Shown: positions 1 through 64,000 of the stretch, in pieces
How the letters are laid out: every line of letters starts with the position of its first letter
Numbering within the stretch: the first letter of the stretch is position 1
DNA from: Agathobaculum massiliense
GTDB lineage: Bacteria; Bacillota; Clostridia; Oscillospirales; Butyricicoccaceae
Reading direction: 5' to 3'
Assembly (NCBI RefSeq): GCF_900291975.1
Contig: NZ_OMPN01000001.1
Span: 3,019,501-3,083,500 of the forward strand
Length of the DNA stretch: 64,000 nucleotides
Notes under the pieces: generated by a model
What the model was told of the DNA's origin: nothing
Database searches by the model: none
Seen by the model: the letters and a program-made list of their open reading frames with translations, nothing else
Translations under genes and position numbers: made by a program

Positions 1-264
1 GGCGGCGGCACGAGTGAAAATATGCCGACCACCGTGCTGACGGATAGGGACTTTGAGAACGGCCGGATCGGCGTGCTGACGCTGCTCGTCAAGTGTGGCC
101 TTGCAGGCTCGAATGGAGAGGCGCGCAAGCTCGTGCAGGGCGGCGGCGTGTCGGTGAACGGTGAAAAGGTCGAGGATTTCAGGCAGATGCTCGAAAAAAG
201 TGCCTTTGAACAGGAGTGCATTATCAAAAAGGGTAAAAAAACGTTCCATAAAGTCACGCTTTAA
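1..264 (+). CDS. tyrS: Tyrosyl-tRNA synthetase, C-terminal end (partial)
   Basis: The reading frame is open from the first base, so only the last 87 residues of a protein that begins outside the window are present. The visible part is an S4-type RNA-binding domain (around 'NGEARKLVQGGGVSVNGEKV') and a C-terminal strand ending in 'KKTFHKVTL', the typical tail of bacterial TyrRS, which charges tRNA-Tyr in the cytoplasm. S4 domains also occur in other RNA-binding proteins. The N-terminal context before the S4 motif ('VLTDRDFENGRIGVLTLLVK') fits TyrRS best. Confidence 0.85.
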   Translation, partial: GGGTSENMPTTVLTDRDFENGRIGVLTLLVKCGLAGSNGEARKLVQGGGVSVNGEKVEDFRQMLEKSAFEQECIIKKGKKTFHKVTL

Positions 265-297
265 GAGAAAAGTTTGCGTGCAAAATGTGGAAAGCCC

Positions 298-326
298 TTG
301 ACAACAGGATGGAAATTTGATATTCT
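298..326 (+). promoter_or_regulatory. Promoter of tRNA-Pro
   Basis: TTGACA (298-303) and TATTCT (321-326) are separated by 17 bp and lie just upstream of the tRNA gene. Confidence 0.7.
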
Positions 327-327
327 A

Positions 328-356
328 TTTTGGCAAGGTTTAGCGCCTTGCCAAAA
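328..356 (+). other. Perfect hairpin in the tRNA leader
   Basis: Two 11-nt arms (TTTTGGCAAGG, 328-338, and its complement at 346-356) flank a 7-nt loop and end three bases before the mature tRNA 5' end. It would fold in the precursor transcript, where it could guide RNase P. There is no T-run after it, so termination is unlikely. Confidence 0.55.
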
Positions 357-359
357 TAT

Positions 360-435
360 CCGGGTGTAGCGCAGTTGGTAGCGTGCTTGACTGGGGGTCA
401 AGAGGCCGCAGGTTCAAGTCCTGTCACTCGGACCA
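360..435 (+). tRNA. tRNA-Pro (anticodon GGG)
   Basis: The 76-nt sequence folds as a cloverleaf. The acceptor stem pairs CCGGGTG with CACTCGG, the anticodon stem is CTTGA/TCAAG around the loop CTGGGGG (anticodon GGG), the T arm carries GTTCAAGTC, and CCA is encoded. Its 3' 47 nt are the left attachment site of the integrated element and are repeated at 11120-11166. Confidence 0.95.
389..435 (+). repeat. attL: 47-bp direct repeat (tRNA-Pro 3' end)
   Basis: These 47 bases, from the anticodon stem to CCA, recur exactly at 11120-11166. The flanking bases differ on both sides. With an integrase gene immediately inside, they mark the left end of an integrative element. Insertion restored an intact tRNA. 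Confidence 0.92.
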
Positions 436-438
436 TTT

Positions 439-475
439 AAGACCGCTGATTTGTAAGAATTGGCGGTCTTTTTAT
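439..475 (+). terminator. Element-borne terminator after tRNA-Pro
   Basis: AAGACCGC and GCGGTCTT form an 8-bp stem followed by a run of T. It lies inside the element and replaces the original tRNA terminator, which now sits beyond attR. Confidence 0.75.
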
Positions 476-512
476 AACTTTTTGCGGATTTTTGCTTTTT
501 GCAAAAACGGTG

Positions 513-534
513 TTGGTGTTTATTTGGTGTTTAT
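513..534 (+). repeat. Left arm-type integrase repeats (2 x 11 bp)
   Basis: Two tandem copies of TTGGTGTTTAT lie about 78 bp inside attL. The same doublet is found in the same orientation at 10984-11005 near attR, which fits arm-type binding sites for the integrase N-terminal domain. Confidence 0.7.
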
Positions 535-577
535 GGGTTAAAAATCAGGCGTTCCCGTTGATGGGAGCGCCCTTTTT

Positions 578-1966
578 CTATGCCCGTTTTTTCGAGCGGG
601 TCAGCACACTTTGCAGCGCTTCCGCCGCTGCTGCTTCCGCTGATTTGATACTGTGAGAGTAAATGTTCATTGTGGTAGATGTTTGCGAGTGTCCAAGGTG
701 TGCCGACACAGTACGGACGTTTGTACCTGCCGCAATCAGTAGGGTTGCATTTGTATGTCTCAAGCTATGGATTGAGACGGGCGGCAAATCGCTCCGATCA
801 ATAAAGTCGTGGAACCACCCTGTTACTGTGGCTGGATGTAGCGGCTTCCCGTTCCATGTAGTAAATAAGCGTGGATGATCGCCCCACTCTTCTGCCCATT
901 GGTCGCCAATACGGAGACGTTCACGGCCTTGCCACGCCTTATATTGCCTGAGCATTACCAAAGCATCCGGCGTAAGTTTGAGAACGCGCTTAGAACTGTT
1001 ATTCTTTGTATCGTCCATGAACACACCTTTTTCCGGCAAATATAAGGAACTGCGCTGCACATCGAGTAAACCTCGTTCAAGGTCAATATCTCCCCATTCC
1101 AGCCCGCACAATTCACCGCGCCGCAGGCCGGTATGCAGAAGCAGGGTTATCATGGTGCGGTATGTTATCGGCTCGTTATCGAGTAGATCAAGAAGGCGTT
1201 GCGCTTGAATCTCGTCAAGGTAGGCAGCTTCTTTGCGCTCGATCTTGGGCGGGTCTACACGCGCGCATGGGTTATCATAGATGATTTGCCACTTAACCGC
1301 CGTTGACATCATGGAGGACAGCATTTTGTGATAGTGCGCGACCGTGTTACCGGTCAATTGCTTGTCGCCGTTGACCGGCTCAAAGATGGATTGCGCACAG
1401 TTTAAAGCTGCATCTATTTTCTGTGCGGTCTCTGCTTTGACCTTTTGACCGCGGTTTAATGCGTAAAGCGTGCGCACACCTATGCCCGCCTTTTCTGCTA
1501 ACTGTACAGCGGTGATATGCTCTTTCTGCAAGAATGTTTTGAAATCCAATTTGCAGCGATATAGCGTATCCTCGCGTATTCCGCTTTCTGCAAGGTTGTC
1601 ATAGAACGCCATAAAGTGATGCGGCCGCAGTTTGTCCATGCGGATATGACCGATTGCAGGCAGCACCCGCTTGATAAAGTGTCGGTATCCGGCGACCGTG
1701 GTAGGCCTAAGCTGCTTCTCCGCATAGTCCCCGAACCACTTTTCCGCAAAGTCAGCAAACTTAATATTCCCGTCCAAGACTTGACCAGTACGGCACTTTT
1801 CTTCAAATAGAACTGCCTGCCGGTCGAGTTCTTTTTTTATCTGCCGTGCTGTCATGCCCTGCTCGGGTGCCCATGTCATCGTGCGGCGTATCTGCTTGCC
1901 GTTCAGATTGTAGCCGCAGGATACAACGATTTTATAGGTGTTGCCGCGTTGTTGGATAGTAGCCAT
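578..1966 (-). CDS. int: Tyrosine-type integrase with an embedded HTH domain
   Basis: This 462-residue site-specific recombinase should catalyse integration at, and excision from, the tRNA-Pro site next to it. The N-terminal arm-binding region covers about residues 1-60 and the core-binding domain starts near 70. The catalytic domain shows R282 (TGLRRGEL), K321, H400-x-x-R403 (HSLRH), H426 (LGHSQ) and the nucleophile Y436. Unusually, residues about 144-190 read as an XRE-type helix-turn-helix (AVQLAEKAGIGVRTLYALNR) placed within the core-binding domain. The gene lies 13 bp behind the repressor gene and is probably co-transcribed with it, so lysogeny control and integration are linked. The start has a GGTGAT-like site upstream. 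Confidence 0.93.
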   Translation of the reverse strand: MATIQQRGNTYKIVVSCGYNLNGKQIRRTMTWAPEQGMTARQIKKELDRQAVLFEEKCRTGQVLDGNIKFADFAEKWFGDYAEKQLRPTTVAGYRHFIKRVLPAIGHIRMDKLRPHHFMAFYDNLAESGIREDTLYRCKLDFKTFLQKEHITAVQLAEKAGIGVRTLYALNRGQKVKAETAQKIDAALNCAQSIFEPVNGDKQLTGNTVAHYHKMLSSMMSTAVKWQIIYDNPCARVDPPKIERKEAAYLDEIQAQRLLDLLDNEPITYRTMITLLLHTGLRRGELCGLEWGDIDLERGLLDVQRSSLYLPEKGVFMDDTKNNSSKRVLKLTPDALVMLRQYKAWQGRERLRIGDQWAEEWGDHPRLFTTWNGKPLHPATVTGWFHDFIDRSDLPPVSIHSLRHTNATLLIAAGTNVRTVSAHLGHSQTSTTMNIYSHSIKSAEAAAAEALQSVLTRSKKRA

Positions 1967-1979
1967 TTAATCACCATCA

Positions 1980-2576
1980 TCATAAAAAAGAGCTTGTAAA
2001 GCCATTGTCAGAAGAATTTTCAAATTGTTGTGGAAATTTAAAATCGATCAAAAATATATTTGAAAATTCTTGCTTAAATTCTTCATTAGATTTTATTTCT
2101 GCCTCAAGGGCTGACGCTAACATACTGTTCAACAGATCACGGCCAGCGCGTGGCAGTTTATTTAGTGCATTTGAAAGAAATTGATTTTCCTCCGACGAAT
2201 TTGCATTTTGTTCTGTGTCAAATGTAACTTCGCCAGTCTTATCAATTACGCCTAATATATGCGGAAACTCAGTTCGCTTTTTATCGACGACCTTTAGTGT
2301 GAAAGCGACAAGATGCTTTCCATCGCCTTCCCACGGTAGTTTCAGAGAAATTGAACAGCTATCGACAGAAAAATCAATGGGTACAACGGTGAATAGGTCA
2401 CTCATGCTTACAGAAAGGTAAATGCATAACGAATTTGCAGTGTCAAATTGAACACCCTTTCCTGAATTGTAGTAAAGCGCGGTCAAAGTGGTTCGCGAAA
2501 CACCGGTATCCGCAGAAACTTTGGAAATTTTTAGTTTTCGCTCAGCAAGCAGGATAGCCAAATTGCAAATAATCAT
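1980..2576 (-). CDS. XRE-like repressor of the element
   Basis: This is a 198-residue protein with an N-terminal helix-turn-helix (ISKVSADTGVSRTTLTALYY) and a C-terminal half I do not recognise. The ATG at 2576 is preferred because GAGGAGGG lies 5 bases upstream of it, whereas an upstream TTG has no site. The HTH is clearly paralogous to the small divergent protein at 2703, giving a CI/Cro-like pair. It likely controls both divergent promoters and, through co-transcription, the integrase. The C-terminal part could sense an inducer or mediate oligomerisation; no peptidase (S24) motif is evident. Confidence 0.8.
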   Translation of the reverse strand: MIICNLAILLAERKLKISKVSADTGVSRTTLTALYYNSGKGVQFDTANSLCIYLSVSMSDLFTVVPIDFSVDSCSISLKLPWEGDGKHLVAFTLKVVDKKRTEFPHILGVIDKTGEVTFDTEQNANSSEENQFLSNALNKLPRAGRDLLNSMLASALEAEIKSNEEFKQEFSNIFLIDFKFPQQFENSSDNGFTSSFL

Positions 2577-2595
2577 ATTTTCCCTCCTCAAAAAA

Positions 2596-2624
2596 ATTGT
2601 ACAATACTCTGTTCATTATGTCAA
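2596..2624 (-). promoter_or_regulatory. Leftward promoter (repressor-int)
   Basis: On the minus strand TTGACA (2619-2624) and TACAAT (2596-2601) are 17 bp apart. A TGAACA hexamer (2610-2615 on this strand) sits in the spacer, where bound regulator would block polymerase. Confidence 0.8.
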
Positions 2625-2681
2625 TAAGGCTTGACAATAATCGAATGGATTATTATAATTAAATGAACAAACATCTGAACA
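2610..2681. promoter_or_regulatory. Candidate operators TGAACA
   Basis: The hexamer TGAACA occurs at 2664-2669 and 2676-2681, just downstream of the rightward -10 box. Its complement TGTTCA occurs at 2610-2615, inside the leftward promoter. The placement is what a bistable repressor/antirepressor switch needs. Binding is inferred. Confidence 0.55.
2631..2659 (+). promoter_or_regulatory. Rightward promoter (Cro-like gene and replication operon)
   Basis: TTGACA (2631-2636) and TATAAT (2654-2659) are 17 bp apart, a consensus sigma-A promoter. Its -35 box lies only 6 bp from the -35 box of the leftward promoter, so the two overlap back to back. Confidence 0.85.
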
Positions 2682-2702
2682 TTTTATATGGAGGTATAGA
2701 CA

Positions 2703-2924
2703 ATGAACGTGATTGTAAAAAACCGATTCGCTGCGTTGTTAGGTGAACGTCGCCTTAAAATCAGCGATATTTCTCGCGCTACTGGCATTTCCCGAACAAC
2801 ACTAACCAATCTATACTACGGGAAAGGCGCATCTATCTCGTTTCGAGTGTTGGTTGCGTTATGTGAATATTTAGATTGCTCAGTTGGTGATATTATCGAT
2901 ATACAACACAAGGAGGCGATCTAA
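2703..2924 (+). CDS. Small XRE-family regulator (Cro-like)
   Basis: This 73-residue protein is essentially one helix-turn-helix (ISDISRATGISRTTLTNLYYGKG) followed by 'LVALCEYLDCSVGDII', typical of minimal XRE/YozG-like regulators. It resembles the N-terminus of the divergent repressor at 1980-2576, so both may bind the same operators with opposite outcomes. A site GGAGGT lies upstream. It is the first gene of the rightward operon and its stop overlaps the next start (TAATG). Confidence 0.85.
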   Translation: MNVIVKNRFAALLGERRLKISDISRATGISRTTLTNLYYGKGASISFRVLVALCEYLDCSVGDIIDIQHKEAI

Positions 2925-3175
2925 TGCCCGCACGCATGAGATTTCCCGCACAGGCTTTGGAGGAATTGCGCAAAGCTGATCCTGAAACGCAGGTCAGCTT
3001 AAAGCTAATACGCCGCCTGATACATACCGGCGCTGTGCCGTCCGTTCCAGTCGGTAACGGAAACCGCCGTCTGGTCAATCTGGATGCGCTTATTAACTAC
3101 TTGGAGAGGCCGCCAGAGGGCAAGCCCGAACAGGCGCAGGGCATCCGGCGCATCAACGAAAGGCGGGTGGTGTAA
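2924..3175 (+). CDS. Small DNA-binding protein, possible excisionase
   Basis: This 83-residue basic protein has a MerR/excisionase-like winged-helix look: 'SLKLIRRLIHTGAVPSVPVGNGNRRLVNLDALINYL' reads as a recognition helix, a wing and the 'R-LVNLDAL' segment seen in helix-turn-helix type 17 and Xis proteins. GGAGG lies before its ATG, which overlaps the preceding stop by one base. A role in excision or operon control is inferred from size and place. Confidence 0.6.
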   Translation: MPARMRFPAQALEELRKADPETQVSLKLIRRLIHTGAVPSVPVGNGNRRLVNLDALINYLERPPEGKPEQAQGIRRINERRVV

Positions 3176-3176
3176 T

Positions 3177-3476
3177 TTGAAGATTACAGACTATCTTCCT
3201 ACGGGCAAGGAGAACGCCATCCCCAGCAAGACGCTTGCTGAAATACTCGGCTTTGACACTGTGCGCGAGCTTCAAAAAGCGATCGAGCGGGAGCGGCAGG
3301 CAGGCGCGGTTATCCTATCCACCTGTACAGAGGGCGGCGGCTATTTTTTGCCCGCCAACGAGACAGAGATCAGGGAGTTTATCCGCACCTTGTCGAACCG
3401 TGCCAAGAATACCCGCCGCTCTATGGAAAGCGCACTGGATGCACTGGACGGAATGACCGGACAAATGCGGCTGTAA
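3177..3476 (+). CDS. Uncharacterised operon protein, winged-helix-like
   Basis: This is a 99-residue protein read from TTG at 3177, one base after the previous stop. Starts further upstream would run through the neighbouring gene. The segments 'IPSKTLAEILGFDTVRELQKAIERER' and 'LPANETEIREFIRTL' suggest a small helical DNA-binding fold with selectivity between start states, as in many phage and mobile-element early proteins. I cannot name a family. It lies in the replication operon. Confidence 0.65.
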   Translation: MKITDYLPTGKENAIPSKTLAEILGFDTVRELQKAIERERQAGAVILSTCTEGGGYFLPANETEIREFIRTLSNRAKNTRRSMESALDALDGMTGQMRL

Positions 3477-3490
3477 GGCGGTGAGCGCAC

Positions 3491-4198
3491 TTGTCAGACT
3501 ACTACACAATTATTCCTGCGCAGGTGCGCACGGATAGCAGCCTATCACTACTGGCACGGCTGCTTTATGGCGACATAGCAGCACTCGCAAGCGATTCTGG
3601 TGAATGTTGGGCGAGTAACACATTTTTCGCAAACGAATATCGGAAAGACCGGACGCGAGTTATAGCGGCTATCAAAGAACTGATTTCGGCTGGGTATGTG
3701 CGAACGGAGTACCGCAAACCGGGGAATAATGGACGAGTTTTGATACCCTGTTGCGAAAACGCTACCACCAGTTGTGAAAATGCAACGGGCAGTAGTGAAA
3801 ACGCAACAGACCCGTTGCAAAAACACAACGGGACCCGTCGTGAAAACGCGACACATAATAATAAAAAGACTAATAAGAATGAATACACATGCGCATTTGC
3901 GCAATTTTGGAAAGCGTACCCCAAGAAGCAGGATAAGGCCAAGGCACAAAAAGCATTTGACAAGCTCAGGCCAGACCAAGCCCTGCTTGACCAAATTCTT
4001 GCAGCGTTGGAGTGGCAAACGAGGTCGGCAGACTGGGCGAAGGACGGCGGTCAGTTTATCCCGTTTGCCAGTACATACCTGAACGGCCGCAGGTGGGAGG
4101 ACGAGCCGCCAGCTAACACTACGGCGACAAGGCCGAGTGTGCCGAAGCTGAAAACATTCATTGACGAGAATGGGAACGAGGTGGCGCAGTTTTGCTGA
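3491..4198 (+). CDS. HTH replication protein with Asn/Thr-rich linker
   Basis: The first ~85 of 235 residues form an HTH_36/DnaD-N-like winged helix ('LSLLARLLYGDIAALASDSG', 'RVIAAIKELISAGYV'). A linker at about residues 88-130 repeats the motif ENAT four times with variation. A C-terminal helical block ('FWKAYPKKQDKAKAQKAFDKL') resembles the C-terminus of phage replication initiators. The start is TTG at 3491 behind AAGGCGGTG. The helicase gene overlaps its end, so it likely acts as helicase loader or initiator for the element. Confidence 0.8.
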   Translation: MSDYYTIIPAQVRTDSSLSLLARLLYGDIAALASDSGECWASNTFFANEYRKDRTRVIAAIKELISAGYVRTEYRKPGNNGRVLIPCCENATTSCENATGSSENATDPLQKHNGTRRENATHNNKKTNKNEYTCAFAQFWKAYPKKQDKAKAQKAFDKLRPDQALLDQILAALEWQTRSADWAKDGGQFIPFASTYLNGRRWEDEPPANTTATRPSVPKLKTFIDENGNEVAQFC

Positions 4199-5466
4199 AC
4201 GATAATTTTCTAACCGCCGAAAACGCGGTGATCGGGGCTTGTCTGGTTGACCCTGCCCTGTGGCGGGTGGTGCTGGACAAGCTGCACAGGGATGATCTGT
4301 ATTCTGATTTCAACCGCGAAGCCTATGACATAGCGCGGCGGTTTGATCTGGACGGCAAGGAACCGCCTAACGCAGTAGAGATTGCAGACGCGGGCGTAGA
4401 TCGTACCGCCTTGTTTGGCTGCATGGAAGTCGCATGCGCAGAGCGCGATTTAGACCGTTCTATCGAGCTTGTCAAGAAAGCAGCGCGCCGCCGCGAGCTG
4501 GCAACTATCGGCAAACTGCTGGAGGACGGCGCACTGAACGGCGATGAACCCGAAACGCTGATCGCGGAAACCGAAAAGCGGATCGCTGCGCTGGACGAGC
4601 GGGACAGCGGACAGCTTTTGACCGGACTTGATATTGCATCAGCTTTTTACGATTTCCGAGATCAGATAAGCGGGAAGATCGTCAAAACCGGCTTGCAGTC
4701 GATTGACGACACGTTAGGCGGCGGTATGCTTCCGAGCGGGTTTTATATATTGGCGGCGCGCCCTGGCTGTGGTAAGACGGCTTTAGCTTTGCAGATCGCG
4801 GGCAATGTTGCGGAGCACGGCGGCGCAGTGCTGTTCGTGTCATTGGAAATGGATGTTTCCCAGCTTCAAGCACGGCGGTTATCAAGCCGAACGGGAATAT
4901 CCGCGACCCGACTGCTGTTGGACGAAAATCTATCTGCCGAGGAATGGCAGCGCGTACAGGCCGCAAACGTTGGACTGTCACGCCTGCCGCTGTATGCCAA
5001 TGGCAAAGAGGGGTGTTCCGTGCTTGATGTGCGGTCTATGGCGCGCAAGGTCAAAGGGCTGTCGTTGGTCGTGGTCGATTATCTCGGCCTGCTGCGGCCT
5101 GAACGAAGCCGGTCAAGCCGGTACGAGGAAATCACCGCCATCTCGAACAGTCTGAAAACCCTTGCCCGTTCGCTCAAAGTACCGGTCCTATGCCTTGCGC
5201 AACTCAATCGCGCCAGCGAACAGCGAGCAGACAAAAAGCCGGGGCTTGCCGACCTGCGGGACAGCGGCGCGATAGAGCAGGATGCGGACGCGGTCTTGCT
5301 GATGCACCGGCCGGATATGTACGGCAAGGAAAGCGAACGCGGCGATCTGGTCTTTGTTTCAACACAGATCGCGAAAAACCGGCACGCGGGGACAGCGGCC
5401 TTTGAACTGGGCTTCAACCTACAGACAGGACGATTTATCCCAGTGAAAGGAGGGTATCAAGAATGA
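4192..5466 (+). CDS. DnaB-like replicative helicase
   Basis: This 424-residue RecA-fold helicase has a DnaB N-terminal domain (residues ~5-100), a short linker, and a C-terminal ATPase with Walker A R-P-G-C-G-K-T (190-196) and Walker B around 'LVVVDYLGLL' (~290). 'CLAQLNRASEQRADKKPGLADL' and 'DSGAIEQDADAVLLMHR' are DnaB signatures. The TTG start overlaps the stop of the initiator gene by 7 bp, indicating coupled translation. Together they form a replication module, so the element may replicate after excision. It is shorter than chromosomal DnaB (about 450). Confidence 0.9.
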   Translation: MLNDNFLTAENAVIGACLVDPALWRVVLDKLHRDDLYSDFNREAYDIARRFDLDGKEPPNAVEIADAGVDRTALFGCMEVACAERDLDRSIELVKKAARRRELATIGKLLEDGALNGDEPETLIAETEKRIAALDERDSGQLLTGLDIASAFYDFRDQISGKIVKTGLQSIDDTLGGGMLPSGFYILAARPGCGKTALALQIAGNVAEHGGAVLFVSLEMDVSQLQARRLSSRTGISATRLLLDENLSAEEWQRVQAANVGLSRLPLYANGKEGCSVLDVRSMARKVKGLSLVVVDYLGLLRPERSRSSRYEEITAISNSLKTLARSLKVPVLCLAQLNRASEQRADKKPGLADLRDSGAIEQDADAVLLMHRPDMYGKESERGDLVFVSTQIAKNRHAGTAAFELGFNLQTGRFIPVKGGYQE

Positions 5467-5792
5467 CCTTTGAGGAATTGAAAAAGCGCGCCTACCACGA
5501 TCACCCCATACCTGACGGCCTGAACAAGACCGAGCGCCTGCAATACATCGCCGCCCGCCGTATCTATGCAGGGTACAAGTCCGGCGAAATCGACAGGACG
5601 GAAGCCGAGCCGATGCTGGGCAAGGTGCAGGAATACCCGCGCCTGATGGCGGCAGAAAAGCGGGCGTTGCTGCGGTACTTGTTCGCCCTGCTTTGCGAGG
5701 ATGCTGGATGCGGTATGCAAAGCGCGCTGGATGATTCTAAATTCGTTGCGAGGGTATACAGCTCAGAGAACTTGAAGGGATCGCTGGCCTGA
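5463..5792 (+). CDS. Uncharacterised operon protein
   Basis: This 109-residue protein starts at an ATGA overlap with the helicase stop and has a strong site (GGAGGG) upstream. It is charged and probably all-helical ('TFEELKKRAYHDH', 'AAEKRALLRYLFALL'). No family is recognised. Tight coupling to the helicase suggests a replication accessory role. Confidence 0.65.
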   Translation: MTFEELKKRAYHDHPIPDGLNKTERLQYIAARRIYAGYKSGEIDRTEAEPMLGKVQEYPRLMAAEKRALLRYLFALLCEDAGCGMQSALDDSKFVARVYSSENLKGSLA

Positions 5793-5814
5793 TCTGTTCG
5801 ACTTAGTACAGATT

Positions 5815-5863
5815 ACGCGCGCGAAATATCACAAAAAGTCACGAAATCTCACACATAAAAAAA
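5815..5863 (+). repeat. Degenerate 49-bp repeat, copy 1
   Basis: It starts ACGCGCGCGAAAT and ends CACATAAAAAA, and aligns without gaps to 6143-6190. The two copies bracket the small zinc-finger gene and each lies shortly before a gene start, so they may be regulatory or origin sites. Confidence 0.6.
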
Positions 5864-5875
5864 GGAGCGATAGCA

Positions 5876-6127
5876 ATGTTTTATCTAAAGCACAAAGGAG
5901 AAAAACTGGACATCGGCGATGATAATGTTTTCACCACTTGCCCAATATGCGGCAAGGAGCATGCCGTTGACCTGCATGAGCTTTTAGCTGGCGGTGAAGC
6001 TGACTTGTTCGGTACGGCTGTTTACTGCCCAGCTTGTGCAGAACGGCGGTTTCGGGACAGGAAAACAGCACAGAGTAGCAAACAGGAAATGGCGCGCCCG
6101 ACCGGCCGTGTGCTCCCGTTCCGCTGA
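5876..6127 (+). CDS. Small zinc-finger protein
   Basis: This 83-residue protein has two Cys pairs, CPICGKEH near residues 22-29 and CPAC near 60-63, which should bind one zinc ion. AAAGGAG lies upstream of the ATG. Such proteins are common in clostridial mobile elements but lack a defined function. Location between two copies of a long repeat is notable. Confidence 0.7.
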   Translation: MFYLKHKGEKLDIGDDNVFTTCPICGKEHAVDLHELLAGGEADLFGTAVYCPACAERRFRDRKTAQSSKQEMARPTGRVLPFR

Positions 6128-6142
6128 TCGTGTGGACATTAC

Positions 6143-6190
6143 ACGCGCGCGAAATTTTGCAAAAAGCCGCGCGATCTCGCACATAAAAAA
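6143..6190 (+). repeat. Degenerate 49-bp repeat, copy 2
   Basis: Second copy of the repeat at 5815-5863, with most positions identical and conserved spacing between blocks (ACGCGCGCGAAAT, AAAAAG, ATCTC, CACATAAAAAA). It precedes the sigma-like gene leader. Confidence 0.6.
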
Positions 6191-6220
6191 GCGGCAAGTC
6201 CCTGCACGGCCTGCCGCTCT

Positions 6221-6263
6221 CCCGCTCGATCTTGCTTTGTGGTCTTATTCTACCACGAGCGGG
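6221..6263 (+). promoter_or_regulatory. Hairpin reaching the ribosome site of the sigma-like gene
   Basis: CCCGCTCG (6221-6228) pairs perfectly with CGAGCGGG (6256-6263), with an inner GTGGT/ACCAC stem. The last bases (GGG) belong to the Shine-Dalgarno GGGAGG at 6261-6266, so folding would restrict translation of the downstream ORF. Confidence 0.5.
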
Positions 6264-6275
6264 AGGTCATGCGCA

Positions 6276-7034
6276 ATGACAAATGAAGAACTGGCCGCGC
6301 GTGCCAAGACAGGCGACAGGGACGCGCTGGCGCAGCTATGGGAGCAGAATCGCGGGGTGCTCGCATCCATATTCCGCGAACTGGCACGCAAGGCAGGCGC
6401 GAGGATGGCTGCTATGGGCGTAACATGGGAGGACGTGGAACAATCCTTCTTCCTTGCGGTCGCGCTCGCTGTGCGGCTGTACGAGCCGGAACGGGGCGTT
6501 CTGTTCGCGTCGTTTCTCAAGTATCCGGTCAGGCAGGTTTTCTTTGATATGGTCGGCTGGCGCACGGAGCGGCAGAAGCACGACCCGCTCGGGAAAAGCG
6601 TCAGCCTTGACGAGCCTGTACGCGGCGAGGATGGAAGCGAGACTGCCCGCGGCGAGCTTGTACCAGACCCAACGGACGCTTACGAGGATGCAGAGGAGCA
6701 GTTTTATATCGAGCAGCTTCACGCCGCTTTGGACAAGTGCCTTGATGCGCTCGAACAGGAACAGGCCGCAGCGATCCGGTATCGCTATTATGACGGACTG
6801 ACACTGGCAGAAGCAGGGGACAGACTGGGATGTAATGCCGAGTATGCCCGCAAGCTGGAATACAAGGGCCTGCGCAGGCTGAGAAGCCCACAGAACATCC
6901 GCAGGCTGGAACAGTACAGGGAGCAGATCGTCAGCGAGGGCGCTTATCACGGTACGGGCTGGGCAGCGTGGAACAGCGGCGGCAGCGTCGAAGAGAGGAC
7001 AACCATTCGCCTTGAAGGAAAGGGGCTGCTGTGA
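6276..7034 (+). CDS. Sigma-70-like factor of the element
   Basis: This 252-residue protein has a sigma region-2-like start ('DALAQLWEQNRGVLASIFRE', 'ASFLKYPVRQVFFDMVGWR') and a region-4-like helix-turn-helix ('QAAAIRYRYYDGLTLAEAG', 'LGCNAEYARKLEYKGLRRL') at about 155-205. ATG 6276 is chosen because GGGAGG lies 9 bp before it. It probably directs polymerase to late element promoters or acts as an antiterminator-like late regulator. A hairpin covers its ribosome site. Its stop overlaps the start of a 57-residue ORF. Confidence 0.8.
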   Translation: MTNEELAARAKTGDRDALAQLWEQNRGVLASIFRELARKAGARMAAMGVTWEDVEQSFFLAVALAVRLYEPERGVLFASFLKYPVRQVFFDMVGWRTERQKHDPLGKSVSLDEPVRGEDGSETARGELVPDPTDAYEDAEEQFYIEQLHAALDKCLDALEQEQAAAIRYRYYDGLTLAEAGDRLGCNAEYARKLEYKGLRRLRSPQNIRRLEQYREQIVSEGAYHGTGWAAWNSGGSVEERTTIRLEGKGLL

Positions 7035-7204
7035 GGTATCCGGAGATTTTGGAGGCCCTAAAAAGACTTGGGGAAACTTGTGTTATCGCAGGGAGTTGTG
7101 ATAGCGCGAACACCCCCGTCGAAAAAACACCCCAGGTTCCACCGCCTGAACTCGGCACGGGGGGCAGGACAAAAGAGATATTTACGCGCGCACGGGAAAA
7201 GTAA
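7031..7204 (+). CDS. Small uncharacterised protein at operon end
   Basis: A GTG at 7031 overlaps the sigma-like stop (GTGA) and opens a 57-residue frame that begins 'MRYPEILEALKRLGETC' and ends in a proline/basic tail. The coupled start is the main evidence; the sequence matches no family I know. Confidence 0.45.
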   Translation: MRYPEILEALKRLGETCVIAGSCDSANTPVEKTPQVPPPELGTGGRTKEIFTRAREK

Positions 7205-7515
7205 ATGAGATTGCTTTTGACCACAAGCGGGTGGAAAGAAAGGATATTCGTGCTGCTTGTGAAAACTTGAGTTTTTAACAGCCTGCTAAAACTGCATAAA
7301 ATGTGAGAAAGTGAAACCATAAAAATGCCCCCCTCCCTTGTGTGTGGCCGTTTGGGTTTTGATCGGTCGGCTGGGTAACTCTTTCCAACTCTATGGGAAA
7401 TTACAGGGAAGGGGAGTATGCCGAGCCTTGAAAAGTGTCAAATGCTCTTCGTAGCCGCTGTCGCTTTGAGTGTCAGGATAAAAGAATATTTCATGCACAC
7501 ATGAGAAAAGGAACC
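7205..7515. other. Convergent non-coding interval
   Basis: The rightward operon ends here and a leftward operon ends at 7516. I see no convincing gene. A stem-loop at about 7502-7543 (GAGAAAAGG arm against CCTTCTC arm) can end leftward transcripts. No iterons or clear origin are visible. Confidence 0.4.
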
Positions 7516-7920
7516 TTACCCGTGCGGGTTTGGCTCCTTCTCCATCGGCACAATCATCCGGTATGCGTGTCCGTAGGCTTCGGCCGCGGCGCTGCACCGG
7601 TCAAAATGAGCGCTGTTTTGGGTGCGCTCTGCCTCGGCTAATAGCGCGTCCCGCCTGTTCTTGAGCGTTTCTGTGATATGTAGCAATCGTGGCGCTGTGA
7701 CCTGTGCGGCCTCTATTGCCGCGTCGTGTAATGCGACTGCCCACGCAAAGCCGCCTGCGAAAGCTGCTTCCTGTATCTCGACTGCGGCGGCGTTTGCCAT
7801 GTCGGTCAGGGTGGTATCATCGCCCAGAAGGTCATGCAGATGCCTTTCGGCTTCGCCTTCGACGGGGTATAGCTCTGATTGTGTCCACAACTCGTATTGT
7901 TCCTGTATCCGTTCATTCAT
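7516..7920 (-). CDS. Uncharacterised helical protein
   Basis: This 134-residue protein starts at 7920, where AGGAGGT lies 9 bp upstream; a further in-frame start at 7977 lacks a site. It is acidic and helical, rich in Ala and Glu ('AAAVEIQEAAFAGGFAWAVALHDAAIEAA'). Similar small proteins occur in clostridial integrated elements, but I cannot assign a function. It is the last gene of a leftward cluster. Confidence 0.65.
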   Translation of the reverse strand: MNERIQEQYELWTQSELYPVEGEAERHLHDLLGDDTTLTDMANAAAVEIQEAAFAGGFAWAVALHDAAIEAAQVTAPRLLHITETLKNRRDALLAEAERTQNSAHFDRCSAAAEAYGHAYRMIVPMEKEPNPHG

Positions 7921-7936
7921 CGGTGTGTACCTCCTG

Positions 7937-8023
7937 TTATAGTCCCAGTACAAGCGCCAGTATCGGGGCGTTGACAACGAACGCGAGCAGGCAGAAGCAC
8001 GCTATGCTTTTTATGATCTGCAC
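7937..8023 (-). CDS. 28-residue hydrophobic micropeptide
   Basis: A GTG at 8023, preceded by AGGCGGG, opens a frame that overlaps the end of the gene at 8011-8280 by 13 bp and stops at 7937. The product is almost one membrane segment ('CLLAFVVNAPILALVLGL'). Translation is inferred from coupling and composition only. Confidence 0.4.
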   Translation of the reverse strand: MQIIKSIACFCLLAFVVNAPILALVLGL

Positions 8024-8280
8024 AGTATTCCCGCCTTTGCTGCATGGCTTGCCTCCTGTTCAATCACAGCGCAAAATCCAAGGCCGGAAATAAACGCATG
8101 CCGTTCCAGTGCGCCAGCATAATCCCCAATCAGACTTTCAGCCTGATTATACAAATCGGAGGGGAGCCGCTTCGCAAGGCATCCAAACAGCGCGTCAGTA
8201 GCCCTCTGCACCGACGGTACGGGCTGCTTGTCTATGCTTGACCATAAAAGGTATAATTCATCTGTTAACACTGTTTTCAC
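8011..8280 (-). CDS. Uncharacterised small protein
   Basis: An 89-residue helical protein ('ELYLLWSSIDKQ', 'ALFGCLAKRLPSDLYNQAESLIGDYAG'). Two GTG codons, at 8280 and 8271, could start it; AAGGGAG lies just before the first and 10 bp before the second, so the later start is quite possible. The family is unknown. It lies in the leftward cluster of small element genes. Confidence 0.6.
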   Translation of the reverse strand: MKTVLTDELYLLWSSIDKQPVPSVQRATDALFGCLAKRLPSDLYNQAESLIGDYAGALERHAFISGLGFCAVIEQEASHAAKAGILCRS

Positions 8281-8313
8281 GCTCCCTTGGTAAAGTTATT
8301 TCAACCATCTTAC

Positions 8314-8451
8314 TTATTTTGTTTCGATTTGAACGTGGATTGTGATATTTTCCTCGCATGTACCGTACATTGCTGCAATAATCTGTTTGAGCAGCAATGA
8401 GTTATGCCGGGCATTGCCGATAAACTCGGTGATCGTCTGATCTTTCTCCAC
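8314..8451 (-). CDS. 45-residue protein, likely translated
   Basis: A GTG at 8451 with AAAGGAGT 9 bp upstream opens a frame beginning 'MEKDQTITEFIGNARHNSLL'. The product has balanced, protein-like composition with an amphipathic helix and an acidic middle. It is more convincing than the longer overlapping frame on the same strand, which is basic and cysteine-rich. Function unknown. Confidence 0.5.
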   Translation of the reverse strand: MEKDQTITEFIGNARHNSLLLKQIIAAMYGTCEENITIHVQIETK

Positions 8452-8548
8452 TTAGCTCTCACTCCTTTCTGAAAGCGATACAATCCTATGGTGGTTATTC
8501 TTGCAGGCTCCTTACCTTGCTTTGGTCGGCGGTGGTAAGGGGCTTTTC

Positions 8549-8824
8549 TCATGCGAGTACAAACCGCCTTGTCTCAGCCGAGCGGGTGAACCGTTCGTAA
8601 AGGTCGGGCATGGCGACCTTAAAAGCCTTGCTGTCAAACCGTGCGGACTGTACTGGCTTCCATGTGGCTTTCCAGTCGTCACCGGTCAGCATGTCCACGC
8701 CCTGGGCGGTCATTTCCCGCTTGATCGTGTCGGTGATGGCCTCGATCTCGGCGGCGATCTCCTCCGACATGCGGCGCAGCTCGCGCAGGTCTTTGACCTT
8801 GCTGTTTAACTCGGTTTTGTCCAT
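8549..8824 (-). CDS. Small coiled-coil protein of phage/element type
   Basis: 91 residues: an N-terminal coiled coil ('KVKDLRELRRMSEEIAAEIE'), then 'GDDWKATWKPVQSARFDSKAF' and the C-terminal motif 'RFTRSAETRRFVLA'. AAAGGAGG precedes the ATG. I recall proteins of this layout next to recombination genes in Firmicutes phages, but their job is not established. First gene of the leftward cluster. Confidence 0.7.
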   Translation of the reverse strand: MDKTELNSKVKDLRELRRMSEEIAAEIEAITDTIKREMTAQGVDMLTGDDWKATWKPVQSARFDSKAFKVAMPDLYERFTRSAETRRFVLA

Positions 8825-9209
8825 CGTGATTCCTCCTTTGGCTTTCGCCCAAAATTGGCGCTGTGTGTGCTTTGGTGGCTTTGACGTGGTCTTTTGTATC
8901 TATGCCTTGAAAATGGCATACAGCGCATTCTCGCGCCCGCCCGCGTCATCTTCGTGTCTATTGCCGTCTGTCGGCTCACAGGGATATGGTCGCGGGCTTC
9001 AAGGGTTTTCGTTCCCTTTGGGCTGCTGCCCGTTTCGGTGGGCTGTTCCGGCGGTCGTTATCGGAGCAAACTGCGTGCGGCAGGTAATGGGCTGCCTGCA
9101 ACCTGTCTCAGGGAGTTGTGCCAGCCGCCCGCTTGCGTGTCTATTGCTCTCGCTCACAGGTACGCGGTATGGCTCTTGGTCGGGTGGTCTTGCCCTCGGC
9201 GATCTTCCC
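8825..9209. other. Non-coding interval
   Basis: About 385 bp without a convincing gene on either strand. It separates the leftward small-gene cluster from the first toxin/antitoxin module. The leftward cluster promoter is presumably here but no strong match was found. Confidence 0.35.
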
Positions 9210-9237
9210 TTGACTTTGTGGTGGTGCGTGGTATAAT
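9210..9237 (+). promoter_or_regulatory. Promoter of antisense RNA 1
   Basis: TTGACT (9210-9215) and TATAAT (9232-9237), 16 bp apart, point to a transcript that contains no ORF and ends at 9341. Confidence 0.7.
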
Positions 9238-9243
9238 GGAACC

Positions 9244-9341
9244 AACAAGGCGGCTACCCCGCTGCAACGGGTCGGCTTCCTCATAATCTCGAGAACTTGT
9301 AAGGAAAGCCGCTCTTTTGCTAAGGGCGGTTATTTCTTTTT
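9244..9341 (+). ncRNA. Antisense RNA of type I toxin module 1
   Basis: The predicted transcript is about 98 nt. Its terminator pairs CCGCTC (9309-9314) with GGGCGG (9324-9329) before TTATTTCTTTTT. Its 3' end is complementary to the end of the toxin gene at 9330-9392 on the other strand, as RatA is to txpA mRNA in Bacillus. This is inferred from layout. Confidence 0.65.
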
Positions 9342-9392
9342 AAGGACGAGAACCGTTAAAAAGATGATGTACAATGCAAGTACGATCTCCAC
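9330..9392 (-). CDS. Type I toxin, 20-residue membrane peptide (module 1)
   Basis: GTG at 9392 follows GGAGGTGAT at a 6-bp distance. The peptide is one hydrophobic segment ('VEIVLALYIIFLTVLVL') with a KKK tail, the pattern of small holin-like type I toxins of Firmicutes. It would insert in the cell membrane and depolarise it unless its mRNA is held off by the converging antisense RNA. Confidence 0.65.
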   Translation of the reverse strand: MEIVLALYIIFLTVLVLKKK

Positions 9393-9476
9393 GGTATCAC
9401 CTCCCACGGAGGAACAACCGTGCCGCCTGTTGGCTCCCAGCTCGGGAGTTTTTGTTTTCTCCTTTGCTGTGATTAT

Positions 9477-9505
9477 ATTATAATATATGGACGACAATAT
9501 ATCAA
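9477..9505 (-). promoter_or_regulatory. Promoter of toxin 1
   Basis: On the minus strand TTGATA (9500-9505) and TATAAT (9477-9482) are 17 bp apart, giving a leader of roughly 80 nt before the toxin start. Confidence 0.65.
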
Positions 9506-9565
9506 TGGACATATCAAACAATATTGACGACAATATATTGTTTATATTTTATATGGACGACAATA
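9490..9565 (+). repeat. Three GACGACAATA repeats (operator-like)
   Basis: Exact copies start at 9490, 9526 and 9556. They lie between the toxin promoter and the start of the ribbon-helix-helix gene, and the third overlaps the -35 region of that gene (TATAAT at 9577-9582). They are good candidates for autoregulatory binding by that protein. Confidence 0.6.
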
Positions 9566-9612
9566 GATAATTGTGCTATAATTATGGCATAATGGAGGAG
9601 GTGCGTTTTTAT

Positions 9613-9813
9613 ATGTCGACCAGCAAAGCACAACAGAAGGCTACTGCAAAGTATGTTAAGCAAAACTATGACCGCATAGAAGTAAAAGTCCCCAAAGGCC
9701 GTAAAACCGAGTTGCAAGCCCATGCAGCGAAGCGAGGGGAAAGCGTGAACGGATTTATCAACCGTGCCATAGATGAGCAGGTCAAGCGGGATAATACCCA
9801 CGAGGAGGAGTAG
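9613..9813 (+). CDS. Ribbon-helix-helix (Arc-like) regulator
   Basis: A 66-residue protein with the beta strand 'YDRIEVKVPKGRKTEL' and helices 'LQAHAAKRGESVNGFINRAIDEQV' of the Arc/MetJ fold. ATG 9613 is used since GGAGGAGGTG lies upstream; a longer frame has no site. It ends 3 bp before the Uma2 gene, so the two form an operon. By analogy with other Arc-like/nuclease pairs it may repress the operon through the GACGACAATA repeats; an antitoxin role is possible but unproven. Confidence 0.85.
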   Translation: MSTSKAQQKATAKYVKQNYDRIEVKVPKGRKTELQAHAAKRGESVNGFINRAIDEQVKRDNTHEEE

Positions 9814-9816
9814 CCA

Positions 9817-10380
9817 ATGCCGTTACCGCAGGAAAAGCATTATACCTATGCGGATTATCTGACATGGGAAAGCAACGAAAAGTATGAACTGTTCGATGGG
9901 GTGCCGGTCATGCAGGCGCGTCCGAGCATCCAGCACCAGAATATAGAGGGCGCGCTATTGCAGCAGCTTAGGAACCTCCTTGACGGCAAGCCTTGTCAGG
10001 CCTTTGCGGAGATCGAGGTATTGTTTCCCGACTATGCGCAGCAGAAAGCGGAGGACGTGCCAAACATCTATGTGCCGGATATCGTGGTAGTGTGCGAGCC
10101 GGAAAAACTGACAGAGCAATATTGCATCGGCGCACCGACCCTCGTTATGGAGATTCTTTCGCCATCCACGGCGAAGGCTGACCGGCTCGTTAAACTGAAC
10201 AAGTACCAGCAAGCGGGCGTGCCGGAATACTGGATCGTATCGCCGCAGGAACGGAATGTGACGGTGTTTGCCTTGGAAAACGGCGTATACCGCACAGCAG
10301 CAGTCTATACCAGTGAGGACACCGCGGCGCGCATACTTTCTCTGGATGGGTGTGTGTTGGATTTGTCCAAGGTATTGTGA
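9817..10380 (+). CDS. Uma2-family (DUF820) putative endonuclease
   Basis: 187 residues with the Uma2 fold: 'YTYADYLTWESNEKYELFDGVPVM' at the N-terminus and 'YVPDIVVVCEP ... GAPTLVMEILSPSTAKADR' in the PD-(D/E)XK region (D about 89, E about 112), then 'KLNKYQQAGVPEYWIVSP'. The family is nuclease-like but poorly studied. It is paired with an Arc-like regulator. A second, truncated Uma2 gene lies at 62760-63130. Confidence 0.88.
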   Translation: MPLPQEKHYTYADYLTWESNEKYELFDGVPVMQARPSIQHQNIEGALLQQLRNLLDGKPCQAFAEIEVLFPDYAQQKAEDVPNIYVPDIVVVCEPEKLTEQYCIGAPTLVMEILSPSTAKADRLVKLNKYQQAGVPEYWIVSPQERNVTVFALENGVYRTAAVYTSEDTAARILSLDGCVLDLSKVL

Positions 10381-10637
10381 GATATGACCCTCGCGTCAGT
10401 ATGAGACGGTACTGTACGGAGCAAGGATAAAGCCTTTTCAAGATAGCTTAACGACAAAACGTCAATGAGTGATCGGCTCAATTTTGAGCGGATTAGGGGG
10501 TGTCGCACAACACGACACCTTTCTCCTGCATGTGGGGATGTCGCCAGTTATGGCGGTATCTTGCTTAGACAAAATCCTATTTTGCCGGTCGAGCGGGCGC
10601 GTTCTGAGGGCAAAAGAAAACCGCCCTGCTGGACGGC
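10381..10637. other. Non-coding interval with a hairpin
   Basis: No gene is evident. GGTGTCG (10499-10505) and CGACACC (10513-10519) form a perfect 7-bp stem with a 7-nt loop followed by TTTC, a plausible terminator for the Uma2 operon. Confidence 0.4.
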
Positions 10638-10666
10638 TTGACAATCCCGCTCGGGGCGGGTATACT
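10638..10666 (+). promoter_or_regulatory. Promoter of antisense RNA 2
   Basis: TTGACA (10638-10643) and TATACT (10661-10666) with 17-bp spacing. Confidence 0.8.
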
Positions 10667-10672
10667 GAGTAT

Positions 10673-10766
10673 AGAAAAGGGCGCTACCGGTAGACGGTTA
10701 GCCCCTATGCTTTGGTTGAGAAGTAACCGCATTCATTTGGACGTGATGGCGGTTACTTCTTTTTTA
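10673..10766 (+). ncRNA. Antisense RNA of type I toxin module 2
   Basis: A predicted transcript of about 94 nt without an ORF, ending in an 11-bp terminator stem (GAAGTAACCGC, 10720-10730, with 10749-10759) and seven T. It runs into the 3' end of the toxin gene on the opposite strand, repeating the layout of module 1. Confidence 0.7.
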
Positions 10767-10824
10767 TTGCGATTATGTACCCTGTAGCAACGATCAAAAG
10801 CAAGATCATAGCTTGATAGTCCAT
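10753..10824 (-). CDS. Type I toxin, 23-residue membrane peptide (module 2)
   Basis: ATG at 10824 follows AAAGGGGGC. The peptide 'MDYQAMILLLIVATGYIIAI' plus a KKK tail is a single membrane helix with a charged end, like holin-type toxins. The convergent antisense RNA overlaps its 3' end. It differs from toxin 1 in sequence, so the two modules probably do not cross-neutralise. Confidence 0.7.
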   Translation of the reverse strand: MDYQAMILLLIVATGYIIAIKKK

Positions 10825-10888
10825 GCGCAAGCCCCCTTTCAGGGGCAAGACTTAACCGCCTACCGCTGGCTCGGTAGCGCCTGTACAA

Positions 10889-10917
10889 AGTATAACAGAA
10901 ATCGACAGCACGCACAA
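10889..10917 (-). promoter_or_regulatory. Promoter of toxin 2
   Basis: On the minus strand TTGTGC (10912-10917) and TATACT (10889-10894) are separated by 17 bp. Confidence 0.65.
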
Positions 10918-10972
10918 GGGCGTATTCCCCCGAAATATCGGGGCAAGGCTGCAATACGGACGGTTGCTTTTT

Positions 10973-11005
10973 GTGGTGTTTGCTTGGTGTTTATTTGGTG
11001 TTTAT
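10973..11005 (+). repeat. Right arm-type integrase repeats (3 x 11 bp)
   Basis: One variant (GTGGTGTTTGC) and two exact copies of TTGGTGTTTAT in tandem, matching 513-534 near attL. They sit about 115 bp inside attR. The rest of 10825-11119 shows no gene. Confidence 0.7.
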
Positions 11006-11119
11006 GCACCTGAAAACAGCGGTTGTTAAGTGGTCGCAAAAGTATGTGATACATGACATAAAACGCTATATCTTGTGTTTTAATTGCATATATAGACGCA
11101 ACCGAACACAAAATAAGTC

Positions 11120-11166
11120 GACTGGGGGTCAAGAGGCCGCAGGTTCAAGTCCTGTCACTCGGACCA
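11120..11166 (+). repeat. attR: 47-bp direct repeat
   Basis: Exact copy of the tRNA-Pro 3' end (389-435), without the tRNA 5' half. It marks the right end of the 10.7-kb element. Confidence 0.92.
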
Positions 11167-11212
11167 GCAAAGAAACCTGTTTTTGATTTAGGTCAAAAGC
11201 AGGTTTCTTGCT
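11166..11212 (+). terminator. Original tRNA-Pro terminator, now beyond attR
   Basis: A long stem (AGCAA-AGAAACCTG arm with CAGGTTTCT-TGCT arm) follows attR directly. It is likely the chromosomal terminator displaced from the tRNA by the insertion. Confidence 0.6.
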
Positions 11213-11378
11213 ATTTCAGGGGCGTTGCTTTTCCAGAAACAGTAAAATCAGAGAATTATATCAGGTTTTGTGGCCCTTTCACAAGTTTATAATCCACATA
11301 TCCTTGACTTCTCCATGATGCCTTAGAGAAAACTTCCATATAAGTGACATTAAAAATTCAGAGAGGAGCATCTTCGTC

Positions 11379-12014
11379 ATGGGCGTCCCATACGGATATT
11401 ATCTCGCGCCAAACGGTCATGTGGCCATCGATCAGGAAAAAGCAAATATCGTGAGAATGATTTATCAGCAATACCTCTCCGGCATGAGCCTGGGCGGGAT
11501 TGCTGATTTTCTGTTCGAGAGCAACATTCCATCCCCTAAAGGCAGGGAACGCTGGACACAGCCAGTTCTCAGCAATCTGCTTTCCAATCAGAAGTACATC
11601 GGCTCCATTGTCAGCTTTGACGATTTCTTTTTAGTGCAGGGAGAGAAAAGCAGGCGGAGCAATATAGATGAGGACACCCATCAGAGAAAGGCCACCCGGT
11701 ACAACTCGCAGAGTGTACTGAGCGGCCTTTTGGTTTGCGCGGAATGTGGCCATAATTACCGCCGCATTACCCGGCCATCCGGCGAGATCGTCTGGCGTTG
11801 TGCCAGCCGGGTGGAGCATGGAAAAAAGTTCTGCCAGCATTCGCCCTCCATACCGGAGGACAGGATCAAGGAAGTCTTTTGTGAGAAGTTAGGCCTGAGC
11901 ACATTTGACGGGGACAAGATCAAAAGCAAGGTCGATGTCATCTTGGTCCAGTCTGATGGCAGTTTACAGATTGAGCTGCAATGTGCGGAATATTTGGAGA
12001 TGCTCCCGAATTAA
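11379..12014 (+). CDS. Serine recombinase DNA-binding part (lacks catalytic domain)
   Basis: 211 residues holding a 'Recombinase' domain ('GVPYGYYLAPNGHVAIDQEK', 'PSPKGRERWTQPVLSNLLSN') and a zinc beta ribbon (CAEC near residue 123 and later Cys/His). The N-terminal resolvase domain with the active-site serine is missing. GAGAGGAGC stands 10 bp before the ATG, so it may be expressed alone as a DNA-binding protein; otherwise it is a truncated large serine recombinase. It precedes the RloC-like gene and hints at an older mobile origin of this A+T-rich island. Confidence 0.8.
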   Translation: MGVPYGYYLAPNGHVAIDQEKANIVRMIYQQYLSGMSLGGIADFLFESNIPSPKGRERWTQPVLSNLLSNQKYIGSIVSFDDFFLVQGEKSRRSNIDEDTHQRKATRYNSQSVLSGLLVCAECGHNYRRITRPSGEIVWRCASRVEHGKKFCQHSPSIPEDRIKEVFCEKLGLSTFDGDKIKSKVDVILVQSDGSLQIELQCAEYLEMLPN

Positions 12015-12037
12015 GTCTATCCTTGTAGCAGGCTGTC

Positions 12038-12046
12038 TGGTATAAT
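12038..12046 (+). promoter_or_regulatory. Extended -10 promoter of the RloC-like gene
   Basis: TGG followed by TATAAT (12041-12046) forms an extended -10 box between the recombinase stop and the ATG at 12084. The -35 region is weak. Confidence 0.5.
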
Positions 12047-12083
12047 ATCCCTATCAGCACTTCTGCGTGAGGAGGAGATTATA

Positions 12084-14459
12084 ATGTCAACAACAATTGA
12101 CAGCATGACAGGGATAAATATAAAATCTCCGTTTTTTGATACGACTGCCTTACTTAATCTGTTCCCTACTCATCGAGCACCAAAAAAGAACCGAGTCGCG
12201 TTGGTGTATGGAGCTAACGGGAGTGGTAAGAGTACGATTGCGCAGGGATTTAGAGAATACGCAATGTCAACAACACCCAAAACAGTAGATTTGATTCCTG
12301 TAGTTGAAACAGATATCATTAAAATGTCTCCAGGATTGAAAGCCGAGAAATTCTTTGTTTTTGACGAAACATATATTTCCCAAAATATAAGAGTACAGGA
12401 AAGCGGCTTGGGGACAATCGTTCTTTTTGGTAAACAAGTTGAACTTGAAAAGCAGTTAGAGGAGCTGGAGAAACAGATTGCTCAAGTTCAAACTGACATC
12501 GATTCCAAAAGCGAGTTTATCCAACAGTATAAATCAGCAACTAATGTTGTGGCCCCAGAATACTGGCAAAGTTTAATCATTAAGAAATTACAGGCCGCTG
12601 GCGGGTGGGCTGAAACGAGTGGAATCCGTATAAAAAAGAACCACATTAAAACACGTGTAACAGAGATAGAAGTAGACAGGCTTGGTAAGTTAAAACCTCG
12701 TATGGATGAGGCAACAACGCGTGCAACGCTTGATGAATTGTTGGTTGTCTTTGATAGTACTGATGCTTCTGCATTACCTATTAGTCCACAGATTCGGGCT
12801 ATCGAGCCTCCGGAAAAGATAGTAGAATCTGCAAAAATACTTTTAGCAAAAATGCCACAAAAACCAACATTGACTTCGCGTGAGCAGGAGTTACTCCAGT
12901 CGATGGGCATTGATGTGCTTTCAACTGCAAAGGGGTTCTTATCGGTAAGATCGCACAAGATTTGCCCAACCTGTTTACAGCCAATATCGGAGGAACATCG
13001 GGTAGAATCGTTACAGCGAATTGAGAATATCTTGAACCGCGAAGTAGAGGAATACCGCAACGAGCTAAAAAAATTAATATTGTCCGAAATCCAAGCAGAC
13101 TTTTATCAGGACTATAGTGTCTTGGATTCCGAACTCTTTGGGAATTTAATTTTACAAATATCCTCTGTTAATAGCGCAATTGGAAATCACAATAAAGTTG
13201 TCCAGGCAAAAATTTCTGATCCCCTTTCTCTGGCACAGTATGATACCTTCACAGATTTGATAACCGCGTATAAACAGCTGAATGATATTTTAGTAAAGTT
13301 AGAAGATAAAAGATTGTCCTATAATCAAATTATTACAAATAGGCAGACTACAGAGAAAGACCTTTTGAAATTTAATGATGAGATTGCCCATTATACAATT
13401 GACTCTGAATATCAATCGTTGATATCACAGAGAACAGCAAAGCAAACCGCAGAGAAAGAGTTGGCCAAGTCACTTCAAGCTAAAAATAACCTTTTAGATA
13501 AGCGTCAACTTTTAGATGCACAACGAAAGAATCTTCAAATCGCTGTCGAGCAGATTAACAAATCACTTTCTTATATCTTCTATAGTGATACCAGACTCCA
13601 ATTGTATCTTGGAAACGACCAAATGTACCACTTGAAAGTGAGTGGGAAGGATGTTTCTCCGAATAAAATATCATGTGGGGAACGAAATGCTTTGGCCTTA
13701 AGTTATTTTTTTGCTGAAATTGCAAAAGAAACAGAATTTCAAAAACTATACTATGATGAAATGTTCCTGGTTATTGATGATCCTGTTTCAAGTTTTGATG
13801 TTGAAAATCGAGTAGGAATTCTATCATTTTTAAGATATAAGCTAAATCAGATTCTTACATCATGTGCAACAACAAAAGTTCTAATGATGACGCATGATGT
13901 GAGTGTGATGTTTGATTTGCAGAAAGCCCTGGACGAAATTTCTTCGAATTGTGCTGGAATAGGGAAGAACTCTGAGTACTGTTCATTCCAACTTCTAAAT
14001 AAGACAATAACCCCGTTTATGGCAAATTCTCACAATGAATACACGCAGCTAATGCGCTGTGTGTATGAATATGGTTGTAATCCTGATTTTGCGGCGGAAC
14101 TAACCATCGGTAACACAACAAGACGAGTCTTAGAAGCGTTTGCAACATTCACATTTAAAGAAGGTGTCGAGAAAGTCAGCCTGAATCCACGGGTGCTCAC
14201 GCTAATTCCTGATCAGAATAAAAGAGCATATTTCCAGAATTCCATGTATCGCTTGGTTTTGAATACTGAAAGCCATTCTAAGGAAAACGTACAAGGAGCA
14301 CCAGAGATGAGTTTCTTCAGTCATCTTACCACGACAGAGAAACAACACACAGCCAGAGACGTCTTATGTTTTATGTATTGTGTTAACCCAGCACATGTAT
14401 TGTCTCATTTGCCAGATGCCCAGAAAGAATTGGATGATTGGATGACAAATGTGAAATAG
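12084..14459 (+). CDS. rloC: RloC-like ATPase with zinc hook and putative anticodon nuclease
   Basis: 791 residues of the AAA_13 type. Walker A GANGSGKST lies at 43-51. A long coiled coil is interrupted by a zinc-hook CPTC (C294, C297). The ABC-like signature SCGE is at 530-533, Walker B 'FLVIDDPVSSFD' at 561-572, and an H-loop at H604. The C-terminal part contains R680-x3-E684 and 'NTESH' with H731, matching in order the Arg-Glu-His triad of PrrC/RloC tRNA anticodon nucleases. Known RloC proteins have this length and architecture and cut tRNA during phage infection or DNA damage. The gene is strongly A+T-rich compared with the core genes, so it is probably acquired. Substrate tRNA cannot be read from sequence. 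No restriction-modification genes are adjacent. Confidence 0.85.
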   Translation: MSTTIDSMTGINIKSPFFDTTALLNLFPTHRAPKKNRVALVYGANGSGKSTIAQGFREYAMSTTPKTVDLIPVVETDIIKMSPGLKAEKFFVFDETYISQNIRVQESGLGTIVLFGKQVELEKQLEELEKQIAQVQTDIDSKSEFIQQYKSATNVVAPEYWQSLIIKKLQAAGGWAETSGIRIKKNHIKTRVTEIEVDRLGKLKPRMDEATTRATLDELLVVFDSTDASALPISPQIRAIEPPEKIVESAKILLAKMPQKPTLTSREQELLQSMGIDVLSTAKGFLSVRSHKICPTCLQPISEEHRVESLQRIENILNREVEEYRNELKKLILSEIQADFYQDYSVLDSELFGNLILQISSVNSAIGNHNKVVQAKISDPLSLAQYDTFTDLITAYKQLNDILVKLEDKRLSYNQIITNRQTTEKDLLKFNDEIAHYTIDSEYQSLISQRTAKQTAEKELAKSLQAKNNLLDKRQLLDAQRKNLQIAVEQINKSLSYIFYSDTRLQLYLGNDQMYHLKVSGKDVSPNKISCGERNALALSYFFAEIAKETEFQKLYYDEMFLVIDDPVSSFDVENRVGILSFLRYKLNQILTSCATTKVLMMTHDVSVMFDLQKALDEISSNCAGIGKNSEYCSFQLLNKTITPFMANSHNEYTQLMRCVYEYGCNPDFAAELTIGNTTRRVLEAFATFTFKEGVEKVSLNPRVLTLIPDQNKRAYFQNSMYRLVLNTESHSKENVQGAPEMSFFSHLTTTEKQHTARDVLCFMYCVNPAHVLSHLPDAQKELDDWMTNVK

Positions 14460-14514
14460 AGTGGAACCTTTAACAAAATATCGATTTTAACCGTCCTTTC
14501 CATATTTTGATTAT

Positions 14515-14556
14515 CCGAACGGCAGTATTCGAGTGGATACTGCCGTTCGGATTTTT
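14515..14556 (+). terminator. Terminator after the RloC-like gene
   Basis: A perfect 14-bp stem (CCGAACGGCAGTAT arm, 14515-14528, with 14537-14550) is followed by ATTTTTATT. Confidence 0.9.
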
Positions 14557-14694
14557 ATTCTATCGAGAATATATGGCAGGTGAGAGCAGGGACAATATCC
14601 CTTCCCTTGTGTTTTTCTATTGTTCGATATAATGGGATGCAGGATGGGATTAGAGTGATTAGACAAATGCAGGAACGGGGAGGCGTGCAGCCCT

Positions 14695-14987
14695 GTGGAA
14701 ATAAAGCAGTTGATTTTTTTGATTGCTATTGCAGTTGTTGACAAACTACTCGAAAAGAAATCCCCTCAATTTTATAAACGAATGGAATCGCCCTGTCTAA
14801 TAGCAGCAAGTGGACTCGTGGTAATCTATTGTGTTTCCCTGCTTTGCGTTATTAATACACATACAAACGAAATGTCTGGCAGAGATAGAGCCTTTACTGT
14901 AATTTTTTTGTATCCATTATTGCCATCTGTATAGTTGGCATGGCGTTTCGGCGGAAGGACTGGATTAAAAAACGGAAAAACAACTAA
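14695..14987 (+). pseudogene. Small three-helix membrane protein, frameshifted
   Basis: A GTG at 14695 behind GGGGAGG opens a frame with two membrane segments ('LIFLIAIAVVDKLL', 'LIAASGLVVIYCVSLLCVI'). It stops at 14934, but one extra T in the T7 run near 14900-14906 would continue it through a third segment ('SIIAICIVGMAF') and a basic tail to 14987. This may be a real frameshift, a sequencing error or slippage. No family is recognised. It follows the RloC-like gene and may belong to the same island. Confidence 0.55.
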
Positions 14988-15189
14988 TGGCATTAAGCCC
15001 TCATTGGTGTGAGGCGACAGAAGAATTGTTTTAATCACTCCTGGCCATGCTTGCTTTTATTGTTTAATTTTTCTCTGCACTTTCCACTCGGCAAATTCCT
15101 GACATCCGTCCTTTTGCTTGAAAAACATCTGTATTTGCCGAAACAGGACACGGGTTCAAATTTTGATTTTGACACTTCGGCGCGGGGCA

Positions 15190-15218
15190 TTGCCCCTGCG
15201 CTGAAATAGGGATATAAT
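15190..15218 (+). promoter_or_regulatory. Promoter of the EndoQ-UvrD gene
   Basis: TTGCCC (15190-15195) and TATAAT (15213-15218), 17 bp apart; the -35 box lies in a GC-rich inverted repeat (GCGCGGGGC/GCCCCTGCGC). Confidence 0.6.
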
Positions 15219-15254
15219 AATAAAGAAAATATTTCGTGACCGAGGGAAACCATA

Positions 15255-18200
15255 ATGTATGTTGCAGACCTTCATATCCATTCACGTTTTTCGCGCGCAA
15301 CCAGTCGGGATTGCGATGCGCCGCATCTGGACTGGTGGGCCAGACGCAAGGGCATTCGGCTGGTCGGCACGGGTGACTTTACCCATCCAGCATGGCGGTC
15401 TGAGCTGAAAGAGCAGCTTGTGCCTGCGGGCGACGGTGTGTATACCCTGCGGGAAGCGCTGCGCCTGCCGGACAGCATGCAGGGAGAGACGCCGTATTTT
15501 GTCGTGACCGGCGAGATCAGCTCGATCTACAAGCGGGGCGGCCGGACGAGGAAGGTACATAATGTGATTCTGCTGCCAAGCCTGGAAGCGGCGGACGAGC
15601 TTGCCGCCCGCCTGGAGGCGATTGGCAACATTCGCTCGGACGGACGCCCGATCTTGGGGCTGGACAGCCGCGACCTGCTGGAGCTGACGCTGGAAGCCTG
15701 CCCTGACGCGGAGTTTATTCCAGCGCATATCTGGACGCCGCATTTTTCCATGTTCGGCGCTTTCTCCGGCTTTGACACGATAGAGGAATGCTTTGCGGAT
15801 CTGACGCCGCATATCCATGCGGTCGAAACCGGCCTTTCATCCGATCCGCCGATGAATTGGCGCGTTTCCCAGTTGGACGGGCTGACGCTTGTTTCCCATT
15901 CGGACGCGCATTCCCCCTCCAAGCTGGGGCGCGAAGCCAATCTGCTGGAAACCGCGCTTTCGTATTCCGCGCTGACGCATGCAATCCGGACGGGCGAGGG
16001 GTTCCTGGGGACCGTGGAATTTTTTCCGGAGGAAGGGAAATACCATCTGGACGGACACCGGAACTGCGGCGTGTGCCTGACGCCTGCGGAAACCGCGGCG
16101 CGGGAGGGGCTTTGTCCGGTATGCGGGAAAAAGCTGACGATCGGCGTAGAGCATCGGGTGGAGGAGCTGGCCGATCGGCCGGAGGGCTTCCGGCCGGAAA
16201 ACGCCAAGCCGTTTGAGAGCCTGGCACCGCTGCCCGAAGTCATTGCAGCCTCGACGGGCGCTTCCGCTGCCGGTAAAAAGGTCATGGAGCAGTATGAACG
16301 CCTGCTGCACGAGCTGGGGCCGGAATTCCATATTCTGCGGCAGTCGCCGATCGAAGAGATCGAGCGGCTGGCGGGACCTTGCGTGGCGGAGGGTGTCCGG
16401 CGCCTACGCAAGGGGCAGGTTGAGCGGCGCCCCGGCTTTGACGGGGAATACGGCACGATTTCCCTGCTCACTCCGGCGGAGATCGAGCAGTACAGCGGGC
16501 AGATGTCCCTGTTCGGCGCCGAACCGGTAAAGCGCAAACGCGGCGCGCGCAAAATACCGCTAAAACAGGCGGGAACGCCTCCGGACGCGCTGCCGGAGTC
16601 CAATCCCGAGACGCTCAATCCGGAGCAGCGGGAAGCGGTGGAGACAGACCGGCCTGTTGTGGCGGTCATCGCCGGCCCGGGAACGGGAAAGACCAAGACG
16701 CTGGTCGCGCGCATCGCATGGCTGGTGGAGGAGCGCGGCGTCAAACCGGATGAGATCACGGCGGTAACCTTTACGAACCAGGCTGCTGCTGAAATGCGTC
16801 AGCGCCTGGAAAAGCGGCTGGGCGGCAAGCGTGCGGTTCAGCGCATGACGATCGGCACGTTTCACTCGATCTGCCTGCGCCTTCTGGGGGAGGTTCGCCT
16901 GCTGGGACAGAGCGAGGCGCTGACCATTGCTGCGGAAACGCTGCGGACCTGCGGGCGGAAAGGCGGCGCGTGGGAGTTGCTGCAGGGTGTTTCCCGTCTC
17001 AAAAACGGTATAGCGGCGGACGCTGCCGGCATTGATCGGGAGCTGGCAGAGGCCTATAACGAACGACTGCGCGCGCTGGGCGTGCTGGATTTTGACGATC
17101 TGCTGGCCGAGGCGCTGCGGCTGGATACGGCTGGCCGAAAATGCTTCCGTTATTTGCTGGTGGACGAGTTTCAGGATATCAATGACGTGCAGTACGAGTT
17201 GGTGCGCGCATGGAGCAGAGGCGGCGCGGGACTGTTCGTCATCGGGGATCCCGACCAGTCGATCTATGGGTTCCGCGGCGCAGGCGGGCGCTGCTTCGGA
17301 CGCTTACAGGAGGAGCGGCCGGATACACGAGTGATCCGGCTCAAGCGCAATTATCGCTCCACGCCGGAGATCCTACAGGCCGCGCTGCCGGTGATTGACC
17401 GGAATCCAGGCGGCCCGCGCGTGCTGGAGCCGAGCCGTCCGGCAGGGGGTGCGGTGCGGCTGGTCACGGCGGCGGACGACTTTGCGGAGGCCGTGTTCGT
17501 CGCCAAGGAAGTAGGGCGCATTGCCGGAGGCGTGGATATGCTGGAAGCACAAAAGCATGGGCAGGAGCGCGCCGTCCGTGCGTTTTCTGATATTGCGGTG
17601 CTTTGCCGCACCCACCGTCAGCTCGAGCTGGTGGAAAAGTGCCTACGGCACGACGACATCCCCTGCGTCATCAGCGGGCGCGAGGACTTTTTAGACGCGG
17701 ACGAGGTGCGCGGGGTACTGTCCTTTTTCCGTTTCCTGCGTGTGCCGGAAGATCAAACCGCGTTGGAAACAGCGCTCCGGTTGGTATGGGACTGCCCGGC
17801 GGATCTGGTGCAGAAAGCGCGTCAGGCTTGTGCGGAACAGGGGGGCTTCCAACCTGAGGTGTGGGAACCGGTCGTGCGGGGATACGGCTTTCTGGAGGCG
17901 TGGCTGGAGCGGGCAGCCGAGTGGCAGCCGCTTGTGGACAGGGAAAAACCGCGCGCACTGGTCGAACGATGGGAGCAGGCCTATGGCAGCTCGCCCGCGC
18001 TGGAACGCCTGCGCAACACGGCTGTTTTTTACGAGGATTTCGACAGCCTCTGGTATGCGCTGACGATGGGGCAGGAGGCGGATCTAAACCGCGCCGCGGG
18101 AAAAGGCTGGGAGTCCGGCGCGGTGCGTCTGATGACGCTGCACGGCTCCAAGGGGCTGGAGTTTCCGGCGGTCATTCTGGCGGGAGTAACGTCCGGCATG

Positions 18201-18404
18201 CTGCCGCTGGTGTCGCAAAAGCATCCGACCGATACCGAGGAGGAACGGCGGCTGTTCTATGTGGGTATGACGCGGGCGCGGGAGGAGCTGATCCTCACAA
18301 CGACAAAAGAAGCTTCTCCATTCCTGTGCGATCTGCCGGAGGCAGTACAGCGGGAAAGCACGGGACGGCGCCGGCAGACGGAGGAGCAAATCAGCTTCTT
18401 TTAA
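15255..18404 (+). CDS. EndoQ-like PHP endonuclease fused to a UvrD helicase
   Basis: 1049 residues. Residues 1-~400 match endonuclease Q: 'DLHIHSRFSRAT' (H7, H9), 'GTGDFTHPAW', 'HIWTPHFSMFG', 'ETGLSSDPPMNWR', 'SHSDAHSPSKLGREA', and a zinc site C271/C274/C287/C290. EndoQ enzymes cut DNA 5' to deaminated bases or abasic sites. From ~450 follows an SF1 UvrD/PcrA helicase with Walker A GPGTGKT (474-480), 'LLVDEFQDIN', 'GDPDQSIYGFRG', 'TLHGSKGLEFPAVI' and 'RLFYVGMTRAREEL'. The fusion suggests that nicking and strand displacement at deaminated sites are coupled. The helicase 2B region seems short. A single gene with its own promoter and terminator. Confidence 0.9.
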   Translation: MYVADLHIHSRFSRATSRDCDAPHLDWWARRKGIRLVGTGDFTHPAWRSELKEQLVPAGDGVYTLREALRLPDSMQGETPYFVVTGEISSIYKRGGRTRKVHNVILLPSLEAADELAARLEAIGNIRSDGRPILGLDSRDLLELTLEACPDAEFIPAHIWTPHFSMFGAFSGFDTIEECFADLTPHIHAVETGLSSDPPMNWRVSQLDGLTLVSHSDAHSPSKLGREANLLETALSYSALTHAIRTGEGFLGTVEFFPEEGKYHLDGHRNCGVCLTPAETAAREGLCPVCGKKLTIGVEHRVEELADRPEGFRPENAKPFESLAPLPEVIAASTGASAAGKKVMEQYERLLHELGPEFHILRQSPIEEIERLAGPCVAEGVRRLRKGQVERRPGFDGEYGTISLLTPAEIEQYSGQMSLFGAEPVKRKRGARKIPLKQAGTPPDALPESNPETLNPEQREAVETDRPVVAVIAGPGTGKTKTLVARIAWLVEERGVKPDEITAVTFTNQAAAEMRQRLEKRLGGKRAVQRMTIGTFHSICLRLLGEVRLLGQSEALTIAAETLRTCGRKGGAWELLQGVSRLKNGIAADAAGIDRELAEAYNERLRALGVLDFDDLLAEALRLDTAGRKCFRYLLVDEFQDINDVQYELVRAWSRGGAGLFVIGDPDQSIYGFRGAGGRCFGRLQEERPDTRVIRLKRNYRSTPEILQAALPVIDRNPGGPRVLEPSRPAGGAVRLVTAADDFAEAVFVAKEVGRIAGGVDMLEAQKHGQERAVRAFSDIAVLCRTHRQLELVEKCLRHDDIPCVISGREDFLDADEVRGVLSFFRFLRVPEDQTALETALRLVWDCPADLVQKARQACAEQGGFQPEVWEPVVRGYGFLEAWLERAAEWQPLVDREKPRALVERWEQAYGSSPALERLRNTAVFYEDFDSLWYALTMGQEADLNRAAGKGWESGAVRLMTLHGSKGLEFPAVILAGVTSGMLPLVSQKHPTDTEEERRLFYVGMTRAREELILTTTKEASPFLCDLPEAVQRESTGRRRQTEEQISFF

Positions 18405-18522
18405 GAGCCTGAGCTTGACGGCACGAGGGCTCCGGATGCGAAACAGCCCCTCTTGCTTACTCCGGCATGGCATGACTGCGGTCATCCCGCTTTGCGCCGG
18501 GGATAAAACCAAATCCGGCCGT

Positions 18523-18567
18523 CAGCGGCGGGCGCGTACCGGCTTGGGGTATGCGCCCGCTGTTTTT
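18523..18567 (+). terminator. Terminator after EndoQ-UvrD
   Basis: CAGCGGCGGGCGCGTACC pairs, with one bulge, with GGTATGCGCCCGCTG, followed by TTTTT. Confidence 0.8.
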
Positions 18568-18678
18568 GGACAAAACGGGGCGCAGAAAAGAGACAAAATG
18601 ATTAGACATTTAACCGGCGATATGATATACTATCTTTGTAAACGTATTCGGGAAAAGGGCAGTTAGCAGGGAAGAATA

Positions 18679-18699
18679 AATTGATATTAAATATCAATT
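18679..18699. promoter_or_regulatory. 21-bp inverted repeat upstream of the Rrf2 gene
   Basis: Two 10-nt arms (AATTGATATT and its complement) with a single central base lie about 30 bp before the -35 box, a likely operator. Confidence 0.55.
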
Positions 18700-18730
18700 A
18701 AAAAAATATATTTATTTCTATAAAAACCTA

Positions 18731-18759
18731 TTGACTTTTTTGCTGAACAATACTATACT
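18731..18759 (+). promoter_or_regulatory. Promoter of the Rrf2-peroxidase operon
   Basis: TTGACT (18731-18736) and TATACT (18754-18759), spacing 17 bp. Confidence 0.8.
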
Positions 18760-18793
18760 AAAGGTGTTCCAAATAGAGAAAGGGAGGAACGAT

Positions 18794-19207
18794 TTGAGAA
18801 TCACACATGAAGCGGACTATGCGATTCGTGTGACCTACTGTCTGGCGCTGGCAGGGGGGAAGCAATGCGCAAAGGACATTTCTGAAACCACAGGGGTAAC
18901 GCTTCGGTTTGCGCTGAAGATTCTGCGCAAGCTGACGCAGTCCGGCATTACAAAATCCTATAAAGGCGTCGCCGGCGGGTATGAGCTCAATCGAAGCCCT
19001 TCCGAGATCAGTCTGGGCGAAATCATTGAATGCATCGACGGGCCGATTGCAATCAATCACTGCCTTGCCAATGAATTCCAGTGTACGCGCGTGGGCTGCC
19101 GGAAAGAATGCGATTTTCATCATGTGTTTGGCGAAATCAACAAATCCCTGCGGGAGCAGTTGTTTTCCATTACCATGGAGCGGTTCCTTCCACCCGTGAA
19201 AAAGTAA
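18794..19207 (+). CDS. Rrf2-family transcriptional regulator
   Basis: 137 residues from a TTG start behind AGGGAGG. The winged helix-turn-helix ('AKDISETTGVTLRFALKIL', wing 'GVAGGYELNR') is followed by 'CLANEFQCTRVGCRKEC', four Cys that can hold an iron-sulfur cluster as in IscR and NsrR. Such a cluster would sense oxygen, nitric oxide or iron status. The reverse rubrerythrin gene lies 27 bp downstream, so it likely controls oxidative defence and itself through the palindrome upstream. Confidence 0.9.
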   Translation: MRITHEADYAIRVTYCLALAGGKQCAKDISETTGVTLRFALKILRKLTQSGITKSYKGVAGGYELNRSPSEISLGEIIECIDGPIAINHCLANEFQCTRVGCRKECDFHHVFGEINKSLREQLFSITMERFLPPVKK

Positions 19208-19234
19208 AAAATATTTTTTAGGAGGAAAAAAATC

Positions 19235-19777
19235 ATGAAAAAGTTTGTTTGTTCCGTATGCGGTTATGTTCATGAGGGCGAGGCGGCTCCGGCCGAGTGT
19301 CCGATCTGCCATGCTCCGGCTGAGAAGTTCAAGGAGCAGTCCGGCGAGAAGACTTGGGCGGCCGAGCATGTGGTAGGCGTGGCGCAGGGCGCACCGGAAG
19401 ACATCATGAAGGATCTGCGCGCGAACTTCGAGGGCGAGTGCTCCGAGGTCGGCATGTACCTGGCGATGGCTCGTGTTGCGCACCGTGAAGGCTATCCGGA
19501 AATCGGCCTGTACTGGGAGAAGGCGGCTTACGAGGAAGCCGAGCACGCCGCCAAGTTCGCCGAGCTGTTGGGCGAGGTCGTGACCGACTCCACCAAGAAG
19601 AACCTTGAGATGCGTGTTGACGCGGAGAACGGAGCAACCGCCGGCAAGTTCGATCTGGCAAAGCGTGCTAAGGCGCTCAACCTTGACGCCATCCACGATA
19701 CTGTACATGAAATGGCCCGCGACGAGGCCCGCCACGGCAAGGCTTTCGAGGGTCTGCTGGCTCGTTACTTCGGCTAA
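19235..19777 (+). CDS. Reverse rubrerythrin (NADH peroxidase)
   Basis: 180 residues with an N-terminal rubredoxin-like domain ([10 protein letters not shown] ... CPICHAP, Cys pairs at about 6/9 and 22/25) followed by a four-helix di-iron domain with ExxH motifs ('[20 protein letters not shown]', '[14 protein letters not shown]', '[14 protein letters not shown]'). This reversed domain order is that of clostridial NADH-dependent peroxidases that remove hydrogen peroxide and oxygen. AGGAGG precedes the ATG. Co-transcribed with the Rrf2 regulator. Confidence 0.93.
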
Positions 19778-19799
19778 GCCTGTTTGTTGAGAAATGGAA

Positions 19800-19829
19800 A
19801 GAGGACGGATTGATTCCGTCCTCTTTTTC
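19800..19829 (+). terminator. Terminator after rubrerythrin
   Basis: AGAGGACGG/CCGTCCTCT stem, 7-nt loop, then TTTTTC. Confidence 0.85.
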
Positions 19830-19897
19830 TTACGATGTTGGTCATAGTCGATGGGCTTCCACTCGCTGCTCCGAACGCCGGCAAAGGTGCATTTCTT

Positions 19898-20593
19898 TCA
19901 GATCGATAAGAGCAGGGAACCGACCGATACGATCAAAGCAGTCAGCAGCCCGGCAATACCGATCGCAAGCCCGCTCATTGCGCCCTCGGTTTCCCCCAGC
20001 TCGATAGCGCGCGAGGTGCCGACCGCATGCGCGGCGGTGCCGATGGAAAGCCCCATCTGCACCTCGTTGCGCACGCCGATGCACTTGAGGAACACCGGCA
20101 GCAGCATCGCGCCAACAATGCCGGTGAACACCACCGCGATCGTGGTGACCGGCGCAAGCCCGCCCAGCATTTCAGAAAGGGAAACTGCGATAGGCGTGGT
20201 CACGGATTTGGGGATGAGCGAGCGCATGGTCGTGTCCGAAAGACCGAACAGGCGGGAAAAAAGAATCACGCTTGCAATGGAAACCACGGAGCCGACGAGC
20301 GCGCCGGCAAGGATGGGAAACAGGTTTTGCCGGAGCACGTCCAGCTTGCGGTAGATCGGTACGGCAAGGGCAACAGTAGCGGGGGTCAGGAAAAAAGAGA
20401 TAAGCCGGCCGGACTGGTTATAAGTCTCGTAGCTGGTGCCAGTACACACCAGCAGCAAGCCAACCAGAACGGAAGCAATCAGCAACGGATTGAAGAGCGC
20501 GGAGCCGGTCCGGCGCTGTACCTTTTGTCCGAACGCATAGCATGCGATCGAAACGCATATCCAAAACGGTGCGCTGGAGAGCAGAGCGGTCAT
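19898..20593 (-). CDS. lrgB: LrgB/CidB-family membrane protein
   Basis: 231 residues, strongly hydrophobic with about six to seven membrane segments. 'FNPLLIASVLVGLLL', 'ATVALAVPIYR', 'PKSVTTPIAVSLSEMLGG' and 'GTAAHAVGTSRAIELGE' are LrgB hallmarks. With LrgA it forms a holin-like or small-metabolite export system (pyruvate in Bacillus PftAB) linked to autolysis control. It overlaps lrgA by 4 bp (ATGA). Confidence 0.93.
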   Translation of the reverse strand: MTALLSSAPFWICVSIACYAFGQKVQRRTGSALFNPLLIASVLVGLLLVCTGTSYETYNQSGRLISFFLTPATVALAVPIYRKLDVLRQNLFPILAGALVGSVVSIASVILFSRLFGLSDTTMRSLIPKSVTTPIAVSLSEMLGGLAPVTTIAVVFTGIVGAMLLPVFLKCIGVRNEVQMGLSIGTAAHAVGTSRAIELGETEGAMSGLAIGIAGLLTALIVSVGSLLLSI

Positions 20594-20964
20594 GGGCGGA
20601 CGCCTCCCCTGTCTTTTTTACGCTGCAGTCGCAGCGCGATATGCACGGTGAATGCGGTAGCGGCCGCGGTGCAGAAGGTGGTCAAAACGCATACCGCCAG
20701 AAGAGCGAACACCTCGCTTTTGATCTCTGCAAAAATCTCAAGCACGCCCAGACAGGCGGGCAGAAAGAAAAACGCCATGTTGTGCAGTAGAAAGTCGGCC
20801 GTATCCTCGATATGGCCAAGCCTGACCGGACCGTATGCGAGCAGAAGCAGCAGCAGCGTCAGGCCGAGTACATTGCCGGGCAGCCGGCCGCGCAGGAGAA
20901 TGGAAAAGGCGTCGCCTGCGACAGCGCACGCAAGCAGAACGCCCAATTGCTTCATATATTTCAA
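20590..20964 (-). CDS. lrgA: LrgA/CidA-family holin-like protein
   Basis: 124 residues with four membrane segments; 'LRGRLPGNVLGLTLLLLLLA' and 'NMAFFFLPACLGVLEIF' match LrgA. Lies between the DUF4364 regulator (4-bp overlap) and lrgB. Confidence 0.92.
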   Translation of the reverse strand: MKYMKQLGVLLACAVAGDAFSILLRGRLPGNVLGLTLLLLLLAYGPVRLGHIEDTADFLLHNMAFFFLPACLGVLEIFAEIKSEVFALLAVCVLTTFCTAAATAFTVHIALRLQRKKDRGGVRP

Positions 20965-21515
20965 GTGGCATCTTCTTCTTTCCTGGTTTCATAATTGGCG
21001 GTCATGGCGGAGAGCAAGGTCTGGTAGATTGCTTCGGCGTTGGATTTGAATGTGCGCTCGAGCAGCGCGGCCTGCGCGCGGTTGACAACATCCATCTCGA
21101 TCGCAAACACCTGATCCATCTCCATGCGGACCGTCAGGTCGTGCTCCGAGCGTTCGCTCACACGAGTGCGGATCGCCGCGTCCCGTCGGATCTGCCGCAC
21201 GACACGGAGCGCGGAGCGCTGCGCCGCCTCACGGACTGGATACGGGAGCTGCTTTTCAAAAATGCGGGTCGTCTCGCGCCCTTTTTCCGTGATGCGGTAC
21301 AGCGTTTCGACGCTGTCCGCGACCTCTTCGATATGTCCGGTCGGGAGCATTTCGTAAAAGGCCTCGCTGAGCTCGAAATAGCCGAACCCCTCGTCGCACC
21401 AGGTCGTCAGATCAACGATGGCGTTGAAGGAAACCGGAAAGGGAAGCAAATCCATCGCAAAAAGAACGAGGAATTTGATATCCTCTTTGGAGTGGATAAA
21501 GCCATAGCGAACCAT
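20961..21515 (-). CDS. DUF4364-family protein, winged-helix-like
   Basis: 184 residues. The N-terminal half ('SKEDIKFLVLFAMDLLPFPVSF', 'DEGFGYFELSEAFYEMLPTGHIE', 'YRITEKGRE') resembles a PadR/DUF4364 winged helix, and the C-terminal half is beta-rich. DUF4364 proteins are widespread in Clostridia and probably bind DNA. Its 4-bp overlap with lrgA suggests it controls the lrgAB operon. A promoter with TTGCTT and TATACT (17 bp apart) lies upstream on this strand near 21553-21581. Confidence 0.85.
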   Translation of the reverse strand: MVRYGFIHSKEDIKFLVLFAMDLLPFPVSFNAIVDLTTWCDEGFGYFELSEAFYEMLPTGHIEEVADSVETLYRITEKGRETTRIFEKQLPYPVREAAQRSALRVVRQIRRDAAIRTRVSERSEHDLTVRMEMDQVFAIEMDVVNRAQAALLERTFKSNAEAIYQTLLSAMTANYETRKEEDAT

Positions 21516-21778
21516 ACAGCGCAGACCTCCTCTTTCAAAAAATCGCTCCTTTAGTATATCCTAAAACGCCCGAAAAAGCAACCGGTCCGGCCGGGCAATT
21601 ATTTGCCGCCCAGCGGAGGGTCGGTGGCAGCACGTCCGCTTTTGCCGAAAAAACGCACAAATGAAAGGCGAACGGATGTACGATTTTTGGAAGCGGAAAT
21701 GGGAAAAAGCTGTTGAAGAACAGAGAGCAGCGCGGTATAATAAAGTGTCAGATTTTTATGAAACCGAGGGGAAACCGC

Positions 21779-22378
21779 ATGTCGGAAGTTGTTTTGCGCG
21801 TTGCGGGCGAGGCGGATGCGCCGGCCATGCTCGCGCTGTATGCGCCCTATGTCATCCAGACCACGGTGTCGAGCGAATACACGCCGCCATCGCTGGAGGA
21901 ATTCGTGGGCAGGATGCGCACCTATATGGCAAGGCTGCCGTGGCTGGTCTGTCTGGTTGATGGCGAGGTGGCCGGTTACGGCTATGCTTCGCCGCACCGC
22001 ACGCGCGCGGCCTATCAGTGGTCGGTGGAGACGTCGATCTATGTTGCGGAGGAATGGCACCGCCATGGGATCGCCGGGGCAATCTACGCCGCCCTGTTTG
22101 AACTGCTCACCATGCAGGGATACTATAACATCTATGTCGGCATCACCTCACCGAACGAACGTTCCATGAAATTCCACAAGTCCATGGGCTTTATCATTTC
22201 GGGCGCGTACCAAGAGAGCATGTACAAATTCGGCCAGTGGCGCGACGTGCTGTGGATGGGCAAAAGCCTGCGCCCGCATGAGGGGGAACCGCAGCCCGCC
22301 GTACCGTTTCCGGAGATACAGGACAGTCCGCTGGTGGACCGCGTGCTGCGGCAGGCTGAGCAGCGGATCCACCTGTGA
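21779..22378 (+). CDS. GNAT N-acetyltransferase (phosphinothricin-type)
   Basis: 199 residues; 'EADAPAMLALYAPYVIQTTVSSEY' and 'VAEEWHRHGIAGAIYAALFELL', 'NERSMKFHKSMGFIISGAY' are the fold of Pat/YncA acetyltransferases, which acetylate small amines or amino-acid analogues with acetyl-CoA. The ATG at 21779 has GAGGGG 7 bp upstream. The C-terminal ~35 residues extend past the domain. It leads directly toward radC. Confidence 0.85.
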   Translation: MSEVVLRVAGEADAPAMLALYAPYVIQTTVSSEYTPPSLEEFVGRMRTYMARLPWLVCLVDGEVAGYGYASPHRTRAAYQWSVETSIYVAEEWHRHGIAGAIYAALFELLTMQGYYNIYVGITSPNERSMKFHKSMGFIISGAYQESMYKFGQWRDVLWMGKSLRPHEGEPQPAVPFPEIQDSPLVDRVLRQAEQRIHL

Positions 22379-22408
22379 AGCTGCGGGACGGGGAAAAAGG
22401 AGGCCGCC

Positions 22409-23110
22409 ATGGAACCCAATCTGCATGAAAACCACCGCCAGCGCGTATGGGAAAAATTCCGCCGGTTTGGTCTGCAGGTGTTTGCCGACCATGAGGTGCT
22501 GGAATTACTGTTGTTTTTCGCGATCCGGCGCGGCGATACCAACCCGACCGCGCACGCGTTGCTCAAGCGTTTTGGCTCGCTGCACGCGGTGCTGGAGGCA
22601 CCACCGGAAGAGCTTCAGAAGGTGAAGGGCGTCGGGCCGCATACCGCGTCGCTGATCAAGGTGGCTTTCGCGCTGGTCGGCCGGTATCAGGCCGATGTGG
22701 CGAAAATGGAGGCGAATGGGGACAAGCTTAACAGCAGCGAACGGATCGGCGCGTTTTTCGTGCCGCAGTTTATGGGGGAGAGCGAGGAGGTTCTGATCGC
22801 CGCCTATGTCGACGGTGCCGGCAGGGTGATCAAATGCGAGGAAGCCGGCCGCGGCGGGCGCGCGCAGGTCCGCGTGGACTGCGGCAAGATATGCCGCAAC
22901 GCGCTGCTGAGCGAGGCGGCCGGCGTGGCGATTGCCCATAACCATCCGAATGGGAGAGCGCTCCCGTCGCACGAGGATATCGAGGTGACGCGCATGCTGG
23001 AACGCTACCTGAATGATATGGACATCGAGTTGCTCGACCACTGTATTGTCGCGCGGGGAAAGTATTACTCCATGCGGAAGCAGCTGCTGATCGGGCAGGA
23101 AAGGAGATAG
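22409..23110 (+). CDS. radC: RadC/JAB-domain DNA repair-related protein
   Basis: 233 residues with a helix-hairpin-helix ('LQKVKGVGPHTASLIK', ~70-85) and a JAMM metal site ('AHNHPNGRALPSHED', ~172-186). RadC family proteins are tied to recombination and natural competence, though the biochemical role is uncertain. AAAGGAGG precedes the ATG; uvrB starts 3 bp after the stop. Confidence 0.92.
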   Translation: MEPNLHENHRQRVWEKFRRFGLQVFADHEVLELLLFFAIRRGDTNPTAHALLKRFGSLHAVLEAPPEELQKVKGVGPHTASLIKVAFALVGRYQADVAKMEANGDKLNSSERIGAFFVPQFMGESEEVLIAAYVDGAGRVIKCEEAGRGGRAQVRVDCGKICRNALLSEAAGVAIAHNHPNGRALPSHEDIEVTRMLERYLNDMDIELLDHCIVARGKYYSMRKQLLIGQERR

Positions 23111-23113
23111 GGA

Positions 23114-25072
23114 ATGCCGGATTTTCAAATCGTAAGCCCTTACAAAATGGCGGGCGACCAGCCGGAGGCGGTCGCCAAGCTGGTTGAGGGCATCCAGAAC
23201 GGCCTGACCGAGCAGACCCTGATGGGCGTGACCGGCTCGGGCAAGACCTTCACCATGGCCAATATTATCGAGCAGACCCAGCGGCCGACGCTGGTGCTCG
23301 CGCACAATAAGACGCTGGCCGCGCAACTCTGCACCGAGCTGCGGGAGTTCTTCCCGCACAACGCGGTCGAGTATTTCGTGTCCTATTACGACTATTACCA
23401 GCCCGAGGCCTATATCGCTTCGACCGACACTTATATCGAAAAGGACTCGGCCATCAACGACGAGATCGACCGCCTGCGCCACTCGGCTACCTCGGCGCTT
23501 TCCGAGCGGCGGGACGTGATCATCGTCTCCTCTGTGTCCTGCATCTATTCGCTGGGCGACCCAATCGACTACAAGAAGATGGTCGTTTCCCTGCGTCCAG
23601 GTACGGAGATCAGCCGCGAGCAGCTTATTCACCGTCTGATCGACATCCAGTACGAGCGCAACGACATCGCGTTCGAGCGCAACCGCTTCCGCGTACGCGG
23701 GGACACGGTCGAGGTCTGGCCGGTCTATTCGGACGAGGACGTGGTGCGCATCGAGTTCTTCGGGGACGAGATCGACCGCATCAGCCGCATCAACCCGTTG
23801 ACCGGCGTGGTGCTGGGCGAGCTGGGACACACCGCGATCTTCCCCGCGAGCCATTACGTCACGCCCAAGGACAAGCTGCAGGCCGCGATTCGAGATCTGG
23901 AGGACGAGCTGGAGGCCCGCGTCAAATTCTTTGAGCAAAACGGCAAGTTGATAGAGGCGCAACGCATCGCGCAGCGCACGCGGTACGATATTGAAATGCT
24001 GCAGGAGATCGGCTTTTGCAGCGGCATCGAGAACTACTCGCGCGTGCTCTCGCGCCGCGCGCCGGGTTCGGCGCCGTTTACGCTGATCGACTATTTCCCC
24101 AGGGACTTCCTGCTGATTGTGGACGAGAGCCACGTCACCCTGCCGCAGGTGCGCGCCATGTACCACGGTGACCGCGCGCGCAAGGAGAGTCTGGTCGAGA
24201 ACGGCTTCCGCCTGCCCTCGGCCTACGATAACCGCCCGCTGAACTTCGATGAGTTCAACGAGCGCCTTAACCAGATCGTATATGTGTCCGCGACGCCGGC
24301 GGAGTATGAGTTGTCCCGCTCCGGACAGGTGGTTGAGCAGGTCATCCGCCCGACCGGCCTGCTCGATCCAGAGGTGGTCGTGCGTCCGGTCGAGGGGCAG
24401 ATCGACGACCTGATCGGCGAGATCAACGCGCGTACCGCCAAGGACGAGCGCATTCTGGTGACGACGCTGACTAAAAAGATGGCCGAGGATCTGACCGCCT
24501 ATCTGGAAAACGCGGGCATCAAGGTGCGCTACATGCACCACGATATCAAGACCATCGAGCGGCAGGAGCTGGTGCGCGACCTGCGCCTGGGCGTGTTCGA
24601 CGTGCTGGTGGGCATCAACCTGCTGCGCGAGGGTCTGGATATCCCCGAGGTGTCGCTGGTGGCGATATTGGACGCGGATAAGGAGGGCTTTCTCCGCTCG
24701 GAAACCTCGCTCATCCAGACCATCGGCCGTGCCGCGCGCAACGAGAGGGGCATGGTCGTGCTGTATGCGGACAGCATCACGCCCTCTATGCGCCGTGCGA
24801 TGGACGAAACCGAACGCCGACGCACCCTTCAGGATGCGTTCAACAAGGCACATGGCATTACGCCCCAGTCGGTGAAAAAGAAGGTGCAGGACGTGATCGA
24901 AATCACCTCCAACGTGCCGACGAGCAGCAAGAAAAAGCTGCGCACCAAGGGCGAGCGTCAGCAGGAGATCGCCCGCCTGACCCGCCAGATGAAAGAGGCG
25001 GCCAAGATGCTCGAGTTCGAGATCGCCGCCCAGCTGCGCGACCAGATCAAGGCATTGGAGGAAGGCAGATGA
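23114..25072 (+). CDS. uvrB: Excinuclease ABC subunit B
   Basis: 652 residues, full length. Walker A '[13 protein letters not shown]' (~38-50), the beta-hairpin region '[20 protein letters not shown]', 'DESHVTLPQ', helicase motif VI '[12 protein letters not shown]', and a C-terminal UVR domain ('[20 protein letters not shown]'). It verifies lesions in nucleotide-excision repair together with UvrA and UvrC. It overlaps the next gene by 4 bp; uvrA lies one gene further. Confidence 0.98.
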
Positions 25073-25890
25073 GGATTGTCACCCTGATGGAGGACACCGC
25101 GTGCGCGCCGGCGTTTGCCTGCGAGCATGGCCTGAGCTTTTATATCGAGACGAACGGGAAAAGGCTGCTGTTCGACATGGGTCAGACCGGCCTGTTCGTG
25201 TGCAACGCGGCGCGGCTGGGCGCCGACCTGGGAGCGGTGGATATCGCCTTTCTCTCGCACGGGCATTACGACCACGGCGGGGGATTGGCGGCGTTCCTGA
25301 GCGTTAACAGCCACGCGCCGGTCTATGTGCATGAGCGGGCGTTCGAGCCGCATTTTTCGCACAAGCCGGAGGGTATCAGGGAGATTGGGCTGGACAGCGC
25401 GCTCGCACACAGCCCGCGTCTGCGGCGGGTGGATGGCGTGGCGCGGATAGACGACACCCTGACCCTGTTCTCCGATGTCACGGGCGCAGACTGCGTGCCG
25501 CAGGGCAACCGCACGCTGTGCGAGCGGGCGGACGGGCAATATTTCCCCGACCGCTTCCTGCATGAGCAGAGCCTGCTCGTGCGCGAGGGGGATAAGACGG
25601 TGCTTTTTACTGGCTGCGCCCATCGGGGCGTGGTGAATATCTGCGCCCGCGCCGGAGAGCTTCTCGGCCGCGCGCCGGACGCTGTCGTCGGCGGGATGCA
25701 CCTGTTCAGCCCGTCCACCGGCAAAAGCGAGCCGGATGAGGCGATCCGCGCGGTCGCGGCGCGGCTCGCGCACACGAGCAGCCGTTACTACACCGGCCAC
25801 TGTACCGGCGCGCATGCGTTCGAGGTGCTGCGCGAAACGTTTGGGGAGCGGATTTCGCTCCTTGCGGCGGGCAGCGTGATCGAGCTGTAA
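25069..25890 (+). CDS. MBL-fold hydrolase between uvrB and uvrA
   Basis: 273 residues with the metal motif '[11 protein letters not shown]' (~61-71), '[12 protein letters not shown]', 'VVGGMHLF' and '[15 protein letters not shown]'. This group resembles archaeal MJ0301-like and 7,8-dihydropterin-related beta-lactamase-fold proteins; the substrate is unknown. It overlaps uvrB by 4 bp, so it is co-expressed with repair genes. Confidence 0.88.
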
Positions 25891-25938
25891 TAAAACCAGA
25901 AAAGAGATACTGCATTTTTGGAATAAGGATAGGTGAAC

Positions 25939-28785
<2,847 letters not shown>

Positions 28786-28786
28786 A

Positions 28787-28818
28787 GAAACACCCCCGAC
28801 ACCGTCGGGGGTGTTTTG
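28787..28818 (+). terminator. Terminator after uvrA
   Basis: AACACCCCCGAC/GTCGGGGGTGTT stem with ACC loop and T-run. Confidence 0.9.
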
Positions 28819-28955
28819 CATGGCAAAGGGATATCCGGCGGGGGGCGGCAACCCAAATGCGCGCCGCCAGGCAAGTTTTTTGCGAAGTGGTTTGGCAGTT
28901 TGCCGGATGGATGATAAAATTTTGTGCGAGTTTTGTGACATTTTTGTATACTCCC

Positions 28956-28984
28956 TTGTCCCATATCAATAATTTTGGTATAAT
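28956..28984 (+). promoter_or_regulatory. Promoter of recJ
   Basis: TTGTCC (28956-28961) and TATAAT (28979-28984) with a 17-bp spacer, 32 bp before the ATG. Confidence 0.75.
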
Positions 28985-29015
28985 AATGATAATCGAAAAT
29001 AAATGAGGGAGTTTT

Positions 29016-31091
29016 ATGAAAACCAAACATTGGGTGATTGCCGCGCTGGACGAGCCGCGTGTGCGCATGCTCGCCCACGATTGCGCCTGCGCGCCGTTGA
29101 CCGCCGCGGTCCTTTCCGCGCGCGGGATCGATACGGCGCAGGCCGCGGAGCGTTATCTGAGCTGCGACTCCAAAGGGCTGCACGACCCGTTCCTGATGGC
29201 CGATATGGACAGGGCAGTCCAGACCGTCCGCCGCGCGCTTGAGAATAACGAGCATATCGTCGTTTACGGTGATTATGATGTAGACGGTATCACGGCGACC
29301 TGCATCATGGTGGATTATCTGCGCAGCAAAGGCGCGGTCTGCGAATATTATATCCCGAACCGTCTGAACGAAGGCTACGGCCTTTCGCGCGCGGCTATGG
29401 AGCGGCTGTATGGCCAGGGGACGCGCCTGCTGATCACGGTCGATTCCGGCATTACGGCGGACGAGGAAATCGCCGCAGCCCGCGCGCTCGGTATGAAGGT
29501 CGTGATTACCGACCACCACGAATGCCACGACAGCCTGCCCGAAGCGGACGCCGTCGTGGACTGCAAGCGCGCGGACTGCGATTATCCGTTCGGCAGCTTG
29601 GCGGGCGTGGGCGTGGCGTTCAAGCTGATCTGCGCGCTCGAGGGCGATGCCGGAACCGTGCTCGCCCGTTACGCCGATCTGCTGGCGCTCGGCACGGTAG
29701 CGGATGTGATGCCGATTGTCGGGGAGAACCGCATTATCGTCGCGGCGGGGCTGAAAAAGATGGCCGAAACCAGCAACATCGGGTTGGAAATGCTGCTGCG
29801 CGAGGCCGGCATGAAGCATAAGCGCCTGACCTCCGCTGCGATCAGCTTTGTTCTGGCACCCCGCATCAACGCCGCGGGCCGGATGGGGCAGGCCGAACTG
29901 GCTGCCGAGCTGTTCCTGACGCGCGACCCCGTGCGCGCGCAGATGCTGGCCGCAGAGCTGTGCGAACAGAACAAGCGGCGGCAGAATGAGGAAAACCAGA
30001 TATTGACGCAGGCGCTTGCCCGCCTGCGCATGGAATACAATCCGCTGGAGGATAAGATCATCGTGCTGGCGGGGGAAGGCTGGCATCACGGCGTGATCGG
30101 CATTGTGTGTTCCCGCCTGTGCGACCGGTATGGATGTCCGGTCGTGTTGATCGCGCTGGACGAGGACGGGACAGGCAAAGGCTCCGGTCGGTCGGTCAAG
30201 GGCTTCAACCTGTTCGAAGCCCTGACCTCGTGCGGGGATTTGCTGCAGCGCTACGGCGGGCATGAGCTTGCCGCAGGGCTGACGGTGGACGCGGCGCATA
30301 TTGAGGCGCTGCGGGAACGGCTGCGCGCCTATGCAGAAAACCATGTTTCCATGGCCGATCTGATCCCGCAGCTGCATATCGACTGCATGATCGAGCCGGA
30401 ATGGATCACGCTGGAAAATATCCAAGCGCTTTCCGTGCTCGAACCATACGGCATGCAGAATGAAGAACCGGTATTCTGCATGAAGGATCTGACCGTGGAG
30501 GAGATCACGCCCATTTCAAGCGACCGCCATGTCCGGCTGACGCTGGTAAAGGACGGGAAGCGCTGGTCGGCCATGCTGTTCGGCACGGGCGTGGGCGGAC
30601 TGGGCTTTGCGCAGGGGAATATGGTCGACGCGGCGTTCCACCTGGAGATCAACGAGTTTCGGGGCCGGCGCTCGGTGCAGCTGACGCTGTGCGACGTGCG
30701 GCTGAGCGAATGCGAAAACCTTGCCGACCAAAAGCTGCTCAACCTGTATAACACCTACATGGCGGATGGCCCGCTGACCGCGCGGGAGGCGCGCATCCTG
30801 CTGCCCGACCGCAGCGATCTGGTCGCGGTATGGCGGCATATCGTGTGCCGCGCGGAGGACGGCCGCCTTTCCGTACCATCCAACGCGCTCTCACGCCGTA
30901 TCGCCTGGGAAAGCCGCAGGGAGATCAATATTGGCAAGCTGTTCGTGTGTCTCGACGTGTTTTCCGAGTCGAGCCTGATCAGCTACCATTTCAAAGAGGG
31001 GATGCTCAACATCCTGCTCAAGCCTTACGAGGGTAAGGCGGATATATCGGGCTCGGTCGTCCTTGCCACGCTGCAAAGCATGGCGGGATGA
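29016..31091 (+). CDS. recJ: Single-stranded-DNA-specific exonuclease RecJ
   Basis: 691 residues. DHH-family motifs are clear: 'VVYGDYDVDGITA' (~80), 'DSGITADEEI', 'VITDHHECHD' (~160) and the DHHA1 'GRSVKGFNLFEAL ... YGGHELAAGLT' region (~390-420), followed by the OB fold. RecJ degrades 5' ends of single-stranded DNA in recombination and mismatch or base-excision repair. GAGGGAG precedes the start. rel follows after 19 bp. Confidence 0.96.
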   Translation: MKTKHWVIAALDEPRVRMLAHDCACAPLTAAVLSARGIDTAQAAERYLSCDSKGLHDPFLMADMDRAVQTVRRALENNEHIVVYGDYDVDGITATCIMVDYLRSKGAVCEYYIPNRLNEGYGLSRAAMERLYGQGTRLLITVDSGITADEEIAAARALGMKVVITDHHECHDSLPEADAVVDCKRADCDYPFGSLAGVGVAFKLICALEGDAGTVLARYADLLALGTVADVMPIVGENRIIVAAGLKKMAETSNIGLEMLLREAGMKHKRLTSAAISFVLAPRINAAGRMGQAELAAELFLTRDPVRAQMLAAELCEQNKRRQNEENQILTQALARLRMEYNPLEDKIIVLAGEGWHHGVIGIVCSRLCDRYGCPVVLIALDEDGTGKGSGRSVKGFNLFEALTSCGDLLQRYGGHELAAGLTVDAAHIEALRERLRAYAENHVSMADLIPQLHIDCMIEPEWITLENIQALSVLEPYGMQNEEPVFCMKDLTVEEITPISSDRHVRLTLVKDGKRWSAMLFGTGVGGLGFAQGNMVDAAFHLEINEFRGRRSVQLTLCDVRLSECENLADQKLLNLYNTYMADGPLTAREARILLPDRSDLVAVWRHIVCRAEDGRLSVPSNALSRRIAWESRREINIGKLFVCLDVFSESSLISYHFKEGMLNILLKPYEGKADISGSVVLATLQSMAG

Positions 31092-31110
31092 CAGCCGAGG
31101 GGGAAATTAT

Positions 31111-33291
31111 ATGCAGAATAAACTGGATTTTTTGATCGAGCGCGTGCAGAAACAGAATCCGCAGGCGAATATTAAAAAAATCCGCGCAGCCTATGAGTGC
31201 GCCTCCGCGGCGCACGAGGGGCAAAAGCGGAAAAACGGCGAGCCGTATATCATCCATCCGGTCTCGGTGGCCGAGATCGTGGTTGAAATGGGGCTGGATA
31301 CGGATTCGATCTGCGCCGCGCTGCTGCACGACTGCATCGAGGATACGCAATTCGGCTACAAGGAGATCGAAAACAAGTTTGGCACGCCTGTCGCGGAGCT
31401 GGTGGACGGCGTTACCCGCTTGGGCATGCTGCGCTATTCCAAGGAGCAGGAGCAGTTCGAGGACCTGCGCAAGATGTTCCTCGCCATGGCCAAGGATATC
31501 CGCGTCATCCTGATCAAGCTGGCCGACCGGCTGCATAACGCGCGCACGTTCCAGTTCCTGCCCGAGCGCAAGCAGCGCGACAAGGCGCTCGAAACCATGG
31601 AGATCTATGCGCCGATCGCGCACCGGCTGGGTATGAGCCGTATCAAATGGGAGCTGGAGGACCTGTGCCTCAAGGTACTCGACCCGATCGGCTATAACGA
31701 GATCGTCGAGGGCCTCAGGGCGCAGAGCGAGCAGCACGAGGAATTCCTCAAGGGGATACAGGAGCGCATCAGCGAGAAGCTGGCGGAGGCGCATATCCAT
31801 AATACGATTTCGGCGCGCGTCAAGCATATTTATTCCATTTACCGCAAAATGTACGCCCAGCATAAGACGATCGACGAGATCTATGATATCTGCGCGGTGC
31901 GCGTGATCGTGGATACGGTGGCGGACTGCTATAATGTACTCGGCTATGTGCATGACTTGTATAAGCCTATCCCCGGACGCTTCAAGGATTATATCTCCAC
32001 GCCCAAGCCCAATGGCTACCAGTCCCTGCACACCACGGTCATCGGCCGCGCGGGCATCCCGTTCGAGATACAGATCCGCACGACCGAGATGCACAAGATG
32101 GCCGAATACGGCGTCGCGGCGCACTGGAAATACAAGCAGGGCTTGGATAAAAAGGGCAACGAGGAGGCTTTCGCCTGGATCCGCCAGCTGCTCGAGGCGC
32201 AGCAGGACACCGAGGCCGAGGACTTCATCAAAAATATCAAGGTGGATCTGTTCGCGGACGAGGTGTTCGTGTTCACGCCCAAGGGCGACGTGGTCAACAT
32301 GCCCGCGGGCGCGACCCCGATCGACCTAGCCTACGCCATCCATTCCGCGGTCGGCAACCGGATGACCGGCGCCAAGATCAACGGCCGCATCGCGCCGATC
32401 GATAGCCAACTGAAAAACGGCGACATCGTGGAGATCCTGACCTCCAAGGAGGCGCATGGACCCAGCCGCGACTGGGTCAAGATTGTCAAAACCACCGAGG
32501 CGCGCAACAAGATCAAGCAGTGGTTCAAAAAGGAGTGCCGTGAGGAGAATATCATCAACGGCCGCGAGGATCTGGACCGCGAGCTGCGCGCCAACCTGCT
32601 GTACAACGGCTTTTACGAGAACGAGGAAGTACAGAAGAACACGCTTAACAAGTTCTCGTTCAACACGCTCGACGAGCTGTACGCCGCCATCGGCTACGGC
32701 GGCATCACGCTGACCAAGGTCATCAACAAGGTCAAGGACGACGTGGGAAGGCTGCGCCGCCAGCGGGAGATTGCGGAGCATCAGAATCACCCCCATGTCG
32801 AACAGCAGCGCCGCACGACGCGCAGCTCGACCGGCGTGGTGGTCGAGGGGATCGACAACTGCCTGGTCAAATTCGCGCGCTGCTGCACGCCGATCCCGGG
32901 CGACGAGATCATCGGCTTTGTCACGCGCGGCTACGGCGTGTCTATCCACCGTCGGGACTGTGTCAACGTCCATGTGGCGGAGGATCCGGATCGTTGGGTA
33001 AAAGCCTGGTGGGACGAGGATCAGGTCACCGCGGACCGTGCGGGCCGGTTCTCGACCGGCCTGCAGATATCGACCCGCAGCCGTATCGGGGTGCTGAACG
33101 ACGTGACGACGATCTTCGCGGTCTGCAAGATCAATGTGCATGAGATTTCGGCAAGGGATCTTAACGACGGCTACGGCGTGATCAACGCGATGGTCGACGT
33201 CGCGGGCGTACACCAGCTGGATAACCTGATCAGCCGCCTGCGGTCGATCAAGGGTGTGGTGGATGTGACGCGTACAGTGGATACAAATTGA
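31111..33291 (+). CDS. rel: Bifunctional (p)ppGpp synthetase/hydrolase
   Basis: 726 residues from ATG 31111, which has GAGGGGG upstream; earlier in-frame starts overlap recJ without a site. Order: HD hydrolase ('LLHDCIEDT'), synthetase with RFKD ('GRFKDYISTPKPNGYQSLH'), the motif marking bifunctional Rel enzymes, TGS ('VFTPKGDVVNMPAGATPIDLA'), conserved-Cys region ('KFARCCTPIPGDEI') and ACT. It makes and destroys the alarmone during starvation, responding to stalled ribosomes. Confidence 0.97.
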   Translation: MQNKLDFLIERVQKQNPQANIKKIRAAYECASAAHEGQKRKNGEPYIIHPVSVAEIVVEMGLDTDSICAALLHDCIEDTQFGYKEIENKFGTPVAELVDGVTRLGMLRYSKEQEQFEDLRKMFLAMAKDIRVILIKLADRLHNARTFQFLPERKQRDKALETMEIYAPIAHRLGMSRIKWELEDLCLKVLDPIGYNEIVEGLRAQSEQHEEFLKGIQERISEKLAEAHIHNTISARVKHIYSIYRKMYAQHKTIDEIYDICAVRVIVDTVADCYNVLGYVHDLYKPIPGRFKDYISTPKPNGYQSLHTTVIGRAGIPFEIQIRTTEMHKMAEYGVAAHWKYKQGLDKKGNEEAFAWIRQLLEAQQDTEAEDFIKNIKVDLFADEVFVFTPKGDVVNMPAGATPIDLAYAIHSAVGNRMTGAKINGRIAPIDSQLKNGDIVEILTSKEAHGPSRDWVKIVKTTEARNKIKQWFKKECREENIINGREDLDRELRANLLYNGFYENEEVQKNTLNKFSFNTLDELYAAIGYGGITLTKVINKVKDDVGRLRRQREIAEHQNHPHVEQQRRTTRSSTGVVVEGIDNCLVKFARCCTPIPGDEIIGFVTRGYGVSIHRRDCVNVHVAEDPDRWVKAWWDEDQVTADRAGRFSTGLQISTRSRIGVLNDVTTIFAVCKINVHEISARDLNDGYGVINAMVDVAGVHQLDNLISRLRSIKGVVDVTRTVDTN

Positions 33292-33405
33292 GTATTGGAT
33301 TGCGGCGTGCAGCCGCGGCCGAGAGGGCGCGGAAAGGCTTCGGGAGGCGAAACATTTCCACGTTCAGAGGAATAAAAACTGTGATATGGGTTCGCGGTTT
33401 TTATG

Positions 33406-33430
33406 AAAAATGCCGCTCCGCGGCATTTTT
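33406..33430. terminator. Bidirectional hairpin between rel and dtd
   Basis: AAAAATGCCGC/GCGGCATTTTT with a 3-nt loop; U-runs in both directions. Confidence 0.75.
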
Positions 33431-33480
33431 CTGTTAGAAGCTGCACGAGGTGTGCGGAATGGAAACGGAGAATAAAAGCT

Positions 33481-33930
33481 ATGAGAGCACTCATTCAGCG
33501 CGTGACGCGCGCATCGGTGACGATCGGCAGCGCGGTGCGCGGAGAGATTGGACAGGGCTTTCTGATCCTGCTGGGCATCACGGATGGAGACACGGTGGAC
33601 GACGCGGTTTATCTGGCCGACAAGACGGTTAAGCTGCGGGTGTTCACGGATGAGAACGACAAGATGAACCGCTCGCTCGCGGATGTGGGCGGTGGCATCC
33701 TCGTGGTATCTCAGTTTACCCTGTACGGGGATTGCAAAAAGGGAAACAGGCCGAGCTTTACCGCCGCGGCGCGGCCCGAAACCGCGGTCCCGCTGTACGA
33801 GGCGTTCATCGCGCGCTGTCGGCAAAGCGGCCTGCCGGTCGAAACCGGCGAGTTCGGCGCGGATATGAAGGTCGACCTGTGCAACGACGGGCCGGTCACA
33901 CTATGGATGGATACCGCACAGATGCGGTGA
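33481..33930 (+). CDS. dtd: D-aminoacyl-tRNA deacylase
   Basis: 149 residues. '[15 protein letters not shown]', the catalytic 'SQFTLYGD' and the Gly-cis-Pro motif 'GPVTLWMD' identify DTD, which hydrolyses D-amino acids (and glycine mischarged on tRNA-Ala) from tRNA. The neighbourhood rel-dtd-MBL-hemZ is common in Clostridia. Confidence 0.96.
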
Positions 33931-33949
33931 GGGAAAGGAGAACCAGCTT

Positions 33950-34585
33950 ATGAAAATCATGCAGCTTTGCGTGGGCATGGTCGCCACGAACTGTTATATT
34001 GTATACGATGAAAAGAGCCGCGAGGCCGCGGTGATCGACCCAGGCGACAACGCCACCTCTATCCTGAGCGCGGCGAAAAAGGAAAAGCTGGATATCAAAT
34101 ATGTTCTGCTGACGCACGCGCATTTTGACCATATCCTTGCCGCGCACGAGGTGCTGGCGGCAACCCATGCGCAGTATGTCGTACCCGAGGGGGATCTGTG
34201 GCTGCTCAAGCGGGAGAATATGGGTCAGTTCCGCTCGTTGGCCAGCGCCTATGTGGAGGATAAGCCGGATCTTTTGGCGAACGAGGGGACACAAGTGACG
34301 TTCGGCGGGATGACGGCGACGTATATGAACACCCCCGGCCATACGCCCGGCTCGTCGGTCATCCGGATTGGCGACTGCCTGTTCACGGGCGACACGCTGT
34401 TCCGGCATGAATGCGGCCGGTGCGACCTGGAGGGCGGTGATTTCGGGCAGATGCTGCGGTCGCTGCGGCGTCTGCACGACCTGGAGGGGGATTACAAGGT
34501 GCTGCCCGGGCATGAGGGCATCTCCACCCTGTCCGAGGAGCGCGCGGCCAACCCCTATATGGCGCAGGCGGTTGGCAGACGATGA
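33950..34585 (+). CDS. MBL-fold hydrolase, glyoxalase II-like
   Basis: 211 residues with 'LTHAHFDHILA' (~57-67), 'TPGHTPGSSVI' and 'GDTLFRHECGRCDL', all metal ligands of the glyoxalase II-like group (Bacillus YqgX type). The exact thioester substrate is unknown. AAAGGAG precedes the ATG; the stop overlaps hemZ by 4 bp. Confidence 0.9.
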   Translation: MKIMQLCVGMVATNCYIVYDEKSREAAVIDPGDNATSILSAAKKEKLDIKYVLLTHAHFDHILAAHEVLAATHAQYVVPEGDLWLLKRENMGQFRSLASAYVEDKPDLLANEGTQVTFGGMTATYMNTPGHTPGSSVIRIGDCLFTGDTLFRHECGRCDLEGGDFGQMLRSLRRLHDLEGDYKVLPGHEGISTLSEERAANPYMAQAVGRR

Positions 34586-36057
34586 TTTATACGCTGGAGG
34601 GACACGCGCTCAAGCATGCGGTGGAGGAAATGCTGTTCCATCTGCTCCCCACGGCGGCGCTTGCGCGGGCGGATGCCGTGGATGCGGCGGACGGGACGGG
34701 GGACTATTGCCGGAGCGTCCTGACCGAAGTGGACGGCAGGGCGCGGGCTTGCGCCGACGTCCGCATCGGCGGCGTAACGCGTCGCAGCGAGCGGTGCGCG
34801 TCGGTTCAGGGGCTTGCGCCGCTTGCTTATAAACGCACGGTCACCGAGCTGGTCAAGACGACCGTGTACGAGGCTGTGGTGCCGTCGCTTGCCCAGCCGC
34901 CCGTATGGGGCAGCCTGACCGGCGTGCGCCCCGCCAAGCTCGCGCGCGGGCTGATCGAGCGGGGGATGGCGCGCGGCGAGGTGGCAGAGTACCTGCGGGA
35001 GCACTTCCATGTTTCGCCGGAGCGCACGGCGCTGACCATACGCGCGGCCGCAACGGCGATAGAGATGGATAAGCGGATGGGCGAAAAGGATATTTCCCTT
35101 TATGTCGGTATTCCGTTTTGCCCGTCGCGGTGCTATTACTGCTCGTTTGTATCTTCCGCGACCGCGCAGTCCGGCCACCTGATCGAGCCGTACCTGGAAA
35201 CGCTGTGCCATGAGATCAGAGAGACCGCCGCGCTGGTGCGCGAGGCGGGCCGGCGGGTGCAGAGCGTGTATATCGGCGGCGGCACGCCGACCACGCTGGA
35301 CGAGAACCAGCTCTCGCGCCTGCTTGACACACTTGAACAAAGCTTTGATTTTTCCGGACTTTGTGAATATACTGTGGAAGCGGGGCGTCCGGATACGATC
35401 ACACCGGGCAAGCTGCGCGTGTTGCGCGCGGCGGGCGTGGGACGGGTCAGCATCAACCCGCAGTCCATGGACGACGCGGTGCTGGCCGCGATCGGGCGCA
35501 GGCACGTGGCGTGCGATGTGCTGCGCGCCTATGACGAGGCGCGGCGGGCGGGCTTTGCTGGCATCAACATGGATGTGATCGCGGGGCTGTCCGGCGATAC
35601 GCCGGACAGCTTCGCCCGAACGGTGGATACCTTGATCGGCCTTGCGCCGGAGAATATCACGGTACATACGCTGGCCATCAAGCGAGGGGCGGATCTGACG
35701 GATAAGCAGGCCGCCGCCGCGCAGCGCGAGGCGGTGGCGCGTATGCTGGACGGCGCCTCGCGCGCGCTGCAGGGCGCGGGCTACGGCCCGTATTACCTGT
35801 ACCGGCAGAAATTCACCACCGGCGGCTTTGAGAATGTCGGCTGGTGTCGGCCGGGGACCGAATGCTTCTACAATGTGGCCATGATGGAGGAGCTGCAAAC
35901 CATTTTGTCGCTCGGCGCGGGCGGCGTTTCCAAGCGCGTCGAGCGGGACACGGGCTGGATCGAGCGAACGAACAACCCCAAGTATCCGCTCGAATACATT
36001 CGGGCGGCGGACCGGCTCGCCGGTGGTAAGCGTAAATTGCTTTTCCCAAAGCAGTAA
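34582..36057 (+). CDS. hemZ: Oxygen-independent coproporphyrinogen dehydrogenase-like HemZ
   Basis: 491 residues. A non-catalytic N-terminal ~165 residues is followed by a radical SAM domain with 'FCPSRCYYCSFV' (CxxxCxxC, ~180), 'YIGGGTPTTL' and 'CEYTVEAGRPDTI', and the C-terminal 'YYLYRQKFTTGGFENVGW'. HemZ is related to HemN but its function in haem synthesis is debated. Overlaps the MBL gene. Confidence 0.93.
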   Translation: MIYTLEGHALKHAVEEMLFHLLPTAALARADAVDAADGTGDYCRSVLTEVDGRARACADVRIGGVTRRSERCASVQGLAPLAYKRTVTELVKTTVYEAVVPSLAQPPVWGSLTGVRPAKLARGLIERGMARGEVAEYLREHFHVSPERTALTIRAAATAIEMDKRMGEKDISLYVGIPFCPSRCYYCSFVSSATAQSGHLIEPYLETLCHEIRETAALVREAGRRVQSVYIGGGTPTTLDENQLSRLLDTLEQSFDFSGLCEYTVEAGRPDTITPGKLRVLRAAGVGRVSINPQSMDDAVLAAIGRRHVACDVLRAYDEARRAGFAGINMDVIAGLSGDTPDSFARTVDTLIGLAPENITVHTLAIKRGADLTDKQAAAAQREAVARMLDGASRALQGAGYGPYYLYRQKFTTGGFENVGWCRPGTECFYNVAMMEELQTILSLGAGGVSKRVERDTGWIERTNNPKYPLEYIRAADRLAGGKRKLLFPKQ

Positions 36058-36071
36058 GGAGGAACACGGCT

Positions 36072-36995
36072 ATGGCGGAATACACACTCAAATATATCAA
36101 CCACCGCGCGCGGTACGATGCGGCCGACTTTATCGCGGAATGTGAACGGACGTACCATGCGCAGGTGGATCAGGTGGCGGAGGAAATCGCGGAAAACAGC
36201 CGTCAGAAGCCGATCGTGCTGATCAACGGCCCCTCCTCGTCCGGAAAGACCACGACCAACGACCGGATCGGCCGCGCGCTGGAAAAACGCGGCATCCATG
36301 CGGAGATGATCTCGATGGACGATTATTACCGCACGGTCGGCAGCTATGACATCCCGCCGGACACGGAAAACGGCGTGCCTGACCTGGAAAGTCCGGAATG
36401 TATGGATCTGCCGCTGCTGAGCCAGCATTTGACCCAGCTGGTCGCAGGAGAGGAAATCGACCTGCCCCGTTTTGATTTTGAAACGCGTACTTCAATCCCG
36501 CACGCGCGTTCGCTGCGTCTGGATCCGGACGAGGTCGTGCTGATCGAGGGGATCCACTCGTTCAATCCGGTCATCATGGGGGATCTCGCGCACGCGGCGA
36601 CCGGCGTTTACCTGTCCGTGGCAAGCGCGGTCGTCCCCAAGGAGGGGGCGCGGGTCGAGCCGTATATGCTCCGCTTCCTGCGGCGGGCCATGCGGGACAG
36701 CCTGTTCCGCAATTCGCCAGTCGAGGACACGCTGCGCCAGTGGAACTCAGTGCGGCGCGGAGAAAAGCTGTATATCGCGCCGCATCGCGGGCAGGCCAAC
36801 CTGACGGTGGACACCTTCCTGCCGTATGAGCTCAATATACTCATGCAGTATTTGGCGCCCAAGCTCCGCCTGCATCGGGAGGAGCTTGGCAGGGCGGGTC
36901 TCGTGCCGGTCGGCGCGGTGCTTGATCAGGTAGCGCCGATCGATTATACGGATTTTATCCCCGAGGATTCGGTATTGCACGAGTTTATTGGGTAA
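36072..36995 (+). CDS. Uridine kinase-like nucleoside kinase
   Basis: 307 residues. P-loop 'GPSSSGKTTTNDRIG' (~53-67), 'MISMDDYYR' and 'VVLIEGIHSFNP' match the PRK/uridine kinase family found in Clostridia, where an N-terminal extension replaces the ThrRS-like domain of longer homologues. It likely phosphorylates a nucleoside. AAGGAGG is upstream; 15 bp after hemZ. Confidence 0.88.
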   Translation: MAEYTLKYINHRARYDAADFIAECERTYHAQVDQVAEEIAENSRQKPIVLINGPSSSGKTTTNDRIGRALEKRGIHAEMISMDDYYRTVGSYDIPPDTENGVPDLESPECMDLPLLSQHLTQLVAGEEIDLPRFDFETRTSIPHARSLRLDPDEVVLIEGIHSFNPVIMGDLAHAATGVYLSVASAVVPKEGARVEPYMLRFLRRAMRDSLFRNSPVEDTLRQWNSVRRGEKLYIAPHRGQANLTVDTFLPYELNILMQYLAPKLRLHREELGRAGLVPVGAVLDQVAPIDYTDFIPEDSVLHEFIG

Positions 36996-37008
36996 AATAC
37001 AGGCGCGC

Positions 37009-37037
37009 TTGCTTTTTATAGGGCTATGCAGTATAAT
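37009..37037 (+). promoter_or_regulatory. Promoter before 37088 gene
   Basis: TTGCTT (37009-37014), 17 bp, TATAAT (37032-37037). Confidence 0.7.
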
Positions 37038-37087
37038 AAAATGCAATATAGCGGGGCGGACAGTCCCGTTGGAAGGAGCGAGGACCC

Positions 37088-37480
37088 ATGGATGCAAAAA
37101 TGCAGACGTTTTTGGAAAAGGTCAAGGTAATGGCGGATAAGACCGGCAAAGCGGCTGGCCGCGCGGCGGATGCCGCCGGAAAGAAAGCGACCGAGCTTGC
37201 CAGCGCGACGCGGATCAACCTCCAGATTTTTGATCTGAATACCGAATGCGAGGTGCTGTTCAAAGAGATCGGCAGAATGGTGTATGAGCTGCATCGGGGA
37301 ACAGAGGTCTCTAACGAGGAAATGGATCAGAAGATCGATTTGGTGGATGAGAAGCAGGCCAGGATCGCCGCGCTGCGCGAGGAGCTTGCAGGCATGAAGT
37401 CGGTCGTGACCTGCCCGCACTGCGGGCGTCCGTGCAGCAGGGAGGATGCGTTTTGCTCCGGCTGCGGCGGCGCGCTGTGA
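37088..37480 (+). CDS. Coiled-coil protein with C-terminal zinc ribbon
   Basis: 130 residues: an Ala/Lys-rich helical N-terminus, a coiled coil ('VDEKQARIAALREELAGMK') and a zinc ribbon (CPHCGRPC ... FCSGCGGAL, two CxxC pairs). Seen in many Clostridia as a hypothetical protein; the ribbon suggests binding to nucleic acid or a partner protein. It precedes the flippase gene by 62 bp and has its own promoter. Confidence 0.8.
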   Translation: MDAKMQTFLEKVKVMADKTGKAAGRAADAAGKKATELASATRINLQIFDLNTECEVLFKEIGRMVYELHRGTEVSNEEMDQKIDLVDEKQARIAALREELAGMKSVVTCPHCGRPCSREDAFCSGCGGAL

Positions 37481-37542
37481 GCGCATATTTTAGAGCGCCC
37501 TGCCATACCGTACAATAAGAAAAGACAAAGGGCGTGTAGCGT

Positions 37543-39168
37543 TTGCAGCGAAAAAAACAGAATTTTGTGCAGGGCGCGGTCATCCTGATGGCGGCGAGCC
37601 TGATCGTCAAGGTGATCGGCGCGTTTTTCCAGATACCGCTCCAAAACCTGATCGGCGGGGAGGAATCCCCAGCGTTTGGCATGTTCAGCGCGGCTTACCG
37701 GATATACACCGCGATGCTGATGATTTCGACGGTCGGCCTGCCGGCGGCTCTGTCCAAGATGGTGGCGGAGGCTACGGCCTGCGGGCGCGAGCATGAGGTG
37801 CGGCGTATCGTTCGCGTCGCGGGTAGCATTTTTGTGCCGGTCGGCGCGCTGTGTTCGGTCGCGCTGTTTTTTGGCGCGGGTACGTTTGCGGAATGGATCA
37901 AAAGCGCAGATGCGCGGCTTGCCGTTATGGCGATCGCGCCGAGCGTGCTGATGGTGGCCATCCTTTCCGTGTTTCGCGGTTATTACCAGGGGCGGTCCAA
38001 TATGGTGCCGACAGCGGTTTCCCAAGTCATTGAGGCGATGGGTAAGCTGTTTGTTGGCCTTGGCCTTGCCTACTATGCGATGGGGCAGGGCTACAGCGAT
38101 CCGGTGGTAGCGGCAATGACCGTGCTGGGCGTAACGCTGGGCGAGGTCGTGGCGGCGGCGTATATGCTGGCGCAGGCGGCGGTAACGCGCCGCAGAGCGA
38201 CGCCCGTGCGCATTTTGAACGATGCGGTGCGTCCTGCGGGGGAACTGGCGAAGGTTTTGCTTTCCCTGTCCATCCCCATTACGATCAGTTCGGCGGTCAT
38301 GAGCCTGACCGACCTGATCGACGTTGCGCTGATTTCCGCGCGGCTGCAAAGCCCAGCGGTGGGGATGACGGCCAAGCAGGCGATGGCGACCTACGGCATT
38401 TACACCGGCCAGGCCATCAATTTCTTCAACCTGCCGCAGACGCTGATCACGGCGCTGGCGGTCAGCGTGCTGCCGACGATTGCCAGCGCGCGCGCGGCGC
38501 AGAATTTTACCAAAGTGTCCAAAACGCTTTCCACTTCGCTGCGGCTGACCATGATCATCACTTTGCCGGCAGGCACAGGGTTCCTCGTTCTATCCGAGCC
38601 GATCCTGCGGCTGCTCTACCATTCGGGGACGGAAACCGGAGGCCGGCTGATGGCGATTTTAGGCTTTGCCGTACCCGCTGTGGCGCTGGTCGCGATCACA
38701 AACGCTACCCTGCAGGCGTTCGGGCGGATTGACCTGCCGCTGGTTTCGATGTTCCTCGGCGCGCTGGTCAAAATGTTCGGGGATTATTATCTGATCGGGG
38801 ATCCGCGGTTCGGTATCGCGGGAGCGCCGATCAGTACGGCCGTGTGCTACTGGCTGATTGCGCTGCTGAATCTGTTCCACATCGCAAGGCTGTCCCATGC
38901 GCTGCCCCCGCTGGGCAAAACCGTGGGCAGGCCGCTTGCCGCAACGGCTGGCATGGGGGCGGCGACTTATATCTGCTTTACCGTGCTGACGCGGGCGCTT
39001 GGCGCGGCGCCGGGTTCGGCAGTGGATAAGCTGAGCACGCTCGTGTCGATCCTTGTAGCGGTGGCGGTATACGGCGTTTTGCTGCTGGCGTTGCACGCGG
39101 TTGACCGCGAGGATGTGCAGCTTCTGCCAAAAGGGGAAAAAATTGCCAACCTTTTGCGTTTAAAATGA
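37543..39168 (+). CDS. SpoVB/MurJ-like polysaccharide flippase
   Basis: 541 residues with about 14 membrane segments of the MOP/MVF fold ('GAVILMAASLIVKVIGAFFQIPL', 'GEESPAFGMFSAAYRIYTAML'). The TTG start has AAAGGGCG upstream. Its place before mazG corresponds to yabM in Bacillus. It likely flips a lipid-linked wall or cortex precursor; lipid II itself cannot be excluded. Confidence 0.9.
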   Translation: MQRKKQNFVQGAVILMAASLIVKVIGAFFQIPLQNLIGGEESPAFGMFSAAYRIYTAMLMISTVGLPAALSKMVAEATACGREHEVRRIVRVAGSIFVPVGALCSVALFFGAGTFAEWIKSADARLAVMAIAPSVLMVAILSVFRGYYQGRSNMVPTAVSQVIEAMGKLFVGLGLAYYAMGQGYSDPVVAAMTVLGVTLGEVVAAAYMLAQAAVTRRRATPVRILNDAVRPAGELAKVLLSLSIPITISSAVMSLTDLIDVALISARLQSPAVGMTAKQAMATYGIYTGQAINFFNLPQTLITALAVSVLPTIASARAAQNFTKVSKTLSTSLRLTMIITLPAGTGFLVLSEPILRLLYHSGTETGGRLMAILGFAVPAVALVAITNATLQAFGRIDLPLVSMFLGALVKMFGDYYLIGDPRFGIAGAPISTAVCYWLIALLNLFHIARLSHALPPLGKTVGRPLAATAGMGAATYICFTVLTRALGAAPGSAVDKLSTLVSILVAVAVYGVLLLALHAVDREDVQLLPKGEKIANLLRLK

Positions 39169-39183
39169 CAGGAAGTGTAGAAA

Positions 39184-39975
39184 ATGGTTGATTTTCAAAA
39201 GAAAGAGCAGTATAATTTTAACGATCTGTTGCGGATCATGGAAATACTCCGCGCGCCGGATGGATGCATGTGGGATCGGGAACAGGATCACCGGTCGATC
39301 CGCCGCAATTTTATTGAGGAGACCTATGAGGTCTGTGAGGCGATCGACGAGGAGGATACCGAACACCTGAAGGAAGAGCTGGGCGACGTATTGCTGCAGG
39401 TCGTTTTTCACACGCAGATGGAAAAGGAAAAGGGCGTGTTTGACATCAATGATGTGGCGGACGGCATCTGCAAAAAGCTGATTTACCGCCATCCGCATAT
39501 TTTCGGTGATGTCAAGGTGGGCTCCTCGGAGGAGATCCTGAGCAATTGGGACGACCTCAAGCGCAAGGAGAAGCACCAGGAAACCGATACCTCCGCGCTT
39601 GCCAGCGTGGCCAAAAGCCTGCCGGGTCTGATCCGCGCGGAAAAAATCCAGAAGAAGGCCGCTAAGGTGGGGTTCGACTGGGATGGGGCGGACGGAGCGC
39701 TGGAAAAGGTCGAGGAGGAGCTTGCCGAGGTGCGGCGGGCGCTCGCAGGCGACGGCGATATCGAGGAGGAACTGGGCGACCTGCTGTTCGCGGTCGTCAA
39801 TGTGGCGCGCCATAAAAAGGTGGACGCCGAGCGCGCGGTGGAAAAGACCTGCGACAAGTTCATCCATCGGTTCGGTTTTATGGAACGGCAGGCAAAAGAA
39901 GAGAACAAAGTGCTGTCCGACTTGTCGCTGGCAGAAATGGACTCGCTTTGGAATAGATCAAAAGAAAAGGTATAA
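39184..39975 (+). CDS. mazG: Nucleoside triphosphate pyrophosphohydrolase MazG
   Basis: 263 residues with two MazG repeats. 'EETYEVCEAIDEEDTEHLKEELGDVL' and 'VEEELAEVRRAL...EEELGDLLFAV' supply the EExxE/ExxD metal ligands. It cleaves non-canonical NTPs and, in E. coli, lowers ppGpp. The Bacillus counterpart YabN has an extra N-terminal methylase domain that is absent here. Confidence 0.95.
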   Translation: MVDFQKKEQYNFNDLLRIMEILRAPDGCMWDREQDHRSIRRNFIEETYEVCEAIDEEDTEHLKEELGDVLLQVVFHTQMEKEKGVFDINDVADGICKKLIYRHPHIFGDVKVGSSEEILSNWDDLKRKEKHQETDTSALASVAKSLPGLIRAEKIQKKAAKVGFDWDGADGALEKVEEELAEVRRALAGDGDIEEELGDLLFAVVNVARHKKVDAERAVEKTCDKFIHRFGFMERQAKEENKVLSDLSLAEMDSLWNRSKEKV

Positions 39976-39989
39976 ACGGAGGTATAAGC

Positions 39990-40268
39990 ATGAAAAAAAG
40001 CGAATTCGTCACGCTGGTTGCGGAAAAAACCGGCCTCTCCAAAAAGGATACAGAAAAGACGATCGACGCTGTCTTCGCCGCGATGGGCGATGTGATGGCG
40101 CAGGGAGATAAGCTGCAGATGAGCGGCTTCGGTACGTTTGAGACCAAGGTGCGCGCTGCGCGCACGGGTCACAACCCGCGCACCGGCGAGGCGATCGAAA
40201 TCGCGGCCGCGACCATTCCGGTATTCAAGCCCGGCAAGGCGCTCAAGGATAAGGTGGACACGAAGTAA
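39990..40268 (+). CDS. hup: HU-family DNA-binding protein
   Basis: 92 residues; 'MKKSEFVTLVAEKTGLSKKDTE' and 'GFGTFETKVRAARTGHNPRTGE' are HU signatures, with the DNA-inserting arm (NPRTGE). It compacts the nucleoid. It sits between mazG and rqcP, a slot that also occurs in other Clostridia but not in Bacillus. Confidence 0.96.
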   Translation: MKKSEFVTLVAEKTGLSKKDTEKTIDAVFAAMGDVMAQGDKLQMSGFGTFETKVRAARTGHNPRTGEAIEIAAATIPVFKPGKALKDKVDTK

Positions 40269-40270
40269 CC

Positions 40271-40513
40271 GTGAGGCTGGATAAATATCTCAAGGTTTCC
40301 CGACTGATCAAGCGCCGAACGGTAGCGAACGACGCCTGCGACGCGGCGCGGATCACAGTGAACGGCAAACCGGCAAAGGCATCCTACCAGGTGAAAACAG
40401 GCGATGTTATCGAGATTGCGTTCGGACAGCGCACGATGAAAGTCGAAGTACTCGAGATCGCGGAGCACGCGCTGAAAGCGGATGCGGCCGCGATGTATCG
40501 GGAAATCCCGTAA
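40271..40513 (+). CDS. rqcP: S4-domain ribosome quality-control protein RqcP
   Basis: 80 residues from GTG 40271, two bases after the hup stop. 'MRLDKYLKVSRLIKRRTVANDA' and 'ARITVNGKPAKASYQVKTGD' are the S4 fold of YabO/RqcP, which helps RqcH add alanine tails to stalled nascent chains on 50S subunits. Confidence 0.93.
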   Translation: MRLDKYLKVSRLIKRRTVANDACDAARITVNGKPAKASYQVKTGDVIEIAFGQRTMKVEVLEIAEHALKADAAAMYREIP

Positions 40514-40514
40514 T

Positions 40515-40561
40515 AAAAACATCCCGCCCCTTCATATAGTGAAGGGAGCGGGATGTTTTTT
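40515..40561 (+). terminator. Terminator after rqcP
   Basis: AAAAACATCCCGC with GCGGGATGTTTTT, with an inner CCCTTCA/TGAAGGG stem. The yab genes that follow therefore need their own or read-through transcription, as expected for sporulation genes. Confidence 0.85.
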
Positions 40562-40581
40562 ATGAGAGGGAGGGACTGCAT

Positions 40582-40866
40582 ATGGCAGCCGACGAACGCA
40601 ACAGGGAAATGCCGCATACCGTTATTCTGGAGGGCAGGGAGAAGCTTTCGATCTCCGGCGTGGTGGATGTGCAGAGCTTTGACGAGGACCAGGTATTGCT
40701 GGAGACCGTGCGCGGGATGCTGGTCGTGCGGGGGCAGGGCCTACATGTCGAGCGGTTGCAGCTGGAAGCAGGCGAGCTGATTGTGGAGGGCGAGGTTGGC
40801 TGCCTGGAATATGACGACAGCGTACAGCCGCGCGGCGGTTTTTTCAGCCGTCTGTTCGGCGGGTGA
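40582..40866 (+). CDS. yabP: Sporulation protein YabP
   Basis: 94 residues; 'HTVILEGREKLSISGVVDVQSFDEDQVLLETVRGMLVVRG' region fits the YabP/YqfC family. In Bacillus it is made in the mother cell under SigE and is needed for cortex formation with YabQ. yabQ follows after 7 bp. Confidence 0.92.
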   Translation: MAADERNREMPHTVILEGREKLSISGVVDVQSFDEDQVLLETVRGMLVVRGQGLHVERLQLEAGELIVEGEVGCLEYDDSVQPRGGFFSRLFGG

Positions 40867-40873
40867 ACGCGGC

Positions 40874-41329
40874 ATGACGGTACCGATGCAGGCACAGTTC
40901 CTGCTGGGGCTGCAAAGTATTTTACTGGGCGCGTCCCTGGGGCTTTTTTATGATATCCTGCGGGCGTTTCGGGTGTATTTCTCGGCCGGGCGCCTGGCTA
41001 CCGCATTGTATGACCTTGTGTTCTGGCTGGTCCTGCTGGCGGCTTTTTTCGAATTCAGCCTGGTTTTTGCGATGGGGCAGAGCCGCTGGTATGTACTTGC
41101 GGGGGCGTGCGTCGGCGCGGGAATTTATTTTTTTCTGCTCAGCGGGCTGGTGCAGGGGGCGCTGCGGCTTGTGCTGGATTTGGCCGCGCGGCTGTGCGGC
41201 CTGTTCGTCACAGCGGGGGAAAAGGCGCGCGGGCTTGCGGGTAAAGCTGGTTTACCGGAAAAAATTCGCTCTTTTACAAAAAAGTTTGCGAAACCCTCTT
41301 CCATTTTTCGCAGGAAAGGTATAAAATAA
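40874..41329 (+). CDS. yabQ: Spore cortex biosynthesis protein YabQ
   Basis: 151 residues from ATG 40874. Three to four membrane helices ('LLGLQSILLGASLGLFYDILRAF', 'LYDLVFWLVLLAAFFEF') and a basic C-terminal tail match YabQ, an outer forespore membrane protein needed for the cortex. Upstream ribosome site is weak. Confidence 0.9.
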   Translation: MTVPMQAQFLLGLQSILLGASLGLFYDILRAFRVYFSAGRLATALYDLVFWLVLLAAFFEFSLVFAMGQSRWYVLAGACVGAGIYFFLLSGLVQGALRLVLDLAARLCGLFVTAGEKARGLAGKAGLPEKIRSFTKKFAKPSSIFRRKGIK

Positions 41330-41375
41330 AACTCGAATTAGTCTGGGCCAAGGGAAGATGGAGCGAGGTGTCCGA

Positions 41376-41657
41376 ATGTCCAAGCGCAAAGCGCCGGTCT
41401 GGGTCAAAATCCTGATGCTGGCCTTTTTGCTGTATGCCGTGGTGACAATCATCAGCCTGCATGCACAAATTGCGGATAAACGTGCGGAGCTGGATTCGCT
41501 CAATATGCGTGTCGAGGAATACGAGGCTGCAAATGAAGCGCTCCGGCAGGAGATGCAGAACGGCATTTCGGAAGCAGACATCAGCGAGATCGCCCGTACC
41601 GAGCTCAGCTATGCAGAACCGGGAGAACGTGTCTTTGTGGACACATCCAGCAGGTAA
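41376..41657 (+). CDS. divIC: Septum formation initiator DivIC/FtsB-like
   Basis: 93 residues from ATG 41376 (GAGCGAGGTG upstream). One membrane helix ('VKILMLAFLLYAVVTIISL') followed by a coiled coil and 'ISEADISEIARTELSYAEPGER', the typical DivIC end. It joins FtsL and DivIB in the divisome. The order rqcP-yabP-yabQ-divIC-S1 is that of Bacillus. Confidence 0.92.
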   Translation: MSKRKAPVWVKILMLAFLLYAVVTIISLHAQIADKRAELDSLNMRVEEYEAANEALRQEMQNGISEADISEIARTELSYAEPGERVFVDTSSR

Positions 41658-41691
41658 AAGGGAAACAAATAACGGAGGCAAAACAATTTAT

Positions 41692-42150
41692 ATGGATTTG
41701 GCAGTGGGAGCGATCGTAGAGGGTAAAGTGACCGGTATCACGAAGTTCGGCGCGTTTGTCGCCCTGCCCGAAGGGAAGTCGGGCAGGGTGCATATCTCCG
41801 AGGTTGCGGCGAGCTTTGTCAGCGACATCAAGGACTTTCTGCAGGAAGGCCAGCAGGTCAAGGTGAAAATCATTAATATCGACCAGGCGGGCCGCATCAA
41901 TTTGTCCATCAAAAAGGCACAGCCGCAGGAGTCACGTCCGGAACGCGCCGGCGGCGCCGCGCCACGGCAGCCGCGGTTCCAGCAGCGTTCCAGCCAGGCG
42001 CCGCGCGGCAGAACGCCGCAGCCGCCCAAGGACCCCGCGACCATGAGCTTTGAGGATAAGCTCAAGGCGTTCATGTCCGACAGCGAGAGCCGGCAGGCCG
42101 ACGTGCGCCATGCGACCGACCGCAAAAACGGATCGCGCCGCCGCCGATAA
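41692..42150 (+). CDS. yabR: S1-domain RNA-binding protein (YabR-like)
   Basis: 152 residues. The S1 domain covers ~1-75 ('GAIVEGKVTGITKFGAFVALPEG', 'GQQVKVKIINID'), followed by an Arg/Pro/Gln-rich disordered tail. ACGGAGG lies upstream. YabR is a general-stress-related ribosome-binding protein in Bacillus. spoIIE, which follows in Bacillus, is absent here. Confidence 0.92.
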   Translation: MDLAVGAIVEGKVTGITKFGAFVALPEGKSGRVHISEVAASFVSDIKDFLQEGQQVKVKIINIDQAGRINLSIKKAQPQESRPERAGGAAPRQPRFQQRSSQAPRGRTPQPPKDPATMSFEDKLKAFMSDSESRQADVRHATDRKNGSRRRR

Positions 42151-42156
42151 ACACAT

Positions 42157-42187
42157 AAAACCGAGGGCGACCTCGGTTTTGTTTTTA
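42157..42187 (+). terminator. Terminator after the S1 gene
   Basis: AAAACCGAGG/CCTCGGTTTT stem with GCGA tetraloop and T-run. Confidence 0.9.
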
Positions 42188-42198
42188 TTCCGCAGGGT

Positions 42199-42289
42199 AA
42201 AAAAACGCGCCCTTTCCTGCGAAAGGGCGCCAAAAGTAGGATTGTGGGGATAAAGATATGAACGGTGCATGGCAGTTCTCTCAACTGCC
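42199..42289 (-). ncRNA. Candidate small RNA, about 91 nt
   Basis: On the minus strand a consensus promoter is followed by a 5' hairpin (ATGGCAGTT/AACTGCCAT), an unpaired pyrimidine-rich stretch that includes UAUCCCCACA, and a perfect 10-bp terminator (GCGCCCTTTC/GAAAGGGCGC) with seven U. No ORF fits. This is the architecture of trans-acting Firmicute sRNAs such as RoxS/RsaE, which pair through C-rich loops with ribosome sites. Family identity is not claimed. Confidence 0.65.
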
Positions 42290-42295
42290 ATAATC

Positions 42296-42324
42296 AATAT
42301 AGCATAATTTACAATAAATGTCAA
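42296..42324 (-). promoter_or_regulatory. Promoter of the candidate small RNA
   Basis: On the minus strand TTGACA (42319-42324) and TATATT (42296-42301) are exactly 17 bp apart. Confidence 0.75.
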
Positions 42325-42350
42325 TTGCTTTTTTGAGGGAAAGGACGGAA

Positions 42351-43523
42351 ATGGAAGAAATACTTCTGAAAAACTGCACGTTTCTGACGATGGATGAATC
42401 GAATCCGCGTTTTTTCGGATGGATTTGGATGAAAAACGGGAAGATTGTGTCGATGGGAACGGATGAGCCGCCCGCCTGCGGTCAGGTGGTTGACGGGCGC
42501 GGCGGCGTGGTGACGCCCGGTCTGATCGACATTCATTCCCACCTCGGTCTGTATGAAGACGGGCTGGGCTTTGAGGGCGCGGACGGGAACGAGGATACCG
42601 ACCCCGTTACGCCGCACCTGCGCGCGATCGATGGGGTAAACCCATTGGACCGTGGCTTCCGCGAAGCTGTCGAGGCGGGGGTGACAACGGTCGCGGTCAG
42701 CCCAGGCAGCGCCAACCCGATCGGCGGGCAGATCGCGCTGCTCAAGACGGCCGGCCGGCGCATCGACGATATGGTGCTCAAAGCGCCGCTCGCGATCAAG
42801 TTTGCGCTGGGTGAGAACCCCAAGGCGGTCTATCACGACAAGGATGAAGCGCCGGTTACCCGCATGGCGACCGCGGCGCTCATCCGCGAGCAGCTTTACA
42901 AAGCAAGGGAATACCTGTTGCGGATGGAGCGCGCGGAAAAAGAGCCGGAGGAGGACAAGCCGGACTACGATATCAAGCTGGAGGCGTTGCTGCCGCTGCT
43001 GCGGGGCGAAGCGGAGGCGCACTTCCATGCGCACCGCGCGGACGATATTTTTACCGCGCTGCGGATTGCCGGGGAGTTCGGCCTGAAAGCCGTGATTATC
43101 CACGGTACGGAGGCGCATCTGGTCGCCGACCTTTTGGCAGGGGAGCAGGTGCCGGTCGTTTGCGGGCCGTATATGACCGACCGCTCCAAGCCCGAGCTCA
43201 GGAACCTGACGGACGAGGCGCCGGCCCTGCTGTGCAGGGCGGGGATTGAGACTGCGATTACCGTGGACCATCCCGAGATACCTCTCCGCCTGCTGCCCGT
43301 GGCGCTGTTGCTGGCTGTGCGGGAGGGGATGGACAGGACGGACGCGCTCCGCGCGGTGACAACCGTTCCGGCGCGCATTGCGGGCATGGAGCAACGGATC
43401 GGAATGCTCCGCACGGGGATGGACGCGGACTGCGTCCTGTGGAGCGGGGAACCGCTGGATTTTACAAGCCAGGTGCAGGCCGTGTTCATCAACGGCGCGC
43501 CGGAATACAGGAGGACGGTATGA
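42351..43523 (+). CDS. Amidohydrolase, imidazolonepropionase-like
   Basis: 390 residues. 'GLIDIHSHLG' (HxH ligands ~60-66), 'HFHAHRADDI', 'VIIHGTEAH' and 'TVDHPEIP' outline a metal-dependent TIM-barrel amidohydrolase. Such proteins act on cyclic amides or similar; the substrate cannot be told. ATG 42351 has AAGGACGG upstream. Its stop overlaps the fumarase start (ATGA). Confidence 0.88.
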   Translation: MEEILLKNCTFLTMDESNPRFFGWIWMKNGKIVSMGTDEPPACGQVVDGRGGVVTPGLIDIHSHLGLYEDGLGFEGADGNEDTDPVTPHLRAIDGVNPLDRGFREAVEAGVTTVAVSPGSANPIGGQIALLKTAGRRIDDMVLKAPLAIKFALGENPKAVYHDKDEAPVTRMATAALIREQLYKAREYLLRMERAEKEPEEDKPDYDIKLEALLPLLRGEAEAHFHAHRADDIFTALRIAGEFGLKAVIIHGTEAHLVADLLAGEQVPVVCGPYMTDRSKPELRNLTDEAPALLCRAGIETAITVDHPEIPLRLLPVALLLAVREGMDRTDALRAVTTVPARIAGMEQRIGMLRTGMDADCVLWSGEPLDFTSQVQAVFINGAPEYRRTV

Positions 43524-44362
43524 GAACGATCGATGTTTCGGAAGTCACGTGGCTGGTGCGTCGGCTCTGCATGGAAGCGAATTACTATCTGCCCGCGGAT
43601 CTGCGGCAGGCTTTCGTCCGTGGGCAGAAAGCGGAACAGTCCCCGCTGGGGAAAGAAATTTTCGGGGAGATGCTCGCAAACTGCGATCTGGCAAGGCGGA
43701 ATGATGTGCCGGTCTGCCAGGACACTGGCATGGCGATTGTGTTCGCGGAGGTGGGACAGGAAGTACACCTGACCGGCGGGGCGTTTGAGGACGCGGTCAC
43801 GGAGGGGGTGCGCCGTGGGTATATCGACGGGTATCTGCGGCTTTCCGTGGTCGGCGACCCGCTGCGGCGCGAGAATACCAACGATAATACCCCCTGTGTG
43901 CTGTATACTTCGATCGTGGCGGGGGATAAGATCAAGATTACGGTCGCCCCGAAGGGCTTTGGATCGGAGAATATGAGCGCGATGAAAATGTTTACGCCAG
44001 CCGCGACCAGGGAGCAGATTGTGGATTTTATCGCGGACGCATGCATCCGCGCAGGGTCCAACCCCTGCCCGCCGATCGTAATCGGCGTGGGGCTGGGCGG
44101 CACCTCGGACAAGGCGGCGTACTTGGCAAAGCGCGCCCTGCTCCGGCCGGTGGACCGGCAGAACGAAGACCCGATGTACGCGGAAATGGAGCGGGCAGTG
44201 CTGGATAAGGTCAATGCGTCCGGCGTGGGGCCCCAGGGGCTTGGCGGAACGGTGACCGCGCTTTCCTGCGCGATCGAGCCGTTCGGCACGCATATCGCGG
44301 GCCTGCCCTGCGTGGTGAACATTTCCTGTCATGTGACCCGACACGCGGAAGGGGAATTGTGA
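43520..44362 (+). CDS. Class I fumarate hydratase, alpha subunit
   Basis: 280 residues; 'VPVCQDTGMAIVF', 'RENTNDNTPCVLYTSIVAGD', 'MKMFTPAATREQI', 'GSNPCPPIVIGVGLGGTSDKA' and 'LPCVVNISCH' are those of the FumA-alpha/TtdA subunit, whose Cys residues bind a 4Fe-4S cluster. It works with a beta subunit, but none follows here. Translationally coupled to the amidohydrolase. Confidence 0.92.
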   Translation: MRTIDVSEVTWLVRRLCMEANYYLPADLRQAFVRGQKAEQSPLGKEIFGEMLANCDLARRNDVPVCQDTGMAIVFAEVGQEVHLTGGAFEDAVTEGVRRGYIDGYLRLSVVGDPLRRENTNDNTPCVLYTSIVAGDKIKITVAPKGFGSENMSAMKMFTPAATREQIVDFIADACIRAGSNPCPPIVIGVGLGGTSDKAAYLAKRALLRPVDRQNEDPMYAEMERAVLDKVNASGVGPQGLGGTVTALSCAIEPFGTHIAGLPCVVNISCHVTRHAEGEL

Positions 44363-44498
44363 CCGCGTTGGGGAAAATGCTGAACAGTTTGTGAATTTGT
44401 GTAAAATCTATTGGACAATTTCACCTAAGACGTGGTATACTAATTATAGCAAATTCCCATAAGTATCTTGGGCAACCCGCCCGATAGGAGATGATGTT

Positions 44499-45026
44499 AT
44501 GAAGTTCACCATCGTCGAGAGAAAAATGAAAATCGATGACGACCTGCGCCAGTATGCGCTGCGCAAAGTCGAGAAGCTGGATCGGTACTTCCATCAGGAT
44601 TCAGATACCACGCTGACTTTCAGCGAGCTGCGCGGCAAACAGACGGTAGAAATTACGGTGCGCCAGACAGGTCTGGTCGTCCGCGCCGAGGAGACGACAA
44701 CCGATATGTTCGCCTCGGTCGACGGTGCGGTCAGCAGCATTGAGCGGCAGATCCGCAAGCATAAGACCCGCCTGGAAAAGCGCCTGCGCGAGGGTGCGTT
44801 CGATAAGATCGCCGAGCAGCAGGCTGCGCTTTCCGAGGAGGATTTCGATATCGTGCGCCGCAAGCGCTTTGAGGTCAAGCCCATGAGCGTGGACGAGGCG
44901 ATCCTGCAGATGAACCTGCTCGACCATCAGTTTTATTTTTTCCGCAATGCGGATAACGATAATATCCATGCGGTCGTATACAAGCGCGCCGCAGGCGGTT
45001 ATGGCCTGATCGAGGGTGAGGAATAA
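44499..45026 (+). CDS. hpf: Long ribosome hibernation promoting factor
   Basis: 175 residues. N-terminal S30AE domain ('MKFTIVERKMKIDDDLRQYALRK' region) and C-terminal dimerisation domain ('RRKRFEVKPMSVDEAILQMN', 'HQFYFFRNADNDNIHAVVYKR'). Long HPF dimerises 70S ribosomes to 100S in stationary phase. A TATACT box near 44434 with TTGGAC upstream (19 bp) may be its promoter; GATAGGAG is the ribosome site. Confidence 0.95.
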   Translation: MKFTIVERKMKIDDDLRQYALRKVEKLDRYFHQDSDTTLTFSELRGKQTVEITVRQTGLVVRAEETTTDMFASVDGAVSSIERQIRKHKTRLEKRLREGAFDKIAEQQAALSEEDFDIVRRKRFEVKPMSVDEAILQMNLLDHQFYFFRNADNDNIHAVVYKRAAGGYGLIEGEE

Positions 45027-45071
45027 GCTGCTTAAAAAGGGCAGTTTGAAATGAATTGAGACATTAAAAAT

Positions 45072-45107
45072 AAAAAAGCCGGCGGCGTTCTGCCGTCGGC
45101 CTTTTTG
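45072..45107 (+). terminator. Terminator after hpf
   Basis: GCCGGCGGC/GCCGTCGGC stem, TTTTTG tail. Confidence 0.85.
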
Positions 45108-45124
45108 TTGGACGGAGTGATAAA

Positions 45125-45610
45125 ATGAGAATCATGGAGCCTGAAAGCCGACCGCAGGCGCTGATAAGGCAGCTTTTAACGGTGTGGGAAGGTGCGGTCA
45201 AACAGACCCATTTGTTTTTGTCCGCTGAGGAAATTGAGAAGATCAAACAATATGTTCCACAAGCACTGCGGGTGGTTCCACATTTAGTCGTTTTGGAAAA
45301 CAGGGATGGCGTGCCTGTTGCGTTTATGGGCATAGAGGAACGAAATCTGGAAATGCTGTTCGTTGCACCAGAGCAAAGGGGACAAGGCTGGGGGAAAAGC
45401 TTGATAGAGTATGGGGTGGAGCGGTATGGTATTGAAACGGTAGGAGTAAACGAGCAGAATCCACAGGCAAGGGGATTTTACGAGCATCTGGGCTTTGTGG
45501 TCTATGAGCGGAAGAACCACGACGAGCAGGGGAATCCCTATCCGATTTTATATATGAGGCGCTCCAGCACTGCTGAAAGCGGCTGGGAAACGGGAATAGC
45601 GCAGGAATAA
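45125..45610 (+). CDS. GNAT acetyltransferase
   Basis: 161 residues; 'EMLFVAPEQRGQGWGKSLIEYGVE' (acetyl-CoA loop, ~78-101) and 'NPQARGFYEHLGFVVYER' are GNAT motifs A and B. Close to PhnO/YjaB-type acetyltransferases; substrate unknown. The ATG follows GGACGGAG. Confidence 0.88.
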   Translation: MRIMEPESRPQALIRQLLTVWEGAVKQTHLFLSAEEIEKIKQYVPQALRVVPHLVVLENRDGVPVAFMGIEERNLEMLFVAPEQRGQGWGKSLIEYGVERYGIETVGVNEQNPQARGFYEHLGFVVYERKNHDEQGNPYPILYMRRSSTAESGWETGIAQE

Positions 45611-45630
45611 CAGATAGTGGGGTGTGCGCA

Positions 45631-46500
45631 ATGAACCTTTGTGACATTGATACCATACGGGCGGTTTTGGGACGGCATGGCTTCCGCTTTTCCAAGTCGC
45701 TGGGACAAAACTTCCTGACGGATGAAACCGTGCCGCGCCGGATTGCGGAAATGAGCGGTGCGGGGGAAACGGGGAACGCGGTCGAAATTGGCCCGGGCAT
45801 GGGCTGTCTGACCGCCGAGCTGTGCCGCAGGGCGGACAGAGTGGTCGCGGTCGAGCTTGACCGCGCGCTGCTGCCCGTGTTGGGGGAGACGCTGGCGGGA
45901 TATGATAATTTCGAGGTCGTGCAGGGCGATGTGCTTCAGATTGACCTGGCCGCGCTGTGTCGGGAAAAATTTGGCGAGGCTCAGGCAGTGGCCTGCGCCA
46001 ATCTGCCATATTACATCACTACGCCGGCCATCACAGCCCTGCTGGAAAGCGGAGCCTTCCAAAAGATCACCGTCATGGTACAGAAAGAGGTTGCGCAGCG
46101 CATCTGCGCCGCGCCGGGTACGGCGGCGTATTCTGCGTTTTCCATTTATGTGCAGTATCATGCGGAGGCCGCGCTGCTGTTCGACGTGCCGGCGGATTGT
46201 TTCGTGCCGAAGCCCAAGGTGGATTCCGCAGTAATACAACTAACGCCGCGCACCCAGCCGCCGGTCGCAGTGCGCAATGAAAAGCTGTATTTCGCACTTG
46301 TGCGGGCGGCGTTCAACATGCGCCGGAAAACGCTGGTCAACGCGCTGGGACCGGTGCTCGGCAGCGCAATGGGCAAGGAGGAGATCACAGAGCTGATCCA
46401 ATCGGTAGGGCTGGACGCGCGTGTGCGCGGCGAGCGGCTCAGCCTTGCGGAATACGCCGCGCTGTCCAACGCCGCGGAGGGACGCCTGAAAGGGAGATAA
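45631..46500 (+). CDS. rsmA: 16S rRNA dimethyladenosine transferase
   Basis: 289 residues from ATG 45631 (GGGGTG upstream). 'SKSLGQNFLTDE', 'VEIGPGMGCLTAEL' (SAM loop) and 'NLPYYITTPAI' identify KsgA/RsmA, which dimethylates A1518 and A1519 in helix 45 during 30S maturation. Confidence 0.97.
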   Translation: MNLCDIDTIRAVLGRHGFRFSKSLGQNFLTDETVPRRIAEMSGAGETGNAVEIGPGMGCLTAELCRRADRVVAVELDRALLPVLGETLAGYDNFEVVQGDVLQIDLAALCREKFGEAQAVACANLPYYITTPAITALLESGAFQKITVMVQKEVAQRICAAPGTAAYSAFSIYVQYHAEAALLFDVPADCFVPKPKVDSAVIQLTPRTQPPVAVRNEKLYFALVRAAFNMRRKTLVNALGPVLGSAMGKEEITELIQSVGLDARVRGERLSLAEYAALSNAAEGRLKGR

Positions 46501-46501
46501 C

Positions 46502-46825
46502 ATGGCATCCAGCCTGGAATTTGTAAATTATGTATGCGACCAGCTTTCCGGTGCGGGGACGATCACCTGGAAGCGTATGTTCGGTGAATTCGGACTGTGG
46601 TGCGACGGAAAGTTTTTCGCCACGGTCGAGGACGATATGCTGTGCCTGAAAATCACGGACGCGGGGCGGGCATTGCTGCCCGAAGCGCGTATCGTGGAGC
46701 CGCACGAGGGCGCGCGCCTCCTCTATGTCGAGGAGCTGGACGACCGCGCGCGCATGGCCGAGTTGGTGCGGCAGACCTGTGCGGCGCTGCCGGAGCCAAA
46801 GCCGCGCAGGAAAAAGGGTATCTGA
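46502..46825 (+). CDS. TfoX N-terminal domain protein
   Basis: 107 residues, one base after rsmA. 'FVNYVCDQLSGAGTITWKRMFGEFGLW' and 'FATVEDDMLCLKITDAGR' match the TfoX/Sxy N-terminal domain without the C-terminal domain. Full TfoX regulates competence in Proteobacteria; the role of the isolated domain in Clostridia is unknown. Confidence 0.88.
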   Translation: MASSLEFVNYVCDQLSGAGTITWKRMFGEFGLWCDGKFFATVEDDMLCLKITDAGRALLPEARIVEPHEGARLLYVEELDDRARMAELVRQTCAALPEPKPRRKKGI

Positions 46826-46843
46826 CCTATGTGTCAGATACCC
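46811..46843 (-). terminator. Terminator of the leftward three-gene operon
   Basis: GGGTATCTGAC/GTCAGATACCC with a 6-nt loop; the T-run (complement of 46811-46815) is on the minus strand. It overlaps both convergent stops. Confidence 0.75.
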
Positions 46844-47124
46844 AGGATAAGCAGGGCGCCGATCAGGAGAAGCTGCTCCCAATCGATCTCCTCTCCGTCT
46901 TTCAAAAGGAACCAGACGATGACGAGTACGATGATGGTGTCCATGTCGAGCTTGATGTTTTGCAGGCGTCCGGACAGGCCGCGCGACAGGTCGGTAAACA
47001 CGGACGCCGTCTGCGAACTGGCTCCGCTGCGGCTCCGGTCTGCGGGGGTCTGACCGGACGGCGGCTCTTTATGTAGCGGCGGGGCGTCGTCGGCTTCCGC
47101 AGCGGCGAGATAGCGGTTATACAA
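46834..47124 (-). CDS. Unknown protein with C-terminal membrane segments
   Basis: 96 residues: a polar, Pro/Ser-rich N-terminal half, then 'MDTIIVLVIVWFLLK' and 'WEQLLLIGALLILGI', two hydrophobic segments. No family recognised. Third gene of a leftward operon of unknown proteins. Confidence 0.7.
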   Translation of the reverse strand: MYNRYLAAAEADDAPPLHKEPPSGQTPADRSRSGASSQTASVFTDLSRGLSGRLQNIKLDMDTIIVLVIVWFLLKDGEEIDWEQLLLIGALLILGI

Positions 47125-47146
47125 GCGGCTTCGCTTCCTTTCTGGT

Positions 47147-47524
47147 TCAGAGTGATTGAGTGCCGTCGTCGGAGGAGGTGCCGCCGGATTGGCCCAGCTG
47201 TCCCAGCACAGTGCGCGCGATGCGCGCTATGCTGACCAGCCGCATCGCATGGTCGAACTGCCCGGCAACCTCGTCCGTGACAAAGGGCTTTACCGCGTTG
47301 AGCAGGACGCGCTTTTCCGGTTTGACCGCGCCCTGCCCGCTTTGGAGGATGGTGCTGATGACCGGCAGCGCGCGCTCCATCAGCTCCGCGGAGGGGTCGT
47401 AATCCTTGCTGGCAGGGGCGCCGGCCGGCTGCTGGGGGCTTCCCAGCATATCGGAAACGGTTTTCATCGCGTTCTGTAGCGCATCAGGATCGTTCAGCAG
47501 GGAGGACAGCATATCGTTGTCCAT
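47147..47524 (-). CDS. Unknown acidic protein
   Basis: 125 residues: helical N-terminus ('MLSSLLNDPDALQNAMKTVSDML'), a Pro/Ala/Ser linker, and a helical C-terminal half ('KRVLLNAVKPFVTDEVAGQ'). No membrane segment or signal peptide. Lies between two other unknown genes and begins 12 bp after the previous stop. It may interact with its operon partners. Confidence 0.7.
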   Translation of the reverse strand: MDNDMLSSLLNDPDALQNAMKTVSDMLGSPQQPAGAPASKDYDPSAELMERALPVISTILQSGQGAVKPEKRVLLNAVKPFVTDEVAGQFDHAMRLVSIARIARTVLGQLGQSGGTSSDDGTQSL

Positions 47525-47536
47525 GCGGGTACCTCC

Positions 47537-47806
47537 TTATTTCTGGAACAGCTTTTTGAGCTGCGCCGCGAGCGTAGTACCCTCATGCGACTGCATGAGC
47601 TTTTGCGCGAGCATCGCCGCCTCCCGCATATCGCCGCGCTGCGCGGCCTGCGCGGCGCGCTCCAGATCGGCCGCGTGCTGGGCGGAAATGATCTGCGCGG
47701 CCTTCTTTCCGTCCGGCGTGTTCAGCGCCGTGCGGAGCTGATCGACCGCCTGGGGGTTGCCGGCTTGCTCTGCAAGGCGGCGTAAAATTTCATTTTGATC
47801 GGGCAT
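47537..47806 (-). CDS. Unknown helical protein
   Basis: 89 residues, taking ATG 47806 with AAAGGG upstream; ATG 47815 is also possible. Ala/Gln-rich helices ('QNEILRRLAEQAGNPQAVDQL', 'KLMQSHEGTTLAAQLKKLFQK'). First gene of the operon; resembles in style the neighbour at 47147. No family recognised. Confidence 0.7.
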   Translation of the reverse strand: MPDQNEILRRLAEQAGNPQAVDQLRTALNTPDGKKAAQIISAQHAADLERAAQAAQRGDMREAAMLAQKLMQSHEGTTLAAQLKKLFQK

Positions 47807-47876
47807 AGTTCCCATCCCTTTCCTGGTTTCGTTACTGCCAGTATATGCGGCAAATGGAAAAATGTGATGCAGTGGG

Positions 47877-47905
47877 TTTACAAGTGGGCCGCGCCGGTGT
47901 AAAAT
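47877..47905 (+). promoter_or_regulatory. Promoter of the phosphoesterase-coaX operon
   Basis: TTTACA (47877-47882) and TAAAAT (47900-47905) with a 17-bp spacer. Confidence 0.7.
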
Positions 47906-47943
47906 ACTGCTATATGTGTCGCGGCGAAAGGGGCGAAAACACG

Positions 47944-48456
47944 TTGAATATATTGGTTTTTGCCGATTCACATGGACGGAATATCGCTATGGCCGCAGCG
48001 GTCGAGCGGGAGAAGCCGGACGCGGTCATCCACTTGGGCGACTATGCGGACGACGCGCGGGAGCTGGAGCGGCTTTTCCCGATGCTGCCGGTCTATCGGG
48101 TGCGCGGCAATAACGATTATGAGCCGGACGTTGCGCAGTATGCGGTAATCACGCCGGACAACCTGCCAATCTATATCACGCACGGGCATAAGGAGCGGGT
48201 ATCCATGCTGGCCTGCGGCATCCTGCCGCAGCGGGCACGGGAAGAGGGCTGTTTGGTGGCGCTATACGGTCACACCCACCGCATGCTGCTGGAGCGGATA
48301 GACGGTGTGCTGGTCTGCAACCCAGGCAGCATCAGCCTGCCGCGCGGCGGTCCGGCAAGTTATGCGCGCCTGACGATTGAAAATGCACAGCTTCGCGCAG
48401 TTACGCTGCTCGATGAGGACGGCGGGCTGATCCGGCGCGATAAATTCAGACAATAA
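47944..48456 (+). CDS. YfcE-type metallophosphoesterase
   Basis: 170 residues from TTG 47944. Metal ligands in order: 'FADSHG', 'HLGDYADD', 'RGNNDY', 'ITHGH', 'YGHTHR'. YfcE/MJ0936-type phosphodiesterases hydrolyse model diesters; the natural substrate is unclear. coaX follows after 11 bp. Confidence 0.92.
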   Translation: MNILVFADSHGRNIAMAAAVEREKPDAVIHLGDYADDARELERLFPMLPVYRVRGNNDYEPDVAQYAVITPDNLPIYITHGHKERVSMLACGILPQRAREEGCLVALYGHTHRMLLERIDGVLVCNPGSISLPRGGPASYARLTIENAQLRAVTLLDEDGGLIRRDKFRQ

Positions 48457-48467
48457 GGGGAAACGGT

Positions 48468-49313
48468 ATGCTTTTGACCATTGACGTAGGCAACACCAAT
48501 ATGGTGTTTGGATTATATGACGGGGACAGGCTGCGGGGTTCGTTCCGCATCTCCACCAACGCGGAGCGGACATCGGACGAGCTTGGCATGCAGATTTCCC
48601 AATATTATCATTTTCACGGGCTGGACCGCACCCAGACCGATGCAGTCATCATCGCCTCGGTCGTGCCGCCGGTGATGTATACGCTGATCAACGCCATCCG
48701 CAAATATCTGCATGTGCAGCCGGTCATCGCCGGGCGGGATGTGGATATCGGGATTGAGAACCGCTACACCAATCCGCGCGAGGTAGGCGCGGACCGCCTG
48801 GTCAATGCGGTGTCCGCGGTCAGGAAGTACGGGAAGCCGCTGATCATCGTGGATATCGGCACCGCGACCACCTTTGACGCGATCGATGGGAACGGCGCAT
48901 ATCAGGGCGGCGCGATTTTCCCCGGCATCAAGGTGGCGATGGAAGCGCTGTTTCTCAAGGCGTCCAAGCTGCCGCGCGTGGATATCGAGCGGCCGGAAAA
49001 GGCGATCGGGAAAACCACGGTGCAGTCCATGCAGTCGGGCGCGGTGCGCGGATATGTGGGCGCGCTGGCCGGCATCATTACAGATATCCAAGAGGAGCTG
49101 GGCGGTAATGCGCGCGTGGTTGCGACCGGCGGCATGGGCCGCATGATGGCGGAATACTGCGGCCTGATCGACGAGGTGGACCCCAACCTGACGCTGGAGG
49201 GGCTGCGCCTGATCTACGAGAACAACAAAGACTGCTTTGCGGGCCGCCAGCTCGACAGCGAGACGTGCCTGCTGGAAGCGGTGGAGGAAGGCGCCTGGAG
49301 CGCGGAGAAATGA
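48468..49313 (+). CDS. coaX: Type III pantothenate kinase
   Basis: 281 residues. 'MLLTIDVGNTNMVFG' (D6, catalytic phosphate motif), 'EVGADRLVNAVSA', 'DIGTATTFDAI' and 'ATGGMGRMMAEY' are complete CoaX motifs. It phosphorylates pantothenate in the first step to coenzyme A and is not feedback inhibited. A second, altered copy lies at 54002. Confidence 0.97.
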   Translation: MLLTIDVGNTNMVFGLYDGDRLRGSFRISTNAERTSDELGMQISQYYHFHGLDRTQTDAVIIASVVPPVMYTLINAIRKYLHVQPVIAGRDVDIGIENRYTNPREVGADRLVNAVSAVRKYGKPLIIVDIGTATTFDAIDGNGAYQGGAIFPGIKVAMEALFLKASKLPRVDIERPEKAIGKTTVQSMQSGAVRGYVGALAGIITDIQEELGGNARVVATGGMGRMMAEYCGLIDEVDPNLTLEGLRLIYENNKDCFAGRQLDSETCLLEAVEEGAWSAEK

Positions 49314-49366
49314 GTGCGGCGGCGCCTGACGCTGCGGCCGGCGCTGCCTGCGGCAAGACAATAGCA

Positions 49367-49408
49367 TTAAAAAGAGAAGCTGCCCCCTGTGGAGCAGCTT
49401 CTTCCTTA
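49367..49408. terminator. Bidirectional terminator between coaX and nth
   Basis: AGAAGCTGC (49375-49383) and GCAGCTTCT (49394-49402), with A/T runs on both sides, serve the convergent genes. Confidence 0.8.
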
Positions 49409-50044
49409 TTTTGTGACCGGATAAGAGGGGCAGACCGCGCCGAGCGGGCAGCCGGAGCATTTGGGGCTGCGCGCGGTGCAGTGCTCGCGCCCGAACAAAA
49501 CAAGCCGGTGGCAAAAATCCGAGGATTCCGCAGGGGAGATCAGCTTGCGCAGCGCGTTCTCCACCTTGACGGGGTCCTTTTCGTTTTTGACAAAGCCGAG
49601 CCGGTTGGACAAACGGATACAATGCGTATCGGCCACGATAGCGGGCTTGCCGAAGATATCGCCGAGAATCAGGTTGGCGGTCTTGCGCCCCACGCCGGGG
49701 AGACGAAGCAAATCTTCCATGTTATCTGGCACTTTGCCGTCATATTCGCTCAGCAACATGATGGCGCAGGCTTTCAGGTCACGCGCCTTGGTGCGGAACA
49801 GGCCGCAGGTTTTGATCGCCTCCGCGATCTCCTCCTCCGGCGCTTCGGCGAAGCTCTGCAGGGTGGGGAACTGTCGGAACAGAGTTTCGGTCACGATATT
49901 GACGCGGGCGTCCGTACATTGGGCGGACAGGCGTGTGGCGAACAGCAGCTCGTAATCATGGGTATAGTGCAGCGCGCAGACAGCGTCCGGATAAACCTCC
50001 TTGAGCAGCTCGGTCACCGCGGCGGCGCGTTCTTTTTTTGTCAT
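49406..50044 (-). CDS. nth: Endonuclease III
   Basis: 212 residues from ATG 50044 (CAGGAGAG upstream). Helix-hairpin-helix 'LLRLPGVGRKTANLI' with catalytic Lys ('LSAQCTDARVN') and Asp ('VADTHCIRLSNR'), and a 4Fe-4S loop C-x6-C-x2-C-x5-C at the end. It removes oxidised pyrimidines and nicks abasic sites. Confidence 0.96.
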   Translation of the reverse strand: MTKKERAAAVTELLKEVYPDAVCALHYTHDYELLFATRLSAQCTDARVNIVTETLFRQFPTLQSFAEAPEEEIAEAIKTCGLFRTKARDLKACAIMLLSEYDGKVPDNMEDLLRLPGVGRKTANLILGDIFGKPAIVADTHCIRLSNRLGFVKNEKDPVKVENALRKLISPAESSDFCHRLVLFGREHCTARSPKCSGCPLGAVCPSYPVTK

Positions 50045-50244
50045 GTCTTTCTCTCCTGACGACGTAAGTATTAATATCATAGCATATTTGTACGAAAAAG
50101 CAAGAGTTTTGTCGGCATTTTACATTTTTAACATAAAAAAGTGCTAAAACAGGGCAAAATCTATCTGTTTGCCAGTAGCCGTAAGATGAAAAATGTGGTT
50201 TAATGGAGATACAGAATTTATAGCACGTTGATGGAGGTTGAAAT

Positions 50245-51486
50245 ATGGTTCGCGAGGCAATGGAATTTGTGAAAGCGTATGATCCTGAGCTGGGCAAGAT
50301 GATGCAGGCGGAATACGACCGTCAGGCACGCAATATCGAGCTGATCGCTTCGGAGAATATTGTCAGTGAGGCTGTTATGGCCGCGATGGGCTCGGTGCTG
50401 ACCAACAAATATGCGGAGGGCTACCCAGGCAAGCGATATTACGGCGGCTGCGAATGTGTGGACGAGGTTGAAAACCTTGCGATCAAACGTGTTTGTGAAA
50501 TTTTCGGCGCGAAGTACGCTAACGTGCAGCCCCATTCGGGCGCGCAGGCGAATATGGCGGTTTATCAGGCGCTGTGCCAGCCGGGCGACACCGTGCTGGG
50601 CATGAGCTTGGACAACGGCGGCCACCTGACCCATGGCTCGCCGGTGAACCAGTCCGGCCTGCTGTACCATATCGTGCCGTATGGCGTGGATGAAAACGGT
50701 TATATCGATTACGATGCGCTGCGCGACCTGGCCAAAAAGGAAAAGCCCAAGATGATTATTGCGGGCGCCTCGGCCTATCCGCGCGCGATCGACTTTGCCA
50801 AGTTTGCGGAGATCGCGCATGAAGTAGGCGCATACCTCTTTGTCGATATGGCACACATCGCGGGCCTGGTGGCGGCCGGCCTGCATATGAACCCGCTGCC
50901 GTACGCGGACGTGGTCACCACCACGACCCATAAGACGCTGCGCGGGCCGCGCGGCGGCGTCATCCTCTCAAACAATGAGGAGCTGGGCAAGAAATTCAAC
51001 AAGGCGATTTTCCCAGGTACGCAGGGCGGCCCGCTGGAGCATGTGATCGCAGCCAAGGCGGTTTGCTTCGGCGAAGCGCTCAAGCCGGAATTTAAGGCGT
51101 ATCAGAAGCGCGTTGTTACCAACGCCAGGGTGCTGGCGGACGCGCTGATGAAGCAGGGCTTTGACTTGGTTTCCGGCGGTACGGACAATCACCTCATGCT
51201 GATCGACCTGCGCAAGACCGGCGTGACCGGCAAGGAGCTACAGCACCGTCTGGACGAGGTATATATCACCGCGAACAAGAACGCCATCCCGAACGATCCA
51301 GAAAGCCCGTTCGTTACCTCCGGCCAGCGCGTGGGTACGCCGGCGGTCACCTCCCGCGGCTTTGGCGAGCCGGAAATGCTCCACATCGCGGAGTTCATCT
51401 GGCAGACTGCCACTGATTTTGAAAATAAGGCGAATGAGATTCGCCGCAACGTATGCGATATTTGCGCCAATTTCCCGATTTATTAA
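50245..51486 (+). CDS. glyA: Serine hydroxymethyltransferase
   Basis: 413 residues. The PLP lysine lies in '[16 protein letters not shown]' (~225-240); '[20 protein letters not shown]' and '[12 protein letters not shown]' are invariant. It interconverts serine and glycine with tetrahydrofolate. GGAGG precedes the ATG. The 200 bp upstream is A+T-rich with no clear riboswitch. Confidence 0.97.
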
Positions 51487-51490
51487 TTGC

Positions 51491-51524
51491 AAAAGCCGTT
51501 CCTCTTTTCAGGGAACGGCTTTTC
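51491..51524 (+). terminator. Terminator after glyA
   Basis: AAAAGCCGTTCC with GGGAACGGCTTTT, 8-nt loop. Confidence 0.9.
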
Positions 51525-51610
51525 TGCGGCTACATGGCGGGAATGGTGGGGAAAATGTTGCATGAAATTGCTCGAAGGGACAAATTATTTGTAGAATATT
51601 AACAAAAACC

Positions 51611-51639
51611 TTGCCAGGCGCTGAGATTATTGGTATACT
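51611..51639 (+). promoter_or_regulatory. Promoter of pgi
   Basis: TTGCCA (51611-51616) and TATACT (51634-51639), spacing 17 bp. Confidence 0.75.
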
Positions 51640-51680
51640 ATTGGAAAAGGGTTATAATGAACCGGAAAGGGAAATGAATC

Positions 51681-53012
51681 ATGGCAATGGAACTCAAGCT
51701 GACAGGGCTGAAAGGCTTCGTGGGAGAGGAAGAGATTTCGCAGATGACCCCGCTGGTGCAGGCGGCGCAGGATGTGCTGCATGCCGGCTCGGGCGCAGGA
51801 AATGATTTTCTGGGCTGGGTTGATCTGCCCGAGGCCTATGATAAAGAGGAATTCGCGCGCATCAAGCAGGCTGCGAAAAAGATCCAGCAGACCTGCGAGG
51901 TGCTGGTCGTAATCGGTATCGGCGGCTCTTACCTGGGCGCGCGCGCGGCGATCGAATTTGTGAACGGGCAGATGTACAACGGTGTGCGTCCGGAGGGGAT
52001 ACCGGAGGTATACTTTGTCGGCAATAACATTTCCTCCTCCTACCTGAACGATATTGTCAAAATCATCGGAAACCGCGATTTTGGGATCAACGTGATCTCC
52101 AAATCCGGCACGACGACCGAGCCTGCGATCGCGTTCCGTATTTTCAAAAAGCTGATTGAGGAGAAGTACGGCAGGGAAGGCGCGAAGGAGCGCATCTTTG
52201 CCACAACGGACAAGGCGCGCGGCGCGCTGAAAAAGCTGGCGGACGACGAAGGGTATGAGACCTTTGTTGTGCCGGACGATGTCGGCGGCCGTTTCTCTGT
52301 GCTGACGGCGGTTGGCCTGTTGCCGATGGCCGCCGCGGGCGTGGATATCGACGCGGCGATGGCCGGCGCGGCCGAGGCGCGCCGTAATTTTGCGGATGGC
52401 ACGGAGCATGCCTGCGCGCAATACGCGGCGCTGCGCAGCATCCTGCATCAGAAAGGCAAAAGCATGGAGATTTTGGTCAACTACGAGCCCGCGCTTGTCA
52501 TGCTCGGCGAATGGTTCAAGCAGCTGTTCGATGAGTCCGAAGGCAAGGACCACAAGGGCCTGTTCGCAACGTCGGCCAACTTCTCGACCGATCTGCACTC
52601 GATCGGCCAGTTCATTCAGGACGGCGCGCGCATGATGTTTGAAACGGTTGTCTGGGTGCGCGAGCCGCGCTCGGAAAGCTATATTGAGGAAACGGCGGAG
52701 GATATCGACGGGCTGAATTACTTGGCGGGCAAGAGCGTGCAGTTCGTCAACTCCAAGGCCTATCAGGGTACGCTGATGGCGCATATGGATGGCGGCACGC
52801 CGAATATCATCGTTGAGATCGATCGGGCGGACGCATGGCATTTCGGTTATCTGGTCTATTTCTTTGAAAAGGCGTGCGGTATTTCCGGTTACCTGCTTGG
52901 CGTCAACCCGTTCAATCAGCCGGGCGTTGAGGCGTATAAGAAAAATATGTTCGCCCTGCTTGGTAAGCCGGGCTTTGAGGAGCGCCGCAAGGAGCTGGAA
53001 GCGAGACTGTAA
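51681..53012 (+). CDS. pgi: Glucose-6-phosphate isomerase
   Basis: 443 residues; '[17 protein letters not shown]', '[16 protein letters not shown]', and '[14 protein letters not shown]' are PGI motifs, of the short form typical of Firmicutes. It interconverts glucose-6-phosphate and fructose-6-phosphate. AAAGGG-type site precedes the ATG. Confidence 0.97.
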
Positions 53013-53024
53013 CAAACGACAGGA

Positions 53025-53056
53025 AGGGATGCCGCGGAGATGGCATCCCTTTTTTG
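53025..53056 (+). terminator. Terminator after pgi
   Basis: AGGGATGCC/GGCATCCCT stem followed by six T. Confidence 0.9.
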
Positions 53057-53088
53057 TGTGCAACGCATAACAGGGAGGGCATGCAAAT

Positions 53089-53541
53089 ATGAAAAAGATA
53101 TATCTTGCCGGTTTTGATGTTTTTGCGCCGGATGCAAGACAGCGCGGCGCAAAAATGAAAATGATGTGTGCGGAAAAGGGCTTCGCAGGGCTGTACCCGT
53201 TTGACAACGAGGCGGATAACGCGCAGGATATTTTTGCCGGCAACTGCGGGCTGATCGATCAGGCCGACATCGTGATCGCGAACCTGAACCCGTTCCGTGG
53301 TGCCGAGCCGGACAGCGGCACCTGCTTTGAGGTCGGCTACGCCCATGCAAAGGGAAAACAGATTTACGGGTATGTGTCCGATGGGCGCGCGATGCGGGAG
53401 AAAATCGGGGAAAAAGATGCGGAGGGCTTTGCGGTGGAAAATTTTGGTCTGCCGCTCAATCTGATGCTGTGCGGCGCGGCCAGGATCGTTGCCGGAAATT
53501 TTGCCGCGGCGCTGGCGGTTTGTGCGTCCGAGCAGGCATAA
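53089..53541 (+). CDS. Nucleoside 2-deoxyribosyltransferase
   Basis: 150 residues; 'KIYLAGFDVFAPDA', 'DIVIANLNPFRGAEPDSGTCFEVGYAHAKGK' in two adjoining parts. The Asp and Glu of 'PDSGTCFEVGYA' are the catalytic region that exchanges bases between deoxynucleosides in nucleotide salvage. AGGGAGG precedes the start. Confidence 0.93.
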   Translation: MKKIYLAGFDVFAPDARQRGAKMKMMCAEKGFAGLYPFDNEADNAQDIFAGNCGLIDQADIVIANLNPFRGAEPDSGTCFEVGYAHAKGKQIYGYVSDGRAMREKIGEKDAEGFAVENFGLPLNLMLCGAARIVAGNFAAALAVCASEQA

Positions 53542-53580
53542 CGGCGTCGGGATATGACATAATAAGTCCGGTGATGAGAG

Positions 53581-53934
53581 ATGAAGCAGCAAACAGCCGG
53601 ACTGTTCCTTTTAGGAGCAAGTGGGTATTCCGCGCTCGAAATTCTGTGGCGCGGCTACACGCACTGGACGATGGCGCTCACCGGCGGCGCGGTACTGGTA
53701 GGGCTGAACCGGCTGCGTCCACGGGTGCGGGCGGAAAAGCCGCTGGCAAGGTGTCTGTGTGGCGCGGCGTGCATCACGGCGGCGGAATACGTCGTCGGTT
53801 GCACGGTCAACCGGAAGTACCGGATGGGCGTATGGGATTATTCGCGCGAACGCGGCAATATCCAAGGGCAGGTATGCCCCAAATACGCGGCGCTCTGGAT
53901 GCTTTTGGCGGCTCCGTTCATGCTGCCCCAATAA
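53581..53934 (+). CDS. CmpB-like (ABC_trans_CmpB) membrane protein
   Basis: 117 residues with three to four hydrophobic segments and the family motif 'YRMGVWDYSRERGNIQGQVCP'. PF06541 proteins are called putative ABC transporter permeases but stand alone and lack a proven function. Small gap to the deoxyribosyltransferase gene. Confidence 0.85.
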   Translation: MKQQTAGLFLLGASGYSALEILWRGYTHWTMALTGGAVLVGLNRLRPRVRAEKPLARCLCGAACITAAEYVVGCTVNRKYRMGVWDYSRERGNIQGQVCPKYAALWMLLAAPFMLPQ

Positions 53935-53938
53935 GTGC

Positions 53939-53967
53939 TTGCAAAGTATGTCCGGATGCCGTATAAT
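53939..53967 (+). promoter_or_regulatory. Promoter of the coaX paralogue operon
   Basis: TTGCAA (53939-53944) and TATAAT (53962-53967), spacing 17 bp. Confidence 0.8.
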
Positions 53968-54001
53968 GGCGTTGGCAATATGCAGGGAAAGAGGGGCCGA
54001 T

Positions 54002-54772
54002 ATGCTGATTGCAGTTAATGCAGGGAACAGCCATGTTTTGCTTGGCGGTTATGAGGAAGACGAGCAGCTCTTTGCCGCTTCCATCGCGACCGAGCCCAAG
54101 TGGACACGGGATGATTACGCCTGCAAGCTGCAGCAGGTTTTCGGGCTGTACAGCGTACCTGTCGGCCGCATCCGCGGCGCCGTGGTCAGCTCGGTCGTGC
54201 CGAGCATGGTCACGGTGCTCGAGGACGCGCTGCGCCTGCTTGGCGTGACCGATGTGATCGAGGTATCGAGCGGCGTCAAAACAGGGCTTAATATCCGGTC
54301 GGAGCAGCCGCGCCAGGTTGGATCGGACCGCGTGGCGAGCGCGGTTGCGGCGCGCGCAAAGGGGAAGCTGCCGTGCGTGGTGGTCTGCCTCGGCACGGCG
54401 ACAACGTTTACCGTGCTGGATCAATCCGGCGCTCTGGTCGGTTCGGCTATTACAGCGGGAGTACGCCTGAGCCTGTCCGCTCTGCGGGAGCAGGCGGCGC
54501 AGTTGCCCGCGGTCGCGATCGAGGCGAGGGACGAGGGAATCCTTGCGCGCAACACGGCCGATGCTATGCGCGTGGGCGCGGTATACGGCGCGGCAGCCAT
54601 GGTGGATGGCATGGTCGGACGCTTTGCCGAAACGCTGGGACAAACGCCCCATGTGGTCGTGACGGGTGATATTGCGCCACTGGTCACGCGGTATATGCGC
54701 GTGCCGTTCGAATACGACCAAAGCCTTGTGCTGGATGGCCTGCATCTGATCTGGAAGCGGAACCGGTCCTGA
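54002..54772 (+). CDS. Degenerate CoaX paralogue (probable pseudokinase)
   Basis: 256 residues with the CoaX fold: 'MLIAVNAGNSHVLLGGY', 'QVGSDRVASAV', 'CLGTATTFTVLDQ', 'VTGDIAP'. The catalytic Asp of the DxGNT motif is Asn (N6) and the Asp after GTATTF is Thr. Both changes affect phosphate or metal binding, so kinase activity is doubtful. The full-length, well-kept frame argues against a plain pseudogene. It is followed after 69 bp by a probable vitamin transporter subunit, so it might regulate or sense pantothenate. Confidence 0.85.
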   Translation: MLIAVNAGNSHVLLGGYEEDEQLFAASIATEPKWTRDDYACKLQQVFGLYSVPVGRIRGAVVSSVVPSMVTVLEDALRLLGVTDVIEVSSGVKTGLNIRSEQPRQVGSDRVASAVAARAKGKLPCVVVCLGTATTFTVLDQSGALVGSAITAGVRLSLSALREQAAQLPAVAIEARDEGILARNTADAMRVGAVYGAAAMVDGMVGRFAETLGQTPHVVVTGDIAPLVTRYMRVPFEYDQSLVLDGLHLIWKRNRS

Positions 54773-54841
54773 CCCGCAGAAGCCGAAATAAGCCCTGTAC
54801 CCGACGATAAGGGCGGGACGGGAGCAGGAGGAAAATTACAT

Positions 54842-55513
54842 ATGAAAAAGAACAAAACAACCAATGTGCGCGTTCTGGCACAGCTTGGCCTGCTGGCGGC
54901 AATCGAGATCGTCATGAAGCTGATCGGGTTGGGCAGCGTTCCCGTCGGGCCGCTGTACATGTCGTTCCTGACCGTGCCGATCGCGGTCGGAGCGATGACG
55001 ATGGGGCCTGTGGCGGGTGCGATCCTCGGCGGTGTGTTCGGACTGGTGAGCTTTAAGGACGCGCTGACCGGAGGCTCCGCGATGACGAGCGCGCTTTTCC
55101 AGGTCAGTCCGGTCAATACGATTATCCTGTGCGTCGTCATGCGCATCCTGATGGGCTGGTGCGTCGGTCTGCTGTTTAGCCTGCTGCGGCGTGTGGACAA
55201 AAAGGGTGGCTGGAGTTATTTCGCGGGCGCGCTGTCCGCGCCGCTGCTCAATACGCTGTTCTTTATGGGGTATATCGTGCTGGTGTTCTATAACTGCGAA
55301 TATATCCAAAATATTGTGGCGACGAATGGCGCGGCAAATCCGCTGATGTTCGTGGTGCTGCTGGTCGGCATGCAGGGCTTGGTCGAAGCGGTCGTCTGCT
55401 GTGCCGCGGGCGGCGTGATTACCCGCGCGGTCGCTTCGTTCCTCGGCCAGCGCGCGCCGGCGCCGGCAAGGAAAACAACGCCGTTTGAGGAGCTTCCCTC
55501 CGAAAAAACATAA
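54842..55513 (+). CDS. ECF transporter S component, pantothenate-like
   Basis: 223 residues, about six membrane segments ('AQLGLLAAIEIVMKLIGLGSVPVGP', 'PIAVGAMTMGPVAGAILGGVFGLVSF', 'PLLNTLFFMGYIVLVFY'). The length, the GP-x-AG-x2-GG-type loop and its operon partner suggest PanT. It would bind the vitamin and dock with shared EcfAA'T. Substrate specificity is inferred from the CoaX context. AGCAGGAGG precedes the ATG. Confidence 0.85.
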   Translation: MKKNKTTNVRVLAQLGLLAAIEIVMKLIGLGSVPVGPLYMSFLTVPIAVGAMTMGPVAGAILGGVFGLVSFKDALTGGSAMTSALFQVSPVNTIILCVVMRILMGWCVGLLFSLLRRVDKKGGWSYFAGALSAPLLNTLFFMGYIVLVFYNCEYIQNIVATNGAANPLMFVVLLVGMQGLVEAVVCCAAGGVITRAVASFLGQRAPAPARKTTPFEELPSEKT

Positions 55514-55553
55514 CCGGTTCAGCACCCTGCGCGGGCAGGAAATATATATTAGC

Positions 55554-55590
55554 AAAAAGGCATTTGGAGTAATATCCAAATGCCTTTTTG
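55554..55590. terminator. Terminator after the ECF S gene
   Basis: AAAAAGGCATTTGGA pairs fully with TCCAAATGCCTTTTT; it can act in both directions. Confidence 0.9.
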
Positions 55591-55694
55591 TTTCTTTTCG
55601 CCTGAATTTTGTCTCTTTAATCTAAAATATGCAATTTTGAGGAAACACTTTTATGTATTTTTATAAAAATTTTAATCGGTATCATGATACTTAC

Positions 55695-56642
55695 TTACAC
55701 ATGAGTCACCGCGCCGATGATCTTCCCATTCTGCAGAACAGGTGATCCGCTCATCCCCTGTACGATACCGCCGGTCTTTTCCAGCAGCGCCTGATCGGTC
55801 ACGCGCAGCATCATCCCGCGCCCATATTCATCGTCCTGCGGATAAATTTTGACAACCTGAACAGAATACGATTGTACCTTGTCTCCCTCGACATTGGCCA
55901 GGATTTCCGCCTCACCCACCTTTATTTCGTCCGCCGCGGCCACCGGTACGGATTCCAGAGAGGAATACAGCGAACTATCGGTCAGCGTACCGAAAATGCC
56001 GCTTTCCGTATTCTCATTTACCGTGCCGAGCGGCACATCCGATTGGAATTCACCCTGCAGCGCACCCGGTTCTCCAACCTCGCCGCGCTGCACCGAGCCT
56101 ACCACAGAATACAGGACGCTACCCTCTTTCAAGGGCATCAGCACGCCTGTTTCTCCGTCGCAGATACCGTGTCCGAGCGAGCCATAAGCGCCGGTTTCCG
56201 GATCGACGTAGGTCAGCGTACCGATACCGGCCATGCTGTCACGCGCCAGTACGCCAATCCGGTATACACCATCCGTATCCGCGCGCGGAGTCGCTGTTAC
56301 CGTTTGCGTTTCGCCATTGCGCAAAATTTCCAGTTCAACCGGCTGCCCCGCCGACAAGGCAATCTGCTTCTGCATTTCGTCATTGGACGCCACCTCGGCG
56401 CCGTTTACTTTGACGATCATGTCGCCCTCCGACACGCCCGCGTCACGGGCGGGACAGACCGCTCCATCCGCTGTCTGCACATCGTTCAGCCGCACCACCA
56501 GAACGCCGTCCGCGCTCATCTGGATGCCTACGGTGTGGCCGATGGGGATTACCGATGTGATTTCCGCCGCCTGTGCAGTAACCAGCATCATCAGGGTCAA
56601 AAGCAAGGATATTGCGATTTTTTTCGCTTTGCTTTGCTGCAC
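55695..56642 (-). CDS. SpoIVB-like S55 peptidase, shortened C-terminus
   Basis: About 315 residues. A signal-anchor ('IAISLLLTLMMLVTAQA'), a PDZ domain ('PARDAGVSEGDMIVKVNGAEV') and an S55 domain with 'GSLGHGICD' (His) and 'VQGMSGSPVLQNGKIIGAVTHV' split over the Ser motif. SpoIVB cleaves SpoIVFA to switch on pro-SigmaK processing. Family members usually carry some 20-30 further residues after the THV motif; here a stop comes at once. GTG 56642 is chosen because GGAGGTG lies 6 bp upstream; an ATG at 56660 is also in frame. Confidence 0.85.
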   Translation of the reverse strand: MQQSKAKKIAISLLLTLMMLVTAQAAEITSVIPIGHTVGIQMSADGVLVVRLNDVQTADGAVCPARDAGVSEGDMIVKVNGAEVASNDEMQKQIALSAGQPVELEILRNGETQTVTATPRADTDGVYRIGVLARDSMAGIGTLTYVDPETGAYGSLGHGICDGETGVLMPLKEGSVLYSVVGSVQRGEVGEPGALQGEFQSDVPLGTVNENTESGIFGTLTDSSLYSSLESVPVAAADEIKVGEAEILANVEGDKVQSYSVQVVKIYPQDDEYGRGMMLRVTDQALLEKTGGIVQGMSGSPVLQNGKIIGAVTHV

Positions 56643-57015
56643 TTTTTTCACCTCCGCCATTTACTATGCCACCCGCGCCGCAAAAAAAAGCCTGTGAACC
56701 TTTGCTATTCCCTTGTGATTTCTGGATAGGCGATAAGTCTTTGGCCGTGGAAAGGTTTTCTAAAACGAAAAAGAGGCGGTTTCTCCAAGCAGTTTGGAGA
56801 AATCCGTCTCTTTTGGCAGCATTTATTTAATTGCGGCCTGATCTGTCAAGGTATTTCCCCTTCATTAAAAAACTTACGGATAGTATTCAAGATGCTATGT
56901 GTAAACGTTTTATATATTGGATGTTTCATAAGCTGTAAATCTATAGTATAAATATATAACCACAGTTTACTAAAGAAAGAATGGGAAATAATAGGCGTAA
57001 CTTTCTAATATAGAG
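56643..57015. other. Intergenic, bidirectional hairpin
   Basis: A long imperfect stem-loop at 56768-56815 (AAAGAGGCGGTTTCTCCAA against its complement) with T-runs on both strands can terminate. The rest is A+T-rich without a gene. Confidence 0.6.
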
Positions 57016-57255
57016 GTGCATAAAATCAAACCCGGGAAAAATAATTTTCTTCCTGATGATTCTGTGGTTGTGAAAGGGGCTCGCTTTGCCGTAGAGCTGG
57101 AATTGAAGAAAAAGCAAGCCCTTTCACAACCTATTGCCCAATTTGATCAAAAAACAGGCAAGATATTTATGATCCATGCAGATGGAACACGAACTTTCGT
57201 AGGAAACCGATTGCGGAAAGGGCGATATAGTGAACGGAAAAAAGAAAAAACCTGA
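57016..57255 (+). CDS. Possible antitoxin partner of the zeta-like gene
   Basis: 79 residues from GTG 57016; basic C-terminus ('GNRLRKGRYSERKKEKT'). It overlaps the zeta-like gene by 26 bp, the classic antitoxin-toxin coupling. It does not look like the epsilon antitoxin, so the partnership rests on position. The ribosome site is weak. Confidence 0.6.
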   Translation: MHKIKPGKNNFLPDDSVVVKGARFAVELELKKKQALSQPIAQFDQKTGKIFMIHADGTRTFVGNRLRKGRYSERKKEKT

Positions 57256-57639
57256 GATTGTTGTTTTTGCAGGTCCCAACAGATCAGGGAAAAGTACAAT
57301 CACTACTATATTACGACCTGTCGAAATGGATTATATCAATGCTGACGATGTTCAACGAATTTTGCATTGTGATACCCTAAGCGCAGCAAAGCTCGCCGAG
57401 AGACAACGCGAAGATCATGTGTCCGATAGGCGGGATTTTTGTTTTGAAACGGTGCTTTCCGCTGACAGAAATTTAAAGCTGATAAAGCGTGCGAGTGAAG
57501 CAGGTTTTTTCGGTGCTACTATGTTTTAACAGCTGATCCGCAGATTAATGTTGCTAGAGTCGCATCTCGTGTCTCTGCTGGTGGACATGACGTTCCTGTT
57601 CAATCGATTTTGATTGACAGCACCGTACACCCGCTATAA
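57230..57639 (+). pseudogene. Zeta-toxin-like kinase, frameshifted and truncated
   Basis: GTG 57230 opens 'PEIVVFAGPNRSGKSTIT' (P-loop) and 'DYINADDVQRIL', zeta/UDP-GlcNAc-kinase toxin motifs. The frame breaks in a T6 run at 57505-57510; with one more T it continues as 'RCYYVLTADPQINVARV' and 'VSAGGHDVPV'. After about 57605 the similarity ends and a stop follows at 57639, so the catalytic C-terminal part is lost. Confidence 0.75.
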
Positions 57640-57680
57640 AGTAAAGGTACAAGAACAGATAGTTTAGGTGGTGAGCTTTT

Positions 57681-58979
57681 GTGAAGACCAGTCTTGCCGC
57701 TTTACTTTGCACAACGATTCTTTTTGCTGGTGCTGTGCCTTCTGCCGGTGTAGCCGGTATGGTACCGGCCATCCCTACCCGTGACATGAGCCAGACGGTC
57801 TACGTTGATGGCACCCGAGTTTATCCCACGGGGTACAATATAGCGGACAACAATTATTTCAAACTGCGCGATATTGGTACGCTTGTGGGTTTTGGCGTGG
57901 AGCGGAACAACGAGACGCAGACCGCAGAGATCAGCACGGAGCGCACTGCCCCCAGCACGGCGGGCATCAAGGACGAGGCGGTAAGCGATGCGTCTCTGCC
58001 AAGGTGACGGATCAGAAAAATCACCATAGATGGCAAGCAGGTCAGCATGACGGCCTACCAGATCAGCGGAAACAATTATGTGAAGCTGCGGGATATCGGA
58101 AAGCAGATCGATTTTGACGTATCCTATGACGCGGCTACGGAGAGTGTCCGTATCGACACGGATGCGCTGTACACGGAAAGCACAACGCCTGTCAGCGGCA
58201 GCGCCATTACGAAGTGGAACAAAACCATGTCAGAATTCAATCAGGCCATGATAGACTGCAACTGGCGGCCTGAAAAATATCTTGAGACGGCAAAAAAATA
58301 TGCGCCGGTCATCACGGGTAAAGCGAACAGCACGGTAGAGGACGTTATTGCTGCGCTGGACGCGATGATCGGCACGCCGGTGGACGCAGTTTCGTTCGAA
58401 GATGACCGTACGGTAAACGACTTTTGGGCAGATGAGCTGCGCAAGGCGCTGGGTCAGGAAGTCACAAGCGGCGGCGATAGCACGAACGGCAATGCCGGTA
58501 ATAGCAGCAGTTCCACTACTGTAACGGACGAAATGCTGCGCACTTGGGAATTGCAGATGATAGGCCGCATCAATTGAAGAACGCACTAAAGCAGGCACTT
58601 TGCCACTGGTTTAAGCCGAAATGTGCACGGAGTTTGCACGGTTTTGGGCGAAGCACTTAGCTACCGTTAAGTTTGAGCACAGTACGATAGCAATATGTAT
58701 GCATGGGTCAAAGGCGTAGACGTTAAAGATGTTTTGGAGCCGGACGGTAGTTTCTTTATGAGCGAAGAAATGGACGAGGAAATCGAACCTTTTGCAGGTG
58801 GTGAAAACATTACAGGAGGAAGCAGTGATTTGAATAACGTCGTAGGGCGACATATGAATAATTTCATGACTTCCGAAGGCCATAGAAATACATTGCTGAC
58901 TAAGGATTTCACCAAAATAGGTATCGGATATGCAGTGAATTCTAACGGAAGCATTTTCTGTTGCCAAATATTTGCCTAA
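57681..58979 (+). pseudogene. Secreted stalk + CAP-domain protein, decayed
   Basis: A signal peptide (from GTG 57681: 'SLAALLCTTILFAGAVPSAG') is followed by two copper-amine-oxidase-N-like repeats, 'VYVDGTRVYPTGYNIADNNYFKLRDIG' in two parts and a second with 'YQISGNNYVKLRDIGKQ'. Further on, pieces of a CAP/SCP domain appear in changing frames: 'EERTKAGTLPLV', stop at about 58611, 'CTEFARFWAKHLATVKFEHS', then 'GENITGGSSDLNNVV' and 'MTSEGHRNTLL'. At least four frame changes or stops (near 58005, 58012, 58573, 58611 and 58690) mean no intact product. Confidence 0.7.
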
Positions 58980-59000
58980 CTATGTAGAGGATCAGAATTT

Positions 59001-59036
59001 AGAGAGCGGTTAGTTTTCCTAATCGCTCTTTTCTTT
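59001..59036 (+). terminator. Terminator after the CAP pseudogene
   Basis: AGAGCGGTTAG/CTAATCGCTCT stem and T-run. Confidence 0.8.
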
Positions 59037-59046
59037 TATCCAGAGG

Positions 59047-60430
59047 ATGAAAAAAGTAAATTATGATCAACGAGCGCCGCCTTCTGCTTTGAAGGTGCCG
59101 TTTTCCGGCGCGGCAGGCGGCGGGATCATGCCGCTGGCAGAGGAGGATAACGAAGCGTCCAGCATTGAGATCAACGTAGGCGAGGTGTACACTATCGCGG
59201 ACAGAGGCGCGTGCAAAAGGCGTGGTTCCAGCAGAACGGCGCGCCGCGCAACGTCTGGCCTATGTTCACGGAAGCGTCAGACGGTACGGAGATCCGCGCA
59301 TACTGCGCAGACCACAGCAAGGGCAACCCCGGCACGGGCGGTATGCCGTATACCGTCACCAGCCGCATATCGGATATGCATGTGTACGGAGTGGCCGTGC
59401 GGAGTGATTCGCGCATGTCGCTTAATGAGTTCATTTCCACGGTGGGCAGCCCCCTTACGAATGAAAACTTTACAGCGGATATGTATTTCAGTGCGTCGCA
59501 GGCGGCCATGTGGGCGGCGCTGGGAGATGCGCAGATCGCGGCTAACAGCAGCTACGGCGTGAATTACGTCAGCTCCACGTCGCTGGGCTACCGTGCCAGC
59601 GGCGAAACGCTCAGCGCCAGCAGCACCTCGGAGGCGCTTACCCTTTATGCCGCTATCGAAATGCTGAAATACGGCAACGAGTTCTATGGCGTATGGGGGC
59701 CAAATGGAAAAGGGCATGCGCCGTGGGTGGGCGCAACCATCAACTACACGCCCGGCAACACGGAGTACGCGCCCGCCGCACAAAAGACCGGCTCAGTAGA
59801 TTTGCCGCAGGGTATTGTAAACTCTGGTGTATTTGCAGAAAAGGAAATAGACGGACAGGACTACATGGTGCTGCCCATGGCGGCGGCTTCCGCTACGTTC
59901 GTGCGCAGCAACCAGATTTTTGTCCGTGCGGACAATGTGCCGTCCGGCGCGTTTCTCATGGATTCACAGGGCAATAAGAGCACGAACGACAATGGCTCGC
60001 AGCGCCTTACTCTGGCGAACGTTACCAACAATAAGGAATTGTACAAGAACGGCAACGATCAGGCATACGGCGAAACATTCCTGTTCTGCATTCCAAAATC
60101 CACCGCTGAGGAAATGGACGCTGGCAGCGAATCATTGCAGACATCCTTTACAGTGAGTATGAACGCAGACCGGTATAACGTGTATTCGGCCAGCACCACC
60201 AGCTCAGGCGTGCAGCCAGTCATCATGGTGGAGCCTGCTGTGCAAAAATTGAGCGCATCTGTTGGATTCAACACGGAAACATTTATAGATTACGCATTAC
60301 TGAAAGTTCTTAAAACCGATAAAAGTGGTGCGCCGTCGGCGGGCTGCACATTCCAGATCAGTTATCAGCAAGACGACACCCCTAAAACACAGGAGCAGAC
60401 AACCACTTTGGGTGTTGACAGGGGCCAGAT
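59047..60430 (+). pseudogene. Thioester-domain surface adhesin, broken at both ends
   Basis: The first part (59047-~59205) reads 'AEEDNEASSIEINVGEVYTIAD' in one frame, and the main part continues in another from 59205: 'AYCADHSKGNPG' with a Cys and 'FSASQAAMWAALGD' with the Gln of the TQxA-type thioester motif, then beta-rich sequence and the start of a SpaA/prealbumin-like domain ('LLKVLKTDKSGAPSAGCTFQI'). No signal peptide start or LPXTG anchor remains. Similarity ends near 60410, where it meets a gene on the other strand. Intact relatives bind host surfaces covalently. Confidence 0.75.
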
Positions 60431-60680
60431 AATGCCCCGCCAATTTCGAATGCCCATGCGTAAGGGCGCCCTCAAAAGCGTAGCGTATCCCGCGCTCTAC
60501 CTGTGCAAAACTGGCTCCGTTCTGCTTGGCTATCTTTGCGTATAACGCACAGATCTTTCCAGAAAAATAGTAGGGATCTTTATCCATGAGCTCTAAAGCA
60601 TCGTGAATATATATAAATCCTTTTGTGTTGACCGGAATCCCTGCACGCAGCAGAGTATCCGCGATTTCATCGTATATCAT
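60297..60680 (-). CDS. Stand-alone Spo0A C-terminal-like domain, truncated end
   Basis: ATG 60680 follows AAAGGAT. Residues ~1-85 ('IADTLLRAGIPVNTKGFIYI', 'ALYAKIAKQNGASFAQVERGIRYAFEGAL') match the Spo0A DNA-binding domain (sigma-4-like fold) without the receiver domain. After 'THGHSKLAG' the sequence ceases to look natural and overlaps the adhesin remnant, so the C-terminal ~40 residues are probably junction read-through. It could still bind 0A-box-like DNA. Confidence 0.65.
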   Translation of the reverse strand: MIYDEIADTLLRAGIPVNTKGFIYIHDALELMDKDPYYFSGKICALYAKIAKQNGASFAQVERGIRYAFEGALTHGHSKLAGHYLAPVNTQSGCLLLCFRGVVLLITDLECAARRRRTTFIGFKNFQ

Positions 60681-60864
60681 AATAATATATCCTTTCAATG
60701 ATAAATTGCATGGCCGCGCCTATGGGGTCACGCACATTTCCTGGTTGACAAGCGCTGTCTTTTGTTTTAGTATTATCGATATACTTAATATGCTGTTCGT
60801 GGTACATGTGTCCCTGTAACACGTTCAGCACCCATAGCTTACAACAAATATCTTTGAAAGTCAA
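60667..60864 (-). CDS. Possible small protein upstream of the Spo0A-C gene
   Basis: 65 residues from TTG 60864, overlapping the Spo0A-C-like start by 14 bp. The middle ('YIDNTKTKDSACQPGNVRDP') looks protein-like. There is no ribosome site before the TTG, so expression is doubtful. Confidence 0.25.
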   Translation of the reverse strand: MTFKDICCKLWVLNVLQGHMYHEQHIKYIDNTKTKDSACQPGNVRDPIGAAMQFIIERIYYYDIR

Positions 60865-60959
60865 CCATTTTTTACAAATTTCTTGTTATCCTCTTTTTGT
60901 GAGCAAGAGATTTGTGAGGCAGAAATGGGGATTGTAGCGTCTAATAAGGAGGACCCCGT

Positions 60960-61694
60960 ATGAGCTTGGGAGATAGATTGCGGCAGCGGAGACAGGAAAT
61001 GGGTTTCACCAGACCCCAGCTGGCGGCTAAAATATGCGTGACTCCCTCAGCGATTGCCAATTACGAAAATGGTATCAGCACCCCGAAACCTGATATCCTG
61101 ATTTCCCTAATCAATGTATTGGAGGTCGATGCCAATTATATTTACTCCGATTATCTTGGCCATAGCCAAGCAAACAATATTTATAACCAGGACTTGAACG
61201 CGGAAGAAATGGATTCTATCCAAAAATATAAAAAGCTTTCGGAAGAGGGAAAACGGCTTGTTCGGCTGATTATCAATGAGGAATATGCCCGAACTATTAC
61301 CAAGAGTCAGCTTACCCTCCCATGCTATCTGCCTGGTGTACGTAAGCTCCACACCGGTTTTCTCATGCAAACGAAACTGGGTAGCGCACATATCATGCAA
61401 AAAGATCTGCCTGACGGGACCGACTTTTGTTTTCAAATTCAAGTAGATCAATATCTGCCTGTCTTTCGAAAATTTGATATTCTGGCGCTTCAGAGAAAAC
61501 AGGCACATCACAATGAAATGGGACTGTTCTGTCTCAATGGTATTTACTACATCCGCACCCTTTTCCAGGAGAAGGGAGAGTGTCGTCTTCGGTCTCTAAA
61601 TGTAATTGAGGAGGATATTTTAGTTAAAAAAACGGATGAATTCCATTGTATTGGCACGATCCTTGGCCAAGTAAATGCTGTTTTGGAAACTTAA
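60960..61694 (+). CDS. XRE regulator with S24-like C-terminal domain
   Basis: 244 residues. N-terminal helix-turn-helix ('RRQEMGFTRPQLAAKICVTPSAIANYENG', residues ~10-38, in two parts) and a C-terminal beta-rich half ('DGTDFCFQIQVDQYLPVF', 'GLFCLNGIYYIRTLF') like LexA/CI C-terminal folds. A catalytic Ser-Lys pair is not obvious, so self-cleavage is uncertain. AAGGAGG precedes the ATG. The only clearly intact gene in the decay zone; perhaps a left-over prophage repressor. Confidence 0.85.
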   Translation: MSLGDRLRQRRQEMGFTRPQLAAKICVTPSAIANYENGISTPKPDILISLINVLEVDANYIYSDYLGHSQANNIYNQDLNAEEMDSIQKYKKLSEEGKRLVRLIINEEYARTITKSQLTLPCYLPGVRKLHTGFLMQTKLGSAHIMQKDLPDGTDFCFQIQVDQYLPVFRKFDILALQRKQAHHNEMGLFCLNGIYYIRTLFQEKGECRLRSLNVIEEDILVKKTDEFHCIGTILGQVNAVLET

Positions 61695-61702
61695 ATGAAC
61701 CC

Positions 61703-61740
61703 TGCTTTCCGAATGTTTTTTCGAAAAGCGGGGAGCTTCG
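61703..61740 (+). terminator. Terminator-like stem after the XRE gene
   Basis: CCCTGCTTTCCGA and TCGAAAAGCGGGG pair imperfectly around a T-rich loop. Confidence 0.45.
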
Positions 61741-61887
61741 TTGTGAAAAGCCTTAGAACTTTTACTTTATTATGCAAACTTGTAAAACACAAATGCAAAA
61801 CTTTTATGTCTGTACTAGATCAGAATACTTCGCTGCATTTCTGATTTTTTAATTGATTATAAAAGGTTGATACTAAGTCAAAGAATT

Positions 61888-62196
61888 TTAAAAGGCCGGA
61901 CTATTTCTCAAGGGGGAGGCGATGGCACCGGGAATCCATGACTCGCCCTCTTTGATCACTAACCCAAGAGGTGGAACAAGATCATCCAGTTTTATGTTGT
62001 CCGAAAAATCCTGATCAACAGCGCAGGGGATTCATTCCTCGCTTTCCTCCAAGATCAAATCGGAATAACCCAGGATCACCTCGTTATTATACTTTTCCGT
62101 TGCGTATAGAGTGCCGATACAAACTAGGACGAGGCCTATTCCAATCACAACAGTAAGAATTCATCGAAGTATTCTTTTGGTGAGAAAGCGTTTCAT
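61888..62196 (-). pseudogene. Membrane protein with two in-frame TGA stops
   Basis: ATG 62196 has AAAGGAG upstream. The frame runs 'MKRFLTKRILR', TGA, a membrane helix ('ILTVVIGIGLVLVCIGTLYA'), an acidic part, TGA, and 'LVPPLGLVIKEGESWIPGA' before TAA at 61888. Both TGA codons could come from CGA by C-to-T change. Each segment looks like natural protein, so this is a recently inactivated gene of unknown function. Confidence 0.55.
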
Positions 62197-62326
62197 AACG
62201 GAACTCCTTTCAAATGCCAAAGAGTTCAGGCGGCCAACGCATCATAACATTGTTTTTGTATTCACCTATATATCTGTAACGAGACAGAATATTACGCCTC
62301 AGTTCAAGATATTCTCTCGATTGGAC

Positions 62327-62358
62327 AAAAAAGCCTCCGGTCAAGCCGGAGGCTTTTG
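62327..62358 (+). terminator. Hairpin terminator
   Basis: AAAAGCCTCCGG/CCGGAGGCTTTT with a 5-nt loop; can work in both directions. No intact gene directly precedes it. Confidence 0.7.
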
Positions 62359-62462
62359 GATGGGGAGGGGGATCTGGACGCCCCAAGGCAAAGGGCTGTC
62401 AGCACAGCCCCAGAGGGGCTACAGTAGGCTCCTCACCTGTAGATCTCACTGGATAGGGCGAA

Positions 62463-62745
62463 GTTTATTGGTGGCGACAAGTGTCTTGGTATACTGGAGG
62501 CTGTGGGAGAAGTGTTCCCCCGAAGCCAAGTACCAACGGTGTACCGTCCACTTTTACCGTAATGTGTTCTTTGCCACGCTGCGCTCCAAGGTGAAGCTGG
62601 TAGCCAAAATGCTCAAAGCGATCTATGACCCAGAGAGAAAGAAAGTTGCCAGAGAAAAGGCGAGGACTGTGGTGGAGAAACTCCGTTCCATGAAACTGAA
62701 GGAGGCTGCTAAGAAGGTAGAGGATGGCATTGAGGAGACTCTAAC
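62463..62745 (+). mobile_element. IS256-family transposase fragment
   Basis: The middle part of a mutator-type transposase ('KYQRCTVHFYRNVFFATLRS', 'VKLVAKMLKAIYDPERKK', 'SMKLKEAAKKVEDGIEETL'). An extra C in the C5 run at about 62518-62522 shifts the frame, and both ends are missing, including the DDE terminal acid. It stops where an unrelated Uma2 fragment begins. Confidence 0.8.
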
Positions 62746-62759
62746 CTTAATGTATCCAC

Positions 62760-63130
62760 ACATATGCAGATTATCTGTCTTGGGATGAACAGGAACGCAT
62801 CGAGCTGATACAGGGGCAGACGAACGTGCTGGCGCCTCCATCGCGGGCGCACCAAAAGGCATGCGGGGAACTGTTCCGCCAGATTGCAAATTATCTGGAC
62901 GGGAAGAAATGTGAGGCGTACCCTGCGCCGTTTACCGTCCGGCTGTTCGAAAAGCAGGACGATAACACAGCAGGCATTGACACTGTGGTAGAACCTGGTA
63001 TTACCGTCATATGCGATTCTGACAAGCTGGACGATAAAGGCTGTAAAGGAGCGCCGGATCTGATTGATGAAGTGGTTTCTCCTAGCTCGCAGCGGCATGA
63101 CCACTTGACAAAATTCAACCTGTACCAGCA
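62760..63130 (+). pseudogene. Uma2-family fragment
   Basis: From about 62760 the frame reads 'YADYLSWDEQERIELIQGQT', then 'RAHQKACGELFRQIANYLDGK', 'VEPGITVICDSDKLDDKGC', 'GAPDLIDEVVSPSSQRHD', 'KFNLYQQA', the Uma2 order also seen at 9817-10380. It lacks a start and breaks at about 63130 into the abfD remnant. The Asp of PDI is changed to 'EPGI', though the upstream Glu/Asp remain. Confidence 0.75.
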
Positions 63131-63885
63131 GGCAGTCGCGCGACACGCGCAAGACCGAGGAATACAACGACATCGACGTGGGCAACAAGGTCTACGGCGG
63201 GCATGAGGTGCTGGTGATCTTCGACCATGTGTTCATCCCGAACGAAATGATCTTCCTGAACGGGGAGGTGCAGTTCGCGGGCATGATGGTAGAGCGGTTC
63301 GCGGGCTACCACCGCCAGAGCTACGGCGGGTGCAAGGTAGGCGTGGGCGACGTGCTGATCGGCGCGACGGCGCTTGCGGGCGATATGGCAGGCTCGGCGA
63401 AGGCCAGCCATGTAAAGGATAAGCTGATCGAGATGACGCACCTGAACGAGACGCTGTACTGCTGTGGCATCGCATGCTCCAGCCAGGGAACGAAGACAAA
63501 GAGCGGCAACTACCTGATCGACCTGCTGCTGGCGAACGTATGCAAGCAGAATGTGACGCGGTTCCCGTATGAGATTGCGCGGCTGGCGCAGGACCTTGCG
63601 GGAGGTCTGATGGTGACGCAGCCGAGCGAGGCGGACTACCGGAATCCGGCGACGCACGACTACATCGAGAAGTACCTCAAGGGGGTGGCAAGCGTGCCGA
63701 CCGAGGACCGCATGCGCGTGCTCCGGCTGATCGAGAACATGACGATGGGTACGGCCGCGGTTGGCTACCTGCCCGAGTCCATGCACGGCGCAGGCTCCCC
63801 GCAGGCCCAGCGCATCATGATCGCACGACAGTCCAACCTCGAAATGAAAAAAGAACTCGCCAAGAAGATTGCCCGTATCAAGTAA
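63130..63885 (+). pseudogene. abfD: 3' remnant of 4-hydroxybutyryl-CoA dehydratase
   Basis: The C-terminal ~250 residues ('SRDTRKTEEYNDIDVGNKVYG', in two parts, 'EVLVIFDHVFIPNEMIFLNG', 'YCCGIACSSQGTKTKSGNY', 'PQAQRIMIARQSNLEMKKEL') match the flavin/4Fe-4S dehydratase of 4-aminobutyrate-to-butyrate fermentation. The first half with its Cys ligands is missing; the break joins a Uma2 fragment. A full copy probably exists elsewhere, and this part would not be active. Confidence 0.85.
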
Positions 63886-63928
63886 AGTTATGATGGAAAA
63901 GTGATGATTGATAGACATTTCATAAAGG

Positions 63929-63971
63929 CAGCGCCCGCAGAACGAAGGATGGTTCTGCGGGCGCTGTTTTT
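63929..63971 (+). terminator. Terminator after the abfD remnant
   Basis: A 15-bp stem (CAGCGCCCGCAGAAC with GTTCTGCGGGCGCTG) then TTTTT. Confidence 0.9.
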
Positions 63972-64000
63972 ATTCAAATTTTTGAACATTAGCAATAGGG

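Follow-up and report, generated by a model that had tools for sequence, protein, structure and literature searches.

A divergent RloC-like gene within a cassette-type, probably mobile unit at a tRNA-Pro gene of Agathobaculum massiliense

The window, a 64,000-nucleotide stretch of an Agathobaculum massiliense contig, contains a tRNA-Pro(GGG) gene that has received an integrase-bearing element and, farther along, a gene for an RloC-like protein (Table 1). The protein has a head of the ABC/Rad50 type that is interrupted by a helical insert bearing a CPTC hook, followed by a C-terminal part of the PrrC/RloC nuclease type. The initial annotation had listed the RloC motifs of this 791-residue open reading frame, and all were recovered in the same order and at the same residues.

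Table 1. Features of the tRNA-Pro locus, in window coordinates
Feature	Position	Strand	Basis or remark
tRNA-Pro(GGG), insertion target	360..435	+	
attL copy of 47-bp repeat	389..435	+	exact repeat, 3' part of tRNA-Pro
10.7-kb element inside tRNA, tyrosine integrase 578-1966(-)	436..11166	.	separates cassette from intact tRNA gene
attR copy of 47-bp repeat	11120..11166	+	exact repeat, 3' part of tRNA
3336-bp cassette with RloC	11167..14502	+	exactly between tRNA-Pro CCA and terminator
Left-end hairpin GCAAAGAAACCTG...CAGGTTTCTTGC, terminator-like	11167..11209	+	directly after tRNA CCA; folding
211-aa "headless" large serine recombinase	11379..12014	+	Recombinase and Zn-ribbon domains, without Resolvase domain
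Extended -10 like TGGTATAAT, possible cargo promoter	12038..12046	+	constant region, 37 bp before RloC start
RloC-like protein, 791 aa	12084..14459	+	ATG start; ORF listing, Pfam, alignment, dN/dS
Walker A GANGSGKS, residues 43-50	12210..12233	+	G43, G48, K49 invariant in 8-sequence alignment
Zinc-hook motif CPTC, residues 294-297	12963..12974	+	C294, C297 invariant in 8-sequence alignment
ABC signature SCGERN (530-535), Walker B/D-loop DDPVSSFD (565-572), switch His604	13671..13895	+	alignments
Predicted ribonuclease triad R680, E684, H731 (S730 before His)	14121..14276	+	motif and alignment
Right-end motif CAAAATATCGATTTTAACCGTCCTTTCCA	14474..14502	+	copy comparison
Hairpin terminator 3' of cassette	14513..14552	+	stem base ATCCGAAC

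A motif on its own counts for little: among 2000 shuffles of the RloC-like protein, 226 had a CxxC and 89 had R-x3-E-x36-52-SH. Conservation gives the motifs their significance. The initial annotation had made its nuclease prediction depend on an alignment of the RxxxE...H residues; R680, E684, and H731 are invariant among eight sequences that are 27 to 94% identical to the window protein, as are S530, G532, E533, D565, D566, H604, S730, and the Walker A and hook residues marked in Table 1. This rules out a random co-occurrence of motifs. CPTC is the sole CxxC of the protein, and the triad spacing (R680-x3-E684-x46-H731) lies within the rule R-x3-E-x36-52-H, often with Ser before the His, that excerpts of PMC2610378 give for RloC. 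Pfam AAA_13 matches residues 33 to 734 (1.8e-49; 169.6 bits against a cut-off of 36), the PADLOC profiles PDC-S06 and PrrC match at 1.1e-35 and 7e-11 (the latter over residues 518 to 742), and the hook region has weak profile matches to the Rad50 structures 6zff (0.019) and 1l8d (0.14).

The RloC-like gene is under purifying selection. Compared with a homologue of 94% identity, it has a dN/dS of 0.18; with one of 74% identity, for which dS is near saturation (1.59), the value is 0.10. Constraint is strongest at residues 500 to 640 (0.03 against the L011 homologue and 0.08 against L010), intermediate at residues 1 to 130 and 641 to 791 (0.09 in both for L011, 0.15 in both for L010), and weakest in the putative coiled-coil part (0.145 and 0.26, respectively). 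An AlphaFold2 model built from an 8-row alignment has a mean pLDDT of 59.9 and a pTM of 0.41. In RloC, the hook is flanked by helices that pair as an antiparallel coiled coil; in this low-confidence model, long helices span residues 116-171, 303-329, 349-378, 389-418, and 441-498. Because the model is poor, its matches to Lamassu and Rad50 structures count little. The earlier prediction of an RloC-like anticodon nuclease is backed by every sequence feature tested: AAA_13 membership, motifs, invariance, and dN/dS.

To place the protein, we aligned 26 AAA_13 open reading frames, 9 from the subfamily and 17 from outside it. Left out of this alignment were two duplicates (L001, of the window gene, and L011, of L007), fragments or weak matches (L026-L030, L033, L034, and L037-L042), and L012, a subfamily fragment at a contig edge. 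The tree used 18 of the 26 rows, without L002 (a fragment lacking both the Walker A and the hook region), L021, L023, L025, L031, L032, L035, and L036. The branch of the window RloC stands apart from ten other AAA_13 proteins with a support of 1.000. By its sequence, the window protein is thus assigned to a divergent RloC subfamily, found mostly in Firmicutes; the class assignment goes by AAA_13 membership and the tree of AAA_13 proteins, which includes no proven RloC.

The protein could resemble RloC without being a defense nuclease, as a decayed or housekeeping SMC/Rad50-like ATPase. The triad His is indeed missing in 8 of the 17 comparison AAA_13 sequences (8 have His and 1 has a gap), including the host's second AAA_13 protein, L022; the host's other AAA_13 gene scores 382 bits with this profile versus 169 bits for the window RloC. 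Within the window's own subfamily, however, R, E, S, and H are kept in nine of nine rows (both hook cysteines in eight, the remaining row lacking that region), and the nuclease part has a dN/dS of 0.087 against L011. Furthermore, the subfamily occurs in only 2 of 87 genomes of the family and 5 of 394 of the order (own genome counted), and the G+C content is 0.38 in the RloC region versus 0.60 to 0.64 just downstream. This patchy distribution and low G+C, together with the cassette setting described below, make a housekeeping role unlikely, and we regard a non-nuclease ATPase as very improbable.

The initial annotation described the gene as standing alone, without a restriction system. This holds for its neighborhood in the window, where none of the genome's HsdR_N and Methylase_S matches lie, and open reading frames beside RloC in L010 and L011 likewise included no restriction-modification (R-M) genes. 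It does not hold for the subfamily: an HsdR-type gene immediately precedes L043 and L046, whose loci also include an HsdM gene, and two Eco57I-type genes immediately precede L044. Type I-like R-M genes are also present elsewhere in the host, where HsdR_N and Methylase_S match two further loci (C2:1519676-1521596 and C2:3194801-3202956), so that R-M control of the window RloC in trans is possible. A PrrC-like mode, with a type I R-M enzyme (in trans in this genome) restraining the nuclease and the nuclease in turn reporting on that enzyme, would fit these R-M-linked relatives and host loci; the zinc hook, which PrrC lacks according to excerpts of PMC2610378, and the R-M-free surroundings of the window gene argue against it, and nothing found indicates contact with a host R-M enzyme. 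We consider this mode rather unlikely, yet the strongest of the alternatives weighed here.

For an RloC-type mode, judged from sequence, a pair of Rad50-like ABC heads whose coiled coils meet at the CPTC zinc hook would keep the C-terminal nuclease silent. DNA ends or DNA stress would alter the ATPase state, as might a type I R-M enzyme that fails in trans; through R680, E684, and H731, the nuclease would then cleave tRNA anticodon loops, stopping translation and aborting phage growth. Zinc would have a regulatory role, and phage defense would be the predicted function. The activity that marks RloC is a zinc-responsive cleavage of tRNA anticodons that excises the wobble nucleotide.

The genomic setting differs from that first described. 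The attR exists as an exact copy of a 47-bp repeat, and the integration hotspot of the initial annotation does lie at a tRNA, but RloC is not directly beyond attR: it starts 917 bp past it, with the recombinase-like 211-aa gene between. RloC is the cargo of a second insertion at the same tRNA, and since this cassette lies outside the attR of the 10.7-kb element, RloC as a bystander of the tyrosine-integrase element is ruled out. The cassette probably inserted before the 10.7-kb element did. Its boundaries are given by the L010 copy, a ∼95%-identical unit that is also 3336 bp long and whose identity spans exactly 11164 to 14502. The left hairpin folds stably (11167 to 11215; -26.1 kcal/mol, z -7.9). 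In six of the seven copies with a visible left end, this end directly follows the 3' CCA of a tRNA or tRNA-like sequence; no tRNA adjoins the L010 copy. The extended -10-like TGGTATAAT is identical in five of five aligned copies, has no good -35, and is absent from the consensus-scan list.

At the right end, 16 copies were compared, not counting the end of the first L113 unit, which is divergent. The terminal dinucleotide is CA in 14 of them, the exceptions (CC and TA) being the second unit of L010 and L004. Serine recombinases use a two-base crossover, which the CA at the cassette junction fits. Immediately behind the motif, 12 of the 16 have a stable hairpin (z of -2.8 or below); L095, L115, the second unit of L010, and one L114 copy have no clear hairpin there (z -0.7 to -1.6). 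We take the hairpin behind the window cassette to be the displaced terminator of tRNA-Pro: all 12 tRNA-Pro(GGG) loci taken from the genus (own included) have a hairpin after the CCA, and 2 of them, L076 and L081, share the stem base ATCCGAAC with the window. An uninterrupted site in close strains would read tRNA-CCA directly followed by TATTTTGATTATCCGAACGG. Synteny gave no clean empty site: in G004, the one relative in a single contig, tRNA-Pro and the UvrD-like gene are ∼1 Mb apart, and in other relatives they are on different contigs or not both seen. No close-strain empty site, circular form, or catalytic recombinase for the cassette was identified. Rfam found no known RNA at the cassette ends; its gathering-level matches were tRNAs and two riboswitches, and two of the four subthreshold matches in the window (23 and 20 bits, below family cut-offs) overlap the left hairpin.

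Above the Pfam cut-off, the 211-aa protein matches PF07508 and PF13408 alone; its matches to CcrA/CcrB are weak. It might be the decaying remains of a full-length integrase, given that the Resolvase domain is absent and has left no trace at 11167 to 11460 (the best chance matches within window positions 1 to 20000 have E values of 3.8 and 5.6). Against decay, the window gene (W), L010, L093, and L094 share the same truncation with the 50%-identical L096 (neither cassette end is seen at L096), and dN/dS is 0.13 to 0.20 in all six computable pairs among W, L010, L093, and L094; four pairs with L096 were excluded for saturated dS. The deficit of amino acid changes between W and L010 has a binomial P of 1.3e-7. 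Across 394 genomes, all five matches with E ≤1e-35 (query included) are in frames of 129 to 231 aa, the 129-aa one being at a contig edge. A remnant is therefore quite unlikely, and we infer that the protein binds the cassette ends or regulates rather than recombines. Plasmid and phage searches with it returned only recombinases <60% identical (168 and 166 records).

The left module also occurs with other, defense-like cargo: in L093, L094, and L095, it precedes KilA-N and SIR2 or KilA-N and helicase genes (the SIR2 cassette is split between two contigs in G216 and truncated within the recombinase gene in G200). The right-end motif had 11 matches in 6 of 365 genomes, leaving 359 without it, versus 0 for a reversed-pattern control. 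It is found after a 34%-identical RloC and also terminates noncoding units of 173 to 236 bp stacked behind tRNAs.

The shared ends could be ordinary intergenic or tRNA-terminator repeats, with RloC moved by a conventional tyrosine-integrase island. Such an element does sit in the same tRNA, the right motif ends noncoding units too, and it is present at only 3 of 10 RloC-subfamily loci (the window, L010, and L004; not L005, L011, L012, L043, L044, L045, or L046), so that most RloC relatives are not carried by such a cassette. On the other hand, the cassette is outside the integrase element and begins exactly where the CCA ends, it has the same length as the L010 unit, and a left module with a protein-coding gene is common to copies with unrelated cargo. 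Moreover, behind intact tRNA-Arg(CCT) (L112) and tRNA-Thr(GGT) (L113), units lie head to tail, each of them terminating in the motif. Ordinary repeats are thus an unlikely explanation, and we favor a cassette.

Plasmids gave 11 records for RloC, none ≥60% identical, and phages gave none. Viral contigs yielded no relatives with the single RloC protein and at least nine loci with the alignment; the best segments among the matches listed are 21 to 34% identical, and the four viral relatives used for the structure model are 18 to 20% identical overall. The right-end motif had 0 matches in both scans of viral contigs, the left module matched no plasmid or phage, and the noncoding unit of L112 partially matched two plasmid records (Pusillibacter and Vescimonas).

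We conclude, with a probability of roughly 0.7, that the window protein is an anticodon nuclease of the RloC type, from a divergent subfamily, and that its gene is carried as cargo by a cassette-like, probably mobile unit. In order, that unit comprises left hairpin, serine recombinase lacking its catalytic domain, promoter-like sequence, cargo, and right-end motif; it may move by serine-recombinase chemistry with a CA core. This adds a selection-maintained RloC branch with both R-M-linked and solo copies, within which comparison may show whether RloC responds to restriction enzymes or to DNA damage. It also suggests that defense genes move as small exchangeable units at tRNA ends, together with a conserved DNA-binding recombinase minus its catalytic domain. 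If mobile, the cassette would be a new route for immune-gene trade among gut bacteria, and its right-end motif would be a sequence tag for finding new defense genes. More tentatively, and at somewhat less than even odds, there may be a new class of mobile elements in gut Oscillospirales: tRNA-end cassette arrays, whose units of ∼170 bp to 4.7 kb stack at the 3' CCA of various tRNA genes and each end in a motif close to AATATCGATTTTAACCGTCCCTTCCA. Coding units would have defense genes (RloC, KilA-N+SIR2, or KilA-N+helicase) swapped into a constant left module (headless recombinase and promoter-like sequence), with a catalytic serine recombinase acting in trans at a CA crossover. Among the titles and abstracts returned by searches of open-licence papers, none describes such cassettes.

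Among known systems, the window protein is closest to RloC of Geobacillus kaustophilus and Acinetobacter baylyi (Davidov & Kaufmann 2008, PMC2610378): as far as excerpts of that paper go, it falls within the RloC size range (658 to 897 aa) and shares the split ABC head, the central CxxC in a helical insert, and the triad with Ser before His. It differs in being carried by a tRNA-end cassette and in its separate branch. PrrC, in the same excerpts, has 341 to 416 aa, no coiled coil or hook, and linkage to a type Ic R-M locus; the window protein shares with it an ABC ATPase, the same type of nuclease triad, and R-M linkage in some subfamily members but is longer, has the CPTC insert, and lacks an adjacent R-M locus. 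Large serine recombinases and CcrA-CcrB-type elements resemble the 211-aa gene in its Recombinase and Zn-ribbon domains, whereas this protein has no N-terminal Resolvase catalytic domain and no catalytic partner was identified. As in integrons, genes that can be exchanged are stacked behind an anchor, a conserved short site closes each of them, and promoter-like sequence lies in the constant left part of the window unit. Unlike in integrons, the unit has no integron-type tyrosine integrase, its sole recombinase gene being of the serine type, and its anchor is a tRNA CCA. The attC sites of integrons fold; the right-end motif does not (0 kcal/mol), which rules out an attC-type integron. If the proposal of tRNA-end cassette arrays is true, they would amount to an integron equivalent based on a serine recombinase and specialized for defense genes.

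A 47-bp repeat and a tyrosine integrase delimit a 10.7-kb element in the window. The initial annotation placed RloC directly beyond attR, the distal repeat copy, but a 211-aa recombinase-like gene intervenes: it comes first past attR and RloC second. Both genes lie in a cassette that is 3336 bp long in the window and in L010, a locus of the MAG Candidatus Onthovicinus excrementipullorum (11164-14502 and L010:4892-8230 are 95% identical). Its left boundary in the window is the final base of the tRNA. Left ends were seen in seven copies, six of which (window, L093, L094, L110, L112, and L113) adjoin the 3' CCA of a tRNA or tRNA-like sequence; the L010 left end is not at a tRNA, yet CCA is also present. 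ARAGORN called a full tRNA in L093, L112, L113, and at window 360-435 and none in L094 or L110. Twelve tRNA-Pro(GGG) loci of the genus were retrieved, one from the host and 11 from relatives; a hairpin follows the CCA in all of them (z, -3.2 to -7.0), and the stem base ATCCGAAC of the hairpin that follows the window cassette is common to two of them. The simplest history is that the unit inserted, with its own hairpin, between the tRNA and its terminator and that the 10.7-kb element inserted later.

Coordinates of features in the window
Feature	Position	Strand	Remark
tRNA-Pro(GGG)	360-435		
47-bp exact repeat	389-435 = 11120-11166		
Tyrosine integrase	578-1966		
Left hairpin of the cassette	11167-11209		-26.1 kcal/mol
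RloC-like ORF	12084-14459	+	791 aa
Right-end motif	14474-14502		recurs at the ends of L010, L094, and L095

The tRNA-integrated element (436-11166), whose integrase has a borderline HTH match, also encodes a DnaB-like helicase, a sigma-70 region 4 protein, and a Uma2-family protein. On the other side, 15255-18404 encodes a protein of 1049 aa whose C-terminal part is of the UvrD helicase type; the ∼450 residues before this part had no Pfam match in our scan.

The left module recurs with other cargo. In L093, L094, and L095, DNA homology to the window ends at 12075, 9 bp upstream of the RloC start; in the two loci that include the left end (L093 and L094), homology starts at the tRNA. Past this module, L095 carries genes for a KilA-N protein and then a SIR2_2 protein; L093 runs off its contig inside the same SIR2 gene, the remainder of which is on contig L115. 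L094, in the host genome itself (contig C2, near 631 kb), carries genes for KilA-N and DEAD/ResIII helicase proteins. L096 has a 50%-identical version of the 211-aa protein with KilA-N and helicase-like proteins and neither end motif. By Pfam, the 211-aa protein has Recombinase and Zn-ribbon domains and no Resolvase domain; a search of 394 genomes with it (E of 1e-35 or better) gave five matches in four genomes, query included. Its dN/dS is 0.13 to 0.20 in six pairs, indicating purifying selection; therefore, to judge from these sequences, the gene is functional rather than debris. We infer that the cassette is probably mobile, that serine-recombinase chemistry would be supplied in trans, and that the headless 211-aa recombinase may serve in end binding or regulation. 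A full-length serine recombinase of 535 aa, a candidate helper for the headless one, is encoded upstream of the L010 cassette (L010:190-4845), as is an SMC-like ATPase of 976 aa, presumably TrlF-like.

The right-end motif also occurs in L004, a Pusillibacter plasmid, immediately after the stop codon of a 34%-identical RloC. Allowing ≤1 mismatch, a search of 365 genomes of the order gave 11 occurrences of the pattern, in 6 genomes, and 0 of the reversed pattern used as a control. CA is found at the right end of 14/16 copies, and a stable hairpin comes next in 12/16. Many copies terminate noncoding units of 173 to 236 bp. These lie behind an intact tRNA-Arg(CCT) in L112 and an intact tRNA-Thr(GGT) in L113 (where a 195-bp noncoding unit precedes one of 538 bp that contains a 157-aa ORF) and are arranged in series in L110 and L111. 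Short noncoding units of ∼170 to 240 bp (L110 to L114 and L010:8231-8415) stack behind tRNA genes or one another, each closing with the same motif, and some of their GC-rich parts are similar across genomes. The anatomy, boundaries, recurrence, conservation, and selection described here are direct observations. Against generality, the motif is present in 3 of the 10 RloC-subfamily loci examined (window, L010, and L004), and L011, with RloC near a tRNA-Ser, has neither cassette end.

Counting the host genome, the window RloC is a rare protein, found in 2/87 genomes of the family, 5/394 of the order, and 2/391 of the class. On a tree of 18 AAA_13 proteins, it groups with L010, L011, L045, L004, L043, L044, and L005, split from ten others with support of 1.000; L046, in which RloC is interrupted, was outside this tree. 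An HsdR-type gene immediately precedes RloC in L043 and L046, both of which have HsdM (HsdS was checked, and confirmed, in L043 only), and in L044 RloC comes after two Eco57I-type genes. Thus, the proposal that RloC stands alone, needing no restriction system, describes the window copy and not the subfamily. Elsewhere in the host genome, HsdR_N and Methylase_S match at two places, and a further Methylase_S match is at C2:760644. Several Methylase_S matches on both strands, next to a weak HsdR_N match (C2:3194801-3202956; L049 to L052, L054, and L055), might represent a type I specificity locus that undergoes shuffling.

Identification as RloC-like is borne out by Pfam AAA_13 (residues 33-734, 1.8e-49), PADLOC PDC-S06 (best, 1.1e-35), and PADLOC PrrC (residues 518-742, 7e-11) profiles, and every proposed motif lies where the initial annotation put it. 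Among 2000 shuffles of the protein, CxxC arose in 226 and R-x3-E-x36-52-SH in 89; single motifs could therefore be chance, and so their conservation was tested. Across eight sequences with identity down to 27%, the ABC motifs (Walker A residues, signature, Walker B, and switch His) and both hook cysteines are invariant, as are R680, E684, S730, and H731. As a measure of selection, dN/dS is 0.18 with L010, which is 94% identical, and 0.10 with L011 (74% identical; dS, 1.59). By part (1-130, 131-500, 500-640, and 641-791), it is 0.15, 0.26, 0.08, and 0.15 against L010 and 0.09, 0.145, 0.03 (dS, 2.4), and 0.09 against L011.

The triad His is kept in 9/9 members of the window branch. Among 17 comparison AAA_13 proteins, its column holds His in 8, another residue in 8, and a gap in 1, and both hook cysteines are present in 16; to judge from this alignment, AAA_13 proteins do not all carry the predicted nuclease triad. 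The host's second AAA_13 protein, also RloC-like (L022 and L047; C2:2499286-2501466), keeps R-x3-E and CxxC and has Ile in the His column; genes for a C5 cytosine methylase and an N6_Mtase/Type_ISP_C protein lie downstream. L016, L018, and L019 have Val there.

Open-licence papers, covered at listing level, yielded no description of tRNA-end cassettes, and a survey of S. thermophilus enters RloC as "not tested" (PMC12322248). By analogy with RloC work (PMC2610378; PMC3874168), the ABC/hook part would sense DNA damage or restriction-modification failure, and the HEPN part (RloC is assigned to HEPN in PMC3710099) would cleave the anticodon. Published RloC has an R-x3-E-x36-52-H triad, a CxxC coiled-coil insert in the ABC head, and 658 to 897 aa (PMC2610378). 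By its sequence features, the window protein is RloC-type, a new branch of an already known kind of protein; the surprise lies in the cassette that carries it.
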